From IMG/VR virus record IMGVR_UViG_3300006919_000291, positions 1 to 29,082 of that record: a stretch of DNA of 29,082 nt; one strand, written 5' to 3'. How positions within the stretch are numbered: the first letter of the stretch is position 1; the number at the start of each line of letters is the position of its first letter. The notes beneath the pieces are model-generated. The model ran no database searches. It had not been told where the DNA came from and worked only from the letters and a program-made list of their open reading frames with translations. This document shows, one piece after another, positions 1 through 29,082 of this stretch. The position numbers and the translations under genes are program-made. This stretch comes from a virus.

Positions 1-191
1 ATCAGTTCGGCTAGATTGGAGTCATGCGGAACGCCTGCGCTCTGCAAATCGTCCTCATCAAACTCAAAGATTGTTTCACCACCCGCTGCAATAGAGACGG
101 ATTCTGGATCTACAATCTCTATTTCTAAAGCTTCTTCCTCCATTCCTGCCATAACAGGAGTGGGGGTTGCCAACGGGCGGTCAATAGCCAT
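1..191 (-). CDS. Probable portal protein, N-terminal part only
   Basis: Only the first 63 residues lie in the window and the gene runs off the left edge. The start is the ATG that directly follows the TAG stop of the preceding gene (a spacing of zero). The peptide begins MAIDRPLATPTPVMAG and then becomes strongly acidic (EEEALEIEIVDPESVSI), followed by GGETIFEFDEDD and a stretch ending in SNLAEL. I associate this acidic opening, followed by a D-x-NLAE segment, with portal (head-tail connector) proteins of uncultured marine phages. A portal forms the dodecameric ring at the packaging vertex. The position downstream of the large terminase on the same strand fits. The catalytically uninformative N-terminus is all that can be seen, so a scaffold or other head protein is not excluded. 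Confidence 0.5.
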   Translation of the reverse strand, partial: MAIDRPLATPTPVMAGMEEEALEIEIVDPESVSIAAGGETIFEFDEDDLQSAGVPHDSNLAEL

Positions 192-503
192 CTATCCATT
201 CTTCCCAAACTTTTGAGAACGAGCAGCACCAGAGCCTCTGGCAACACCGCCGCCTTCCATCTTCTGGATCTTGGTGACACCCCCTGCTGCGTACATCTTT
301 GAACTCATACGCATCTTGTTTGGCATGTTGTTCGGCATCTTGCCGCCACTTTGGGCAAGAAACGCAGGAACCATTTCGCCGTCTTTCTCTGCCATCGGCA
401 TCTTGCCGCCAGACTTGTAGCCCTTAGACTTCATTTTTCCGCCACCGGCATAGCCTTTGGACTTCATCTTGCCGCCAGCCATCATCCCTTTAGACTTCTT
501 CAT
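192..503 (-). CDS. Small Gly/Lys/Met-rich repeat protein
   Basis: This gene encodes 103 residues from the ATG at the 503 end, preceded on the minus strand by a strong GGAGG ribosome site 6 nt away; that site decides the start over an upstream in-frame codon. The first third is a tandem repeat of units like GGKMKSKGY, giving a very basic low-complexity region with no acidic residues. The middle is richer in P, N and M. The C-terminus contains GGGVARGSGAARSQKFGKNG. A similar GG-x-VR-x-x-G-x-A ending occurs in the small protein encoded next to the large terminase. It overlaps the upstream gene by 14 nt and abuts the probable portal gene. The function is unknown. Its place among head genes suggests a virion or assembly role, and the charge suggests nucleic-acid binding; both are inference. 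Confidence 0.75.
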   Translation of the reverse strand: MKKSKGMMAGGKMKSKGYAGGGKMKSKGYKSGGKMPMAEKDGEMVPAFLAQSGGKMPNNMPNKMRMSSKMYAAGGVTKIQKMEGGGVARGSGAARSQKFGKNG

Positions 504-1179
504 CGGAATCCTCCGCATATAAATTGTCAAAAACCCTGTTCACATCCAGCGTGTAGTCAAGATCAGACTTGCTGTAATGAATATGTTGAGACGGGCGAAA
601 ATCTGGTGCGCCCTCTCCTGTCTCAAACCAAGCTGGGTGAGTCACCCTAACTCGATTATTCGGTAACGCTACTATGTTCCCTGTATACGGGCCTGCCTCT
701 AGTAGCTCCATCACATGACTCTGCTTGTGTTGTGCGGGGTCATCTGCAATTTCGTTGTCTGTGTAGTCTACAGTAAACATGTACTTAGCAGGGTAGAACT
801 CTCCGTCCACCTTTGCCAGCCACGGACAGGGTGATGCCCTCTCCAACACATATACCGAATGATCCCGTGATGAGCAATCCCAAGGTTGCGCTGCATATAC
901 AGGCATCGGCTCAGGCCATTCCTCAAAAGGCGTGTCGCCTACCAGTGCGGTGATTGGCATTCTTGCCCACATCGCCCCGCCATGAACATTGGGTTCGTCG
1001 GTGTCGTATGTCTCTGCACCAGTAAATATCAACTGAAAACTCAGGCATCGCTTTGGCATTGTCGTGACAGCAATTGCCATCGCATGAACAAATTCACCGT
1101 GATACTTAGTGTGGTTATGCGTGTATTCCTTTCTCACCCAGCACTTAAAGTACGGGATGTTGCTTTGAAGATATGGCAT
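490..1179 (-). CDS. Conserved phage protein of unknown function
   Basis: The product is 229 residues and starts MPYLQSNIPYFKCWVRKEY. It is rich in aromatic residues and prolines, and has motifs such as GGAMWARMPITALV (about residues 67-80) and a C-terminal region with TGNIVALPNNRVRVTHPAW. No signal peptide or membrane segment is visible. I recognise the style of a protein often seen beside terminases in marine phage contigs, but I know no assigned function. The start ATG immediately follows the TAG of the preceding small gene, with no good ribosome site of its own, so translational coupling is likely. The end overlaps the following Gly/Lys/Met-rich gene by 14 nt. Confidence 0.8.
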   Translation of the reverse strand: MPYLQSNIPYFKCWVRKEYTHNHTKYHGEFVHAMAIAVTTMPKRCLSFQLIFTGAETYDTDEPNVHGGAMWARMPITALVGDTPFEEWPEPMPVYAAQPWDCSSRDHSVYVLERASPCPWLAKVDGEFYPAKYMFTVDYTDNEIADDPAQHKQSHVMELLEAGPYTGNIVALPNNRVRVTHPAWFETGEGAPDFRPSQHIHYSKSDLDYTLDVNRVFDNLYAEDSDEEV

Positions 1180-1371
1180 CTATCTAGGCTTTGCCGTCCC
1201 ATCCATTCTGACCCTGCCGCCCTTCTTCATGTCTTTAACTTCTTGATTTTTTGGAGGGTCTAGCGGAGCAATATTTTTTTTCTTTGTTACTGGAGGTTCT
1301 AGCGGAGCAATGTCTTTCTTCTTTGTTATTAAAGGCTCCAGCGGAGCAATCTTTTTTTTCTTACTGGTCAT
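1180..1371 (-). CDS. Small Lys/Pro repeat protein
   Basis: This 63-residue protein is built mainly of three tandem 13-residue units of the form TKKKxIAPLEPPx (isoleucines at residues 8, 21 and 34). Each unit has a lysine run followed by IAPL and an acid-proline pair. The DNA shows the same 39-bp periodicity. The C-terminus, MKKGGRVRMDGTAKPR, carries the GG-x-VR-x-x-G-x-A pattern also found at the end of the Gly/Lys/Met-rich protein encoded nearby. The start ATG overlaps the terminase TAA by one base (TAATG), which suggests coupled translation. The function is unknown. A disordered, basic, proline-rich linker-like protein made with packaging genes could act on DNA or as a head accessory, but nothing proves it. 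Confidence 0.7.
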   Translation of the reverse strand: MTSKKKKIAPLEPLITKKKDIAPLEPPVTKKKNIAPLDPPKNQEVKDMKKGGRVRMDGTAKPR

Positions 1372-2882
1372 TAGTAATAACTCGCTTTCCTTGGATAAAA
1401 AGGTTCGTCCTCTTCATCACTGAGTAGTCGTAAGAACCCGCCCTGCCTAAACCGTAGCAATGCCTGTGTAGAGGAGTCTACAAGGTCATCATGCTCACCA
1501 GCAGGAAAAGCAGCAAACTCTTCTACAACCTCTTCGGCAAACCGTGTGTTAGGCCGCCATACATTGCCAGAGGCAAACAAGTCAGATACTGCGTTTACAC
1601 GGCTGATCTTATCGTTGCCCCTAGACGGGGTGTATTCCGCAACAGGTATGCCCATCGCTCGTAGCTCAAAGATCAGCGGCGTACCCGCTGCCTTGGCTTC
1701 TACAATGCAGGCATCTGGCTCCCAGTAACCGTAAAACTCATAGGCTTTCTTTTTAAGCTCAGGGAACTCTAGTCGCTCTTTGTGAGCATCAAGCAGGATT
1801 ATGTTCGCCTGCATCGTGCCTACATCGTCTGGGTGGTAAAACACACCCCATGTCGTACAGGCAGAGAAATCTGATCGTTGAGTCTTGAGGAATGCCGTAT
1901 CCCAAGACTGGATAATAAACTCGCATTCAGGCGGCACATCACTGTCCCATTCGCGCCACCATTCCCTTTTCACCAGAGCGCCCTCTTCTGAGGTTGGATT
2001 CTGCTGATACTGGGCATTCCACTTGGGAGCGGGTAATTCGTTGCGTAGCGACTCAAGCTCTTCTAAAGGCCAGAACTGAGGCCATAGCGACTTACCTGAC
2101 GGCATGATCGCCGGGAACTCAATCACCTCCCATTCATCCGTACCAGCCCGTTGCACTGAGGACTTGATAATCTGCCCTGTCAAGTCACGTTTGTGCCATC
2201 GGGTCATAACAACGATGATCGCGCCTCCCGGCTGTAAACGCTGTCTAGGCCCGGAGGTATACCACTCGTAAACTTTATCAAACACACCGGGATCGGCACT
2301 CTGCCCTTCTTGCTCAGAATGCGGGTCATCGATAATCAACAGATCCGCACCCTTACCAGTCACAGCACCGCCAACACCAATAGCGAAGTATTCGCCGCCT
2401 TGTGTGGTACTCCACCGGCCTGCGGCCTTGGAATCTGCCCGTAAACCCAACGCAGGGAAAACCTGCTTGTAGTCTTCACTGTCTACTAGGTTACGAACCT
2501 TGCGACCAAAACCAACCGACAACTCTGCGGTGTGGGCAGTCTGAATGATCTTCTTCTCAGGAAAGTTACCTAGAAACCAAGCGGGGAGTAAGTACGAAGC
2601 AAACTCTGACTTAGTGTGCCGTGGTGGCATATTGATTATCAGACGCTTCAACTCGCCACGGGCAACACGCTCAAAAGCATCCCCCATGATCTTGTGATGC
2701 CTGCCCTCAATAAACGCAGGCCATACATGTTTGATAAACGGCATGAACCCGTCACGGGCCAATTCCTTAGCTTCAGCGGCCTCTAACTCTTCAATAAGAG
2801 CCAGCATCTCGCGCTGCTCATGCTCAGGTAAATTAGGGATCTTCTTGAGAAGATCTGGGTCTACTCTGTCAAGAATCGGCAT
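1371..2882 (-). CDS. terL: Terminase large subunit
   Basis: This is the DNA-packaging motor ATPase and headful or site-specific nuclease, which works at the portal. The product is 503 residues, the usual length for the family. The N-terminal ATPase shows a Walker A variant MPPRHTKS (residues 85-92), Walker B LLIIDDP (181-187) and a coupling motif MTRWHKRDLTG (226-236). The C-terminal RNase H-like nuclease shows an acidic residue in QSWDTAF (D328), one in IVEAKAAGTP (E395) and a final HDDLVDS (D465/D466). All expected catalytic residues are present. The start ATG has a weak AGAGGG site 4 nt upstream. The long leader holds a promoter candidate and palindromes. The small subunit is encoded upstream but is separated by about 460 nt. 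Confidence 0.97.
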   Translation of the reverse strand: MPILDRVDPDLLKKIPNLPEHEQREMLALIEELEAAEAKELARDGFMPFIKHVWPAFIEGRHHKIMGDAFERVARGELKRLIINMPPRHTKSEFASYLLPAWFLGNFPEKKIIQTAHTAELSVGFGRKVRNLVDSEDYKQVFPALGLRADSKAAGRWSTTQGGEYFAIGVGGAVTGKGADLLIIDDPHSEQEGQSADPGVFDKVYEWYTSGPRQRLQPGGAIIVVMTRWHKRDLTGQIIKSSVQRAGTDEWEVIEFPAIMPSGKSLWPQFWPLEELESLRNELPAPKWNAQYQQNPTSEEGALVKREWWREWDSDVPPECEFIIQSWDTAFLKTQRSDFSACTTWGVFYHPDDVGTMQANIILLDAHKERLEFPELKKKAYEFYGYWEPDACIVEAKAAGTPLIFELRAMGIPVAEYTPSRGNDKISRVNAVSDLFASGNVWRPNTRFAEEVVEEFAAFPAGEHDDLVDSSTQALLRFRQGGFLRLLSDEEDEPFYPRKASYY

Positions 2883-2890
2883 AAAACCCT

Positions 2891-3018
2891 CTAGGAATAT
2901 TCCCGTCTAGGAATATTCCCCTCTCATGTATATACCTAAAATAATCATGTATCTGCCGTGGGGGGCACCTTCCTAGTAGGAATCTTCCTTACTCGGCATA
3001 TTCCTAGAGAGAGGAATA
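2891..3018. promoter_or_regulatory. Cluster of GGAATATTCC palindromes upstream of terL
   Basis: Two identical copies of CTAGGAATATTCCC lie at 2891-2904 and 2907-2920, their centres 16 bp apart. A variant, TAGGAATCTTCCT, lies at 2977-2989. A spaced inverted repeat of the same half-site, TATTCCT-6 nt-AGGAATA, covers 2999-3018 and abuts the -10 box of the minus-strand promoter candidate. The same 10-bp palindrome recurs at 12288-12356 upstream of the helicase gene. The arrangement fits an operator array for a dimeric regulator, phage or host, that would control late or packaging transcription. No obvious repressor gene is visible in the window, so the binding protein is unknown. Confidence 0.6.
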
Positions 3019-3022
3019 ACTG

Positions 3023-3049
3023 ATTATACAGAAGTTACACACTTGACAA
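3023..3049 (-). promoter_or_regulatory. Candidate sigma70-type promoter for terL
   Basis: Read on the minus strand, a TTGTCA box (3049-3044) is followed after 15 bp by a perfect TATAAT (3028-3023). The spacing is short compared with the usual 16-18 bp. Transcription would begin near 3016, inside the inverted repeat TATTCCT-AGGAATA, which is a classic operator position, and would give an mRNA leader of about 130 nt that also contains two more copies of the palindrome before the terL start. Confidence 0.45.
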
Positions 3050-3345
3050 GAATGAGGCAAACACTTTGTGTGAAAATTTTGCAAAATTTTTCGGGGGCTA
3101 GGATTCCTACCCCTTTTCCCTGCAAAAAAAGGGTGAGTACTACTTACTGTTTACGGAATATATATTTTTTGGGTAATTGTTTGAGTGTTTCACTATGTAT
3201 ATAGACGGTGGGTGTGTATAGGCATAGGGGGGGGTGGGGTGGTCGCAGGATGATAGACAGATTTGCTGAGAGGCGGGGGTGTGCTAACCGTTAGCATATG
3301 CTGTACTGCGTACACAAACCGTTGGGCTATGGTGTACTGGCTACG
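3050..3345. other. Non-coding gap between small and large terminase genes
   Basis: No convincing gene is seen on either strand. The stretch holds an imperfect palindrome CTAGGATTCCTA near 3098-3109, flanked by G and C runs, an AT-rich tract near 3150-3180, and a G-rich run (eight G, T, four G, T, two G) at 3227-3242. An inverted repeat CCCTTTT / AAAAGGG lies at 3111-3133. Gaps this long between terminase genes are unusual, so a packaging (pac or cos) site is possible, but no direct evidence supports it. Confidence 0.4.
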
Positions 3346-3819
3346 CTAATGCAAACTGTCAGGCTTGGCCTCATCATCGGCCTTGGCTTGCAGTGCTGCC
3401 AACCGGCGCTCTATCTCTGCCGCGACACTGGTGCTATCCCTGTCGCCACTGTTTGTCTCGACTACATCCTTGAACATGCCCACAGTCTGGCCCAGTAGCT
3501 GCGCTGCCTTGAGCTTATTGGTATCGGTAGGCTCGGCATCATCCATCCACTTGCGCAGACGCTCTAGAACTTTCTCCCTGTCGCTGACCAGCGAGGCCGA
3601 TACTGCACGTTCATTCTTCGCCCTTAACTGATCCAGCAATAGGGTAATGGCAGGGTTGGCGGCGAGTCTGCTGGCTTCTGTCCTAATGGCTGCCGCGCTC
3701 ATGTTCTCGCACTGGTACGCCTCCCTGTAAGCATCACTTAAGCTCATGCCTGCACCACTGCCCAATGCCAACGCAAAGTGCCGCTGCTTACTGGTGAGTC
3801 CTGACTTGGGTCTGCCCAT
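3346..3819 (-). CDS. terS: Probable terminase small subunit
   Basis: The 157-residue product begins MGRPKSGLTSKQRHFALAL. This is followed by a helix-turn-helix-like region (roughly residues 8-58) with SLSDAYREAYQ, AAIRTEASRLAANP and AITLLLDQL, a pattern typical of phage small terminases that recognise the packaging site. A charged helical segment follows (about 70-110), and the tail is rich in A, E, K and D with EIERRLAALQAKAD, likely an oligomerisation or large-subunit contact region. I chose the ATG that begins the conserved GRPKSGLT segment. A TTG five codons upstream would also be possible, and neither has a strong ribosome site. The gene is on the same strand as terL but 463 nt upstream of it. 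The assignment rests on the N-terminal pattern and position. Confidence 0.8.
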   Translation of the reverse strand: MGRPKSGLTSKQRHFALALGSGAGMSLSDAYREAYQCENMSAAAIRTEASRLAANPAITLLLDQLRAKNERAVSASLVSDREKVLERLRKWMDDAEPTDTNKLKAAQLLGQTVGMFKDVVETNSGDRDSTSVAAEIERRLAALQAKADDEAKPDSLH

Positions 3820-4519
3820 GCTTGCCTGTTCCAATGCCTGTATTGGTGCCGATCATACTGCCGCCATGCTGACCGTCCATCACCAGTACCCAGTAATCTA
3901 TACACACAAAAAGCTTGACATATCGAACTTGCCGATAGGAGGCCCAGAATTGCGTTCTAAGCGCCTTTTGCCTCAACCCATACCATCGCATTGCCTACCC
4001 CCTGAACTACGCTTAGACGGAAATTCGTATGTAACTTGTTGATTACAAAGCACTTTCTACTGCATACCAACTATTTACTGCTTATTTGCTTGTCAATACT
4101 TGTATTGCACACTGTTACCTGCTATTCGCGTGCGCGTTCCTCTTATCCCGAATTCATCCCCCTGCTTACCGTGTGGCTGGTGAATGCTTGCTTGGCTAGT
4201 AATAAATCCCCGCACCACTCGTTGTATCTGCAAGCTTTAATATTTATTGCTTACTGGGTATTGCGTACTGTTTTCATATGTGTGTAAAATCCGTTTCATG
4301 GTGAAGGTCGTCCCGCACGGGCAGCCCTGCCACTTGGCCCCAAGGTCAGGCGCACGCGAAAGCCGTACAGCGATACACAGTTCCCCGTAGGCAAACAATT
4401 GCCACAAGCAGACGGGCTATCAGTCAGGGCATCCACCTTGACCACTGCTTAGAGCTTCGGCTCACCAATGACCACTCACCGAGTGCTTATTGTTGATTCG
4501 ATCAATTGGAGAAAGTGTG
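3820..4519. other. Divergent intergenic region, 700 nt
   Basis: The region separates the minus-strand packaging genes from the plus-strand block. It has no gene I can support. The left two thirds are AT-richer, with a TTGACA at 3915-3920 lacking a good -10, and an AGGAGG at 3937-3942 placed 7 nt before a TTG that opens a 30-codon frame (3950-4042); that is only a weak gene candidate. The right third (about 4290-4470) is GC-richer and hairpin-prone: CCCG-CA-CGGG, CTTGG-CC-CCAAG, and GAGC-TTCG-GCTC at 4452-4463, a stable UUCG tetraloop. This right part may be a structured 5' leader of the following operon. Confidence 0.4.
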
Positions 4520-4666
4520 ATGACTACTTCAGAACGTCAGGCCGTGCTGCGGTTCAACCGCCGACGCCTGTTCCTCAACCGAATGATCATGCAAAAGCGT
4601 GCATTCATTTCATCAATCCGCAGGGCTTTGCAATCGCAGGGCACTGCATCAATCGGGAGTTTGTAA
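4520..4666 (+). CDS. Small basic protein, unknown
   Basis: This gene encodes 48 residues with many arginines (for example RFNRRRLFLNRM and SSIRRALQSQ). GGAG precedes the ATG by about 8 nt. The stop TAA overlaps the next start by one base (TAATG), so the two genes are probably translated together. A longer frame beginning at 4468 in another phase covers the same DNA, but it lacks a ribosome site before its first codon and merges into the next gene, so I prefer the two-gene reading. The protein is too short for domain recognition. The high positive charge would suit nucleic-acid binding, and that is only inference. Confidence 0.5.
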   Translation: MTTSERQAVLRFNRRRLFLNRMIMQKRAFISSIRRALQSQGTASIGSL

Positions 4667-4866
4667 TGACAACAACCTTTACTGTTTCGAGAATGCCTGT
4701 CGGCAGCGGGTTCCAAGTGACCCAACAAATTGGTGGTCGCAGACCAGTGATCATCGCCCACTCACGCAGTGCTGATGACGCTCAGAGCTTTGCTTGGCAA
4801 AGATTGTCTGACGCGACTGACCGTGGACGCGAGGCTTTCATAACAATCGACATGCGAGGGTATTAA
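4666..4866 (+). CDS. Small protein of unknown function
   Basis: The 66-residue product begins MTTTFTVSRMPVGSGFQV and continues with IGGRRPVIIAHSRSADDAQSF, ending AFITIDMRGY. The alternating hydrophobic pattern suggests a small beta-rich fold with one central helix. No catalytic motif is visible. The start is the ATG overlapping the preceding stop (TAATG); reading further upstream in the same frame lacks a ribosome site. It is the second gene of the plus-strand block that leads into the MoxR-type ATPase, about 100 nt downstream. Confidence 0.55.
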   Translation: MTTTFTVSRMPVGSGFQVTQQIGGRRPVIIAHSRSADDAQSFAWQRLSDATDRGREAFITIDMRGY

Positions 4867-4969
4867 TCGACGCTCACATTCCAACTGATGAGTGCTGGGT
4901 GGTAACCAGCCGAAACCGTGTAGGAGGCGCGGTCTTGGAAAACCAATACAACAACTTGGAGTGACACCT

Positions 4970-6142
4970 ATGTCCATTAACGCATCAAAGGTCAGCCCTT
5001 CGCAGGCCTCAGAAATGCTGCTGGCACACGCCATCAGTCAACTATCTGGCGGCAAGCGCCACAAGCCCGTGTATCTCTGGGGTACCTACGGCGTTGGCAA
5101 ATCATCCATCGTCAAACAATTGATCACCAAGATTAGCGCCCACTTTGATAAGCCTGTCGGCTTGCTAGATGTTCGCCTGTCACAGTTCGACGCAGTCGAT
5201 ACTCGCGGCATTCCCTACATCCGTGACCAGCGCGATGCGCTCGATGCGGTGGGTAATGACGAAATGGCTGGCATGAGTGACGAAGTGAAACGCGCTGCCT
5301 ATCAGCTACTGTCGGCTGGGCCATCAAAGACTACCGAATGGTCTACGCCATCATGGCTGCCCAATGTGGCGCGTGACGGCGAGTTCGGCATTCTGTTCTT
5401 GGATGAGATACAGCTTGCATGCCAGTCGGTCAAAAATGCTGGATACCAGTTGCTTAATGAGTTCCGCTTGGGCGACTACATCTTGCCTGCTGGCTGGTTT
5501 GTCATTGCCGCATCCAACCGTCCCAATGACGGCGCTGGTGTGTCTGGGCGTATGGATGCTGCTGTAAGCACCCGTTTCAAGTATCACTTGGATGTTATGC
5601 CATCCGCTGCTGAGACCACCGATTACTTTCAAGACATTGGTGTTCGCCCAGAGGTGATCGCGTTCCTGAAGTTTCGCGGTGAGGCTGCCGGTGATCAGGC
5701 TGGACTCATTCATGAGTTCCCCAATGGCGGCACCGCCAAAGACAAGGTTGCTATCGCTACGCCGCGAACATGGGAGTCTGTCAGCGACATCCTTGACGAT
5801 GGCATGGCGGCTGATCTGGAGCACATCGCTATCGAAGGTGCTATCGGCGCTGGTGCTGCTGGCGAGTTTGTCGCGTTCCTCCGCACGATGCGTAACCTGC
5901 CTGACATTGGCATGTTTTTGTCTGACCCGCACAACGTGCCACTGCCCAATGAGATCACCACTCAGTACGCAGTGACCGCTGCGCTGGCTGCGCGGGTGAC
6001 CGCTGACAATCTTGGCAATGGCGTGACCGTTGTGTCCCGCATCAACAACGAACTGCTGGAAGTGTTCTGGATACTGGCAACGCGCCGTGACCCAGACCTC
6101 AAGGCTTCACCTGAGTATGTTGCCCACAAAGCAACCCACTAA
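4970..6142 (+). CDS. MoxR-type AAA+ ATPase
   Basis: The product is 390 residues. Walker A is WGTYGVGKSS (residues 37-46), Walker B ILFLDEIQ (141-148), sensor-1 AASNRP (180-185), and arginines in GRMDAAVSTRF (R194, R202) are candidate finger residues. This layout fits the AAA_5/MoxR group, which remodels or activates partners and usually works with a VWA-domain protein using the MIDAS metal site. Such a VWA protein is encoded two genes downstream. The start is the ATG after a GGAG about 8 nt upstream; an earlier in-frame GTG has no ribosome site. In cellular genomes MoxR-VWA pairs act as chaperones for metal centres or complexes. Its purpose in a phage is unknown. Confidence 0.9.
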   Translation: MSINASKVSPSQASEMLLAHAISQLSGGKRHKPVYLWGTYGVGKSSIVKQLITKISAHFDKPVGLLDVRLSQFDAVDTRGIPYIRDQRDALDAVGNDEMAGMSDEVKRAAYQLLSAGPSKTTEWSTPSWLPNVARDGEFGILFLDEIQLACQSVKNAGYQLLNEFRLGDYILPAGWFVIAASNRPNDGAGVSGRMDAAVSTRFKYHLDVMPSAAETTDYFQDIGVRPEVIAFLKFRGEAAGDQAGLIHEFPNGGTAKDKVAIATPRTWESVSDILDDGMAADLEHIAIEGAIGAGAAGEFVAFLRTMRNLPDIGMFLSDPHNVPLPNEITTQYAVTAALAARVTADNLGNGVTVVSRINNELLEVFWILATRRDPDLKASPEYVAHKATH

Positions 6143-6147
6143 ACCCC

Positions 6148-6175
6148 ACGGGGCTTCGGCCCCCTTTATTTATTT
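6148..6175 (+). terminator. UUCG-hairpin terminator or attenuator
   Basis: Just after the ATPase stop, GGGGC-TTCG-GCCCC (6150-6163) forms a five-pair GC stem closed by a UUCG tetraloop, followed by the U-rich tract CTTTATTTATTTT. This fits a Rho-independent terminator. Because the next gene of the same operon starts 15-20 nt later with a ribosome site inside the tail, it probably acts as a partial terminator or an mRNA processing or stability element that lowers the downstream dose. Confidence 0.65.
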
Positions 6176-6189
6176 TGGAGTAAATAGTT

Positions 6190-7065
6190 ATGGATAAGAT
6201 CCAGAACAACGCAATGCTTATTGCTGCGACGATCAAGAAATTCTCAAACAGCCGCAAAGACACCAGCATATCTGCTGAGGTTGCCGCGACTAAGAACGCC
6301 AACCCCAAGGTCATCACCGTGACCAAGAAACTGCTCGATGCACCTGCCATCAAGGCGCTCAACCGTATCGCTGGGCAGCTTCGCAACTCAGTACTCAACC
6401 CTGTGACCATGCCTTGGGAGGATGGTGTACGCCTGATCACTGTTGACCAGATCGAATCATTTGAGGCTGAGTGGGACAAGAAAGTAGACCGCGCTGAGGA
6501 GCTAAAGCGCGAGGTCATTACCGAATGGCCCAACATCTTGAAGCGTGCCAAAAAAGACCTTGGTGATTCCTTCGATATCTCAGAGCTACCCAGTGCTGAG
6601 TTTGTCGCTGGCAGTTACCAGTTCAGCTACATACTACGCGCCATGCCCGACTCCGGTGATATCAGGGTCAACCTGCCTGCCGACAAGATCGCCAAGATCA
6701 AGGCTCAGGCCGAGTCCGACATCAACAAGCGCGTCGAGTCTGCCGCTGAGTCTGTGCATGAGCGTGTCATCGACACCTTGCAGTCTTTGGTTGACGGCCT
6801 TGAGCGGCACGGTAGCAAGCCTGCTGGTGCCAAACGTGCAAGCAAGTTTGCAGATACCACTGTCGAGAACATCGAGAAGCTTGCTCAGGTTCTACCTTCA
6901 CTCAACATTACCGGCGACCCCAAGCTGGCGCAGGCAAGCAACGCTATCCTGTCTCAGCTTAACGGCCTAGATCCTCAGCGGCTGCGCGACTCATCAACTG
7001 AGCGTCAGGCTGTTGCCAACAAGGCCAAGTCGATTGTCGATAACCTCACCGGCCTTTGGGATTAA
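6190..7065 (+). CDS. MoxR/VWA-associated helical protein (DUF3150-like)
   Basis: The 291-residue product is mostly helical and charged. Motifs I associate with phage proteins found between MoxR and VWA genes are PWEDGVRL (75-82), MPDSGDIRVNLP (152-163) and LPSLNITGDPKL (235-246). From memory this resembles the DUF3150 group; I could not verify that. No catalytic residues, membrane segments or signal peptide are visible. The long helix of residues 164-205 has a coiled-coil character. GGAG lies upstream of the ATG (TTGGAGTAAATAGTT). It sits between the ATPase and the VWA protein on the same strand, so it is likely an adaptor or substrate of that pair. The exact role is unknown. Confidence 0.7.
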   Translation: MDKIQNNAMLIAATIKKFSNSRKDTSISAEVAATKNANPKVITVTKKLLDAPAIKALNRIAGQLRNSVLNPVTMPWEDGVRLITVDQIESFEAEWDKKVDRAEELKREVITEWPNILKRAKKDLGDSFDISELPSAEFVAGSYQFSYILRAMPDSGDIRVNLPADKIAKIKAQAESDINKRVESAAESVHERVIDTLQSLVDGLERHGSKPAGAKRASKFADTTVENIEKLAQVLPSLNITGDPKLAQASNAILSQLNGLDPQRLRDSSTERQAVANKAKSIVDNLTGLWD

Positions 7066-7078
7066 CGGAGAAATAATT

Positions 7079-8410
7079 ATGTCCGCGTTAAACATTATGT
7101 TGAAAGCTCGACGACGCATGCTGCGCGAGTTTCCATACTTTGGCTTCCGACTGCATCAGCTACTGCTGGTGCCTACAACCAAAACCTCGACGATGGCAAC
7201 CGACGGCAAGGCTATCTACTTCAACGAGAAGTGGGTGCCTGAGCAGCACAACATCCACGGCTACAAGTTCATCATGACCGTACTGGCTCATGAGATTATG
7301 CATGTTGATGGGTTCCATCACCTGCGTAAGGGCAGCCGTGATCACAAGCTTTGGAATGAGGCTGCTGACTACGCCATCAACTACGCGCTAGTGCGTGAGG
7401 GCTTTGAGGTTCACGATGGCCTGTACAGCACCGACTACATTGGCAAGTCTGCTGAACAGGTGTACACCATCCTCGAAAGCCAGCGCAGCACTGAGGCCGA
7501 CAAGCCCAGCACCGGCAACGGTGGCGCTGACGATGATGACTCAGGCGATGGCGCTGCCGATGGGGATACCCCTGATCAGGGCGACAGTGGCTCTGAGGGC
7601 GGCTCTGACGGCGATACCGGCGATGCTGGCGACACTGGCACCTCTGGTGACGGCGACGGCCCTGCTGACCCTGACGCGCCTTGGGGTGAGGTCTGGGAAG
7701 GCACCAACAATGACGGCACCGCAATGTCTGCTGATCAGAAAGCTTCTGTGCAGCGTGAGATCACCAGTCAGATATTTGAGGCTGCAAAGGCTCAGGATAA
7801 AATCAAGGGCAAAGGTGAGGGCCGTGGCGCTGCTGTTGACCAGATCATCAGTGGCGTATCCGGTGACCCTGTCCCTTGGTTCGAGCATCTTAAAGATGCG
7901 TTCTCTGACTACGTTCTGACTGAGCACACCTTTGCTCGACCAGAGCGCCGACTGCTCTCGCAGGGCATGATCTTGCCGACGCAGGAGCGTGAGCCTAACG
8001 GCGAGCTTGTTGTGTCGGTAGACACCAGCGGATCAATGGGCCAAGACGAGCTAGACGCTATTGCGGGCCATGTGCAGGACATCATCGATGAGATCAACCC
8101 TATTAAGACTGTGGTGATCTACTGCCACCATGTCCTCTGCGGCGTCGAGGAGTTTGATCGGCATGAGGAGCTAACGCTCAGGATTCCTGAGACCGGCGGC
8201 ACGGCGTTCAACCCACCGTTCAACTACGTTGCGCGTGAGGGCTTGGAGCCATGCGCGATGATCTACTTCACCGATGGCTGGGGTGACGTTGGGCCAGACG
8301 GCTGGCATGACTTCAGTGATCCAGACTATCCGGTGATCTGGGCAACGACAGACCGTGAGCCTTTATTCGCTGGGTGCGAACCCTTCGGTGAGGTGATACG
8401 GGTTACATAA
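7079..8410 (+). CDS. Metallopeptidase-like and VWA-domain protein (DUF2201 type)
   Basis: The 443-residue product has two recognisable parts. The N-terminal part carries HEIMH (71-75), followed by histidines at 80-81 and WNEAADYAIN (92-101), a zinc metallopeptidase-like pattern of the DUF2201 N-terminal family. An acidic, Gly/Asp-rich linker (about 143-200) is low complexity. The C-terminal VWA domain has the MIDAS signature DTSGS (315-319) and a later TDG (398-400), with a threonine-rich TGGTAF between. The start ATG follows CGGAG about 9 nt upstream. Family knowledge pairs such proteins with MoxR ATPases, here encoded two genes upstream. Whether the HExxH part cleaves anything is not shown by the sequence. 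Confidence 0.88.
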   Translation: MSALNIMLKARRRMLREFPYFGFRLHQLLLVPTTKTSTMATDGKAIYFNEKWVPEQHNIHGYKFIMTVLAHEIMHVDGFHHLRKGSRDHKLWNEAADYAINYALVREGFEVHDGLYSTDYIGKSAEQVYTILESQRSTEADKPSTGNGGADDDDSGDGAADGDTPDQGDSGSEGGSDGDTGDAGDTGTSGDGDGPADPDAPWGEVWEGTNNDGTAMSADQKASVQREITSQIFEAAKAQDKIKGKGEGRGAAVDQIISGVSGDPVPWFEHLKDAFSDYVLTEHTFARPERRLLSQGMILPTQEREPNGELVVSVDTSGSMGQDELDAIAGHVQDIIDEINPIKTVVIYCHHVLCGVEEFDRHEELTLRIPETGGTAFNPPFNYVAREGLEPCAMIYFTDGWGDVGPDGWHDFSDPDYPVIWATTDREPLFAGCEPFGEVIRVT

Positions 8411-8725
8411 CAGCGGCAGTAGCCGCGAACCATCCTAGCCACGATGTAAAACTTGCACGATGCGTCCTGAGTATGACGAGAAAAACTGCTCACGCTGATT
8501 TCAGTGTAGTGCCTACCTTGGTGGTCACTACGGTGCAATCCGCGCCACAACTGGAGAATTGACATGGTGTATTGAAACCATGCGCCCACTGGTCACCCTG
8601 TACGACTGGTGGATGGTAGCGATTGGTGCAGGGCGCTCAGGGGGAAGGCCAACCCCTGAGTGAGCGACTGAGATGCGACCTCTAAAGCTTGGCAGCCCAT
8701 TACTTATTTTTTGGAGAATAGTGAT
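8411..8725 (+). other. Hairpin-rich non-coding gap, possible structured RNA
   Basis: This 315-nt gap in the plus-strand operon has no good gene. It contains several strong inverted repeats: GCGGC-AGTA-GCCGC (8413-8426) right after the VWA stop, GTAGTG/CACTAC (8506-8511 with 8526-8531), CATGGT/ACCATG (8563-8568 with 8577-8582) and CTCAGGGG/CCCCTGAG (8636-8643 with 8653-8660). A GGAGAATTGAC before an ATG at 8564 opens only a three-codon frame. I know no named RNA family that matches. It could be a processed operon spacer, a small RNA or a leader for the next gene. Confidence 0.4.
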
Positions 8726-9070
8726 ATGAGATTTGAGATTACGTTAACGCTGGCAGTGGTATGCGCTGCTTTGTCTGCACTTATGGCGCTGCTGGGATAC
8801 GAGTATTCATTCGGCAGTGGGTTCGGGTTAACGCCCGTGATCGCATTCCCCGCAATGATCGCGTTGTGGTTTGTTCCGGTTTGGTTTGTTTACAGCAACC
8901 GCACACCTTCGGTTGAGCAAGAGCTTTTGGAAAATTACCTCAATGACCTGCGGTACTGGGCAGGTACAGGTGATGTGAATTACTTCACCAACGGCACACC
9001 TTACTTTGAGAATAGTGAGGAGCTTATGGATTACATCAAACTTGTAGAGACCGCCGTGGAGGGCAAATAG
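8726..9070 (+). CDS. Small two-pass membrane protein
   Basis: The 114-residue product has two hydrophobic segments, about residues 5-24 (TLTLAVVCAALSALMALLG) and 37-56 (PVIAFPAMIALWFVPVWFV), and a soluble acidic C-terminal half (about 57-114). The ATG at the end of GGAGAATAGTGAT has GGAG at a suitable distance; an earlier TTG overlaps that ribosome site and is rejected. The topology could suit a holin-like or inner-membrane protein, but no lysis enzyme lies next to it, so I do not call it a holin. It follows the hairpin-rich gap and is closely linked to the next gene. Confidence 0.7.
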   Translation: MRFEITLTLAVVCAALSALMALLGYEYSFGSGFGLTPVIAFPAMIALWFVPVWFVYSNRTPSVEQELLENYLNDLRYWAGTGDVNYFTNGTPYFENSEELMDYIKLVETAVEGK

Positions 9071-9071
9071 T

Positions 9072-9305
9072 ATGGATAATCAAGAGAAGTTTGAGAAGGT
9101 GAGCATCGCGCTTCACGAAGCCCTGCCCGATGAATTAGAGGGGGCATGGGAGATCGCCAGAATCATTGGCATGGTTATGCTTACCTACAAGGTCAGTTCT
9201 CCAGCAGAGGCCGCGCTGATCTGCGTAGAGGCTGCCAGCGAGTACAGCGACTGGCTGGTTGAGCAGTCAGAGGAATGCACCTGCCCACCAGAGGAGATGC
9301 ATTGA
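9072..9305 (+). CDS. Small acidic protein, unknown
   Basis: The 77-residue product is helical and acidic: it contains IALHEALPDELEGAWEIARI and VEAASEYSDWLVEQSEECT, and ends CPPEEMH. The two cysteines near the C-terminus (ECTCP) are the only unusual residues. The start lies one base after the previous stop, and its TGA overlaps the next ATG (TGATG). It belongs to the same plus-strand operon and has no recognised family. Confidence 0.65.
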   Translation: MDNQEKFEKVSIALHEALPDELEGAWEIARIIGMVMLTYKVSSPAEAALICVEAASEYSDWLVEQSEECTCPPEEMH

Positions 9306-9442
9306 TGTGTGATCGACCAGACAGTTCGTTTCACAACCCATACGAGTATGACGCAGAGTACTGCGATGCGTGTGGCGCTGAGATGTACGAAGATGAGGAC
9401 GAAGAGGGCCGAATGTTACCGTTCTGCCCAGACTGTCCATAG
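9305..9442 (+). CDS. Tiny zinc-ribbon-like protein
   Basis: The 45-residue product has two CxxC knuckles: YCDACGAEMY (residues 19-28) and FCPDCP (40-45). Between them is an acidic loop EDEDEEGRM. Paired CxxC motifs of this spacing usually bind one zinc ion, and many phages make such small proteins to contact RNA polymerase, DNA or other proteins; the target here is unknown. The ATG overlaps the previous stop (TGATG), and it is the last gene of the plus-strand block. Confidence 0.6.
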   Translation: MCDRPDSSFHNPYEYDAEYCDACGAEMYEDEDEEGRMLPFCPDCP

Positions 9443-9500
9443 TTGACCACTGGAGTCTATTAGGTTCTAATCACTGAACTCCTGCACGACCCACCCCCTG

Positions 9501-9538
9501 CCAAGCATCCCCTGCTTGGTTAGGGGGAACCCCCCCTA
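9501..9538 (+). terminator. Candidate terminator at end of plus-strand block
   Basis: CCAAGCA-tcccc-TGCTTGG (9501-9519) is a perfect seven-pair hairpin. It is immediately followed by TAGGGGG-aa-CCCCCCCTA (9521-9538), a second GC-rich inverted repeat. Both are placed 60 nt after the last gene of the block. A long U tract is missing, so a bidirectional or Rho-dependent end is possible. Confidence 0.45.
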
Positions 9539-9608
9539 GTTTATTGACCAATCAATAAGTAAAAAAGTTTGCGTCCTGCATCCTTTACAACTCCCATATG
9601 AAAACAAC

Positions 9609-10010
9609 ATTTCGATAGCTCGACACCAAACAGGTACGTCTTGCGCCCAAAATCTGGGATGAGTTCCAGTATCGTGTTAGTCATCCTGCCTCACGGTTTT
9701 TGATAGCCCACCTACAACTGTGTTTTGCATCACCACTGGCACACACAACACCGCTATTGGAAGCGACGCTGGTAACGTAACGACGGGTACTTACAACACG
9801 GCTATAGGTGACCAGCGGTGTTAGTGCCTACAGGCTGTTTTTGATAGCCCACCCCCAAGCCGGACAGAAAATACACCAAGGGTCACAAAAACATTTCTGT
9901 CGGTGATAAGAATATTTATGTATTCCTGCTCAGTCAGTAAGACCAAAGGTATCTACAACACACCTATAGGTGCTATGTGGAATAAGGCTTTGCGGGGTTT
10001 TTTGATAGCC
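9609..10010 (+). repeat. Direct repeats with tail-fibre-like relics
   Basis: TTTTTGATAGCC recurs at about 9697, 9838 and 9998 (spacing 140 and 160), with a degenerate copy at about 9610. Between them, reading frames contain fragments such as TGTHNTAIGSDAG, TGTYNTAIGDQ, GHKNISVGDKN and GIYNTPIG, all fitting the G-x-x-N-x-x-I-G repeats of phage tail fibres. The frames carry stops, lack ATG starts with ribosome sites, and shift between copies. The first and last lie in one frame, each opening with VFDSPP or a similar peptide. This looks like a decayed gene or a store of fibre segments. No intact gene was found in this 630-nt stretch (9443-10071). Confidence 0.55.
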
Positions 10011-10071
10011 AGTTATTAGCTACCAACTTCTGCGTTTTTCTACGCGAATGTGCGTAAGTTGCTTGTGGTTG

Positions 10072-10503
10072 CTAAACCGAATCTAGGACGGTTGTCAGAG
10101 TCTCTATGTCAGCCAGCGAGTCGGTTGGCTTGTCCTCTACTATCATCAGGTAGGTCAGAGAGGCTGCATGCTCCCCGAACTCTTCTGCAATTCTTTTGAA
10201 CGTGCGACTGAGCATCAGGATTTGTTCGTTGCGATTTCCCCGATGCCCACCAGTGTGCGTAGCGGTCATGTCTGGACTCTTGAGGTAAACGCCTGCCTGA
10301 ACAGCTTGCGAAAGTATTCTCTCGGCAGCTTGATGATGCTTGATCGTGATATACCGTTTGAGCAGTAAATGATCAATGAACATCTGGTCAGCAACACGGG
10401 CGCGGCCTATACCGCTATCAGACTCCTCCAAGGCAATGACATGGCGGCGGTGGAGTGCCGCCGTGCCGATGTCGTTAACCTTAGATTTCAACGTCCCACT
10501 CAT
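10072..10503 (-). CDS. Small protein downstream of helicase, unknown
   Basis: The 143-residue product begins MSGTLKSKVNDIGTAALHRRH and contains the segment IDHLLLKRYITIKHHQAAERIL, a helical pattern I have seen in small regulatory proteins of alphaproteobacterial phages, without a confident family. The C-terminus is rich in D, E, L and T (DSLADIETLTTVLDSV). The start ATG overlaps the end of the helicase gene by 23 nt, so expression is likely coupled. No catalytic motif or membrane segment is seen. Its operon position suggests a replication-linked or regulatory role, which is inference. Confidence 0.65.
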   Translation of the reverse strand: MSGTLKSKVNDIGTAALHRRHVIALEESDSGIGRARVADQMFIDHLLLKRYITIKHHQAAERILSQAVQAGVYLKSPDMTATHTGGHRGNRNEQILMLSRTFKRIAEEFGEHAASLTYLMIVEDKPTDSLADIETLTTVLDSV

Positions 10504-12241
10504 CGTCGGTCTCGTTAAAGTCTTTCACCCTTGGCGGCGAGAACGGATCTGGCAGATCGTCATAGCTGATTTCGCTGTACCGGCCTGTGGGTATGTCATA
10601 GTCCAAGACGGTGCCGCCCGTAGTGCCTATCCATTTGAACCTGACCTTCCAGACATGTATCTCAGTAGCCTTCTCAGGGCTAAGGTGTACGGTGATCCCA
10701 AGGTCTGCCTTGGCAAAGAAGCTGGCGCTACCAGAGATGTTCATCCCCTTTGGCACCGCCGTTGTGCCGTCTGGGTTGGTTGGCATCTTGGCTGGGTGAG
10801 CGATAAACCAAATGTGAATCTGATTAGCTCTAGCAAACGCAACAAGCCTAGTCAGCATCTCATTGATGCCCTGATGCTCATTGTCTAGCGACCTGCTCTG
10901 CGAGATGTAGTTGTACGGATCGATGACCAAGCCTCGTATGCCCAGCCTCATAACAGCTTGCCTAGCACGGTCTAGAATACTGTCGATTGTGGTTGCCTCA
11001 CCCCCACGCTGCTCCAAGAACAGGAAGTGATCGTTGACCCAGTTCATGGCACTGACAGACTCAACCCTGCTCATGCGGTTTGGCATCCCGTCAAAGAACG
11101 GCTTGCCGACAAACTTCTCCGATAACTTAGCGATGTGCAGAGGCGGCGGGTTCTCAAAGCTTGCGACAGCAAACCTCCAGCCCTCGCTTTGTGCCAGATT
11201 AACCATTATCTGGTCAATAAACTCAGACTTGCCAGATCCCGGCAGTCCGGTAACAACAGACAATTGCCCCGGCACCACTGTGAACAGCCTATCGACAGAC
11301 GGTATCCCTGTAGACATCCCGCCCACCAAGCCGTTGTCGTACAGGTGAGCAATATCCAAAGCATAGTCATCCGCTGAGTACACACCCTCCAACGGCATAG
11401 CTGCCGCCCTGTCAATTGCCAGTGCCAATGCCTCTGGCCCAAGCTTCAGCAAAACATCGTTTGCGTCCTTGCACCCATCAGGCCACTCGACAGACCAGCA
11501 CTTGGCTCTGCCGATACGCCTAGCCAACTCCTCAGCCAATGCGAACCCAGCATCGTCACCGTCAGCAGCTAGAACAATCCTGTCCACCCGCTCAATCAAA
11601 TCCTTTGCCGCCCAGATGTAGGCGAACTTGTTATCGTCTTCTGGGTTTAATTCTTTTGTGCTTACCTTCTGTGGCGCACCGTTGGGTACGCTGACGCAGG
11701 AATCTATGCCAGCCGTAGCGCATGCCAGCAAATCCATTTCACCCTCGACAATGACCAGTGTGGTTGCATCATCTGGCACCTGCTCTGCACCCCACAGGGT
11801 TCGGGCAGCACCGTCTTGTGTAAACGCTTTACCCTCGACGCTACGCCACTTCACGGCTTCTTTGTTGCCGTAGACAAAACCGATAGACGGCTGCTCACCG
11901 TTGTTGTGGTAGAACTTTGTGCCGCTAACGACTGGATACCTGTCAACGACAGACGGGTCTATGCCTCTATCTGACAAGCATTTACTGATCAAATCTTTAT
12001 CGGTGGTCTTGGGAACGGATATCGCCCTGACTTTGGGTGCCTGTGGACGGTAGTCTGGATGGTCTGTTTTGCCAGCTAAACCGCAATGATGGCAGTGATA
12101 CAGGGTTGTGTTCCCGTCCATCGTTACAGTCATTGATTTCATGCCCTTCTTCTTTCTTGTTTCACTGCATACTGGGCAAGGTATACGAGCGTTCTCGGTG
12201 TATTGGACTAGGATCGAATCCAAGTCTTCTTTATTTAGCAT
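10481..12241 (-). CDS. Primase-helicase (T7 gp4/Twinkle-like)
   Basis: The 586-residue product joins primase and replicative helicase. An N-terminal zinc finger has CPVC (22-25) and CHHC (50-53). The TOPRIM region has IVEGEMD (164-170) and AADGDDAG (225-232). A RecA-type helicase follows, with Walker A TGLPGSGKS (331-339), Walker B LVIDP (438-442) and a later FIAHPAK segment with the motif-H3-like histidine. It would prime and unwind DNA during phage replication. The chosen ATG (12241) follows GCAGGAGTGCAA, a strong ribosome site; a GTG two codons earlier sits inside that site. The upstream gap holds four palindromes shared with the terL leader. No DNA polymerase gene was found in the window. 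Confidence 0.93.
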   Translation of the reverse strand: MLNKEDLDSILVQYTENARIPCPVCSETRKKKGMKSMTVTMDGNTTLYHCHHCGLAGKTDHPDYRPQAPKVRAISVPKTTDKDLISKCLSDRGIDPSVVDRYPVVSGTKFYHNNGEQPSIGFVYGNKEAVKWRSVEGKAFTQDGAARTLWGAEQVPDDATTLVIVEGEMDLLACATAGIDSCVSVPNGAPQKVSTKELNPEDDNKFAYIWAAKDLIERVDRIVLAADGDDAGFALAEELARRIGRAKCWSVEWPDGCKDANDVLLKLGPEALALAIDRAAAMPLEGVYSADDYALDIAHLYDNGLVGGMSTGIPSVDRLFTVVPGQLSVVTGLPGSGKSEFIDQIMVNLAQSEGWRFAVASFENPPPLHIAKLSEKFVGKPFFDGMPNRMSRVESVSAMNWVNDHFLFLEQRGGEATTIDSILDRARQAVMRLGIRGLVIDPYNYISQSRSLDNEHQGINEMLTRLVAFARANQIHIWFIAHPAKMPTNPDGTTAVPKGMNISGSASFFAKADLGITVHLSPEKATEIHVWKVRFKWIGTTGGTVLDYDIPTGRYSEISYDDLPDPFSPPRVKDFNETDDEWDVEI

Positions 12242-12253
12242 TTGCACTCCTGC
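12242..12253 (-). promoter_or_regulatory. Conserved ribosome-binding leader GCAGGAGTGCAA
   Basis: Read on the minus strand, GCAGGAGTGCAA directly precedes the helicase ATG. The same 12 bases precede two plus-strand genes (starts at 13386 and 15352). The GGAG part is the Shine-Dalgarno core, and it decides the ATG start here. Confidence 0.7.
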
Positions 12254-12287
12254 TTTTGCTGTGGTTAAAATCCACCGTCAGGTGGTC

Positions 12288-12356
12288 TTAGGAATATGCC
12301 CAGCTTGGAACATTCCTTAAATAATTAGGAATCTTCCTCAACAGGAATATTCCTAG
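12288..12356. promoter_or_regulatory. Four-site palindrome array upstream of helicase
   Basis: Four copies of the GGAATATTCC-type palindrome lie at 12291-12300 (GGAATATGCC), 12307-12316 (GGAACATTCC), 12328-12337 (GGAATCTTCC) and 12344-12353 (GGAATATTCC). Their centres are 16, 21 and 16 bp apart, and the identical pair upstream of terL is also 16 bp apart. The last two lie inside the 3' end of the preceding small gene. This is a probable operator array for the regulator that also acts near terL; the protein is unknown. Confidence 0.6.
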
Positions 12357-12621
12357 CCGGTTTTATCACCCCCTCCAGAAGATCCATCACCGCCCTCTTT
12401 CTTTCAACACCCTGCAACCGAGCAGCAGCCAAAGCTTGCTGCCTAAAGTCAGGGTTTGCATTGAGCGGCATAGCGATTGTCTCATCTGCAAAATATCGGA
12501 TGGCACTGATTCTATCTCTTGAGGAATCTGAGTCGATATCTTTTACGGTTTGAATGAAAATTCTTCTCTTAAGTTTTCTCTCGCGCTTCTTCCACGCAGA
12601 TTTCTGCTCTCGGCTGATCAC
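12325..12621 (-). CDS. Small basic protein between resolvase and helicase
   Basis: The product is 98 residues with a very basic N-terminus (SAWKKRERKLKRRIFIQ), a helical middle and RLQGVERKRAVMDLLEGV near the end. A nucleic-acid contact is plausible but unproven. The start is a GTG with only a weak ribosome site, 53 nt inside the resolvase gene, and no better start is available. The 3' end carries two of the GGAATATTCC palindromes, so its C-terminal residues (ARNIPVEEDS) are constrained by that DNA site. Moderate doubt remains about the start. Confidence 0.6.
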   Translation of the reverse strand: MISREQKSAWKKRERKLKRRIFIQTVKDIDSDSSRDRISAIRYFADETIAMPLNANPDFRQQALAAARLQGVERKRAVMDLLEGVIKPARNIPVEEDS

Positions 12622-12931
12622 GGTCTAACCCCCAGTAGATGTGTTTCTGTTTCACCTGCCTATCGTTCTTGTAAATCTTGTCCTGCATACAATCTAAGAT
12701 TACTGACTCATCAAGATCAGGCCTTCTCGTCGCATAGTAGATAGTCATAGTCACCGACAAATCCCCCTCCAGCAGTTCTGGCAGCACAGGGCATTGCTTG
12801 GCAAACGTGTCTACATAGTCCCTAGCCTTCTTGCTTTTGATGAACGCAGGCCTGCCGCGAATCGTCACAAGTTTTCGGCTATTTGCTTTTGATGCTGGCT
12901 CACCATAAATTGTGAACTGTACTGTTGTCAA
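12569..12931 (-). CDS. rusA: RusA-type Holliday junction resolvase
   Basis: The 120-residue product fits RusA endonucleases that cut four-way DNA junctions. It opens with TIYGEPASKANSRK, a conserved N-terminal pattern, and contains the acidic cluster RRPDLDESVILDCMQDKIYKND (residues 69-90), with D72, D74 and D90 matching the known catalytic aspartates of the family. The start is a TTG at 12931, with GGAG six bases upstream, which outweighs the absence of an ATG. It is divergent from the plus-strand genes starting 50-100 nt away and lies upstream of the small basic protein and helicase, so it belongs to the replication and recombination set. Confidence 0.88.
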   Translation of the reverse strand: MTTVQFTIYGEPASKANSRKLVTIRGRPAFIKSKKARDYVDTFAKQCPVLPELLEGDLSVTMTIYYATRRPDLDESVILDCMQDKIYKNDRQVKQKHIYWGLDRDQPRAEICVEEAREKT

Positions 12932-12984
12932 TGTTTACTCCATATGCTAGATTCGGTACTCACTCTAACATACACACTGGACAC

Positions 12985-13167
12985 ATGGCTAAACTCAAAT
13001 CATTTTTAACCGAATTGGAAGACGAAGGTTCTATCAACTATGACGAACAACAACGAAGATTTATTGGTCTTGGAGGACAATGTCCCACTACCCAAGGACA
13101 ACCGTATGGGGGCAGGAGAAAGCCTGCCAGCAAACTTCAAAAAGATTGTGGAACAGATGAGGATTGA
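12985..13167 (+). CDS. Small protein overlapping the next gene
   Basis: The 60-residue frame begins MAKLKSFLTELEDEGSINYD and continues QQRRFIGLGG. The N-terminal 25 residues look like a natural helix, but the rest (QCPTTQGQPYGGRRKPASK) resembles translation of the following gene in the wrong frame, because 128 nt are shared with the gene starting at 13040. The ribosome site is weak (TGGACAC). It may be a short leader protein or an artefact. Confidence 0.35.
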   Translation: MAKLKSFLTELEDEGSINYDEQQRRFIGLGGQCPTTQGQPYGGRRKPASKLQKDCGTDED

Positions 13168-13363
13168 TCAATCCTTTTTTGTCCCGACTGAGAGCGAGGC
13201 GCATCGCAAAGCGAAAACCAACGCCATCAGGTCAGCAATACGGAGAATGCAAAACGATGTTAAAAGCAGTGTGGAACCGGATTCGACATTTTCTGTCAGA
13301 AAATACCCTGATCCAAGCCGTGGGGCAGGACAATACGGTTTACGGGTTTACCGAGTTACCTAA
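13040..13363 (+). CDS. Small conserved-looking phage protein
   Basis: The 107-residue product has a central segment ANFKKIVEQMRIDQSFFVPT followed by a basic helix (RKAKTNAIRSAIRRMQN) and a C-terminal beta-rich end (FSVRKYPD...GLRVYRVT). This shape is common in small phage proteins of unknown role that are predicted to contact DNA; none is assigned by me. GAAGG lies about 11 nt before the ATG, a poor spacing. It opens the plus-strand block and may be first expressed. Confidence 0.65.
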   Translation: MTNNNEDLLVLEDNVPLPKDNRMGAGESLPANFKKIVEQMRIDQSFFVPTESEAHRKAKTNAIRSAIRRMQNDVKSSVEPDSTFSVRKYPDPSRGAGQYGLRVYRVT

Positions 13364-13372
13364 AGAACAAAC

Positions 13373-13384
13373 GCAGGAGTGCAA
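13373..13384 (+). promoter_or_regulatory. Conserved ribosome-binding leader GCAGGAGTGCAA
   Basis: An identical copy of the 12-base leader precedes the ATG at 13386 by one base. It rejects an upstream in-frame start at 13164 for this gene. The same leader is found before the helicase gene and the annealing-protein gene. Confidence 0.7.
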
Positions 13385-13385
13385 T

Positions 13386-13670
13386 ATGTTCAAGATCGAA
13401 GATAGTCCCAAGCCACCCTCAAAAATATCTCTGTTGAGGATTGAGGTTATGGAGACCATAACAGCGTTGAAAGCCGGTCAGCATTTTGATGTGCCTTATG
13501 ACTACGAAGGCCTTGGCAAGGTTCGGGTTGTGAGTTGTGTAAACAACTACGTCAGCCAGATCAGAATTATGCATGGTAAAGACTGCCCGTTTACCTACAA
13601 AGTCACCAACTGCAAGAAGGAAAAGGGCGGGTACTCTCGCGTTTCCATGCACAAAGTTGATGAACAATAA
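13386..13670 (+). CDS. Small basic protein, unknown
   Basis: The product is 94 residues, beginning MFKIEDSPKPPSKISLLRIEV, with YEGLGKVRVVSCVNNYVSQI and a lysine-rich TNCKKEKGGYSRVS near the end. It looks like a compact, mixed alpha-beta protein with a cationic surface, compatible with nucleic-acid binding. The GCAGGAGTGCAA leader fixes the start. Its TAA shares a base with the next ATG (TAATG). No family was recognised. Confidence 0.7.
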   Translation: MFKIEDSPKPPSKISLLRIEVMETITALKAGQHFDVPYDYEGLGKVRVVSCVNNYVSQIRIMHGKDCPFTYKVTNCKKEKGGYSRVSMHKVDEQ

Positions 13671-13993
13671 TGACTGATGAAGAATGGATTGCGGAATACG
13701 AGAAGGCGGTGGCAGAAGTTCATCGCAAGCTCAATGTCTGTGAGAAAGAACTCGTTGACTACTTTGTAAGGACGGATGTCGATCAGCTTGGATCGAAAGA
13801 TTGGTGGGCAAAAGAGGTGCAAACAACGCTGCTCCACCACATTCAAAGTGATATCGGCCTGTTGGCTAAGGGTATTAATAAATATCGCTCATGGCGAGAA
13901 CGCATCGCTAGGATGGAGCGAGAAGGTAAGCTGGAAGGAGACGATATCAACAGCGATAGCCTGCTGGTATACGGGCAGTACGAAATACGATGA
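13670..13993 (+). CDS. Helical phage protein, unknown
   Basis: The 107-residue product is helical and strongly charged: MTDEEWIAEYEKAVAEVHRK at the start, KDWWAKEVQTTLLHHIQSD in the middle and RERIARMEREGKLEGD near the end. The gene starts at the TAATG overlap, and its stop overlaps the nuclease start (ATGA). The tight coupling to the recombination nuclease suggests a shared operon role, but the function is unknown. Confidence 0.65.
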   Translation: MTDEEWIAEYEKAVAEVHRKLNVCEKELVDYFVRTDVDQLGSKDWWAKEVQTTLLHHIQSDIGLLAKGINKYRSWRERIARMEREGKLEGDDINSDSLLVYGQYEIR

Positions 13994-14871
13994 AGATTAC
14001 TAACCAGTTCAACCTCCCTGATGTCGTTGTCGATGCATTGCTTCAAGATGATTACACCAAGGGCAAGTCAAACAGGTCTGTTACAAGCCTGATCGACAGC
14101 CCCCGTGTAGCGATCTTGCAGCGCAATAACGAACACCGGATAGAGCAGGATGTCGTGGATTTCCTGTGGTCTCGGTTCGGCACATCTGTTCACGGCATGT
14201 TTGAGAAGGCGGTAGCCAACAATGAGCATGCCAACGTGATATCAGAGGAACGCATGTACGCCGAGGTCAGGGGTTGGACGATTAGTGGTGCTGTCGATTT
14301 GCAGGAAGTGCATGACGATGGCGTACTGATCAGCGATTACAAGGTCACATCAGTGTGGTCTGTCATTCATGACAAGACTGAGTGGCACAATCAACTGAAC
14401 GCATATGCTTGGCTTGTTCGCTGGTCTAAAGATTTACCAGTCAAAGGGCTAAGGATCATTGCAATACTGCGTGATTGGCAGAGGCGTAAGGCTCAGATGG
14501 AGGAAGATTACCCCAAGTCGCCAGTACATATTGTTGAGATACCCCTGTGGTCAGAGGACGATGCCGACAAGTACATACGAGAACGGGTAAGGCTTCATCA
14601 AGAGGCTGAGTACGATTATCTGGTCAGTGGCAGCGATCTACCGGCCTGTACAGCCGCTGAGAGATGGGAGAAGCCAACTACCTATGCAGTACTCAAAAAA
14701 GGCCGTAAACGGGCTGTGCGCGTCCTGACAACAAGAGAAGAGGCTGAGGCCTACATCGAACCACTTGGCACAGGCCATGCGATAGAGGAGAGGCTTGGTG
14801 AGTCAACCCGATGTTCGCAGGACTGGTGCCGTGTAGCGAGGTGGTGTGATCAATTTCAAATGGAGTCTTGA
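13990..14871 (+). CDS. PD-(D/E)XK exonuclease, RecB/Cas4-like
   Basis: The 293-residue product has a restriction-endonuclease fold signature: FGTSVHGMFE (63-72, histidine 68), GWTISGAVDLQEV (95-107, D103), LISDYKVTS (113-121, D116 and K118) and HNQLNAYAWL (133-142, Q135 and Y139). These are the classic H, D, D-x-K and QxxxY motifs of RecB-type nucleases. Four cysteines occur at residues 220, 275, 280 and 286; three in a row near the C-terminus plus one earlier could hold an iron-sulphur cluster, as in Cas4 or AddB, but the spacing is not decisive. It lies upstream of a single-strand annealing protein, so it is probably the exonuclease partner of a phage recombination system. Confidence 0.85.
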   Translation: MKITNQFNLPDVVVDALLQDDYTKGKSNRSVTSLIDSPRVAILQRNNEHRIEQDVVDFLWSRFGTSVHGMFEKAVANNEHANVISEERMYAEVRGWTISGAVDLQEVHDDGVLISDYKVTSVWSVIHDKTEWHNQLNAYAWLVRWSKDLPVKGLRIIAILRDWQRRKAQMEEDYPKSPVHIVEIPLWSEDDADKYIRERVRLHQEAEYDYLVSGSDLPACTAAERWEKPTTYAVLKKGRKRAVRVLTTREEAEAYIEPLGTGHAIEERLGESTRCSQDWCRVARWCDQFQMES

Positions 14872-15058
14872 GTTGGAAACAGAAAAAGGAGAAGTGAAGT
14901 TGGAGGCGACTTACAATAGTGATAACCGTCAGCTAACGGTGGTAGTCGAGCCGATAGAGCCAGACACAGTGTCTGAGGCGGTCTATGAGTTACTGAATTG
15001 GTGTGAGAGTTTTCTCCACGAAAAGATCACCAAGATTGAGGGCTTGGATGATGATTGA
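14846..15058 (+). CDS. Small acidic protein, unknown
   Basis: The product is 70 residues if the GTG at 14846 is used (with GAGGTG just upstream), or 61 if a TTG at 14873, preceded by GGAG, is used. It contains KGEVKLEATYNSDNRQLTVV and then helical SEAVYELLNWCESFLHEKI. The overlap with the nuclease gene makes coupling likely. No known family; the exact start remains open. Confidence 0.55.
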   Translation: MINFKWSLELETEKGEVKLEATYNSDNRQLTVVVEPIEPDTVSEAVYELLNWCESFLHEKITKIEGLDDD

Positions 15059-15332
15059 GTCTGACAAGCCAACCTACGAAAAGATGGTTGCCGTGTTCCA
15101 GATAACGCAGATTCCTGCGCTACAGATGGCGATTAAGGGCGATCAGGCCTCGTTTACTTGGGCCAAGGGCTTTCTCTTTGGGTTTCCAATGAGTCAGTTC
15201 TACCAGCTTGAGCCGATTGAGATTTCTAACCTACTAGAAGCTGCGCTTGAGGAGCATTACGACGTACCAAAGCGGCACTACAGAAATAAATTAACGGGGT
15301 TCAGTAAAGACCCATTCAGTTCACAAAACTAA
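15048..15332 (+). CDS. Small protein, unknown
   Basis: The 94-residue product starts MMIESDKPTYEKMVAVFQIT, has FTWAKGFLFGFPMSQFYQL in the middle and ends with FSKDPFSSQN. Two adjacent ATGs (15048 and 15051) share a GAGGG site; either could be used. An upstream extension in the same frame lacks a site. It overlaps the previous gene and sits just before the annealing protein. No family was recognised. Confidence 0.6.
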   Translation: MMIESDKPTYEKMVAVFQITQIPALQMAIKGDQASFTWAKGFLFGFPMSQFYQLEPIEISNLLEAALEEHYDVPKRHYRNKLTGFSKDPFSSQN

Positions 15333-15338
15333 TCCATA

Positions 15339-15350
15339 GCAGGAGTGCAA
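15339..15350 (+). promoter_or_regulatory. Conserved ribosome-binding leader GCAGGAGTGCAA
   Basis: The third copy of the 12-base leader precedes the ATG of the annealing protein by one base. The three copies, on both strands, are identical over all 12 bases. Confidence 0.7.
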
Positions 15351-15351
15351 C

Positions 15352-16080
15352 ATGGAAAATGACGTATCGCTAGGCGATATCTGGGCCACCCTTTACCCAG
15401 TGAAATGCAGCGAGTTTGCAAAGAAGAAAAACGGGTTGACCTATCTGGCTTGGAACGAGGCTTGGCGGCTGCTTATGAGCCATTACCCTACCGCTCATTA
15501 CGAGTTCGGGGAGAACGAGGTTCATGCTGATGGCTCGCAAACAGTTCACTGCACAGTAGCTATCGCAGGTCATGCACGGCACATGTGGTTGCCGGTCATG
15601 GACTACAAGAACAAGGCTATACCTAACCCCAACGCCCGTGATGTCAGCGACACAAAGATGCGCTGCTTGGTTAAGACCATTGCGATGTTCGGTCTAGGGT
15701 TTCATATCTTCCAAGGGCAGGTTCAGCCTGAAGACACATGGGATGATTCCACAGAAGAGGAAAAAGAAGACAAGCCTGTTGTGCAAAAGCCGGTTGCCAA
15801 GAAGCCTGCTGCAAAGAAGCCAGAACCAGAGCCAGAGGCTGACGATGAGGACTTCTTTTTTACCGACACGCAGGAAGGTGCAGACCACTGGGTAGATCGG
15901 TTGATCGAAACAGTGAATGGGCTGGTAGAGACCAAGAAGGGTCTACGCAGTATCTGGGACGGAAATAAGAAAGCGGTGGACAAGCTACAGGCTGAGTACC
16001 CCGAATCTTACAAACGATTGGCTGACGTTATGAAAGCCAAGCAAGACGAACTAAAGAAGAAGGAGTCTGAAAATGGATAG
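15352..16080 (+). CDS. Sak-type single-strand annealing protein (DUF1071)
   Basis: The 242-residue product resembles the Sak/DUF1071 group of phage annealing proteins that pair complementary single strands. Family-like segments are TYLAWNEAWRLL (29-40), LPVMDYKNKAIPNPNARD (80-97) and MRCLVKTIAMFGLGFHIFQG (102-121). After that comes a Lys/Pro/Glu-rich linker (about 139-167, KPVAKKPAAKKPEPEPE) and a helical C-terminal domain ending in a lysine-rich run. The shared GCAGGAGTGCAA leader decides the start. With the exonuclease upstream and the SSB-like protein just downstream, overlapping by 8 nt, it forms a homologous recombination module. Confidence 0.85.
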   Translation: MENDVSLGDIWATLYPVKCSEFAKKKNGLTYLAWNEAWRLLMSHYPTAHYEFGENEVHADGSQTVHCTVAIAGHARHMWLPVMDYKNKAIPNPNARDVSDTKMRCLVKTIAMFGLGFHIFQGQVQPEDTWDDSTEEEKEDKPVVQKPVAKKPAAKKPEPEPEADDEDFFFTDTQEGADHWVDRLIETVNGLVETKKGLRSIWDGNKKAVDKLQAEYPESYKRLADVMKAKQDELKKKESENG

Positions 16081-16399
16081 TCAATATCCCAAGGGTGAAG
16101 GTGGGTTGTGGATGCACGACAAGAAGAACGACAAGCATCCAGATATGCGAGGTCATATCTATGTGTCGAGAGACCAGCTTAAGTTGTTGTTGGAGATGGC
16201 AAAGGATAACCAAGCGAACCCAGACCCAGAGTTTAAGCTCAAGGTTGATATCGCTATGTGGAACCGTGTCGCCAAGGATACTGGGCGAGAGTACAAGTAC
16301 CTCAGCACGGAGGTTTACAAACCAAAGCCAAAGCAGGTTGAGCCACAATCTGACTTCGGCGGCATGGACGATGGGCTAGACGAAGATATACCGTTTTAG
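16073..16399 (+). CDS. SSB-like protein
   Basis: The 108-residue product ends in DDGLDEDIPF, an acidic tail closed by DIPF, the signature tip by which single-stranded DNA-binding proteins recruit partners. Earlier segments, such as MRGHIYVSRDQLKLLLEMA, VDIAMWNRVA and EYKYLSTEVYKPK, fit a short OB-fold. An aspartate-rich linker with GG precedes the tail. GGAG lies about 8 nt before the ATG. It overlaps the annealing-protein gene by 8 nt, which supports a recombination or replication role. The OB-fold itself is not proven by motif. Confidence 0.65.
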   Translation: MDSQYPKGEGGLWMHDKKNDKHPDMRGHIYVSRDQLKLLLEMAKDNQANPDPEFKLKVDIAMWNRVAKDTGREYKYLSTEVYKPKPKQVEPQSDFGGMDDGLDEDIPF

Positions 16400-16407
16400 G
16401 AGGTCGC

Positions 16408-16689
16408 ATGGGTTTGATGATAGAGATTGACGAGAAAACTCGTATCACCACAGATCGTTTCAACTGGATTGTGCAGAAGCATGTTGGTAGTAACTGGGCA
16501 AGCAAGAGCTACCATCGCAGCTACAAAGACGCTTTGAGGCAGATGACTGAAGATCAGATCCTGAACAGCAACGCAAATGACTTGCAAGAGTCCATTGAGC
16601 GGGTCGAGGACATCATTGATCAGTTAGTCGATATGCACAAAGACCTGTTGGTGCATCCTAGTGATCATAAGCTTGCCGATGCGTCTTGA
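16408..16689 (+). CDS. Small phage protein, DUF5405-like
   Basis: The 93-residue product begins MGLMIEIDEKTRITTDRFNW, and the first half resembles small phage proteins with an I-x-I-D...Y/R-I-x-S/T-D pattern (from memory the DUF5405 group, unverified). The second half is helical and acidic (QESIERVEDIIDQLVDMHKD). A perfect AGGAGG lies 4 nt before the ATG, so it is probably well translated. The function is unknown. Confidence 0.65.
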   Translation: MGLMIEIDEKTRITTDRFNWIVQKHVGSNWASKSYHRSYKDALRQMTEDQILNSNANDLQESIERVEDIIDQLVDMHKDLLVHPSDHKLADAS

Positions 16690-17080
16690 TATCAAAGGTT
16701 CTGGTGTCGGTGAAGCACTGGGGCCGATATGCGCCCTAGTGCCTAACCGTAGCGCCGAGATTATGGATTTGTTCATGCGCTGCAAGAAGGGCTTGGTCAT
16801 TGAACTAAAGCCCTTGCAGAAGGGCAGGAGCCGCAACCAAGAGGGGTATTACCGTAAGTGGTGTGCAGCGTTTGCGGATCACTGCGGCATGACACCTGAT
16901 GAGATGCATGAGGAGATGCTCTGCATGACCTTCGGCAGCGTTGAGGTTGAGACCAAGTTCGGTATGCGCCGTAGGCCAGTGACTCGCAGCGGAGAGACCA
17001 ACACAGCAACATACTCACGGTTAATAGATAACCTGATCAACACCGCTGCTGATATGGACTTTAGGGTGCCACCGTCATGA
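16679..17080 (+). CDS. NinB-like recombination protein
   Basis: The 133-residue product carries RSRNQEGYYRKWCAAFADHC (50-69), MTPDEMHEEMLCMTFGS (71-87) and ETNTATYSRLIDNLINTAAD (106-125). The arginine-rich QxxYYRxW segment, the helix after a TPDE turn and the closing helix resemble the order in NinB-type proteins, which bind single-stranded DNA in phage recombination (Orf family). The first 40 residues are less typical. The ATG at 16679 overlaps the previous gene by 11 nt and has a weak ribosome site; an earlier GTG (16661) is possible. Position inside the recombination block supports the call, but similarity is from memory. Confidence 0.5.
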   Translation: MRLDIKGSGVGEALGPICALVPNRSAEIMDLFMRCKKGLVIELKPLQKGRSRNQEGYYRKWCAAFADHCGMTPDEMHEEMLCMTFGSVEVETKFGMRRRPVTRSGETNTATYSRLIDNLINTAADMDFRVPPS

Positions 17081-17493
17081 GGCCTACATACGAGACAGAC
17101 CAAGACGTTGAGTACGAGAAGCATGTTGCAGATGTGTTTGCAGAAAAGCACGGCATGACTTGGGTCAGGAACCCTGTGAAGTATCCAATAGATATTAGCT
17201 TCATGCAGGGTAACAGCATCTCCTTGTTTGCTGAGATTAAATGTCGCAAGGTTGACAAGGACACCTACCCTACATACATGATATCTGTATCGAAGGTCAT
17301 GGCTGCTAGGGCATTAACAGACGCAACGGGTGTAGAGTGCCTATTGATTGTGAAATGGAAAGACAATGCCGGTTGGATAAACCTGAGCAAAGACCCCGAC
17401 AGTGTAGGGTTTGGTGGTCGGGTAGATCGTAACGACAGTCAGGATATGGAGCCTGTTGTCTATTACAACATCATCCGGTTTAAGGATTTTTGA
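17077..17493 (+). CDS. Small PD-(D/E)XK-type nuclease
   Basis: The 138-residue product has the core YPIDISF (residues 36-42, D39), followed 14 residues later by FAEIKCRK (51-58, E53 and K55), the D-x(n)-E-x-K arrangement of restriction-like and VRR-type nucleases. A helical start (DVEYEKHVADVFAEKHG) carries E13, often the fourth catalytic or fold residue. It starts at an ATGA overlap with the NinB-like gene. The role could be junction or end processing, or a homing or anti-host cut; the sequence does not decide. It is the last gene before a 320-nt non-coding gap. Confidence 0.7.
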   Translation: MRPTYETDQDVEYEKHVADVFAEKHGMTWVRNPVKYPIDISFMQGNSISLFAEIKCRKVDKDTYPTYMISVSKVMAARALTDATGVECLLIVKWKDNAGWINLSKDPDSVGFGGRVDRNDSQDMEPVVYYNIIRFKDF

Positions 17494-17817
17494 ACTGTGA
17501 GAGAGACAAGGCAGGCGAGTGACAGCGTCAGTCTTCTCCATTAAGGAAGCATGTGTCCTTAACCAGTGAAATAGGCGTGGTGAAGCGTAGCTCACAGGCT
17601 CATGACTATAGGGCAGTCAACTACCAACTGCGTCAACTGTCACGCTAGAATTAGGATTGACCAAAGGGATCATCACACCCTTCCAACACCGCCCCGTCCG
17701 GTGGGTCAGACGGCGGGACTGTTTAGACCAAGGTGCGGGTGTTTATCCTTTGCCCCCGCGCTCTCCTTATCACGTTCCCGTCCGTGAGGTCGAAGGCGGG
17801 GCTTTCAGGATGACTGC
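17494..17817 (+). other. GC-rich hairpin region, possible structured RNA
   Basis: No gene is supported in this gap. It has a chain of inverted repeats: TTAAGGA/TCCTTAA (17541-17547 with 17556-17562), TGACT-atagggc-AGTCA near 17604-17620, CCGTC/GACGG (17694-17698 with 17709-17713), GCGGG/CCCGC (17735-17739 with 17755-17759) and CCCGTC/GGCGGG (17777-17782 with 17795-17800, one wobble). The last three are evenly spaced and GC-rich against a less GC-rich surrounding. The arrangement could be a structured RNA, a chain of terminators or an origin-like element. Confidence 0.4.
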
Positions 17818-17907
17818 ATGGATGATGAGACTAAGACCGGAATACTATTGGGTGTTGGCATTGCCGCCGCTGTATGGGTTCTGGCTTACATCTTGTCGAT
17901 ACTTTAA
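17818..17907 (+). CDS. Tiny single-pass membrane peptide
   Basis: The 29-residue peptide begins MDDETKTGILLGVG and continues as one hydrophobic helix with IAAAVWVLAYILSIL to the end. CAGGATGACTGC provides a modest ribosome site. A second frame over the same DNA (ATG at 17810) is also hydrophobic but ends in a basic and aromatic tail. Short phage membrane peptides of this kind may affect lysis timing or host membranes; here the role is unknown. Confidence 0.45.
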   Translation: MDDETKTGILLGVGIAAAVWVLAYILSIL

Positions 17908-17927
17908 TAATTACTGGTGAATGATTA

Positions 17928-18140
17928 ATGCCCAAGTTCCACATAGTGACGCACGAAATACTGTGTAAGTACGCAGAGATAGAGGCCGACACCAGAGAAG
18001 AGGCCGAGAAGATAGCGGCAGATAACGGCGGCACATGGCTCAGAGTTCCCACAATACTAGAGAGACGGGTAGTCAGGACTCATGACCACAATGAGCCGCA
18101 CGAAACGGCACAACAACTAGAGGAGATGTCGGGTGGCTAA
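17928..18140 (+). CDS. Small protein, unknown
   Basis: The 70-residue product starts MPKFHIVTHEILCKYAEIEA and has TREEAEKIAADNGGTWLRVP, a beta-alpha-beta layout, followed by a histidine-rich THDHNEPHET. GGTGAATGATTA precedes the ATG. The following gene starts at a GTG inside its last codons. No family was recognised. Confidence 0.6.
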   Translation: MPKFHIVTHEILCKYAEIEADTREEAEKIAADNGGTWLRVPTILERRVVRTHDHNEPHETAQQLEEMSGG

Positions 18141-18312
18141 AGAGACTGTTGAACAGTTCTTAGCAAGGGGTGGGCGTGTTAAGTCGATACCCTACGGACA
18201 AACCAGAACAATATCTGGCAACGTAGACAACCAAATAGGCGCTAAGTCTGAGTTCTACAACCACACAAACAAAGGTCTTTACGGATCAAAAGTCGGCAGA
18301 AGAAGACGATGA
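18133..18312 (+). CDS. Small FLAxGG-motif protein, copy 1
   Basis: The 59-residue product starts at a GTG with GGAG 7 nt upstream. The opening KETVEQFLARGGRVKSIPYG closely matches the opening of the next gene (ESVEEFLASGGEIEQVPFG). The rest is polar with a basic end (GSKVGRRRR). The GTG overlaps the previous gene and the stop overlaps the next ATG (ATGA), so all three are probably translated together. The motif is familiar from small phage proteins with no known role. Confidence 0.65.
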   Translation: MAKETVEQFLARGGRVKSIPYGQTRTISGNVDNQIGAKSEFYNHTNKGLYGSKVGRRRR

Positions 18313-18500
18313 GCGACGAAGAAACAAAGGAAAGTGTTGAAGAGTTTCTGGCAAGTGGCGGCGAGATCGAACAAGTGCCGTTTGGTAAAAGAAAGTACAA
18401 AGAAGACTGGGAACCTTGGGAAAAACCAGACAGAGGTTTGTCTTTCAAGGTGTTGCAAAATATCCGTAAAAACCGCCGCAAAGCAAGAGGACTCTCCTAG
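18309..18500 (+). CDS. Small FLAxGG-motif protein, copy 2
   Basis: The 63-residue product carries ESVEEFLASGGEIEQVPFGK, a second copy of the motif in the preceding gene, and ends in a basic segment (NIRKNRRKARGLS). The pair probably arose by duplication. Its stop overlaps the stop of the convergent giant gene by 4 nt, with no terminator between, so the two transcripts would collide or overlap. Confidence 0.65.
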   Translation: MSDEETKESVEEFLASGGEIEQVPFGKRKYKEDWEPWEKPDRGLSFKVLQNIRKNRRKARGLS

Positions 18501-21500
18501 AGAAGGTTGGATATCCTGTTAGCTATAGTCTCTGTTGCCGTGGGTAGTTCTATGTATCTTTCTAGCTGCGGGACGATGCTCAGGTAGTACTGCTCTTGAG
18601 TATTGATAAACCTCATCTGCTCCTGCTTCTGATCTGCCGTCAGGTCAGACTTCAATAAGGTTCTACGCTGCTTCCTGAGATCTGCAAGCGCACTGGCTGT
18701 AGGCTGTAGCTGCTTCCTCAGACCTATGAACTGCTTTTTATTTACCAAGAAACTCTCAAGCTCATCAAACCTACCTTGGTCTTGCAGCAGCTTGGCTGCA
18801 TTCTCGGTACGCTTGATGTAGTCCCACATCTCGTAGAAGTCTTCTTTGTTACCGCCACCAAACTCACTAGCAAAGAACCTTCGTATGACCGGATACTGAG
18901 AGACATCGGTTCCAGCAAGCACCGCTCTGTTGTCTCCTTGCAGGGTGGTGCCTCTCAAGCCATAGTCAACGGCACCCAAGAAATAAGATCCAATTGTGCC
19001 GCCGTAGCCTTTCATCAAATGATCTAGTTTGATCGGGCTTATGCCCAAGACCTTTGCCATGTTCTTGGCAACCTCTGTTGTAGAGGCAAGCTCTTGAAGC
19101 TCTGGCGGCAATGATGAATCTATAAATACGGGAGTTACAGGTCTACCCGTGTAGAGGTCGTAGTTCATGTACGCCTCCATGATCGGGGTTATTGCCTGCG
19201 GGGGTTGAACGCCAAGCGTACCAAACACTGCTCGGCCTATTGATTGCTGCGCCTCTCTGGCAGTTGTGCCTTCGTTGTAAGAATCAATGATCCGCTCAGG
19301 CAGCGTCTTGAAGATAAGGCCAACCTCAAACGGGATTGGTATTCTGACTGGCACACCAGACGGCGTGGGTATTAGCCAATAGTTGTCTTTTACTTCTTCG
19401 GTCTGCTCTTTGTACTGCTCATCATCACTAACCATTGTGTAGTAAATGGCTGTACTAGCAGCTATCAAAGATCCTCTGGCGATAAAGCTCATGGCTGCCT
19501 GAGAGCGTGAAAGGTCTCTATTGGCAGAGCTTTTACCTGTACCGGCCCGTGCAAGGACATCTAAGCCTTGTATCCTAGCGTTCAAGAAAGGAATCGTTGC
19601 TGTAACCAATCGCATAACAGGACTGCTGCCACGGCGACCAAAGTTCAACACCTCCATCGCTTGATAGCTGGCCTCTGCTTCATTACCTGTACGAGCTAAT
19701 ACATCGTTGTAAACAGCGTTTCTAGTAGCAGCGTCTGAACGGGTTGTCGCCTGACCAAGAAAATCCCAACCGCCGATAAAGAGTTTACTAAGAAGCCCTC
19801 TTTGATCTACGTTCTTGTTGCGAGTTTGAAGTATCTTTCCTGCGTACTCGCCAATGTTTTCTGGGTCATTCTTGTAGTCATAACCGCCTACAACACCTGT
19901 CCTTTCAAGCTTCTCCATGCCTTCAGCGTAACCAAAGACAGTGTCAACTATTGGCACAAAGCTAGATCCAGAGGTAACAAACGCAGACAACGAATCACGC
20001 AGCATGTTTGCAATAACAAACCCCGGCTCCCGTGTAACCATCTCTCGTAAAAAACGGGATGGGAAACCCAGTATCTTAGAAACTTCACGCTCTACCCCAC
20101 CGGCAGGCTCAACAGTCAACGACTCATATATTAACGGGTCATCAATAATGAACTTACGTCTATTGCCGTTGACCTTGAAGGTGACAACAGCCTCGCCTGT
20201 AGTGTTCTGTCCGGGCTTGACCTCTCTTGCTAAACCAATGTTTCTCATGTCCCTGACAATGCGTTGCTGGGCAACATTCTTCATGCCCATGCTAATCGCT
20301 GCGTTCAGGTTCATGGATATTGCTTCCAAGAGCGGCACGTTAACTTCTTTTTCGCTGCCTTTGATTGCCTTTAGGTCTGCGCTTGCAGTCAGGCCGCCAA
20401 AGATGTTCGGCGCGTTTGGGGTGTCGGCACCTTCTACTTGACGATAGAAAGGCACATAGTCTGACTGGTCTTGCCACATCTCTGCGGTCTCTGCATCAAC
20501 AACACCCGTATCTTTGAGAAACTGAACGGTGTAGCCGTTGTAGTCCTGCCAAGCGTCATACCAGTCCTTGACTATTGAGTTGCCATTCTCATCCAAGAAA
20601 GACTCTGCGGTTGCAATGTTAGCTGCATGATCTGCCGGGGTTCCCGGTACGGCTATGCCTTTTGCTCGCAAACGCTCGGATCTCTTAGCTATTGAGTATG
20701 CCTGAGCCATTTGCTCAAGAGACCCATGCTCCTTGGTGTACAGCATAGACATCAGGTCTATAAGGCCACCAATCTTTCTGGTCTCGCCACGGCTATTGAT
20801 GTGGTTGAAATCCGCTATCTTAGTCATGCCACCTGTGTACACAGGGACACCGTACTGAAGAGCGGCTGCGGTTATCGCGTTAGCCCTGTCAGCGTTCAAA
20901 GCGGCAGCCAAGGACGATGAGTCAGCAAGCAAGTTGCCAAGCATGCCTTGGTAGTTTTCTAGCTGGGCATACCTATTGACTGCTGCCTGTTTAGCCTTGG
21001 TCAACCACTTGGCTATCGGCCCTTGGTCTAAGACGTTGAGGTAGGTCTGTCCGGGGGTGTTTGTGGGTAGGTCTGCAACAACATTATCTATTGCAGCTTG
21101 AGCAGCAGGATTGACCTGTGGTGAGTTAGACCTAGAGAAAGCAGGCATTTCACTATCTGAAAGCTCTTGGCCTTTGTCTGGGTCGGCTGCTACAGCTTGT
21201 GCATATGGATCTGCGCCGGGATTAAATCGTGGCACCGTGCCTGCGGGACGATTCTCTGCTATTTGTAGATTGTCGGCTACAACACGGTCAACTTCACTCT
21301 GACCTATTACTTCTTTGCGCTTGTATTTATCAAGCAGGTTGAATGGAAGCCCTACGTCTTCAGTCGGTATCGGTCTGGCAGCATCGCCTCTTCCTCTGCG
21401 CCTAGAGGCTGAGTCGGGTCTCGGTCTGGGTACGCCGCCATCAGATAGTTTTCTCTCGTAAGTGGCTGCTTGGTCGCCTTCAGGTATCCCTCCGTCAGAT

Positions 21501-24500
21501 CGTTCCCAGTCGGGCGGCTTGATTTGTCCTGCATGTTCATAGATGGCCTCTCTAGCCTGATCCAGCGTTATCTGCTTTTTATTATACTGCTTCCATATAC
21601 TGTCTACAACTTCCACATTACTGTTTTGAGACTTGTACTCTGGTCGGAAGAGGCCTCTGACCGCTTCCCATGTAATGGACTGCATCTCTCTAGGTAAAAC
21701 ACCGCGCTCGTTAGCAGCACGGCGGTAGGCTTCCTCGTAGATTGAGTACACGCCGTTTAGGCCCGTAATGCTTGACGATGAACCCTTCGTTCCAAAATTG
21801 TGAGAAACCTCAAATGCACTGCCGCCAAGAGGTTTAAGAAGCCCTGCCGCAACGGCATGGGTGTCTATGGTTACATAGCCAAGATCCGAGTCTGGATCGA
21901 ATATGTTGTTGTAAAAGTTTCTGACTTTGTTTGCCGAACCAAGCGATGCAGATATAGCGTCAATGTCAGTTTCTCTTAGGGCTTTGATTGACTTGGCTAT
22001 CTCAGTTAGAGATCCCCAAGCCACCTTAGAGTTGCTACCGTCAGAATTCTTTGCGTAGTCGAGAAGTCTGCCGTCAGGGGATACAATCCTGTAGCTAGGG
22101 TCGTTATAGGTCTGGTCAAAAGTCCTGATCCACATAGCGCCTAGCTGCTCACCTTGCCCCGGCTCATTGAATTTATCCAGTACTTGATCAAGGGAGCTAG
22201 AGCCTATCAGAGTAAGCATCTCACGATTTCTGGCTTGACCCTTGGCGCTTATACCATCATGAAAGAATATTTCTTCGGCGCGAGCTTTCATCTCAGGAGT
22301 AAAAGGCTGCCCTGCGTGATCAAAGAACGTATCAATAGTTCTCTCTGCGAGCGAGGCGTTTTGATACCAGTCCTTTTGCGGAGACAGGTTGGCTGCAACA
22401 GCAGCAGCTTGTTGCATGGTTAAGTTGTGACGTTCTGCAAATCTACGGACTAAAGCGTTTGCGCCTTTGTACCAAACCTTCGAGTTATTACGGGTATCAG
22501 CCGGAACCCTGTCATATATATTGAGCAGATTATTCTTAACAAGCTCAACAAACGCCTCTGCTTTTTGTTTATCTGATCTTAGGTCTTTTGATTTCTGTAG
22601 TATCGGATAGAGGTTAGCGTCTTTGATAAGCTCCATGTTCTTGCCAAAGACCTTGCCGTCAGCAAGAAAGGTTTCGTAGTCATTGACTAGTAAGTCTTCA
22701 AGAGGGTCTTCTTTTGATCTGGCGGCTGTGGGGTATCGGGTACTTACATTACCCTCTATACCGCCCTGTTCAGCGGCTCGCCTAGAGAACATAGGTGATT
22801 CTTCAAAGCCGTCCCTGCCTTCACGGGATGTCCACTCAGGCATCAAGCCCATCTTCTGGTCAGCAAAGACGGTGTCTAGTACACCAGCGCCTTGGTTTTG
22901 CTCGCCATATGGGCCGTAGTTCAGCCAGCTATTCTGCCCCCTAGTCTCAGACGTAAGTGCCTGTAACGCTGGGCCAGTGAATAGTTTGGCGTGTGCCTGC
23001 CATGCATTTTCCTCACCGCGAGCGCGGAATCCAGCACCTTCTATGCCGTGACCAAATGCGTCATGTACAGCCCTGAATAAGTCGTTGTTGGTGACTATTT
23101 GCTTTCGACCTAGCTGATCTTTCCATCGCAACCCTGTGTCACGCAACATAACCCTGTTTGGATCGCCTATATCGTTATAGAAGTCATCTAAGGTGCCGTA
23201 GCCGTCATAAGTGCCATAGACGGACATGCGTTTGTTGCCGCGCAAGTCCCGCATTGCGTTGTACGGGTTGCCGTCATAAGGGTCTGTGTCTGAATCATAG
23301 AAATCAAACTCAAAACCTTCGTCAATCAAGGCATCGTATTGGTTGCGTGTTTGCCTAGCCAGATCCTCATAAGCATCCCTAACATTAGGATCAGTGGGAT
23401 CATCAGCCATCTCCTCATAAGCCTGCGCTATCCGAGTGGCTCTCTCTGGGTCTACCCTTACATATTCCGATTGTCTGGCAAGCGGGATGCCATAGGTCTC
23501 TGCATATCGCTCTGCTGCGGCATTGACTGCTGGGTCTGGCCCCGTGGCCCCTGCCCTGATCGGCGCTCCTTCGAGCGGCGTTCTGCTTGCACCCTGATCT
23601 TCTGTCGGCGCAACGCCTCGTGCCTGATCGCGTCCTCTTCCGTCTCTTCCGCGTTGGGATCGTACATTGTCGCCTCCAAGGCTTGATATGTTTCTGGAGA
23701 AAGCTGGAGACTCACCAAAGTCTCGCTCTACTGGATCTACATAGCCTTCGCGCCTTGGAAGGTCAGATACGCCAGCAGCCTCTGATATGGCTCTAGATTC
23801 TTTGTCTGTAAGGATCTTTGTGACTTTGATACCGCCACTAATCATCCAATTTTCAAACATATTGGGATTAGTCTTGTAACGGTAGTAGCCGTTTTCCGGC
23901 ATTTGATCCGTTATGTCAGCCGTGGTTACGTCTAGCTCGCCATTAGCTTTAGTTCTGGCGTTGGCGTTAGCTATCGTTTGCCAGTCAAAGTCGGCGGGTA
24001 CTTCTATTTCTGCCCATACCTGATCGTCTTTTCTAAAGTCTGGCCTAGAAAGCTTCTTGCTGGTCTTGCCGCCTATGTGCGGAGCCATAGGTAAATCGCC
24101 GGAATGAAATCCCGGTCTAAACGCCACGCCTTGTATCGCTTTAACATCCGGGTTTTTAATAACACCAAGGTCAGCCAATCTTTGGGCCTCTTCCGGGCTT
24201 ACATTGACCCTGCCGCCAGTTGTTGCTTTTACATAGGGCTTTCCATTTGCCCCCATGAAAAACCCTTTGGCTCCTTCCGTTCTTGGGTCTGTTGCCTTTA
24301 TCCACTCTCCAGTAGGAATTGGCGTAGCACCTTCAACAAACAGCGGGTAAATCTGCCCGTCTTTGTAGTTAAAAAGCTTGTATGCCTTTACTACATTTAC
24401 TGGCTCTTTCATCGGCTTAGGACGGCGAGAAAAGTTGACCTCTTCTGCCGCCTTAACATCTTGAGCGTTATCAGCTATCTCGGATTCTTCAAAGTCAGCA

Positions 24501-27500
24501 ATGGTTTGACCTGCCTGCGCGGCACGTTCTGCCTCTTCGCCGGTAGTGATGACTGTGCCGGGGGGCGGTTTGGCTAGGGTTCTAGATACGACCTTCTCTG
24601 TTTGGGCAAAGGTTCTTATCTCGCCTCTCTGCCTGCCACCTATGGTGCCTGAGCCTATGCCGCCGATAACCTCGCTGAAGGTATTGAATTGCTCGCCTCT
24701 AAGGGCTGAGACCATGTTCCTAAAGAACCTAGCTATGCGCTCTACAAGGGATCTTGGCTTGCCCTGTAAGAGTTTACTGTCTTCTCTTGCTCGCCTGACT
24801 AACTCAGCAACAGATTCTTCTGCCTGATCTACTGGGCTTAAGTCATCGTAGTTGTTTTGTGCCCATTTGAGGAATGTCTGTGGCTTGCCATCTCTGTCTT
24901 TGGTGGGGTGTATCTTCTTGCTTGCTGCCCTTGAGAGAAGATTCCATTCTTTGTTGGTGAACAGATCCAGCTTACGCATGGCATGGATCATTTCGTGATC
25001 TAGAAGAGCCAGTAATTCTGCTTCTACCTGAGCATCTGTCAGGGTCTTACCCTGCATAGCTTTGTCTATTGACAAGAAAATAGTATTTATTCTTGGGTCG
25101 TAGTAAGCCTCTGCTCTGTCCTCTGGGTCTGCCTGATCAGACCGAACAAGCTGGGTCTTGGCTTCTCTAGCTAAAGCGGCCTCACCACCAATGACATCTG
25201 CATCTATATCGCCGCCCTGTCTAGGCCTTATGCCGTAAACAAGGTTGCCATCAGGATCTTTAACTGCCGTCCTAAGCGCATAATCTAGGCTTAGGCCAAC
25301 GTCCTTCAAACCAAACCCTGTCATAACCTTCTTGATTGCAGAGCGTAATCGGTCAACGTCTACTGATGGCGCAGGCAGAGCGAGTGTTTCTTGTTGCTGC
25401 TCCACCACAGACTCAACTGGAGCAACCGGCTCCACACCCTGTTTGGCAATGTCCTTACGCAACTCCTGCATAGACTCAGCGCCACTTTTGGTCGCTATGT
25501 TTATACCTGTGGCGTTAGCTAAGACTATTTCGCCTGCATCTGGGCTTTCTTGCAGGGCTTGGACAGCAGCACGGAACTGCGCCCCTGTGTACTTGGGCAG
25601 CTTGAATGTGGGCAGCTTGGTGGGCTTGTCAAATCGTGGCAGTGATCTAAGACGTTGATATAGCAGCCTAGCCTCAGCAACAGACAGGTCGTTTACCGAC
25701 TTGATCGTCTTCTTGCCAAGAATTCTAGACGCAAGGTACTTGACCTCTGGAGATCCCACTTTGGAGGTTATGTTCTTTGCTTCTAACAGCGACTGCATCT
25801 CTTGGAAGTTGCCATCGACGTTACGCATAACGCCTTTTTCGACGGCAGCCTTGCCAGTGGCGTTGTTTAGTTGGTTGGCATAAACCCTAGCATCAGCCTC
25901 GGTCTTGAACTTAACCAGCTTAGGCGGCTTCTTCTTGGGGTTTGCTTTGATTTCAGCGTCTTTCTCTAGGACGGTCAGAGGTCTGCCCTGAAGCACCTCG
26001 CCTGCGCTGCTCCTGATAATAGGGTTGCCAGCTTTACTGAGATCAGCCTTGTACGTTTCTGTCTCTGGAAGACCATTTACCCGTGTATCGGTAAGGTTAT
26101 ATAGCTGGTCTTCTTTCAGTACGCTTCTGACTTCTTCAATGGTGAAGTTGTTTGTTACTGGCAGACCCTTACGCAGACGCTTCGCATTGATGCGCTGAGA
26201 GGCGGTCATCTTGGACGGCCCTACACGGTTTTCTACCAGTGTTTTGACATCAGCAACCTCATCAAAGCCACGGTCTTGTGTGGTCTCTGCCGCGCTATCT
26301 ACGGCAACAGATGTATAGGTGTTGGAGTCGGGGTGGTTTACAGCGAAGTTGTAGGACTGAAGTGTAGAAGCTTGATCTGTGTCATACGCTTCTGGGGATG
26401 TAGAGATAACTGCATCACCGGCAGAAAAGACGTTGTCGTTGATGATTTCGTCATTAAGAAACCCAGCAAGAGCGAAGGCATCTTCTGAGTTGTTGAGTGG
26501 TATGCCGAACTGCTGACCAGAACTGTCTTGTACAGTAAAGACGGGAGCGCCAGTCTCATCTAGCTGCGTGGTGTCTCCTAAAGCACCGCCAAACTCTTGC
26601 GGCAGGTTGACCGTGAATGAGTTGTCTGCTGACGGGAAACTGTCGCCCATTGTCTGGCGTATCTGTTGAGCATAGGCAAGCATTGGCTGCTTTGGGTATC
26701 GCCTTTGAATGCCTGCGGTAGGCTCTGCGACAGTGGTGATCTGCAAGCCTGTCTGCTGAGGCACACCATTCACGGAGGTAATCACCTCGCCGCCACCGGG
26801 AACCTCAACAAAGGTTGTGACCTGCTCTGTAGGCTTGCCTTTGTTTCTTATTCTGGTCTTTTCTTCTGCTTGGAAGGTCTGGCCTGATGCATCAGATATG
26901 TTAACTATTCTTGCAGGAGTCTTTAACTTGGTTGTGAGCGCCCTGCCTGTGGGTGGAGCTATCTGAGCGGGATCTATCTCTGCTCCAGCAGCCTGCCTAC
27001 GGGCCTCAGCGGCAGCCTTTACGTCTAGATTAGACTGAGCGTCTATACGAGCTTGTTCTGCAAGGTCTTTGGGTAGGTTTGCCTGCCTTTGGTTCTGGGC
27101 ATCTTCTAGGTCTTCTCTTTTCTTTCTCTCTGCTTCTTCTGAGGACTTGAAGGCATCTTTGTTGCGCCTTCCAGCTACAGCGTTCAAGACTAAGTCAGCA
27201 CCTGCACCGACAGCACCGCCAACGGTGAAGTCATCCATCAGGTTGCCACCGCCAACCTCCAGAGCCTCGTTGTATACGCCCTTCTCAACAGCGTCTTGCA
27301 ACAGACTTGCGGTTACTTCCTGAACGCCCTCAACCGTACCTGACATCAGGGCTGACCTAAGACGTTGACTGATGCCAGAAGGTAGCTGATCACCCGCTTC
27401 TAGGCCTCTAAGCCTGCGCAAAAGCCTTACAGGCGTAGCAAGCTCTGACAGGCCCACCATAGTGCCGCCGACAATAGCAGCGTCTTCCTGCCCCTCAGAG

Positions 27501-28066
27501 ACATCAAGACCTGCGTCACGGGCAGCTTGTATTCTTTGTGCTTGATCACCAGCGCCTGTGCCTGCCGCTAGTATGCCAGCGGCTCCTAGCTCACCAGCCT
27601 GAACCGCTCTGCTTGCCTGTATGCCCTTGCCAGCCAGACCAGCAAGCCGCACCGCTGCGGTGGGGGTGAAGAACGATGCAAACGAGCCAACACCTTCGCC
27701 AAACTTGGTAAGCCATTGATCTCTATAGGCTGCATCAGCCCCCATAGACTCTTCTATTGCAGCACGGCCTTCTCTTGCAGCGCGAACCAAGTCATTCTCT
27801 TCGCCGCTATCTATTAAGTCCTCAAGGCCTACTGCGTTAGTGCCTGCATCCGCAAGCTCTGCAAGACCTTCGCCAGCAGACAAGAACGCATTGGCAAAAC
27901 CGCGACCTACACCCTTGGCAGTCTCAAAGGCTTGACCAGAGGCGGTTCTCTCTCTCTCGTAATAAGCCTGAAAAAGCTCCTCAGCATCTTGAGGCGTTGG
28001 AGGAGAATCGCCGGTTACACTAATAGTTTCGCCGGTAACGGTGTCTGTCAGAGTGTAATCTGGCAT
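18497..28066 (-). CDS. Giant polyvalent virion-type protein, 3189 residues
   Basis: This one gene is a third of the window. Modules, in order, are an N-terminal region with alanine/glycine-rich hydrophobic stretches (about 128-205, 275-295), a coiled-coil-like segment (306-365), a zincin-like domain with HEMIH (1024-1028), a domain with YKLFNYKDG and RPGFHSGDLP (about 1225-1410), a domain with HDAFGH (1668-1673) and a TRGQNSWLNY segment, a domain with LSPQKDW (near 1894) and VTIDTHAVA (from 2065; DUF7178-like from memory), and a C-terminal region with LREMVTREPG (near 2674) and an LPD38-like end. FSR motifs at F1212, F1456, F1760 and F2310 fall between modules. Such proteins are ejected with phage DNA or carried in the virion; activities here are inference. 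The ATG lies two bases after the upstream stop. Confidence 0.8.
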   Translation of the reverse strand: MPDYTLTDTVTGETISVTGDSPPTPQDAEELFQAYYERERTASGQAFETAKGVGRGFANAFLSAGEGLAELADAGTNAVGLEDLIDSGEENDLVRAAREGRAAIEESMGADAAYRDQWLTKFGEGVGSFASFFTPTAAVRLAGLAGKGIQASRAVQAGELGAAGILAAGTGAGDQAQRIQAARDAGLDVSEGQEDAAIVGGTMVGLSELATPVRLLRRLRGLEAGDQLPSGISQRLRSALMSGTVEGVQEVTASLLQDAVEKGVYNEALEVGGGNLMDDFTVGGAVGAGADLVLNAVAGRRNKDAFKSSEEAERKKREDLEDAQNQRQANLPKDLAEQARIDAQSNLDVKAAAEARRQAAGAEIDPAQIAPPTGRALTTKLKTPARIVNISDASGQTFQAEEKTRIRNKGKPTEQVTTFVEVPGGGEVITSVNGVPQQTGLQITTVAEPTAGIQRRYPKQPMLAYAQQIRQTMGDSFPSADNSFTVNLPQEFGGALGDTTQLDETGAPVFTVQDSSGQQFGIPLNNSEDAFALAGFLNDEIINDNVFSAGDAVISTSPEAYDTDQASTLQSYNFAVNHPDSNTYTSVAVDSAAETTQDRGFDEVADVKTLVENRVGPSKMTASQRINAKRLRKGLPVTNNFTIEEVRSVLKEDQLYNLTDTRVNGLPETETYKADLSKAGNPIIRSSAGEVLQGRPLTVLEKDAEIKANPKKKPPKLVKFKTEADARVYANQLNNATGKAAVEKGVMRNVDGNFQEMQSLLEAKNITSKVGSPEVKYLASRILGKKTIKSVNDLSVAEARLLYQRLRSLPRFDKPTKLPTFKLPKYTGAQFRAAVQALQESPDAGEIVLANATGINIATKSGAESMQELRKDIAKQGVEPVAPVESVVEQQQETLALPAPSVDVDRLRSAIKKVMTGFGLKDVGLSLDYALRTAVKDPDGNLVYGIRPRQGGDIDADVIGGEAALAREAKTQLVRSDQADPEDRAEAYYDPRINTIFLSIDKAMQGKTLTDAQVEAELLALLDHEMIHAMRKLDLFTNKEWNLLSRAASKKIHPTKDRDGKPQTFLKWAQNNYDDLSPVDQAEESVAELVRRAREDSKLLQGKPRSLVERIARFFRNMVSALRGEQFNTFSEVIGGIGSGTIGGRQRGEIRTFAQTEKVVSRTLAKPPPGTVITTGEEAERAAQAGQTIADFEESEIADNAQDVKAAEEVNFSRRPKPMKEPVNVVKAYKLFNYKDGQIYPLFVEGATPIPTGEWIKATDPRTEGAKGFFMGANGKPYVKATTGGRVNVSPEEAQRLADLGVIKNPDVKAIQGVAFRPGFHSGDLPMAPHIGGKTSKKLSRPDFRKDDQVWAEIEVPADFDWQTIANANARTKANGELDVTTADITDQMPENGYYRYKTNPNMFENWMISGGIKVTKILTDKESRAISEAAGVSDLPRREGYVDPVERDFGESPAFSRNISSLGGDNVRSQRGRDGRGRDQARGVAPTEDQGASRTPLEGAPIRAGATGPDPAVNAAAERYAETYGIPLARQSEYVRVDPERATRIAQAYEEMADDPTDPNVRDAYEDLARQTRNQYDALIDEGFEFDFYDSDTDPYDGNPYNAMRDLRGNKRMSVYGTYDGYGTLDDFYNDIGDPNRVMLRDTGLRWKDQLGRKQIVTNNDLFRAVHDAFGHGIEGAGFRARGEENAWQAHAKLFTGPALQALTSETRGQNSWLNYGPYGEQNQGAGVLDTVFADQKMGLMPEWTSREGRDGFEESPMFSRRAAEQGGIEGNVSTRYPTAARSKEDPLEDLLVNDYETFLADGKVFGKNMELIKDANLYPILQKSKDLRSDKQKAEAFVELVKNNLLNIYDRVPADTRNNSKVWYKGANALVRRFAERHNLTMQQAAAVAANLSPQKDWYQNASLAERTIDTFFDHAGQPFTPEMKARAEEIFFHDGISAKGQARNREMLTLIGSSSLDQVLDKFNEPGQGEQLGAMWIRTFDQTYNDPSYRIVSPDGRLLDYAKNSDGSNSKVAWGSLTEIAKSIKALRETDIDAISASLGSANKVRNFYNNIFDPDSDLGYVTIDTHAVAAGLLKPLGGSAFEVSHNFGTKGSSSSITGLNGVYSIYEEAYRRAANERGVLPREMQSITWEAVRGLFRPEYKSQNSNVEVVDSIWKQYNKKQITLDQAREAIYEHAGQIKPPDWERSDGGIPEGDQAATYERKLSDGGVPRPRPDSASRRRGRGDAARPIPTEDVGLPFNLLDKYKRKEVIGQSEVDRVVADNLQIAENRPAGTVPRFNPGADPYAQAVAADPDKGQELSDSEMPAFSRSNSPQVNPAAQAAIDNVVADLPTNTPGQTYLNVLDQGPIAKWLTKAKQAAVNRYAQLENYQGMLGNLLADSSSLAAALNADRANAITAAALQYGVPVYTGGMTKIADFNHINSRGETRKIGGLIDLMSMLYTKEHGSLEQMAQAYSIAKRSERLRAKGIAVPGTPADHAANIATAESFLDENGNSIVKDWYDAWQDYNGYTVQFLKDTGVVDAETAEMWQDQSDYVPFYRQVEGADTPNAPNIFGGLTASADLKAIKGSEKEVNVPLLEAISMNLNAAISMGMKNVAQQRIVRDMRNIGLAREVKPGQNTTGEAVVTFKVNGNRRKFIIDDPLIYESLTVEPAGGVEREVSKILGFPSRFLREMVTREPGFVIANMLRDSLSAFVTSGSSFVPIVDTVFGYAEGMEKLERTGVVGGYDYKNDPENIGEYAGKILQTRNKNVDQRGLLSKLFIGGWDFLGQATTRSDAATRNAVYNDVLARTGNEAEASYQAMEVLNFGRRGSSPVMRLVTATIPFLNARIQGLDVLARAGTGKSSANRDLSRSQAAMSFIARGSLIAASTAIYYTMVSDDEQYKEQTEEVKDNYWLIPTPSGVPVRIPIPFEVGLIFKTLPERIIDSYNEGTTAREAQQSIGRAVFGTLGVQPPQAITPIMEAYMNYDLYTGRPVTPVFIDSSLPPELQELASTTEVAKNMAKVLGISPIKLDHLMKGYGGTIGSYFLGAVDYGLRGTTLQGDNRAVLAGTDVSQYPVIRRFFASEFGGGNKEDFYEMWDYIKRTENAAKLLQDQGRFDELESFLVNKKQFIGLRKQLQPTASALADLRKQRRTLLKSDLTADQKQEQMRFINTQEQYYLSIVPQLERYIELPTATETIANRISNLL
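21352..21540 (-). CDS. Nested +1-frame ORF in giant-gene linker
   Basis: A 62-residue frame lies inside the giant gene on the same strand, shifted by one. It begins MNMQDKSSRPTGNDLTEGYL after GAGAGG, about 6 nt upstream of the ATG. It ends LPDRYRLKT. In the main frame this stretch is a Gly/Asp/Pro/Arg-rich linker (around residues 2177-2238). Either an overlapping gene or a by-product of base composition; the ribosome site is the main support. Confidence 0.25.
   Translation of the reverse strand: MNMQDKSSRPTGNDLTEGYLKATKQPLTRENYLMAAYPDRDPTQPLGAEEEAMLPDRYRLKT
23458..23667 (-). CDS. Second nested +1-frame ORF in giant-gene linker
   Basis: A 69-residue frame starting MYDPNAEETEEDAIRHEALR has GGAGG five bases before its ATG. 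It is shifted the same way as the other nested frame and lies in the linker after the FSR motif at residue 1456, where the main frame is repetitive (RGRDGRGRDQARG). The helix-like EEDAIRHEALRRQKIRVQAE is more protein-like than the main frame. It is unproven. Confidence 0.3.
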   Translation of the reverse strand: MYDPNAEETEEDAIRHEALRRQKIRVQAERRSKERRSGQGPRGQTQQSMPQQSDMQRPMASRLPDNRNM

Positions 28067-28068
28067 TA

Positions 28069-29082
28069 CTAGTTGATCACATAGCGAGAAGTTGCTGGAC
28101 TTGCTGTAGCCGCCTCTACCGCGCTGGCAGTAGGATCTTCGACAACAGCAAGAGCGGAAGTCATGTCAATGCCTTGTTGTTCAGCCAGTTTAATTACAAG
28201 TTGTCTCTTTCGGGCTGCGTATTCTGGACTACCAACAAAAAGAGGCTTGCCATCTGGCCCCTGAGCGCCTTTCAGTAATTCTTCAGCACTTTCGATAATT
28301 CTCTTTTGCTCAAGGCTCATGCTTGTTCTGCTAGAGCTGTCTGAAAGAGAATCGTAGTACCTAGCCCGTAAAGCCCTGTCACGGGCCTTTTCACGCACAT
28401 CCTGTGCGGCAACGCCTGCCTTAGACAGACCCTCTGCTAGGTCACCCTTAGCAATGCCAGCGCCAAGCTGTATCAGAGCAGCACCAAGGGCTTCTTTCTT
28501 GGCAAGCTCTTCCTTGCTCATAAGGCCAGCCTCACGGGCAGCCCTAGCCTCTTGTATGTAACGATCTGCTACTTGCTGTGATGTCTCTTCGCTAGAATCA
28601 GGTGTCGCCACTGCTGCTGCTTCAGTTGTTGGTTCAGCCTGTTCCGCTGCGTCTGTATCAACCACTGTTGCATCGCTTCCCCCTTTCTTTTCAGGCTGAT
28701 TGAACTGGCTTAGTCTGGTATTAAGCTCTGATAGCTGTGACTCACGCCTACGAACCTCTTTCTTTACGGCTGGGTCTGTTGTGTCATGAGTGGCAATGTA
28801 CTCTTGCAACTCAGCCTGCTTGGTCTGAATCGCTTCTATAGCTCTCATATTAATCTGAGCTTCTTTACTGATGCGCTCTTCTGCAAACGTACCCTCTGGC
28901 CTTTGAGTTCTGTCTTTCTCTTCTCGTCTGGCTAGAGCCATTCCACCAAATGGACTACCGCCGTATATCAAAGCTTTTTGCGCGTCAGACATAGGCTCGT
29001 CATCCTCAGCCACTTCCCCGCTTGTTCGCTCCTCTTCAAGTCTTTGCTGCTCCAGTATTCGTTTCATGTCAGCGCCAACGCC
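28069..29082 (-). CDS. Probable internal or structural virion protein, incomplete
   Basis: The frame is open to the right edge (residues GVGAD precede the ATG at 29067), so the gene probably begins outside the window; at least 337 residues are seen. It is helical, rich in A, E, K and R, with an acidic middle (DTDAAEQAEPTTEAAAV), a segment EALGAALIQLGAGIAKGDLA and GLSKAGVAAQDVREKARDRA. Such helical proteins with a Gly/Ala-rich patch are often internal virion or ejection proteins, in the style of those encoded before giant polyvalent proteins. Its TAG lies 2 nt before the giant gene, so both are likely co-transcribed. No catalytic motif is seen. Confidence 0.65.
   Translation of the reverse strand, partial: GVGADMKRILEQQRLEEERTSGEVAEDDEPMSDAQKALIYGGSPFGGMALARREEKDRTQRPEGTFAEERISKEAQINMRAIEAIQTKQAELQEYIATHDTTDPAVKKEVRRRESQLSELNTRLSQFNQPEKKGGSDATVVDTDAAEQAEPTTEAAAVATPDSSEETSQQVADRYIQEARAAREAGLMSKEELAKKEALGAALIQLGAGIAKGDLAEGLSKAGVAAQDVREKARDRALRARYYDSLSDSSSRTSMSLEQKRIIESAEELLKGAQGPDGKPLFVGSPEYAARKRQLVIKLAEQQGIDMTSALAVVEDPTASAVEAATASPATSRYVIN

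Follow-up and report, generated by a model that had tools for sequence, protein, structure and literature searches.

The question raised by this locus is whether the short palindromes that crowd the leader of terL, and whose core recurs before the primase-helicase gene, form one shared array of binding sites, and for which factor. The DNA analysed (the window) is a 29,082-bp virus record (IMGVR_UViG_3300006919_000291, positions 1 to 29,082) and, judging by related contigs, a fragment of a phage genome of ~50–60 kb. It encodes TerL (1371–2882, minus strand; PHROG 38, E-value 3e-105), TerS, a primase-helicase (10481–12247, minus strand; PHROG 239, E-value 1e-84), a RusA-like resolvase, an exonuclease, a Sak-like annealing protein and a protein of 3,189 aa; terL is the first gene after the late promoter in the window. 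In-frame tandem repeats of 33 and 39 nt, coding for Gly/Lys-rich and Lys-rich segments, are found near the start of the late operon (332–498 and 1252–1368), and the gene at 490–1179 (minus strand), with a 'ferredoxin' PHROG match, occurs in all nine of the array-bearing records with coverage here and was found in none of four array-free relatives.

A megablast search against 50,697 phage records gave no match to the window. The closest named TerL proteins, that of Pelagibacter phage HTVC027P among them, are 57–59% identical. The nearest cultured or named relatives resemble the window in having a related TerL: HTVC027P (57% identity), HTVC023P (54%), 023Pt_psg01 (59%), DSL-LC04 (58%) and cyanophage Pag-Yong1 (49%), the last of which also has a related primase-helicase (38%). 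Scanning of the fetched parts of the first four revealed no palindrome array, and no array of the window type was seen when the leaders of Pag-Yong1 were read by eye. The late leader of Pag-Yong1 (L336, about 20200–20600) contains, at a similar place, many direct repeats of TGTCATAC, which are not palindromic.

The search with the core GGAATATTCC at one mismatch or fewer revealed eight sites in the window, starting at 2894, 2910, 2979, 2995, 12291, 12307, 12328 and 12344. They form four pairs with starts exactly 16 bp apart, two before terL and two before the primase-helicase gene, and the rest of the window has no further site of this quality. When the window was simulated 300 times with a third-order Markov model, the mean number of such sites was 0.46 and the maximum 3, and each simulation yielded none of the 16-bp pairs, of which four are observed. 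At two mismatches or fewer the excess is modest (16 vs. 8.8, with 16 reached in two of 100 shuffles), so it is the near-perfect sites that carry the signal. The sites are thus confirmed as real and far above chance. The earlier note had asked for enrichment in gaps as opposed to random copies across coding regions; in the window, the sites all fall within the two leaders, and so do all nine sites of the 52,949-bp contig G001, the TerL and helicase of which are 99% identical to those of the window.

Closer parsing altered several of the features that had been noticed from the letters. The identical palindromes described at 2891–2904 and 2907–2920 are indeed identical 14-mers (CTAGGAATATTCCC), but only their inner 10 bp are palindromic, that is, the exact GGAATATTCC copies at 2894–2903 and 2910–2919 (pair B). 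The variant described at 2977–2989 does contain GGAATCTTCC (2979–2988, one mismatch), but this is the first member of a 16-bp pair completed by GGCATATTCC (2995–3004, one mismatch; pair A). As for the spaced inverted repeat at 2999–3018, TATTCC-N8-GGAATA is present, but it is better read as the right half of the fourth site (GGCATATTCC) plus a lone half-site, GGAATA (3013–3018), which ends 4 bp from a minus-strand TATAAT. This half-site is kept as TTATTCC in G001, G002 and G010 and is of uncertain significance. A weak, degenerate site, ATGTATATACCT (2926–2937), 17 bp from the site at 2910 and kept in G001, may also belong to the array. Before the helicase gene, where the same core with the same spacing had been noted, two pairs instead of one are found: GGAATATGCC (12291–12300) with GGAACATTCC (12307–12316), and GGAATCTTCC (12328–12337) with GGAATATTCC (12344–12353). 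The latter pair is not strictly intergenic, its first site overlapping the 3′ end of a 98-aa ORF and its second lying within the last codons of that ORF.

The first four sites are flanked by the terL start at 2882 and, on the other side, by a promoter-like element on the minus strand. This element comprises a −10-like TATAAT (3023–3028, minus strand), kept as a TATAAT/TACAAT/TAAAAT-like sequence in relatives, and a −35-like TTGTCA (3044–3049, minus strand) separated from it by a 15-bp spacer; it was not called by the promoter scanner, which requires a spacer of 16–18 bp. The −35-like hexamer is part of a conserved TTGTCAAG (3044–3060, minus strand), which in every palindrome class is located 15 bp ahead of the −10 and therefore lies outside the diverging site; it may be a −35 element of unusual type or a further binding site. 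In several phages, TTGTCAAG is the right arm of TTGACA-N4/5-TGTCAAG. The late-leader sites of relatives are likewise located downstream of the TTGTCAAG...TATAAT-like promoter. In G017, the promoter and array precede a first gene other than terL (the contig of G015 ends inside the array), so that the array marks the promoter of the late operon and not terL itself. The suggestion that packaging and replication genes are coordinated is thus altered: the target is the late-operon promoter and not packaging as such.

Several other features of the late region were observed. Nearly all palindrome classes keep, upstream of the late promoter, an element resembling CTAGGAGTCC/TAGGAATCCTA (3099–3115 in the window), which is perhaps part of a packaging site. 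The late leaders of G007, G008, G028, G030, G032 and G040 have a strong G+C-rich hairpin between the two groups of sites, with sequences unrelated between phages. In G004 and G005, a small HNH-type ORF precedes terL, and the late leader was not located. The TerL of G032 (L311, L313; 14497–15177, 16048–16857) is encoded by one open frame of 959 residues, in which about 290 additional in-frame codons, perhaps an intein, come between the parts matching query residues 1–227 and 221–490.

The second four sites directly precede the start of the primase-helicase gene at 12247. No convincing promoter was detected in this leader, and no terminator-like site near either leader. Between the array and the helicase start, a small inverted repeat, CCACC-TGAC-GGTGG (12272–12285, minus strand), can be read from the sequence. 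In the G003 group, a CAACTTTAAAGTTG-like repeat in the helicase leader occupies the same place as the late-leader hairpin of other phages. Loss of the sites in close relatives that keep the neighbouring genes, which would have spoken against an operator array, was not seen: 16 of 17 leaders at the helicase locus carry an array. The exception, L097/G043, has kept its late-leader array; its helicase leader is without one, and orf98 nearly abuts the helicase gene there.

Although the arrangement of the sites is retained among related phages, their sequences are not. Phages with a helicase identity of 83–84% have mostly TAGGCATATTCCTA sites. Late leaders of phages with a TerL identity of ~85% retain the promoter and the layout, and their palindromes change to TAGAACGTTCTA, GAGAACGTTCTC, CGATAGCTATCG or TAGTAGnCTACTA; further classes, TAGTACnGTTCTA, TAGGACnGTCCTA and TAGTAACTTACTA, are found in helicase leaders. 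At 71% TerL identity, G024 has the palindrome ACTAGTTATAACTAGT, and the late leaders of L049, L054, L056 and L080 (TerL identity of 70–72%) contain a repeated GGTATACC. The spacing of neighbouring sites is mostly 15–18 bp, also in classes with unrelated sequences, and thus the arrangement is kept while the specificity changes. The array of L228/G027 mixes GAGAACGTTCTC-type and CGATAGC-type half-sites, as if a specificity had been caught in transition. Array-free status was assigned by a palindrome-cluster scan and reading of the leaders by eye; negatives of the scan are weak, as it missed arrays visible by eye in G003, G027 and G034. In G022, the scan found only repeats in what look like coding regions.

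For comparison of the two leaders within genomes, shared 8-mers were counted between the late and helicase leaders of 14 genomes, with leader windows set by hand. Own pairs shared 208 8-mers, compared to a permuted mean of 48 and maximum of 149, and none of 20,000 permutations was as high. In 12 of the 14 genomes, the own partner leader was the best or tied match, and the exceptions, G008 and G030, belong to the very similar TAGTAG/TAGGAG classes. This set left out the near-duplicates G001 (of the window) and G010 (of G002), as well as G004 and G005 (late leader not located) and G043 (no helicase-leader array), and G009, G011, G012 and G013 were not entered. A run with 13 genomes and a shorter G030 helicase leader gave 165 vs. 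44 shared 8-mers, again with none of 20,000 permutations as high. Since two leaders ~10 kb apart change together, the factor must act in trans, and the result implies that both leaders are recognised by a sequence-specific factor of shifting specificity. The idea of a shared binding-site array thereby rests on much stronger evidence than before.

The earlier note found no evident binding protein in the window, and this still holds. Gene content was compared between array-bearing and array-free relatives, and three small genes neighbouring the helicase gene were found to follow the arrays closely, none of which fits every genome. These candidates are orf143 (10072–10503, minus strand), directly downstream of the helicase gene, orf98 (12325–12621, minus strand), between the RusA and helicase genes, and o107 (13040–13363, plus strand), divergent from the RusA gene and weakly similar to DUF7303. 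The gene o107 is present in 18 of 18 array-bearing and none of four array-free records, and, in a second count, in 19 of 25; however, the array-bearing G024 lacks it, and G044 has it although its helicase leader showed no array. For orf98, the counts are 17 of 18 and, in a second count, 16 of 25, and it is missing from the array-bearing contigs L094, G034 and G035, all of which are partial. For orf143, they are 16 of 18 and 18 of 25 (two of them marginal), and it is missing from the array-bearing 55-kb G008 and from L094. Another gene, o109, has the same distribution as o107 in the first count (18/18 vs. 0/4), but was not seen in the stretch of G024 that was read.

Comparison of ten families with helicase-leader similarity by partial Mantel tests gave p = 0.012 for o108 and p = 0.026 for o107 (ten tests, uncorrected), and values not below 0.05 for RusA, the exonuclease, the annealing protein, the NinB-like protein, orf98, orf143 and o109; the helicase itself tested against the exonuclease gave 0 of 2,000, which reflects phylogeny. 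The match of o107 to DUF7303 (21.6 bits, E-value 1.6e-4) is below the Pfam gathering score of 27 bits. The AlphaFold model of o107 (pLDDT 83.6) has an H-E-H-E-E fold with weak likeness to the nucleic-acid-binding domains SpoVS (Z 5.5, rmsd 3.2, 73 aligned residues), R3H (Z 5.3) and Alba (Z 4.4), all with Z below 8, whereas the four-helix model of orf98 (pLDDT 86.6) gave generic fold matches only. In neither model was a DNA-reading fold recognised with confidence, and the PDB fold search gave no match at E ≤ 0.001. Pfam and PHROGs searches with orf98 and orf143, as well as the PDB sequence search, yielded no useful lead. Pfam scans of 51 and 87 small proteins detected neither a repressor-type domain nor a CI/Cro-like gene; one HTH_23 match was obtained. 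In the long helix of o107, the position following a conserved arginine is occupied by S or A in TAGGAATATTCCTA phages, compared to Q or E in the 13-bp classes; L303 and L304, which are near G007 by helicase, carry TAGGAATATTCCTA and have S. L241 (Q, 12-bp class) and the G003 group (S, other palindromes) are exceptions, and the apparent tracking of operator class by this residue is suggestive only. Likenesses to N4-type hairpin promoters, LexA boxes and TrpR-like CTAG operators led nowhere.

Taken together, it is fairly likely that the two leaders are operators of one small regulon controlled by a phage-encoded, dimeric repressor, and that regulator and sites change specificity together. Phage origin, dimeric state and repression are what we infer here; the sites, their confinement to two leaders, their geometry and their matching within genomes were observed. 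In this mechanism, a phage-encoded and probably dimeric DNA-binding protein would bind tandem palindromes of ~12–16 bp, mostly 15–18 bp apart. It would act at two places, the leader of the primase-helicase operon and the beginning of the late (packaging/structural) operon, in which sites occupy the stretch from the promoter to the first start codon. Judging by the position of the sites, which in the late leaders are downstream of the −10 element and ahead of the first start codon, the likeliest mode of action is repression of the late and replication operons. At the late promoter, the bound protein would block initiation or promoter escape; in the helicase leader, which is apparently transcribed, it would be a roadblock to elongation, or would block an unrecognised local promoter. 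Repression would be relieved as infection proceeds, and joint shifts in the specificity of regulator and sites would place different palindromes at the same positions of related phages. Against this explanation stand the helicase leader without a clear promoter, which makes the mode of action there a guess, the late array of L097 without a counterpart in the helicase leader, and the failure of any regulator gene to fit all genomes or of any repressor-type domain to be found.

The earlier note left the choice between a host factor and a phage regulator open. A host transcription regulator, with a site that differs between hosts and an operator copied by the phages to time their genes, would agree with the lack of a pinned phage regulator, and host-specific sites are conceivable. 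However, phages whose TerL is about 85% identical have completely different palindromes, the mixed half-sites of L228/G027 are those expected of a specificity in transit, and the exact pair motif occurs in only 13 stretches among 84,980 bacterial and archaeal genomes, six of them Paenibacillus and none under a marine proteobacterial title. A host factor is therefore quite unlikely, and the factor is most likely phage-encoded. The six Paenibacillus genomes with the exact GGAATATTCC-N6-GGAATATTCC pair (L323, L324, L326, L331, L332 and L335) probably carry the operator of an unrelated regulator. It is unlikely, too, that the arrays are loading sites in nascent transcription units for a phage activator or antiterminator. 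Late operons often require activation, and the late promoter-like element, with its non-optimal 15-bp spacer, was not called by the scanner; but in the leaders read the sites are downstream of the −10 element, where activators rarely act, and no terminator-like site was found near either leader.

Other readings dispense with a transcription regulator. The arrays might be iteron-like replication-initiation sites or sites bound by the small terminase subunit, given that one lies between terS and terL and the other before the primase-helicase gene, and the similarity of TerS does follow that of the late leaders after TerL is accounted for (partial correlation 0.35, 0 of 2,000 permutations, n = 17). 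Yet G007 and L310 share the segment TTAASIHTLASRLMGQVEIRSRV, assumed to be the recognition region of TerS, and differ in their palindromes, and TerS is also present in array-free relatives, which makes origin or packaging sites improbable. That each palindrome is an RNA leader hairpin is the least credible of these readings. Every palindrome is self-complementary, and some leaders can be read as having a stronger hairpin between site pairs, but Rfam finds nothing in the window, and of 39 changed pairs in the sites of the TAGGAATATTCCTA clade (orthologous sites of near-identical genomes being counted more than once), 37 are broken, two still pair and none is compensated. Such one-sided, uncompensated changes indicate double-stranded DNA sites and not hairpins.

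The repressor regulon proposed here can be compared with two known systems. CI/Cro-type operators of temperate phages are tandem palindromes flanking divergent early promoters beside the repressor gene. The arrays share with them several tandem palindromic operators and immunity-class-specific sequences at conserved positions, whereas the targets here are the late-operon promoter and the primase-helicase leader, and no CI/Cro-like gene was found. The stoperators of cluster A mycobacteriophages (L5/Bxb1) come nearest in logic, although the arrays are not a member of that group. According to two papers (PMC6550527, PMC9283540), cluster A repressor sites occur in many copies per genome, also in promoterless leaders, their consensus and specificity differ between related phages, and a block of both initiation and elongation has been proposed; the sites are asymmetric 13-mers oriented with transcription, more than twenty of which are scattered through a temperate genome, and the repressor is a monomeric, two-domain protein. 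The arrays likewise offer multiple copies of one site, also in a leader without a clear promoter, and a site specificity that differs between relatives. In contrast, they consist of palindromes of 12–16 bp in tandem at ~16 bp, and the eight sites of the window and nine of G001 are all confined to two leaders. Site divergence and within-genome matching were both seen here. None of 11 related records, several of them partial, matches the tyrosine or serine recombinase families (PF00589, PF00239), and thus there is no sign of a lysogeny module. A literature search of titles and abstracts, mostly outside subscription journals, retrieved no description of these arrays, and two papers on related pelagiphages contain no passage on such promoters or palindromes.

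The finding is, then, an operator regulon with two targets and a specificity that diverges from phage to phage. A broader and less likely reading is that it is governed by an immunity-like regulator of an undescribed DNA-binding family that keeps the late and replication operons off and rapidly diversifies in specificity, with o107 as the leading suspect. The specificity, and with it some eight operators at two loci separated by 10 kb, would then diversify as rapidly as temperate immunity specificities, perhaps under pressure from co-infecting relatives. In its predicted long helix, o107 has RS/RA in the 14-bp TAGGAATATTCCTA phages and RQ/RE in the 13-bp classes, and this pair changes along with the operator in L303 and L304.

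For abundant uncultivated aquatic phages, of whose gene regulation little is known, the analysis maps a regulon that has two targets and comes in many natural variants of specificity. With it, one could ask what drives the diversification of operator specificity in phages that lack a detectable lysogeny module. The matched palindromes can serve directly as bait for the regulator, and they allow such phages to be classed from fragments. If a phage protein is confirmed as the binding factor, it would probably represent a new kind of regulator, because sequence and fold searches recognised none.

Follow-up and report, generated by a model that had tools for sequence, protein, structure and literature searches.

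A phage operon encoding a MoxR-type AAA+ ATPase, a middle protein (MID) assignable to the DUF3150 superfamily and a protein with zincin and VWA domains may specify a ternary ATP-driven client remodeller that acts at an intracellular step common to phages and conjugative elements. This reading, to which a probability of about 0.45 is given, draws on the linkage of the three genes in phages and on plasmids, on an alternative AAA partner of MID and on an exchanged block within the MID gene. The operon was analyzed in a window of 29,082 nucleotides, the whole stretch of the IMG/VR virus record IMGVR_UViG_3300006919_000291 from position 1 onward.

The three genes and their products

The three open reading frames are consecutive on the + strand, each preceded by a GGAG-type ribosome site (Table 1), which confirms the gene row called in an earlier, sequence-only reading. 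The hairpin between the first two genes is invariant in 11/11 loci of the window clade and missing from 3/3 loci of the next clade. The carrier of the operon is a marine phage.

TABLE 1 Positions of the operon's genes and sequence features in the window
Feature	Position	Strand	Basis
MoxR-type AAA+ ATPase, 390 aa	4970..6142	+	phrog_1297, Pfam AAA, 23-homologue alignment
Walker A GTYGVGKS, MoxR residues 38-45	5081..5104	+	Sequence, alignment
Walker B Asp145-Glu146 (LFLDE)	5402..5407	+	Alignment
Hairpin GGGGC-TTCG-GCCCC, terminator- or attenuator-like	6150..6163	+	Between MoxR and MID gene
MID, DUF3150 superfamily member, 291 aa	6190..7065	+	Profile chain via intermediates
MID N-terminal part, exchanged as a block among relatives	6190..6670 (approximate)	+	Nucleotide identity, codon analysis
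Zincin-VWA protein, 443 aa	7079..8410	+	PF13203 and PF09967; 20-homologue alignment
HEIMH (HExxH), residues 71-75	7289..7303	+	Sequence; 20-homologue alignment
Acidic Gly/Asp/Ser linker between zincin and VWA domains	7496..7693	+	Sequence; pLDDT <50
MIDAS DxSxS (DTSGS), residues 315-319 (D315-S317-S319)	8021..8035	+	Sequence, alignment
MIDAS completing residues T375 and D399	8201-8203 and 8273-8275	+	

The first protein shows matches to phrog_1297 (E 7.2e-59) and to the Pfam AAA family (E 6.5e-5) and contains Walker A, Walker B and sensor 1, which bears out its designation as a MoxR AAA+ ATPase. The Walker B Asp-Glu pair is kept in 31/31 scorable loci (phage set A). In the alignment of 23 homologues, a variable stretch lies where the helix-2 insert of a MoxR protein is expected, as judged from the sequence alone.

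The zincin-VWA protein falls into DUF2201, with matches above the cut-off to both PF13203 (putative metallopeptidase; E 4.9e-29, 102.2 bits against a cut-off of 23.2) and PF09967 (VWA-like; E 4.8e-15, 56.2 bits against a cut-off of 26.4), and it matches phrog_1314 with an E value of 8.2e-73. The model of the whole protein is poor (pLDDT 56.6), and the VWA half alone is usable; this half aligns with the CD11b I-domain over 130 residues (VIA Z 11.1, rmsd 3.0). Profile comparisons with solved structures give weak matches: Ro60 (E 0.0039) for the VWA half, and MJ1213 (E 0.013) and an M48 peptidase (E 0.087) for the zincin half. The metallopeptidase residues had been described as apparently intact, which is correct for the window phage, where the MIDAS is complete as well, but the zinc site is lost in some relatives. 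The MIDAS is strictly kept in 146 of 149 scorable VWA proteins, with a change of T to S in the remaining 3, and the zinc site is kept in 146/159 and lost in 13/159; the plasmid VWA proteins in this scoring set number 11, fetched out of 63 records (60 listed). Peptidase chemistry is therefore not always needed. HExxH and D97 are lost together in proteins reading LKQQ, which suggests D97 as a putative third zinc ligand. The window protein reads HExxHxxGxxH, and a metzincin label was dropped because the glycine is not conserved in the alignment.

Library scans within the limits used assign MID to no Pfam, PHROG or PADLOC family, and its best match in NCBIfam is at chance level (E 0.35). PF11348 (DUF3150) matches neither the window MID nor the proteins of related phage records directly, so the earlier label "DUF3150-like" cannot be read from the sequence of MID itself. 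Intermediates nevertheless lead there: by hhalign, MID matches the profile of plasmid MID proteins with an E value of 1.3e-60 over 275 columns, this plasmid profile matches a bona fide DUF3150 protein with an E value of 8.2e-23, and PF11348 scores 1e-8 against a Manganitrophus protein and 1.1e-4, below the cut-off, against a Cupriavidus protein. This full-length profile similarity places MID, through intermediates, in the DUF3150 superfamily. The model of MID (pLDDT 81.6, pTM 0.50) is mostly, not wholly, helical, and the description of a DUF3150-like partner holds by way of the profile chain. Foldseek returned no PDB match for the model at an E value of ≤0.001, and the MID profile found nothing better than E 0.4 among solved structures. 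With VIA, residues 160-291 resemble only helical bundles of a generic kind (best Z 9.4), and no fold was assigned on this basis.

Distribution and known relatives

A search with MID alone yielded 176 viral and genome loci, 142 of which contain MoxR and VWA genes on the same strand. Among loci flanked by 3.5 kb or more on each side, both neighbors are present in 9/9, 33/40 and 46/54. For these counts, the nearest same-strand HMM match at an E value of 1e-3 inside each fetched locus was taken; the loci are not independent, with many from Burkholderiaceae. The set proposed as phage-borne is thus found in many other viral records, but it is not phage specific, being equally regular on plasmids and bacterial contigs; in plasmid MID records, the VWA gene lies directly downstream on the same strand in 40/42. 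A first scan of genome contigs returned no relative of the phage MID. Terminase families, one or both, were found in 19 of 30 viral records tested; the remaining 11 could be fragmentary records or plasmids filed in error. HTVC027P, the nearest cultured phage by terminase, has no triad in the 50.0 of 57.6 kb examined, and the set is therefore dispensable in that lineage. Movement of the triad as one unit was considered from gene trees and not adopted, as their agreement is partial (7 to 10 of 15 splits shared).

Where MoxR and VWA are missing, a classical AAA ATPase lies ≤4 kb upstream of MID in 13/14 well-flanked loci, compared to 3/9 cut MID-only loci and 0/142 triad loci. In one scanned case, DUF1257 adjoins the classical AAA gene. 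Because of this replacement, MID is most likely a dedicated AAA+ partner, tied to AAA motors as such.

The pair of MoxR and zincin-VWA genes is already known from phages (PMC4193335, PMC7824862). Iyer 2021 (PMC7824862) reported a MoxR/metallopeptidase-vWA pair in jumbo phages and proposed virion assembly as its task; in N4-like phages, the pair gp24/gp25 is core in 25/25 genomes and listed as function-unknown (PMC4193335). These pairs are homologous to the window genes (phrog_1297 MoxR and phrog_1314 zincin-VWA, usually close together). Unlike the window, they show no MID homologue by tblastn and stand alone or with unrelated small genes. In the parts of the searched literature that were available, there is no description of a third, DUF3150 component alongside a phage MoxR/VWA pair, and the passages found of a CRISPRi-ART study that included N4 among its phages hold nothing on gp24 or gp25.

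Applied to the window, the proposal for jumbo phages would make the operon a chaperone-protease for virion assembly or maturation, also a candidate in the sequence-only reading; this role is unlikely here. It is in keeping with the archaeal virus ATV, in which the MoxR protein p618 is a virion protein that binds the VWA protein p892 (PMC4124505), and with the virion list of phage phAPEC6, which contains a 49.52-kDa ATPase with 6 peptides. This ATPase matches the MoxR protein gp563 of phage 121Q by mass (49.51 kDa) and gene neighbors, so a jumbo-phage MoxR relative is probably present in a virion proteome. However, the available part of that list holds no protein near 54.06 kDa, the mass of the VWA partner, at the expected place, and it includes thymidylate synthase, making copurification possible. 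The terminase genes are, in addition, encoded on the other strand of the window. Since the triad is equally regular on plasmids, which make no virions, virion maturation loses ground as an explanation for the triad in general.

A close known layout is that of plasmid pCAR1, where ORF101-103 encode MoxR, DUF3150 and VWA proteins in this order on one strand, a set on conjugative elements noted previously as MoxR and VWA (PMC2642839). In contrast to the window, the pCAR1 MoxR is of the CbbQ/NorQ type with a CbbQ/NorQ C-terminal domain, the DUF3150 protein has 399 amino acids, and the VWA protein is CoxE/CobT-like without a zincin domain. The pCAR1 DUF3150 protein matches PF11348 with an E value of 8.3e-92 and shows weak similarity to MID (hhalign probability, 22%). 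Genes for SSB, RecT and a lambda-type exonuclease lie 10 to 16 kb from the pCAR1 set, and exonuclease, Sak-like annealase, SSB-like and NinB-like genes lie 5 to 9 kb from the window operon; this neighborhood was noted in two elements and is not a statistical result. In SXT, deletions of bet, exo, s067, s068 and s070 lower transfer ≤10-fold (PMC2791158). An argument about essentiality by analogy with SXT was set aside, the SXT genes not having been matched to MoxR, DUF3150 or VWA.

The window operon shares the AAA+ plus MIDAS-VWA arrangement with NorQ/NorD and RavA/ViaA and adds a third subunit and an HExxH domain. A role in host metabolism, either inserting a metal cofactor or activating an enzyme as NorQ/NorD or CobS/CobT do, would fit this anatomy (PMC9976466) and the C-terminal domain of the pCAR1 MoxR, but no metalloenzyme gene is repeatedly found next to the operon in the annotated regions examined and the third component has no match to an activase subunit in Pfam or NCBIfam, leaving this role the least probable of those considered. 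Bacterial MoxR-vWA ternary conflict systems follow the same three-part scheme, in which the third member is a separate protein, namely VMAP, iSTAND, FtsH or a beta-propeller there and DUF3150-like in the window (PMC7159879). MID shows no match to these four in Pfam, NCBIfam and PADLOC, libraries that may lack models for some of them, and remote homology is possible. It is very improbable that the triad is an inter-element conflict system excluding competing phages or plasmids: the layout of MoxR, vWA and a variable third component agrees with PMC7159879, mobile elements carry the triad, and on Synechocystis plasmid pSYSA a MoxR/VWA pair lies near genes labelled PIN and HepT, but the zincin is the sole effector domain, the Pfam bpMoxR match reaches 14.5 bits against a cut-off of 27 and PADLOC matches are at chance level.

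Block exchange in the middle protein and proposed function

Nucleotide comparisons show that the N-terminal half of MID has been exchanged en bloc among closely related phages. In four pairs of loci, this block shows 61-68% nucleotide identity compared to 83-96% in the flanking 300-nt windows, and for a fifth pair (L011 and L006) the drop is less marked, to 81-85%. The pairs were chosen by hand, 8 for the codon analysis and 5 for the identity comparison. Positive selection was rejected as a measured cause of the variation: where windows have a high dN, their dS is saturated to a matching degree, and the pattern is therefore read as block exchange.

An exchanged domain in otherwise close relatives would suit counter-defence or host takeover, both candidates in the sequence-only reading, with a defence or regulatory complex of the host as the object to be stripped, unfolded or cleaved and with an N-terminal part of MID that follows host targets as they change. 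Both phages and plasmids, the carriers of the triad, are exposed to host defences, and the three proteins contain no PADLOC defence family, so the triad does not count among known defence systems. Yet phage genomes often undergo block exchange with other causes, no known anti-defence gene was identified as a neighbor, and the presence of the pair in all N4-like genomes of PMC4193335 is unusual for a target-specific counter-defence. Counter-defence or host takeover is judged less likely than the client remodeller.

For the ternary client remodeller, the following mechanism is proposed. MoxR would form the AAA+ ring. The MIDAS metal of the C-terminal VWA domain would hold the client and couple it to the ring, a step modelled on the proposal for NorQ/NorD (PMC9976466). 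The exchangeable N-terminal part of MID would select or hold the client as an adaptor, with the conserved C-terminal helical part docking on the core of the presumed complex. The zincin domain, an option and not the engine, may cleave the client or just assist in holding it. The client would be an intracellular complex met during DNA establishment, replication or recombination by phages and conjugative elements alike.

A third subunit shared with plasmids and combined with two classes of AAA motors directs attention away from virion construction and toward a task inside the cell; N4, pCAR1 and pSYSA offer bait proteins and model elements for a client hunt. A broader and more tentative proposal takes DUF3150 as the general third subunit of AAA+ machines of mobile elements, with a MoxR-plus-VWA branch and a classical AAA branch, and the N-terminal halves in phages as exchangeable client-recognition domains of a counter-host machine. 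If this were true, the operon would be a programmable ATP-powered counter-host machine common to phages, plasmids and integrative elements, and the N-terminal half of DUF3150 in phages would be under host-driven turnover.

The operon and its middle protein

The window, a viral record of 29,082 bases, carries a conserved, genuine operon that belongs to the MoxR/VWA kind and adds a third subunit that has drawn little notice, the DUF3150-like middle protein MID, in agreement with the sequence-only reading, which had taken the three genes as one unit. The MoxR/VWA pair is already known in phages, and the novelty lies in the third gene. In phage N4, gp24 adjoins gp25 without a MID; a 2014 comparison of N4-like genomes found this gp24/gp25 core in 25 of 25 and listed gp24 as 'unknown' (PMC4193335, in excerpt). 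Iyer and colleagues describe a pair of MoxR and a metallopeptidase-vWA protein in group 2.2 jumbo phages and propose a part in virion assembly (PMC7824862, in excerpt).

No close DNA relative of the window, queried with its first 25,000 bases, is found among 50,697 phage records. The zincin-VWA protein retains the HExxH motif, D97 (the suggested third ligand) and every MIDAS residue. Comparison of MID with the family models of Pfam, PHROG, NCBIfam and PADLOC gives nothing above chance level. Between the MoxR and MID genes, 11 of 11 loci in the window's clade have a GGGGCTTCGGCCCC hairpin, and all 3 loci from the next clade lack it; at a guess, it could be a read-through device that lowers the output of MID and VWA compared with the MoxR ring. 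The label of phrog_1314, 'HNH endonuclease', disagrees with its members, which are DUF2201 metallopeptidase-VWA proteins, and has been copied in many phage records.

Features of the window and their positions
Feature	Position	Strand	Observation
229-aa protein	490-1179	-	phrog_3704 'ferredoxin'; 30% identity to an HTVC027P protein annotated PurM
MoxR	4970-6142	+	phrog_1297 match
MID, 291 aa	6190-7065	+	between the MoxR and zincin-VWA genes
Zincin-VWA protein	7079-8410	+	phrog_1314 match; DUF2201 metallopeptidase-VWA
TTTTTGATAGCC, copy 1	9697-9708
TTTTTGATAGCC, copy 2	9838-9849
TTTTTGATAGCC, copy 3	9999-10010
3189-aa ORF	18497-28066	-	segments hit PHROGs, largely of unknown function; a single weak tail-fibre hit

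Linkage in phages, plasmids and bacterial genomes

Searched one protein at a time with tblastn, VWA matches 329 phage records, MoxR 484 and MID only 3. Among 28 viral loci retrieved with MID alone, MoxR lies upstream in 28 and VWA downstream in 25, the remaining 3 loci ending inside MID. Wider scans raise the number of loci to 176 (viral, 32; further viral, 71; genome, 73), and HMMs of MoxR and VWA find both on the same strand in 142 of these. Where at least 3.5 kb flank MID on both sides, the two are present in 9/9 viral, 33/40 further viral and 46/54 genome loci. The order MoxR-MID-VWA predominates; MID-MoxR-VWA and MoxR-VWA-MID also occur. A terminase match is found in at least 19 of the 30 viral records tested.

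The MID of Rhodovastum matches 42 plasmid records, and coordinates compared by eye place a VWA gene directly downstream on the same strand in 40 of them. In a Burkholderia cenocepacia plasmid (L048, 3739-6448), MID is interrupted by an IS21 element, while MoxR and VWA remain, VWA lying farther on; near the Manganitrophus MID (1 of the 42 records), no VWA is found in the region examined. Nine plasmid regions (L041, L042, L043, L045, L046, L051-L054) have MoxR, MID and VWA as neighbours in that order, small genes separate MoxR from MID in a Simplicispira plasmid region, and in several regions the triad is flanked by PRTRC and type IV secretion genes. Profiles of phage and plasmid MIDs align over 275 columns (E 1.3e-60), the plasmid profile including the MIDs of phage MinM2 and locus L039. 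The Synechocystis PCC 6803 plasmid pSYSA (L047, 6955-9233) carries a MoxR/VWA pair of overlapping genes without MID, an easy laboratory model. The Acinetobacter 'plasmid' pRBH2-3 (L049) contains MoxR/VWA genes alongside a gene for DNA-directed RNA polymerase; the record may represent an N4-like phage.

MID is regarded as an AAA+ partner, chiefly because DUF3150-like proteins occur alongside more than one class of AAA motor. The plasmid MID profile matches the Manganitrophus DUF3150 protein (E 8.2e-23), which itself matches PF11348 (1e-8). Among loci lacking MoxR/VWA, a different AAA ATPase lies upstream of MID in 13 of the 14 that are well flanked and in 3 of the 9 that are cut; the corresponding figure for triad loci is 0 of 142. 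A DUF1257 neighbour is confirmed by Pfam in one fetched locus (L127) and is annotated beside the Manganitrophus MID. Locus L185 is the exception: it has a strong MID homologue (1.1e-80), with MoxR, VWA and the second AAA class all absent from its flanks. The conjugative plasmid pCAR1 shows a third arrangement, with a CbbQ-type MoxR, a strong DUF3150 protein (8.3e-92) only weakly similar to MID, and a VWA protein that lacks the zincin domain. Earlier work had noted the MoxR and VWA of pCAR1, as well as the conservation of the ORF100-103 genes in plasmids of the IncH and IncT groups and in SXT/R391 elements; the excerpted text holds no description of the middle protein (PMC2642839).

Constant and variable features

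H71, E72, H75 and D97 are all kept in 146 of 159 scorable VWA proteins. Zinc-site residues are lost in the other 13, in seven letter patterns, of which LKQQ (5 proteins) loses both histidines, the glutamate and D97 jointly. Strict conservation of the MIDAS holds in 146 of 149 proteins, with T changed to S in the remaining 3; therefore, the zincin is an optional feature and the function of the VWA a constant one. The MoxR Walker B motif reads DE in 31/31 scorable proteins of phage set A, and its glutamate is replaced by aspartate (DD) in 53/56 scorable genome-set and 10/11 plasmid proteins (e.g., L045 and L046). Three loci (L011, L016 and L022) have GVYAASKS or GIYAAAKS as Walker A instead of GxxxxGKS.

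Within the window's clade, the first 600 nt of MID show 61-68% identity, compared to 83-96% in flanking 300-nt windows (four chosen pairs). The N-terminal halves of MoxR and MID assort freely, with four of four combinations among L013, L015, L016, L019, L020 and L022. The block pattern in MID is exchange by recombination, and we infer that exchange of its N-terminal half reflects client recognition.

Genome surroundings and the possible client

On the minus strand, terminase genes lie left and a primase-helicase right of the operon; a plus-strand group to the right encodes exonuclease, Sak-like annealase, SSB-like and NinB-like proteins. The closest terminase is that of Pelagibacter phage HTVC027P (57% identity), in which no triad proteins are found within 50.0 of 57.6 kb. 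MinM2 (terminase identity, 49%) has MoxR, MID and VWA separated by small genes. For the protein at the left end of the window, either the 'ferredoxin' or the PurM label is probably wrong. TTTTTGATAGCC occurs three times (expected, 0.11; three reached in 0 of 100 shuffles), each copy has a degenerate 25-nt repeat close by, whose translation would be G-x-x-N-T-x-I-G, and no ORF of at least 50 aa starts within 9500-10070. The element is also present in L001, L003, L004, L006, L008, L009 and L011.

In the NorQ/NorD model, a finger of the VWA protein plugs the MoxR ring and the MIDAS binds the client at an acidic patch (PMC9976466, in excerpt). By analogy, MoxR would form the ring, VWA would act as the coupler and MID as the adaptor selecting the client. 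Virion assembly may be the role in jumbo phages, since a 49.52-kDa entry with 6 peptides in the excerpted virion list of phage phAPEC6, assigned from mass and gene neighbours, is probably a MoxR relative, which counts against an intracellular client. Plasmids carry the same set, and for this reason the client should be something encountered inside the cell by phages and plasmids alike. The annealase, exonuclease and SSB genes nearby in both the window and pCAR1 weakly suggest a step in DNA establishment or recombination.

Follow-up and report, generated by a model that had tools for sequence, protein, structure and literature searches.

The window analysed here (the whole 29,082-base virus record) contains at positions 9443 to 10071 a non-coding gap of 629 nt, to which no strand is assigned. 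The genes on its left run rightward as far as 9442 and a leftward gene has its end at 10072, which places the feature between convergent genes. The initial annotation had placed a direct-repeat region with tail-fibre-like relics at 9609-10010; the feature is there, but the true gap is wider. Its left part holds G+C-rich terminator-like stem-loops (9493-9540, plus strand) and the near-palindrome TATTGACCAATCAATA (9542-9557, no strand), both kept in relatives, followed by a dispersed short element, AGGTACGTCTTGCGCCCAAAA (9632-9652, plus strand). In the interval 9300-10200 terminator-like sites are present and a scan restricted to sigma-70-like promoters found none. The gap has no match in Rfam, no tRNA, and no match at E 0.01 among 50,697 phage records; the region of the pieces described below gives six weak matches to these records, with E about 3. 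As had been claimed, an annealing protein and an exonuclease are encoded in the window: a Sak-type single-strand annealing protein (15352-16080, plus strand; SSAP_Sak, E 1.4e-28) and a PD-(D/E)XK nuclease (13990-14871, plus strand; PDDEXK_1, E 8.9e-5), both given here as context only. RusA is encoded as well.

The 12-mer TTTTTGATAGCC is found three times in the gap without any mismatch, on the plus strand at 9697-9708, 9838-9849 and 9999-10010, with spacings of 141 and 161, which agrees with the direct repeats 140-160 bp apart described in the initial annotation. A 12-mer present three times was found in none of 1000 dinucleotide shuffles of the gap, and one present twice in 14 of them. Four tail-fibre-like fragments had also been described, and four pieces are readable on the plus strand. 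A fifth, QNTVVGGL (9704-9727), missing from that list, lies on the minus strand, opposing the others and facing the first of them. We scored the pieces with a profile of 23-residue fibre units. Pieces 1 and 2, ITTGTHNTAIGSDAGNVTTGTYNTAIGDQ (9729-9815, plus strand), are seen by this profile and by tblastn; ITTGTHNTAIGSDAGN scores 21.4 bits and VTTGTYNTAIGD 17.6 bits. Further along the plus strand, the profile finds the weak pieces GHKNISVGDKNIYV (9881-9922) and KTKGIYNTPIGAMW (9939-9980), the latter containing the palindrome CACCTATAGGTG at 9961-9972. GHKNISVG and TKGIYNT, both on the plus strand, score 2.7 and 1.8 bits and QNTVVGGL 5.6 bits, each weak when taken alone; two further profile matches of 0.2 bits were left out of the count. 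Among 300 shuffles of the gap, the maximum was 8.7 bits and only two reached at least 8 bits. Hence, the fibre likeness of the gap pieces is beyond chance.

The window's own fibre gene lies outside the record. A close relative, G002, has a fibre gene of the same module type, partial in our data as it is ended by the contig end, and our fibre set consists of the best 80 of 592 genes related to it (other fibre families are not represented), which hold 2,289 modules. With this set, the best tblastn match has an E of 7e-8 and covers 9729-9992 (an E calculated for one short subject), so that the gap resembles fibre genes both in this comparison and in the profile. ITTGTHNTAIGSDAGN and VTTGTYNTAIGD share one open frame of 47 codons, which contains one GTG and no ATG. 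The description of the pieces as being without starts is thus right for the main frame, but a 33-codon ATG frame (9918-10019) spans the last piece; this frame is not preserved in L003 and L004, which have about 68 additional nt there. When compared with a functional tail-fibre gene, the gap has the repeat modules, well above its shuffles, and its pieces do not have the continuous frame with a start codon: they are spread over three frame stretches of the plus strand and over the minus strand. The observation on which the initial annotation rested is therefore confirmed, and its interpretation is partly supported, as discussed below.

We compared the gap with its relatives, defined as 79 distinct loci, the best of 172 obtained by a primase-helicase search. 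It is kept in close relatives, with about 68 extra nt after GHKNISVGDKNIYV in L003-L006 which are absent from the window, L002 and L023. These extra nucleotides form a strong hairpin around CCGGACAGACAGACACC. The gap of L007, L009 and L011 also contains fibre-like pieces, but other ones than those of the window, and the first of them is missing in L008, L016 and L055. The number and order of the pieces vary by lineage. We then considered all the intergenic DNA of the window and of these 79 loci (515 stretches, 143,846 nt): it contains 24 profile matches of at least 8 bits, against 1 and 0 in two shuffles and 0 in a reversed control. These matches fall in 16 of the 80 sources, many of which are close kin. 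Separately, L031, L034, L040 and their relatives carry another fibre-like motif, of about 30 nt and coding IDTNGNVGIGT, which stands single in short intergenic DNA adjoining the primase-helicase gene; 8 IMG/VR stretches contain an identical 23-mer taken from this motif. Tandem copies of ACCGGACAGACA were noticed in L012 (7740-8300).

Similar pieces exist in other phages. We searched IMG/VR for an inverted N-T-A-V-G pair with an allowed span of 32-62 nt and obtained 24 stretches. Eleven (L134, L135, L136, L140, L141, L144, L146, L148, L150, L151 and L153) were dropped, because the pair lies inside ORFs of 301-742 codons. The remaining 13, in about eight groups by context, have their pair outside long ORFs (some overlap ORFs of 61-94 codons, taken as spurious), with a near-constant span of 48-51 nt. 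Several of these pairs are parts of arrays made of units of 36-49 nt, through which no single frame runs. L137, L139, L143 and L243 have the same structural genes as G002, and the array is located between two of them. The array of L243 has 26 units; all its 25 spacings are 40 nt, so that no unit was skipped between the first and the last. A stop occurs within 12 codons in 3 of these 26 units, and there or directly after in 14. Each 40-nt unit comprises a module of 12 codons and 4 nt more. Units of 40 and 36 nt are mixed in L137, L139 and L143; as units were chosen by their likeness to the consensus (at most 17/40 mismatches), there may be some bias for L137 and L139. The majority of array units read T-T-G-x-x-N-T-P-I-G, and it is the N-T-P form which makes the array DNA palindromic. 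A short ATG frame stands at the array head (49 codons in L137, 37 in L139 and L143, 36 in L243). A search for the N-T-P-I-G module gave 33 stretches by peptide pattern, four of which passed as arrays, the other 29 being known by the pattern alone. When compared with the phage records, the arrays of L137 and L155 have no match and that of L147 has five weak ones, the best being a coding adhesin of Methylophilales phage Venkman. Fibre-like pieces similar to those of the gap thus lie outside long ORFs in related and in other phages, some as inverted pairs or arrays. The gap itself seems to be a small, decayed example of a broader class of intergenic repeats which are fibre-like and prone to form hairpins.

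The variation between units has a codon phase. Calculated in bits at codon positions 1/2/3, it is 0.25/0.17/1.09 in L243, 0.34/0.23/1.11 in L137, 0.33/0.13/1.18 in L139 and 0.31/0.14/1.15 in L143. In L243, the variation at position 3 is higher than at the other two (Mann-Whitney 1.4e-4), which is not so in the two shifted frames (0.93 and 0.96). The gap module behaves in the same way between lineages, with 3/1/13 differences between the window and L009 (17 sites at each position) and 3/0/11 between the window and L017; the close relative L003 gives 1/2/1. Since lineages, like array units, diverge from one another at third codon positions, we concluded that the modules were formerly coding DNA and evolved as such. 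Pairs of closer relatives, without the L137 pairs, differ at 3/4/7 sites, which is too few to judge the end of coding constraint. A phase excess of 8/5/31 between L137 and L139 was not used, because wrongly paired neighbouring units were included in it. That variation should be codon-phased in DNA not translatable over its full length is a striking anomaly, and a directly testable one.

In one related group, the arrays also carry traces of exchange: much of the array region is 95-99% identical, against 70-83% for the flanking genes. The intergenic parts 2111-2210 and 2681-3106 are 96-99% identical between L137 and L139, while the middle, 2291-2680, is 80.5% identical and the flanking genes 75-78%. 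Between L137 and L143, windows of 100 nt are 89-99% and 64-74% identical in the same parts, and the flanks 70-83%. Such an island of identity fits an exchange of the non-coding region itself between diverged phages. The island could be a chimera, but the dataset of L137 differs from that of L139 and L143. L137 and L243 share no comparable island, save near its end, and the gap does not stand out as an island of identity in the group to which the window belongs. The exchange of segments among strains which the initial annotation envisaged may thus have occurred for the non-coding array region of one related group, but none was seen with a fibre gene of our set.

The best reading of these data, to which we give about an even chance, is that fragments of fibre modules were captured, probably repeatedly, into tolerated spacer. 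The gap would then be a spacer, most likely untranslated, having received pieces of coding tail-fibre modules from the fibre genes of other phages, probably on more than one occasion. Short-homology recombination may have joined this DNA into the spacer, possibly with the help of the Sak-type annealing protein, of the exonuclease and of the RusA of the phage. The repeats would afterwards favour duplication, loss and exchange, and in related phages similar repeats may have grown into arrays swapped between phages. Since neither an empty gap nor a donor was seen, capture is what we infer. This reading does not explain why the arrays advance by a constant 40 nt, nor their N-T-P motif. An ATG frame of 68 codons over the pieces of L009 and L011 speaks against it, as do the slow evolution of the gap (see below) and the failure of the gap, and of L137 against L243, to show an island of identity, save near the end of the latter.

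A small fibre-like gene, present here in an ancestor and lost to decay in each lineage independently, is an unlikely alternative, although the codon-phased divergence is what one would expect from it. L017-L021, whose primases are 57-58% identical to that of the window, have pieces on that side of the primase-helicase gene where the window has its own. Open frames are present in L009 and L011 (73 codons, including an ATG) and in L003 (118 and 139 codons). But the main frame of the window has no ATG, one piece is reversed, and the pieces are not the same in number and order from one lineage to another. Moreover, the module is about equally distant from the window in L009 (17/51) and in L017 (14/51), whereas the primase differs from that of the window, by codon position, by 0.15/0.08/0.45 in L009 and 0.34/0.26/0.63 in L017. 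Module divergence does not track that of the primase; pieces which arrived separately would fit this better than the decay of one gene, in a comparison which covers 51 sites only. As for the degraded fibre gene proposed in the initial annotation, its fibre-like pieces are real and a small ancestral gene is possible, but a single degraded gene fits poorly, because the pieces face both ways and similar ones exist at other intergenic sites.

We hold it improbable that the pieces act as DNA or RNA hairpins ending or protecting converging transcripts, with a fibre likeness reflecting origin only. Three terminator-like sites lie in 9300-10200, against a mean of 0.7 in shuffles; 9443-9700 folds better than 200 out of 200 shuffles (z -3.3), and the array of L137 has a fold z of -13.2 against 20 shuffles. 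However, the stretch 9690-9985 has a z of only -1.7, with 16 of 200 shuffles folding at least as well, the positions expected to pair within the unit of L243 show no covariation (p 0.15), the inverted pairs mostly lack a T-run after them, and there is no Rfam match. In favour of a hairpin role, the gap evolves more slowly than four-fold sites. Compared with G002, 34 of its 627 sites differ, against 172/1494 at four-fold sites and 81/6638 at codon positions 1 and 2. The gap therefore does not decay freely; the adjacent gene (10072-10503), however, is likewise slow at its four-fold sites (3/68 against G002).

The initial annotation proposed a silent store of segments recombining into an active fibre gene, which we find about as improbable. 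Such a store would explain why the units of untranslatable arrays vary with a codon phase. The phage encodes recombination proteins, and in L155 an array of 710 nt (4401-5110 of the reverse complement) stands directly 5' of its own fibre gene of 731 codons. This array was noticed to consist of a fibre-like 14-mer alternating with a near-inverted copy in 48-nt steps. Between the near-identical L139 and L143 there is a difference of 80 nt, which equals two units; it may be an assembly effect, as tandem repeats assemble poorly. However, exact matches between 9600-10071 and the genes of our set (the best 80 of 592) reach 16 nt at most. When this set is ordered by longest match, the partial gene of G002 comes 33rd, tied with others at 12 nt; by local score it comes 37th. 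This speaks against segment exchange into the active gene. The array of L155 likewise shares at most 16 nt with its own fibre gene. The N-T-P form, present in some non-coding copies, is absent from all 2,289 modules of the best 80 of 592 fibre genes, and at the level of one DNA pattern it is found in 4 of 24 distinct intergenic copies against 0 of 373 fibre copies (Fisher 1e-5). In G006 a scrap is kept in the gap, yet the fibre ORF of 1,145 codons has none of these modules. Neither a reverse transcriptase, a resolvase or invertase, a Y1 transposase nor an integrase was found in eight records, most of them fragments. No evidence was found for the pieces acting on host range. It is no easier to believe that the arrays store peptide modules, recombination at the shared module moving units behind the head ATG frame or into a fibre gene, with the gap as a decayed store, although the codon phase of untranslated units would follow if the expressed one were under selection.

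The proposed capture of fibre-module fragments can be set beside known systems. The N-T-A-V-G repeats of phage tail-fibre genes (our set of the best 80 of 592) have the same module, T-T-G-x-x-N-T-x-I/V-G, and the same codon phase, but the gap has broken frames and one piece on the opposite strand, and the non-coding N-T-P form is unseen in the 2,289 units of that set. PeSL, the mobile promoter-terminator cassettes of T4-type phages, are intergenic stem-loop DNA linked to phage exchange; in this they resemble the repeats described here, but 9300-10200 has terminator-like sites with no sigma-70-like promoter, and fibre-like sequence instead. REP and BIME are extragenic palindromes of bacteria, short intergenic repeats which occur single or arrayed. 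Palindromic repeats are clear in our arrays and weak in the window pieces; here, however, the variation is codon-phased, and the Y1 transposase missing from the eight phage records is of the RAYT type. The silent cassette systems pilS and vls hold non-expressed partial copies of surface-protein sequence, as the gap does, but the gap has at most 16 nt in common with a fibre gene of our set. For a diversity-generating retroelement, the reverse transcriptase PF00078 was found in 0 of 8 related or array-bearing records (possibly fragments).

Non-coding repeats made of fibre modules are not described in the titles and abstract openings covered, which include few subscription journals. Should the wider pattern hold, non-coding intergenic repeats built from fibre modules would be a class of elements in this group of phages, one which moves between phages independently of genes. 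The codon phase of the variation in untranslatable DNA bears on the question whether phages keep host-recognition variation outside fibre genes.

Finally we must note two other motifs. The 16-nt core GGTACGTCTTGCGCCC, with A-run flanks, occurs in the window at 9632-9652 and in L012, L015, L105-L124 and L244, in 1-4 tandem copies with steps of 20 or 21 nt and in 13 flank contexts, two of which are this gap in two lineages. The 21-mer of the element is present in 22 IMG/VR stretches and its 20-mer in one bacterial MAG contig; in L015, three copies are in frame within an ORF of 117 codons. It resembles a tiny dispersed element; joined flanks revealed no empty site among the fetched loci. A 22-base match to 28 phage records, 27 of them mycobacteriophages, has an E of 0.8 or worse and was taken as chance. 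The second motif, GTTTAAAC, absent from the window, is frequent in L105 (19 times in 14,866 bases), L107 (19 in 13,295), L109 (11 in 13,421) and L152 (7 in 5,361), and was also noted for L154; it is perhaps a phage promoter or regulatory motif.

Follow-up and report, generated by a model that had tools for sequence, protein, structure and literature searches.

Examination of a sequence of 29,082 bases from an uncultured marine phage revealed two matching arrays of short palindromes, one in front of a primase/helicase gene and the other directly upstream of the terminase large subunit gene (terL). In related phages the palindrome motif differs from lineage to lineage, and it is identical at the two loci wherever both can be read in an array-bearing phage. 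Both arrays are very probably sites for a single phage-encoded protein with sequence specificity. As to their function, we tentatively read them, at a little short of even chances, as cis-acting cooperative operators or roadblocks that would gate the primase-helicase and terL operons.

Two palindromic arrays in the window and its relatives

The window is the whole of the virus record IMGVR_UViG_3300006919_000291 (positions 1 to 29,082), and its features are collected in Table 1. On the minus strand the RusA gene (12569-12931) is followed by the small gene and then by the primase/helicase gene; the helicase array (12290-12354) lies between the latter two and overlaps the end of the small gene. 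It is made of four 12-bp palindromes with the consensus AGGAATATTCCT, centred at 12295.5, 12311.5, 12332.5 and 12348.5. The spacing of 16, 21 and 16 bp given in an earlier, sequence-only reading is thus borne out, as is its placing of two sites (3 and 4) within the 3' end of the small open reading frame. Site 3 overlaps the final codons of this frame together with the opening base of its stop codon. The AT-rich core that separates the site pairs is also seen in the arrays of relatives.

The second array carries the same motif and occupies positions 2893-3005, about 9.4 kb from the first, with four good sites and two poor ones. Recurrence of the motif at terL had been put forward as making chance unlikely; the recurrence is real, and what had been taken as a single terL site is itself an array. 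Upstream of this array stands a conserved promoter-like element. TGTCAA, followed about 14 bases on by a TATAAT- or GCTAAC-like hexamer, was found there in 19 of 21 sequences; in random 240-bp windows TGTCAA occurs at a frequency of 223 in 4000. From its conservation we infer that the element is a promoter. A consensus promoter scan listed none at terL, and the spacing of TTGTCA-N15-TATAAT is short for sigma-70.

Table 1. Features of the window discussed in the text (positions on the 29,082-base record)
Feature	Position	Strand	Remarks
Terminase large subunit gene (terL)	1371..2882	-	downstream of second array
terL array site	2893..2904		AGGAATATTCCC
terL array site	2909..2920		AGGAATATTCCC
Degenerate terL array site	2926..2937		ATGTATATACCT, adjoins AT-rich stretch
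Degenerate terL array site	2962..2975		from de novo motif search
terL array site	2978..2989		AGGAATCTTCCT
terL array site	2994..3005		CGGCATATTCCT
Promoter-like element TTGTCA-N15-TATAAT	3023..3049	-	conserved, upstream of terL array
DNA primase/helicase gene	10481..12247	-	phrog_239, E 9.6e-85
Stem-loop CCACC-TGAC-GGTGG between array and helicase start	12272..12285	-	one pair compensated in L010-L014
Helicase array, palindromic site 1	12290..12301		AGGAATATGCCC, 2 mismatches to AGGAATATTCCT
Helicase array, palindromic site 2	12306..12317		TGGAACATTCCT, 2 mismatches to AGGAATATTCCT
AT-rich core between both site pairs	12318..12326		TAAATAATT
Small gene, all-helical 98-aa protein	12325..12621	-	without family match; travels with arrays
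Helicase array, palindromic site 3	12327..12338		AGGAATCTTCCT, 1 mismatch to AGGAATATTCCT
Helicase array, palindromic site 4	12343..12354		AGGAATATTCCT, 0 mismatches; within small gene
DUF7303-like protein gene	13040..13363	+	phrog_7597, E 1.6e-4; Pfam match under Pfam cut-off; candidate binder

The window contains nine sites that depart from the consensus at no more than two positions, where 300 dinucleotide shuffles average 0.86 and never exceed 4, and up to four sites start within a span of 60 bp, a number never above two in the same 300 shuffles. This test is partly circular because the consensus was derived from these very sites, and a motif-free clustering test gave nothing unusual (2 observed; 19 of 200 shuffles also reach 2). 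The non-circular support for the arrays comes from the second locus and from conservation in relatives; it is conservation that settles the earlier claim that the array is not a product of chance.

Relatives of the helicase were found in 79 viral loci, and the upstream sequence was read in 76 of them, L023, L071 and L073 being left out since the locus starts too near the helicase or the match is partial. An array was recognised by eye in 42 of the 76 (L005-L017, L019-L022, L024-L047 and L058); L018 and the more distant L048-L057, L059-L070, L072 and L074-L083 have none by the same inspection. A de novo palindrome search scored above its own six shuffles in all 20 array loci, narrowly in L017, L043 and L046; three of six arrayless controls (L018, L048, L066) also came out slightly above theirs. 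On the terL side, where 37 of 80 loci were read and the motif search took in 12 of them, all upstream regions (the 12 loci and nine contigs) exceeded their shuffles except that of the arrayless G024, with L143 marginal (48 against 46).

The layout is kept as well. Sites lie 16-18 bp apart within pairs and 21-28 bp apart across the core in most helicase arrays, a range that does not include L015-L017, L043 and L046, which the motif search divided differently. From the last site centre to the helicase start there are 48.5 bp in the window clade, 53 in L020 and 57 in L027. The AT-rich core measures only about 9-20 bp in most lineages; in G044 and G045 it is an alternating TA, and the array is located well upstream of the helicase start. 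In array-bearing genomes the arrays are about 9-14 kb apart, one before the primase-helicase gene and the other ahead of terL or of genes that lead into it.

When viral contigs were scanned exhaustively for the doubled site GGAATATTCC-6-GGAATATTCC, just two stretches turned up, each immediately upstream of terL and in genomes that are nearly identical; a stringent doubled clade B pattern gave none. Paired sites of the tested motifs are limited to two loci. By eye, no array was seen upstream of terL in the isolates HTVC027P, DSL-LC04, HTVC023P and Pag-Yong1. In the Planktothrix phage Pag-Yong1 (L224), a distant isolate, the region 881-1405 ahead of the genes for the lytic enzyme and TerL has several copies of TGTCATAC, which are repeated sites of a different, non-palindromic kind. 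One helicase relative (44%) lies in a Porticoccaceae metagenome-assembled genome (MAG), which is a hint, from this single relative, of the host.

The sequence-only reading had proposed that protein and DNA site are under double constraint in the last codons of the small gene; the tail of its product, RNIPVEEDS, is specified by sites 3 and 4. Synonymous variation affects 6 of 99 codons of the small gene and none of the 10 array codons, where about 0.6 would be expected (four distinct sequences from six loci), which is consistent with the proposal in a comparison without power; the single array-codon change concerns a flank base, and with expectations of only about 0.6 and 1.4 such variation is nil in both groups. 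The proposal is thus not established. The overlap is present in the window clade and in L010-L014, where one site gives the similar RNMP and stop positions differ, and the array lies outside the small gene in L016 and in the nine clade B loci (L027-L047 type) inspected, while L015 has an intact array and no small gene. Since the overlap is not general and the tail varies with the site, the tail looks like a by-product of the array, and the coding overlap is incidental to some clades.

Other features of the region were recorded. The long non-coding stretch between terS and terL (3023-3400 in the window, and the corresponding regions of relatives) contains several conserved elements, namely TATACATAGT..., a T-run with GCAGGG, TAGGAATCCTA or GGGAGTCCC, paired A/T runs and TTGACA-N-TTGTCAAG, and is possibly a packaging site plus promoter. 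The terL arrays of L124, L126, L128, L129, G012 and G014 have a GC-rich hairpin between their halves whose stem is kept while its sequence changes. A second gene without known function follows the DUF7303-like gene (from about 13389; window 13040-13670) in the window clade only. A single reading frame of 3189 codons (18497-28066, minus strand) takes up about one third of the window and has relatives in all contigs covering the region, and another (192-530, minus strand) encodes GGKMKSKGY-type peptide repeats.

Rewriting of the motif and candidate binding proteins

Lineages can be distinguished by the motif that their arrays carry. The window and L005-L017 have GGAATATTCC; L020-L022 have AGTAGnCTACT, to which the motifs of L024 and L025 are related; L027-L045 and L047 have CTAGGACnGTCCTAG, with CTAGGAAnTTCCTAG in L032. 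Other motifs are CTAGTAAnTTACTAG in G039, CGTATATACG in G023, GATAGC/GAAAGC in G029 and ACTAGTTATAACTAGT in G044 and G045, and terL arrays add GAGAACGTTCTC (L126) and CAGGTAATTACCTG (L146); GGACnGTCC is also among the lineage motifs of array-bearing relatives. The same motif stands at the helicase and terL loci in G000, G002, G004, G005, G006, G012, G014, G017, G023, G029, G044 and G045. The earlier observation that the two loci of the window share a motif is thus confirmed; what it missed is a group-wide conserved pair with lineage-specific motifs.

The helicase and terL regions of one genome have 16-32 seven-mers in common in eight array genomes and two in the arrayless G024. Sharing across clades is also high in some pairs (20 for G004 and G017) because clade motifs are alike at their CTAG ends. 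The Porticoccaceae MAG contig (L226/L227) carries another sequence again, with 13 nine-mers common to both loci, where random windows give at most four (n=479).

The most informative case is that of G023 and G017, whose terL proteins are 89% identical over 194 residues and whose helicases are 69% identical. The promoter-like stretch of G023 is nearly as in G017, yet the motif has been switched at both arrays. Across lineages, too, the TGTCAA element is constant while the adjoining array motif changes. Retention of this element beside a rewritten array favours a phage-encoded reader, and the motif series points to a diversifying DNA-binding protein of the phage rather than to a host factor or an RNA structure.

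The search for candidates gave no protein common to every array-bearing phage. The families of the small protein and of the DUF7303-like protein, neither of which has an assigned function, each occur in 42 of the 79 loci, in sets that are not identical. Both are absent from the arrayless G024; L018 has both and no helicase array. The DUF7303-like gene is absent in the array-bearing G044 and G045, and it was not found in the 11.7-kb locus L226, which has an array and no room for the small gene beside it. AlpA-like helix-turn-helix genes were noted by eye in G044 (22858-23127, minus strand) and G045 (15119-15376, minus strand), phages without the DUF7303-like gene.

The small protein is disfavoured as the array binder. 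It is missing in L015 and lacks room in L226; its identity is 22% between G000 and L016, which have the same motif, against 62% between L046 and L027, which have different motifs; and partial tests put its correlation with the motif at no more than 0.06 (first partial Mantel test 0.06, p 0.31). Identity patterns favour the DUF7303-like protein over the small one, with the motif-switched G023 as an outlier (27-33% identical to members of the G017 group, which are 49-96% identical among themselves). This protein led the first test (partial Mantel 0.59, p 0.0005; 21 genomes, controlled for helicase and RusA) and gave 0.12 (p 0.18; 17 genomes) with a stricter control for relatedness. In a further motif-tracking test the helicase, SSB-like, Sak, NinB and p148 families were nearly as high. 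Under the stricter control only the SSB-like family tracks the motif (0.63), a signal for which a gene replacement in G023 may be responsible.

Predicted models of the two candidate proteins have a mean pLDDT of 83.5 and 85.8. Fold comparison gave no clear relative for either: the best Foldseek E values (1.3 and 0.41) fall short of significance, and the best Z scores in the VIA comparison (6.7 and 6.4) are within the reach of chance. The weak fold rows of the DUF7303-like model include the nucleic-acid-binding folds SpoVS, R3H and Alba, which were not used as evidence. A comparison of the clade B versions of both proteins with 50,697 phage records gave no match.

Possible functions of the arrays

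A phage-encoded DNA-binding protein, probably a dimer, would fill the tandem sites cooperatively. Less certainly, the bound array, placed after a promoter and ahead of the target gene, would act as an operator or as a roadblock to RNA polymerase. The helicase would then be gated separately from RusA and the small gene, entry into the terL operon would be gated in the same way, and the replication and packaging genes would be tied to one regulator. The terL array is downstream of the TGTCAA element and the helicase array is downstream of RusA and the small gene, so that transcription from upstream would cross either one. Multiple similar dyad-symmetric sites near promoters, as expected of a repressor and its operators, are present, the promoter-like element being known from its conservation. 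A GC-rich hairpin followed by a reverse-strand T run was found between the small gene and the array in eight of nine L027-L047-type loci inspected (L027, L032, L033, L036, L039, L043, L046 and L047), as well as in G039; in L045 the stem is imperfect. It is placed as if it were a terminator facing transcription that leaves the array leftwards, and would stop antisense transcription. This element and the positions of the arrays fit with cooperative operators or roadblocks. Against that reading count the distance of the array from the helicase start in G044 and G045, the exceptions that each candidate protein shows among array-bearing phages, and the fact that promoters are called from conservation only.

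The distance in G044 and G045 fits instead with the possibility, which we regard as unlikely on balance and well worth keeping in view, that the arrays form a pair of replication origins, or else one origin and one site of fork stalling, bound by a single phage initiator in the manner of SPP1 oriL and oriR. The separation of about 9-14 kb, the AT-rich core (alternating TA in G044 and G045) and the primase-helicase gene next to one array agree with such a role. The core is short for it in most lineages, and third-position GC skew, weak evidence for phages, does not switch at either array once gene direction is accounted for. The small gene, where an initiator gene might sit, is absent from L015, and its all-helical product has no clear counterpart among known folds. 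The part of the proteins that was scanned includes none annotated as a gp38-type initiator.

Whether operators or origins, the arrays would be DNA sites. Conservation as RNA structure, the palindromes in mirror order forming long hairpins in the helicase and terL leaders, is very improbable. RNA-fold z scores are indeed low (-4.9 for the window array leader and -3.6 for the terL leader, against -2.3 for the arrayless L049), but palindromes fold by construction. In the clade B alignment (A3), both sides changed in 1 of 17 array pairs, compared with 4 of 7 in a separate leader hairpin; in that of the window clade (A4) both sides changed in 2 of 19 array pairs and other pairs break. The compensatory changes by which a structured RNA leader would be recognised are thus almost lacking in the array stems, so that it appears to be the DNA, and not an RNA, that is conserved. 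DNA sites are the best reading of the array, and the leader hairpin is best seen as an RNA (or DNA) element of its own. This hairpin, between the array and the helicase start of the L027-L047 leaders (A3 columns 122-153), has the conserved loop ATATCACAAAA, and the ribosome-binding site lies within or next to its 3' arm; the hairpin may control translation of the helicase.

Binding of a host regulator has a similarly slim probability. Palindromic operators beside host-type promoter elements are common, but a host protein would hardly account for a motif that differs between G023 and G017 at both loci together while the adjoining promoter-like sequence is kept. Least probable of all are packaging sequences recognised by the terminase small subunit, since, although one array adjoins terL in the long non-coding region between terS and terL, packaging would not be expected to start near the helicase, where the other array is placed, and G024 has a TerS relative and an array at neither locus.

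Beyond the operator reading, we consider with considerable reserve a wider proposal: one phage protein acting at the replication and packaging loci, through operators, origins or fork barriers, would couple the switch from replication to packaging, and the address shared by both loci would have been rewritten repeatedly in a group without detectable lysogeny genes. If true, such rewriting would divide co-infecting phages into incompatibility groups with no need of lysogeny. The paired elements, repeatedly replaced together, are a natural series for the study of how binding proteins and their sites change specificity, and the pair would give a handle on replication-to-packaging timing in abundant uncultured phages. 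The two leading readings, operator and origin, make different and simple predictions.

Comparison with known systems

A literature search, mostly without subscription papers and at the level of titles and abstracts, found no description of these arrays. The phage lambda origin has four tandem repeats with internal dyads, the iterons bound by the O protein, next to replication genes and an AT-rich stretch, and resembles the helicase array in these respects. The lambda iterons lie inside the O gene and are not known to have a second copy by packaging genes, unlike the arrays described here. Lambda OL and OR are two distant operator arrays bound cooperatively by one dimeric repressor. Here, in contrast to lambda, no integrase was found in the 11 contigs searched, and HTH_3 was matched among them only in the arrayless G024.

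According to the accessible text of PMC6316719, the two origins of phage SPP1 are similarly organised, with repeats and an AT-rich unwinding element (DUE), and are separated by about 13 kb; gp38 binds both, and fork stalling by gp38 at oriR has been proposed. The window shares with oriL and oriR two elements of like organisation, by replication genes and by the late region, each with repeats and an AT-rich region. SPP1 boxes are described as direct repeats and their initiator is known; the arrays here are palindromes with a putative origin role.

In Cluster A mycobacteriophages (L5, Bxb1), as far as the available portions of PMC6550527 and PMC9283540 describe them, a phage-encoded repressor binds many repeated sites able to stop elongation, and the motif differs between subclusters along with the repressor and with genome distance. 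These stoperators resemble the arrays in being repeated sites with lineage-specific motifs. They are, however, asymmetric, as many as 30 and dispersed over the genomes of temperate phages, whereas the sites here are symmetric and clustered at two places. Co-divergence of this kind is familiar from temperate phages, in which superinfection immunity is the driver; with no integrase found in 11 contigs, the pressure here may be a different one, for example competition among co-infecting phages. Lineage-specific motifs of repeated sites that follow a repressor are already known from Cluster A, on the available text of PMC6550527; the arrays described here are set apart by their palindromic form, by their confinement to two loci and by their occurrence in phages with no detected integrase (11 contigs).

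Follow-up and report, generated by a model that had tools for sequence, protein, structure and literature searches.

A repeated F-S-R motif at the joints of a giant phage polyvalent protein: a candidate cleavage signal for an in-chain metallopeptidase

A giant open reading frame (ORF) in a viral genome carries the same three residues, F-S-R, between several of its parts, and the locus raises the question of what this motif does there. A preliminary description had suggested that it marks either protease-processing sites or joints at which modules are exchanged. We studied the motif in the window, i.e. the whole stretch of 29,082 nucleotides that was analysed (positions 1-29,082 of IMG/VR record IMGVR_UViG_3300006919_000291), and in related proteins from metagenomic contigs.

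Layout of the giant ORF and its FSR sites

The giant ORF (18497..28066) encodes an LPD38-type polyvalent protein of 3189 aa. It lies on the minus strand, as do all of its features given below. The order of its parts is peptidase, modules A, B and C and the C-terminal LPD38 part. Residues 1-1211 (24434..28066) form the N-terminal part with the peptidase and have no FSR inside. They are followed by cargo module A (residues 1216-1450, YKLF...FHSGD; 23717..24421), cargo module B (residues 1500-1755, NDLFRAVHDAFGHG... GQNSWLN; 22802..23569), cargo module C (residues 1785-2190; 21497..22714), which Pfam identifies as DUF7178, and the C-terminal part (18500..21139) with LPD38. Only DUF7178 (best stretch 1835-1933) and LPD38 (residues 2882-3038, E 8.4e-34) were matched by Pfam; for the peptidase and modules A and B we set the limits from conservation and folding. 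The protein thus combines several unlike domains with an LPD domain in one large chain, as polyvalent proteins do.

FSR occurs exactly four times in the protein, at the very positions that the preliminary description had listed: F1212 (EEVNFSRRP; 24425..24433), F1456 (ESPAFSRN; 23693..23701), F1760 (ESPMFSRR; 22781..22789) and F2310 (EMPAFSRS; 21131..21139), the last being the joint to the conserved C-terminal part. At three of the four sites the motif extends to E-[SM]-P-[AM]-F-S-R. When we shuffled the residues of the protein, four or more FSR were obtained in 16 of 20,000 shuffles, and among all tripeptides FSR ranked about fifth by P-value. Within this one protein the excess is suggestive but weak.

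In the AlphaFold models all four sites fall into stretches with pLDDT below 50 between confidently folded domains (297-329, 541-581, 273-313 and 783-844 for sites 1 to 4, in the numbering of the models). The linkers that hold FSR are thus predicted to be disordered, in line with the low-complexity linkers described before. For the folded parts we obtained pLDDT values of 77-97 (peptidase core), mostly 70-96 (module B) and 75-97 (module C); module A was folded with low to middling confidence. The sites had also been said to lie between recognisable domains. They do separate folded parts, and only DUF7178 and LPD38 can be recognised with Pfam. The arrangement resembles that of a self-processing polyprotein, with one short motif per domain boundary in a linker of predicted flexibility. 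All sites are internal, unlike terminal signals of the T4/P1 capsid-targeting type.

The zincin-like metallopeptidase domain (residues 900-1165; 24572..25369) was assigned from alignments and structure prediction and its HEMIH active-site motif (residues 1024-1028; 24983..24997) from alignments. A search for a matching protease had been proposed in the preliminary description, which missed this candidate in the same chain. The HExxH domain aligns with distant relatives, and H135, E136, H139, E194 and E195 are invariant in 35 sequences. The AlphaFold model contains helices 122-143 and 189-206, the pair expected for a zincin, with HExxH on one helix and a Glu on a later one. In a Foldseek search of the peptidase model against the PDB, zincins appeared in the top list (selecase, 3lmc and lethal factor), none of them significant. 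Pfam has no model for the domain and gave weak SprT-like matches in 12 of the 35 members. Three divergent queries against 50,697 records of cultured phages found no copy of this peptidase. Bacterial genomes contain prophage-like ORFs of ∼4,200-4,600 aa in which a related peptidase is placed towards the C-terminal end and FSR is not in excess (L285-L287, L290 and L292 from Paracoccus, Frigidibacter and an uncultured Roseobacter; L294 from a Magnetococcales MAG), and one contig within a Pelagibacter MAG has six FSR.

The upstream neighbour gene (332 aa; 28069..29067, minus strand) is kept beside the giant gene in close relatives. In four relatives (L075, L087, L017 and L006) a DNA-ejection-protein gene (phrog_4287) lies just upstream of the giant gene, which places it among virion and ejection genes, as is usual for polyvalent proteins. 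In Podoviridae sp. ctQRb9, a metagenome-derived complete genome, a giant gene sharing module B is found between tail-tube and tail-fibre genes. This context fits an internal, ejected virion protein, which the virus probably injects into its bacterial host. Elsewhere in the window, an AAA ATPase adjoins a DUF2201_N putative metallopeptidase with a VWA-like domain (4892-8410, plus strand), resembling a MoxR/VWA-like pair; the DUF2201_N gene itself spans 7013-8410 (plus strand). A short protein rich in GGKM/KSKG repeats is encoded at 192-530 (minus strand), with tandem DNA repeats at 311-342 and 399-498.

Module C shows an invariant K...VRNFYNN...(V/I)TIDTHAV pattern, which we take to resemble the active site of helix-hairpin-helix DNA glycosylases (Lys and the Asp of VDTH). 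Foldseek compared the model containing module C with the PDB and gave weak hits to AGOG glycosylases (prob 0.54 and 0.23) and no significant match. The module may possibly adopt this fold and act as an injected DNA glycosylase.

FSR among the relatives and its tie to the peptidase

We collected relatives from IMG/VR in scans that used modules A, B and C, the peptidase and the C-terminal part as queries, which yielded at least about 240 loci. They are metagenomic contigs matched by short patterns, and among the matches listed 218 proteins were left after the removal of duplicates. Expected FSR counts were derived from composition. Among the matches listed, the 86 proteins with the peptidase contain 175 FSR compared to 33.6 expected, and the proteins of the 218-protein set that lack it contain 39 compared to 30.2. 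In the former the counts differ between the two sides of HExxH: again among the matches listed, we counted 8 FSR upstream (7.7 expected) and 167 downstream (26.1 expected).

LPD38 holds a conserved core of its own, EV[IL]NF[SG]RRG (e.g. residue 2465 of L027). As its EV[IL]NFSRRG form contains the tripeptide, FSR inside LPD38 were dropped from the counts, and motif scans of this family must exclude them. Sites in different proteins are also non-independent through cassettes shared by descent or exchange, an effect that is lessened, though not fully, in a non-redundant set of 45 peptidase-bearing proteins with less than 10% of their 6-mers in common. In the cargo region of these proteins, from the peptidase to LPD38, FSR is observed 60 times compared to 9.7 expected and ranks first among all tripeptides (Poisson P ∼1e-27, with shared ancestry not corrected for). 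The flanks are enriched for D/E at -4, P at -2 (9.4x), L/M at -1 and R at +3. In several single relatives FSR ranks first or nearly first among the repeated motifs and reaches up to six copies. A second deep peptidase group (L080, L087, L095, L104 and relatives) likewise carries up to six copies and has its own small cassettes (64-83 aa), one of which, of 67 aa, precedes the C-terminal part. The motif is therefore conserved outside the window, where a lack of conservation had been named as grounds for giving up both earlier readings. An effect of chance or composition in a long protein would agree with the rank of about fifth in the window protein taken singly; the counts in the non-redundant relatives rule it out for all practical purposes.

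We then compared proteins with and without the peptidase. With LPD38 excluded, proteins lacking the peptidase contain 19 FSR compared to 18.9 expected. At least two FSR before LPD38 were found in 30 of the 48 complete LPD38 proteins with the peptidase and in none of the 10 without. The same modules follow this pattern: FSR flanks module B in 4 of 13 cases with the peptidase in the chain compared to 4 of 67 without, and module C in 6 of 14 compared to 2 of 30. Two peptidase-less proteins have clear copies of the motif, and both are incomplete at the 5' contig edge. The idea that FSR marks LPD38 polyvalent proteins in general was rejected, since isolates such as Planktothrix phage Pag-Yong1, Escherichia phage Pondi, Aeromonas phiARM81mr, Vibrio FGH and Achromobacter CF418P1 carry at most one copy; the FSR of Escherichia phage Pondi lies within the LPD38 core.

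In a tree of 70 peptidases, proteins with multiple FSR occur in several deep lineages separated by long branches, and the well-supported branches force at least seven changes of the FSR label. FSR is absent from some peptidase clades (21 of 70), so the link between motif and peptidase is not absolute. Some of these clades have lost FSR or show YSR instead (2.8x), and a search for repeated motifs in FSR-less peptidase proteins gave no clear substitute beyond YSR and SRR.

The same tag at the joints, found only downstream of a built-in peptidase, suggests that the protein is probably made as one chain and later cut. A tag of this kind could also be accounted for in other ways. It could serve for docking or packaging, one copy per cargo unit, holding the chain to a partner in the virion or helping to thread it through the portal. 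A single motif in each unit, placed in a disordered stretch, would suit this function as well, and a short capsid-targeting signal of phage P1 DarB can carry a foreign protein (PMC9024508). However, the P1 signal is terminal and the FSR sites are internal, a packaging tag has no need for a peptidase in the same chain, and the motif is missing upstream of the peptidase as well as in LPD38 proteins that lack it. We consider this explanation unlikely, though it is the strongest of the competing ones.

The motif could also be cut by another protease, i.e. a separate phage head protease, the DUF2201 metallopeptidase or a host enzyme. Head proteases cleave ejected proteins elsewhere, as in the case of P1 DarA (PMC12810830), and the window does encode a second putative metallopeptidase with its DUF2201_N gene. 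That gene was seen in only 4 of 76 loci, most of which are too short to show it. Against another protease, the motif tracks the domain in cis, and FSR is not enriched in the remaining ORFs of these contigs (8 compared to 8.5 expected), where substrates in trans would be encoded. We consider another protease less probable still than a docking tag.

Cassettes and their exchange at the motif

To describe the units between the motifs we cut the proteins at [FY]SR and clustered the resulting cassettes based on coverage, as single-linkage clustering fused nearly all of them. The cassettes have near-constant lengths of 547, 229-230, 492-497, 210-211, 81-83, 67 and 65 residues and recur in varied orders and on varied backbones. 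Several of them are far more alike than the peptidases of their proteins. The 229-aa cassette is 85% identical between L002 and L017, the peptidases of which share 44%. For a cassette of L005 and L017 the values are 91% and 47%, and module A of the window is 90% identical to that of L033-L035 with peptidases at 49-50%. Between L002 and L014 an identity of ∼95% stops directly past FSRRAP. Both the contrast with the peptidases and the end of identity at FSR show that exchange occurs at the motif. The earlier suggestion of a module-exchange joint holds in this respect: cassettes flanked by FSR on either side shift between backbones.

Coinciding cassette edges, including the break in identity just described, would also be seen if FSR were a mere recombination joint, i.e. 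a short piece of shared DNA that has no function in the protein. For the 60 non-redundant sites we therefore compared the codons. They use 27 of the 48 possible spellings, including both blocks of serine codons, in proportion to codon usage, and codon sharing among the sites of one protein is close to expectation. This indicates selection on the protein and not on a DNA site. Furthermore, 39 of 56 proteins retain [FY]SR at the final joint, where the C-terminal part begins. A pure recombination site is largely refuted by the codon test and is very improbable. Under the processing model proposed below, each cargo unit would be a self-contained piece of linker, domain and linker ending in the same signal, and phages could therefore swap, add or drop units by recombination while their release is kept.

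A proposed processing code and its relation to known systems

We propose that the giant protein is a virion polyvalent protein that processes itself, in which a metallopeptidase in cis cuts at D/E-x-P-x-FSR and thereby frees swappable effectors; we assign this a probability of roughly 0.6. The two ends of the chain would be fixed, the N-terminal one with the zincin-like metallopeptidase and the C-terminal one with LPD38, and a variable series of cargo domains would lie between them. Copies of [D/E]-x-P-x-F-S-R-(R/A) in disordered linkers would mark the joints, the first directly after the peptidase part and the last where the C-terminal part begins. The peptidase would recognise the motif and cut there, either during assembly or after injection, and the cargo domains would be freed as separate effectors. 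If cut at the motif, the window protein would give five products of ∼130, 27, 34, 61 and 97 kDa, of which the first corresponds to residues 1-1211 and the fifth to the C-terminal part. The protease-site reading of the preliminary description in this way gains support that is indirect but strong: the motif goes together with an HExxH peptidase in the same chain, occurs downstream of it only, sits in linkers predicted to be disordered and is conserved at the level of amino acids. From these observations we infer the cutting itself, its agent, its place in the motif and its timing. With slightly better than even odds, the finding extends to a whole family, for which [D/E]-x-P-x-F-S-R would be the recognition code of in-chain phage metallopeptidases. 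Domains flanked by the tag would slot in and get released, and the code would be kept across very distant peptidases (∼30% identity) of environmental phages.

No domains are commoner in polyvalent proteins than peptidases, and the question of their cutting, its sites and its timing dates back to 2017. With a cut-like motif visible in the sequence, such cutting becomes directly testable. Splitting at FSR would provide the correct effector units for annotation and expression, and cutting giant ORFs in this way offers a route to unknown injected anti-host proteins. In addition, the in-cis peptidase would become a candidate for a protease with sequence specificity.

In RNA viruses, self-processing polyproteins contain a protease within the chain and repeat one short signal wherever two domains meet. 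The window protein would be a functional analogue of these, with the differences that a zincin in a DNA phage is involved and that the cargo units are exchanged between phages. For polyvalent proteins, self-processing by peptidases was predicted by Iyer et al. 2017 (PMC5512222). These proteins resemble the window protein in that a single chain holds several unlike domains, among them an LPD domain and a zincin-like metallopeptidase, and in that the gene lies near those of ejection proteins. The main text of that study contains no recurrent cut-like motif or FSR-bounded cassette code (FSR occurs 0 times), and it notes counter-examples that stay whole, such as the virion RNA polymerase of phage N4, which has a peptidase domain and is packaged uncut (PMC5512222); this weighs against our proposal. 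Our literature search found no described cleavage code, nothing relevant for 'FSR motif' together with 'phage' and no observed cutting of these proteins.

DdrB and DarA of phage P1, which are injected anti-restriction proteins, are internal proteins of the head, and their processing precedes or accompanies assembly. DdrB shares a metallopeptidase domain with the window protein. Unlike the latter, both undergo a single processing event with no repeated motif reported, and in the case of DarA the cut is made by Pro, a head protease encoded apart from it (PMC12810830), whereas we propose a peptidase in cis. Polymorphic toxins (PMC3482391) resemble the window protein in that a fixed carrier is combined with exchangeable effector cassettes. 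In the window protein, by contrast, the cassettes are internal and multiple and lie between two fixed ends.
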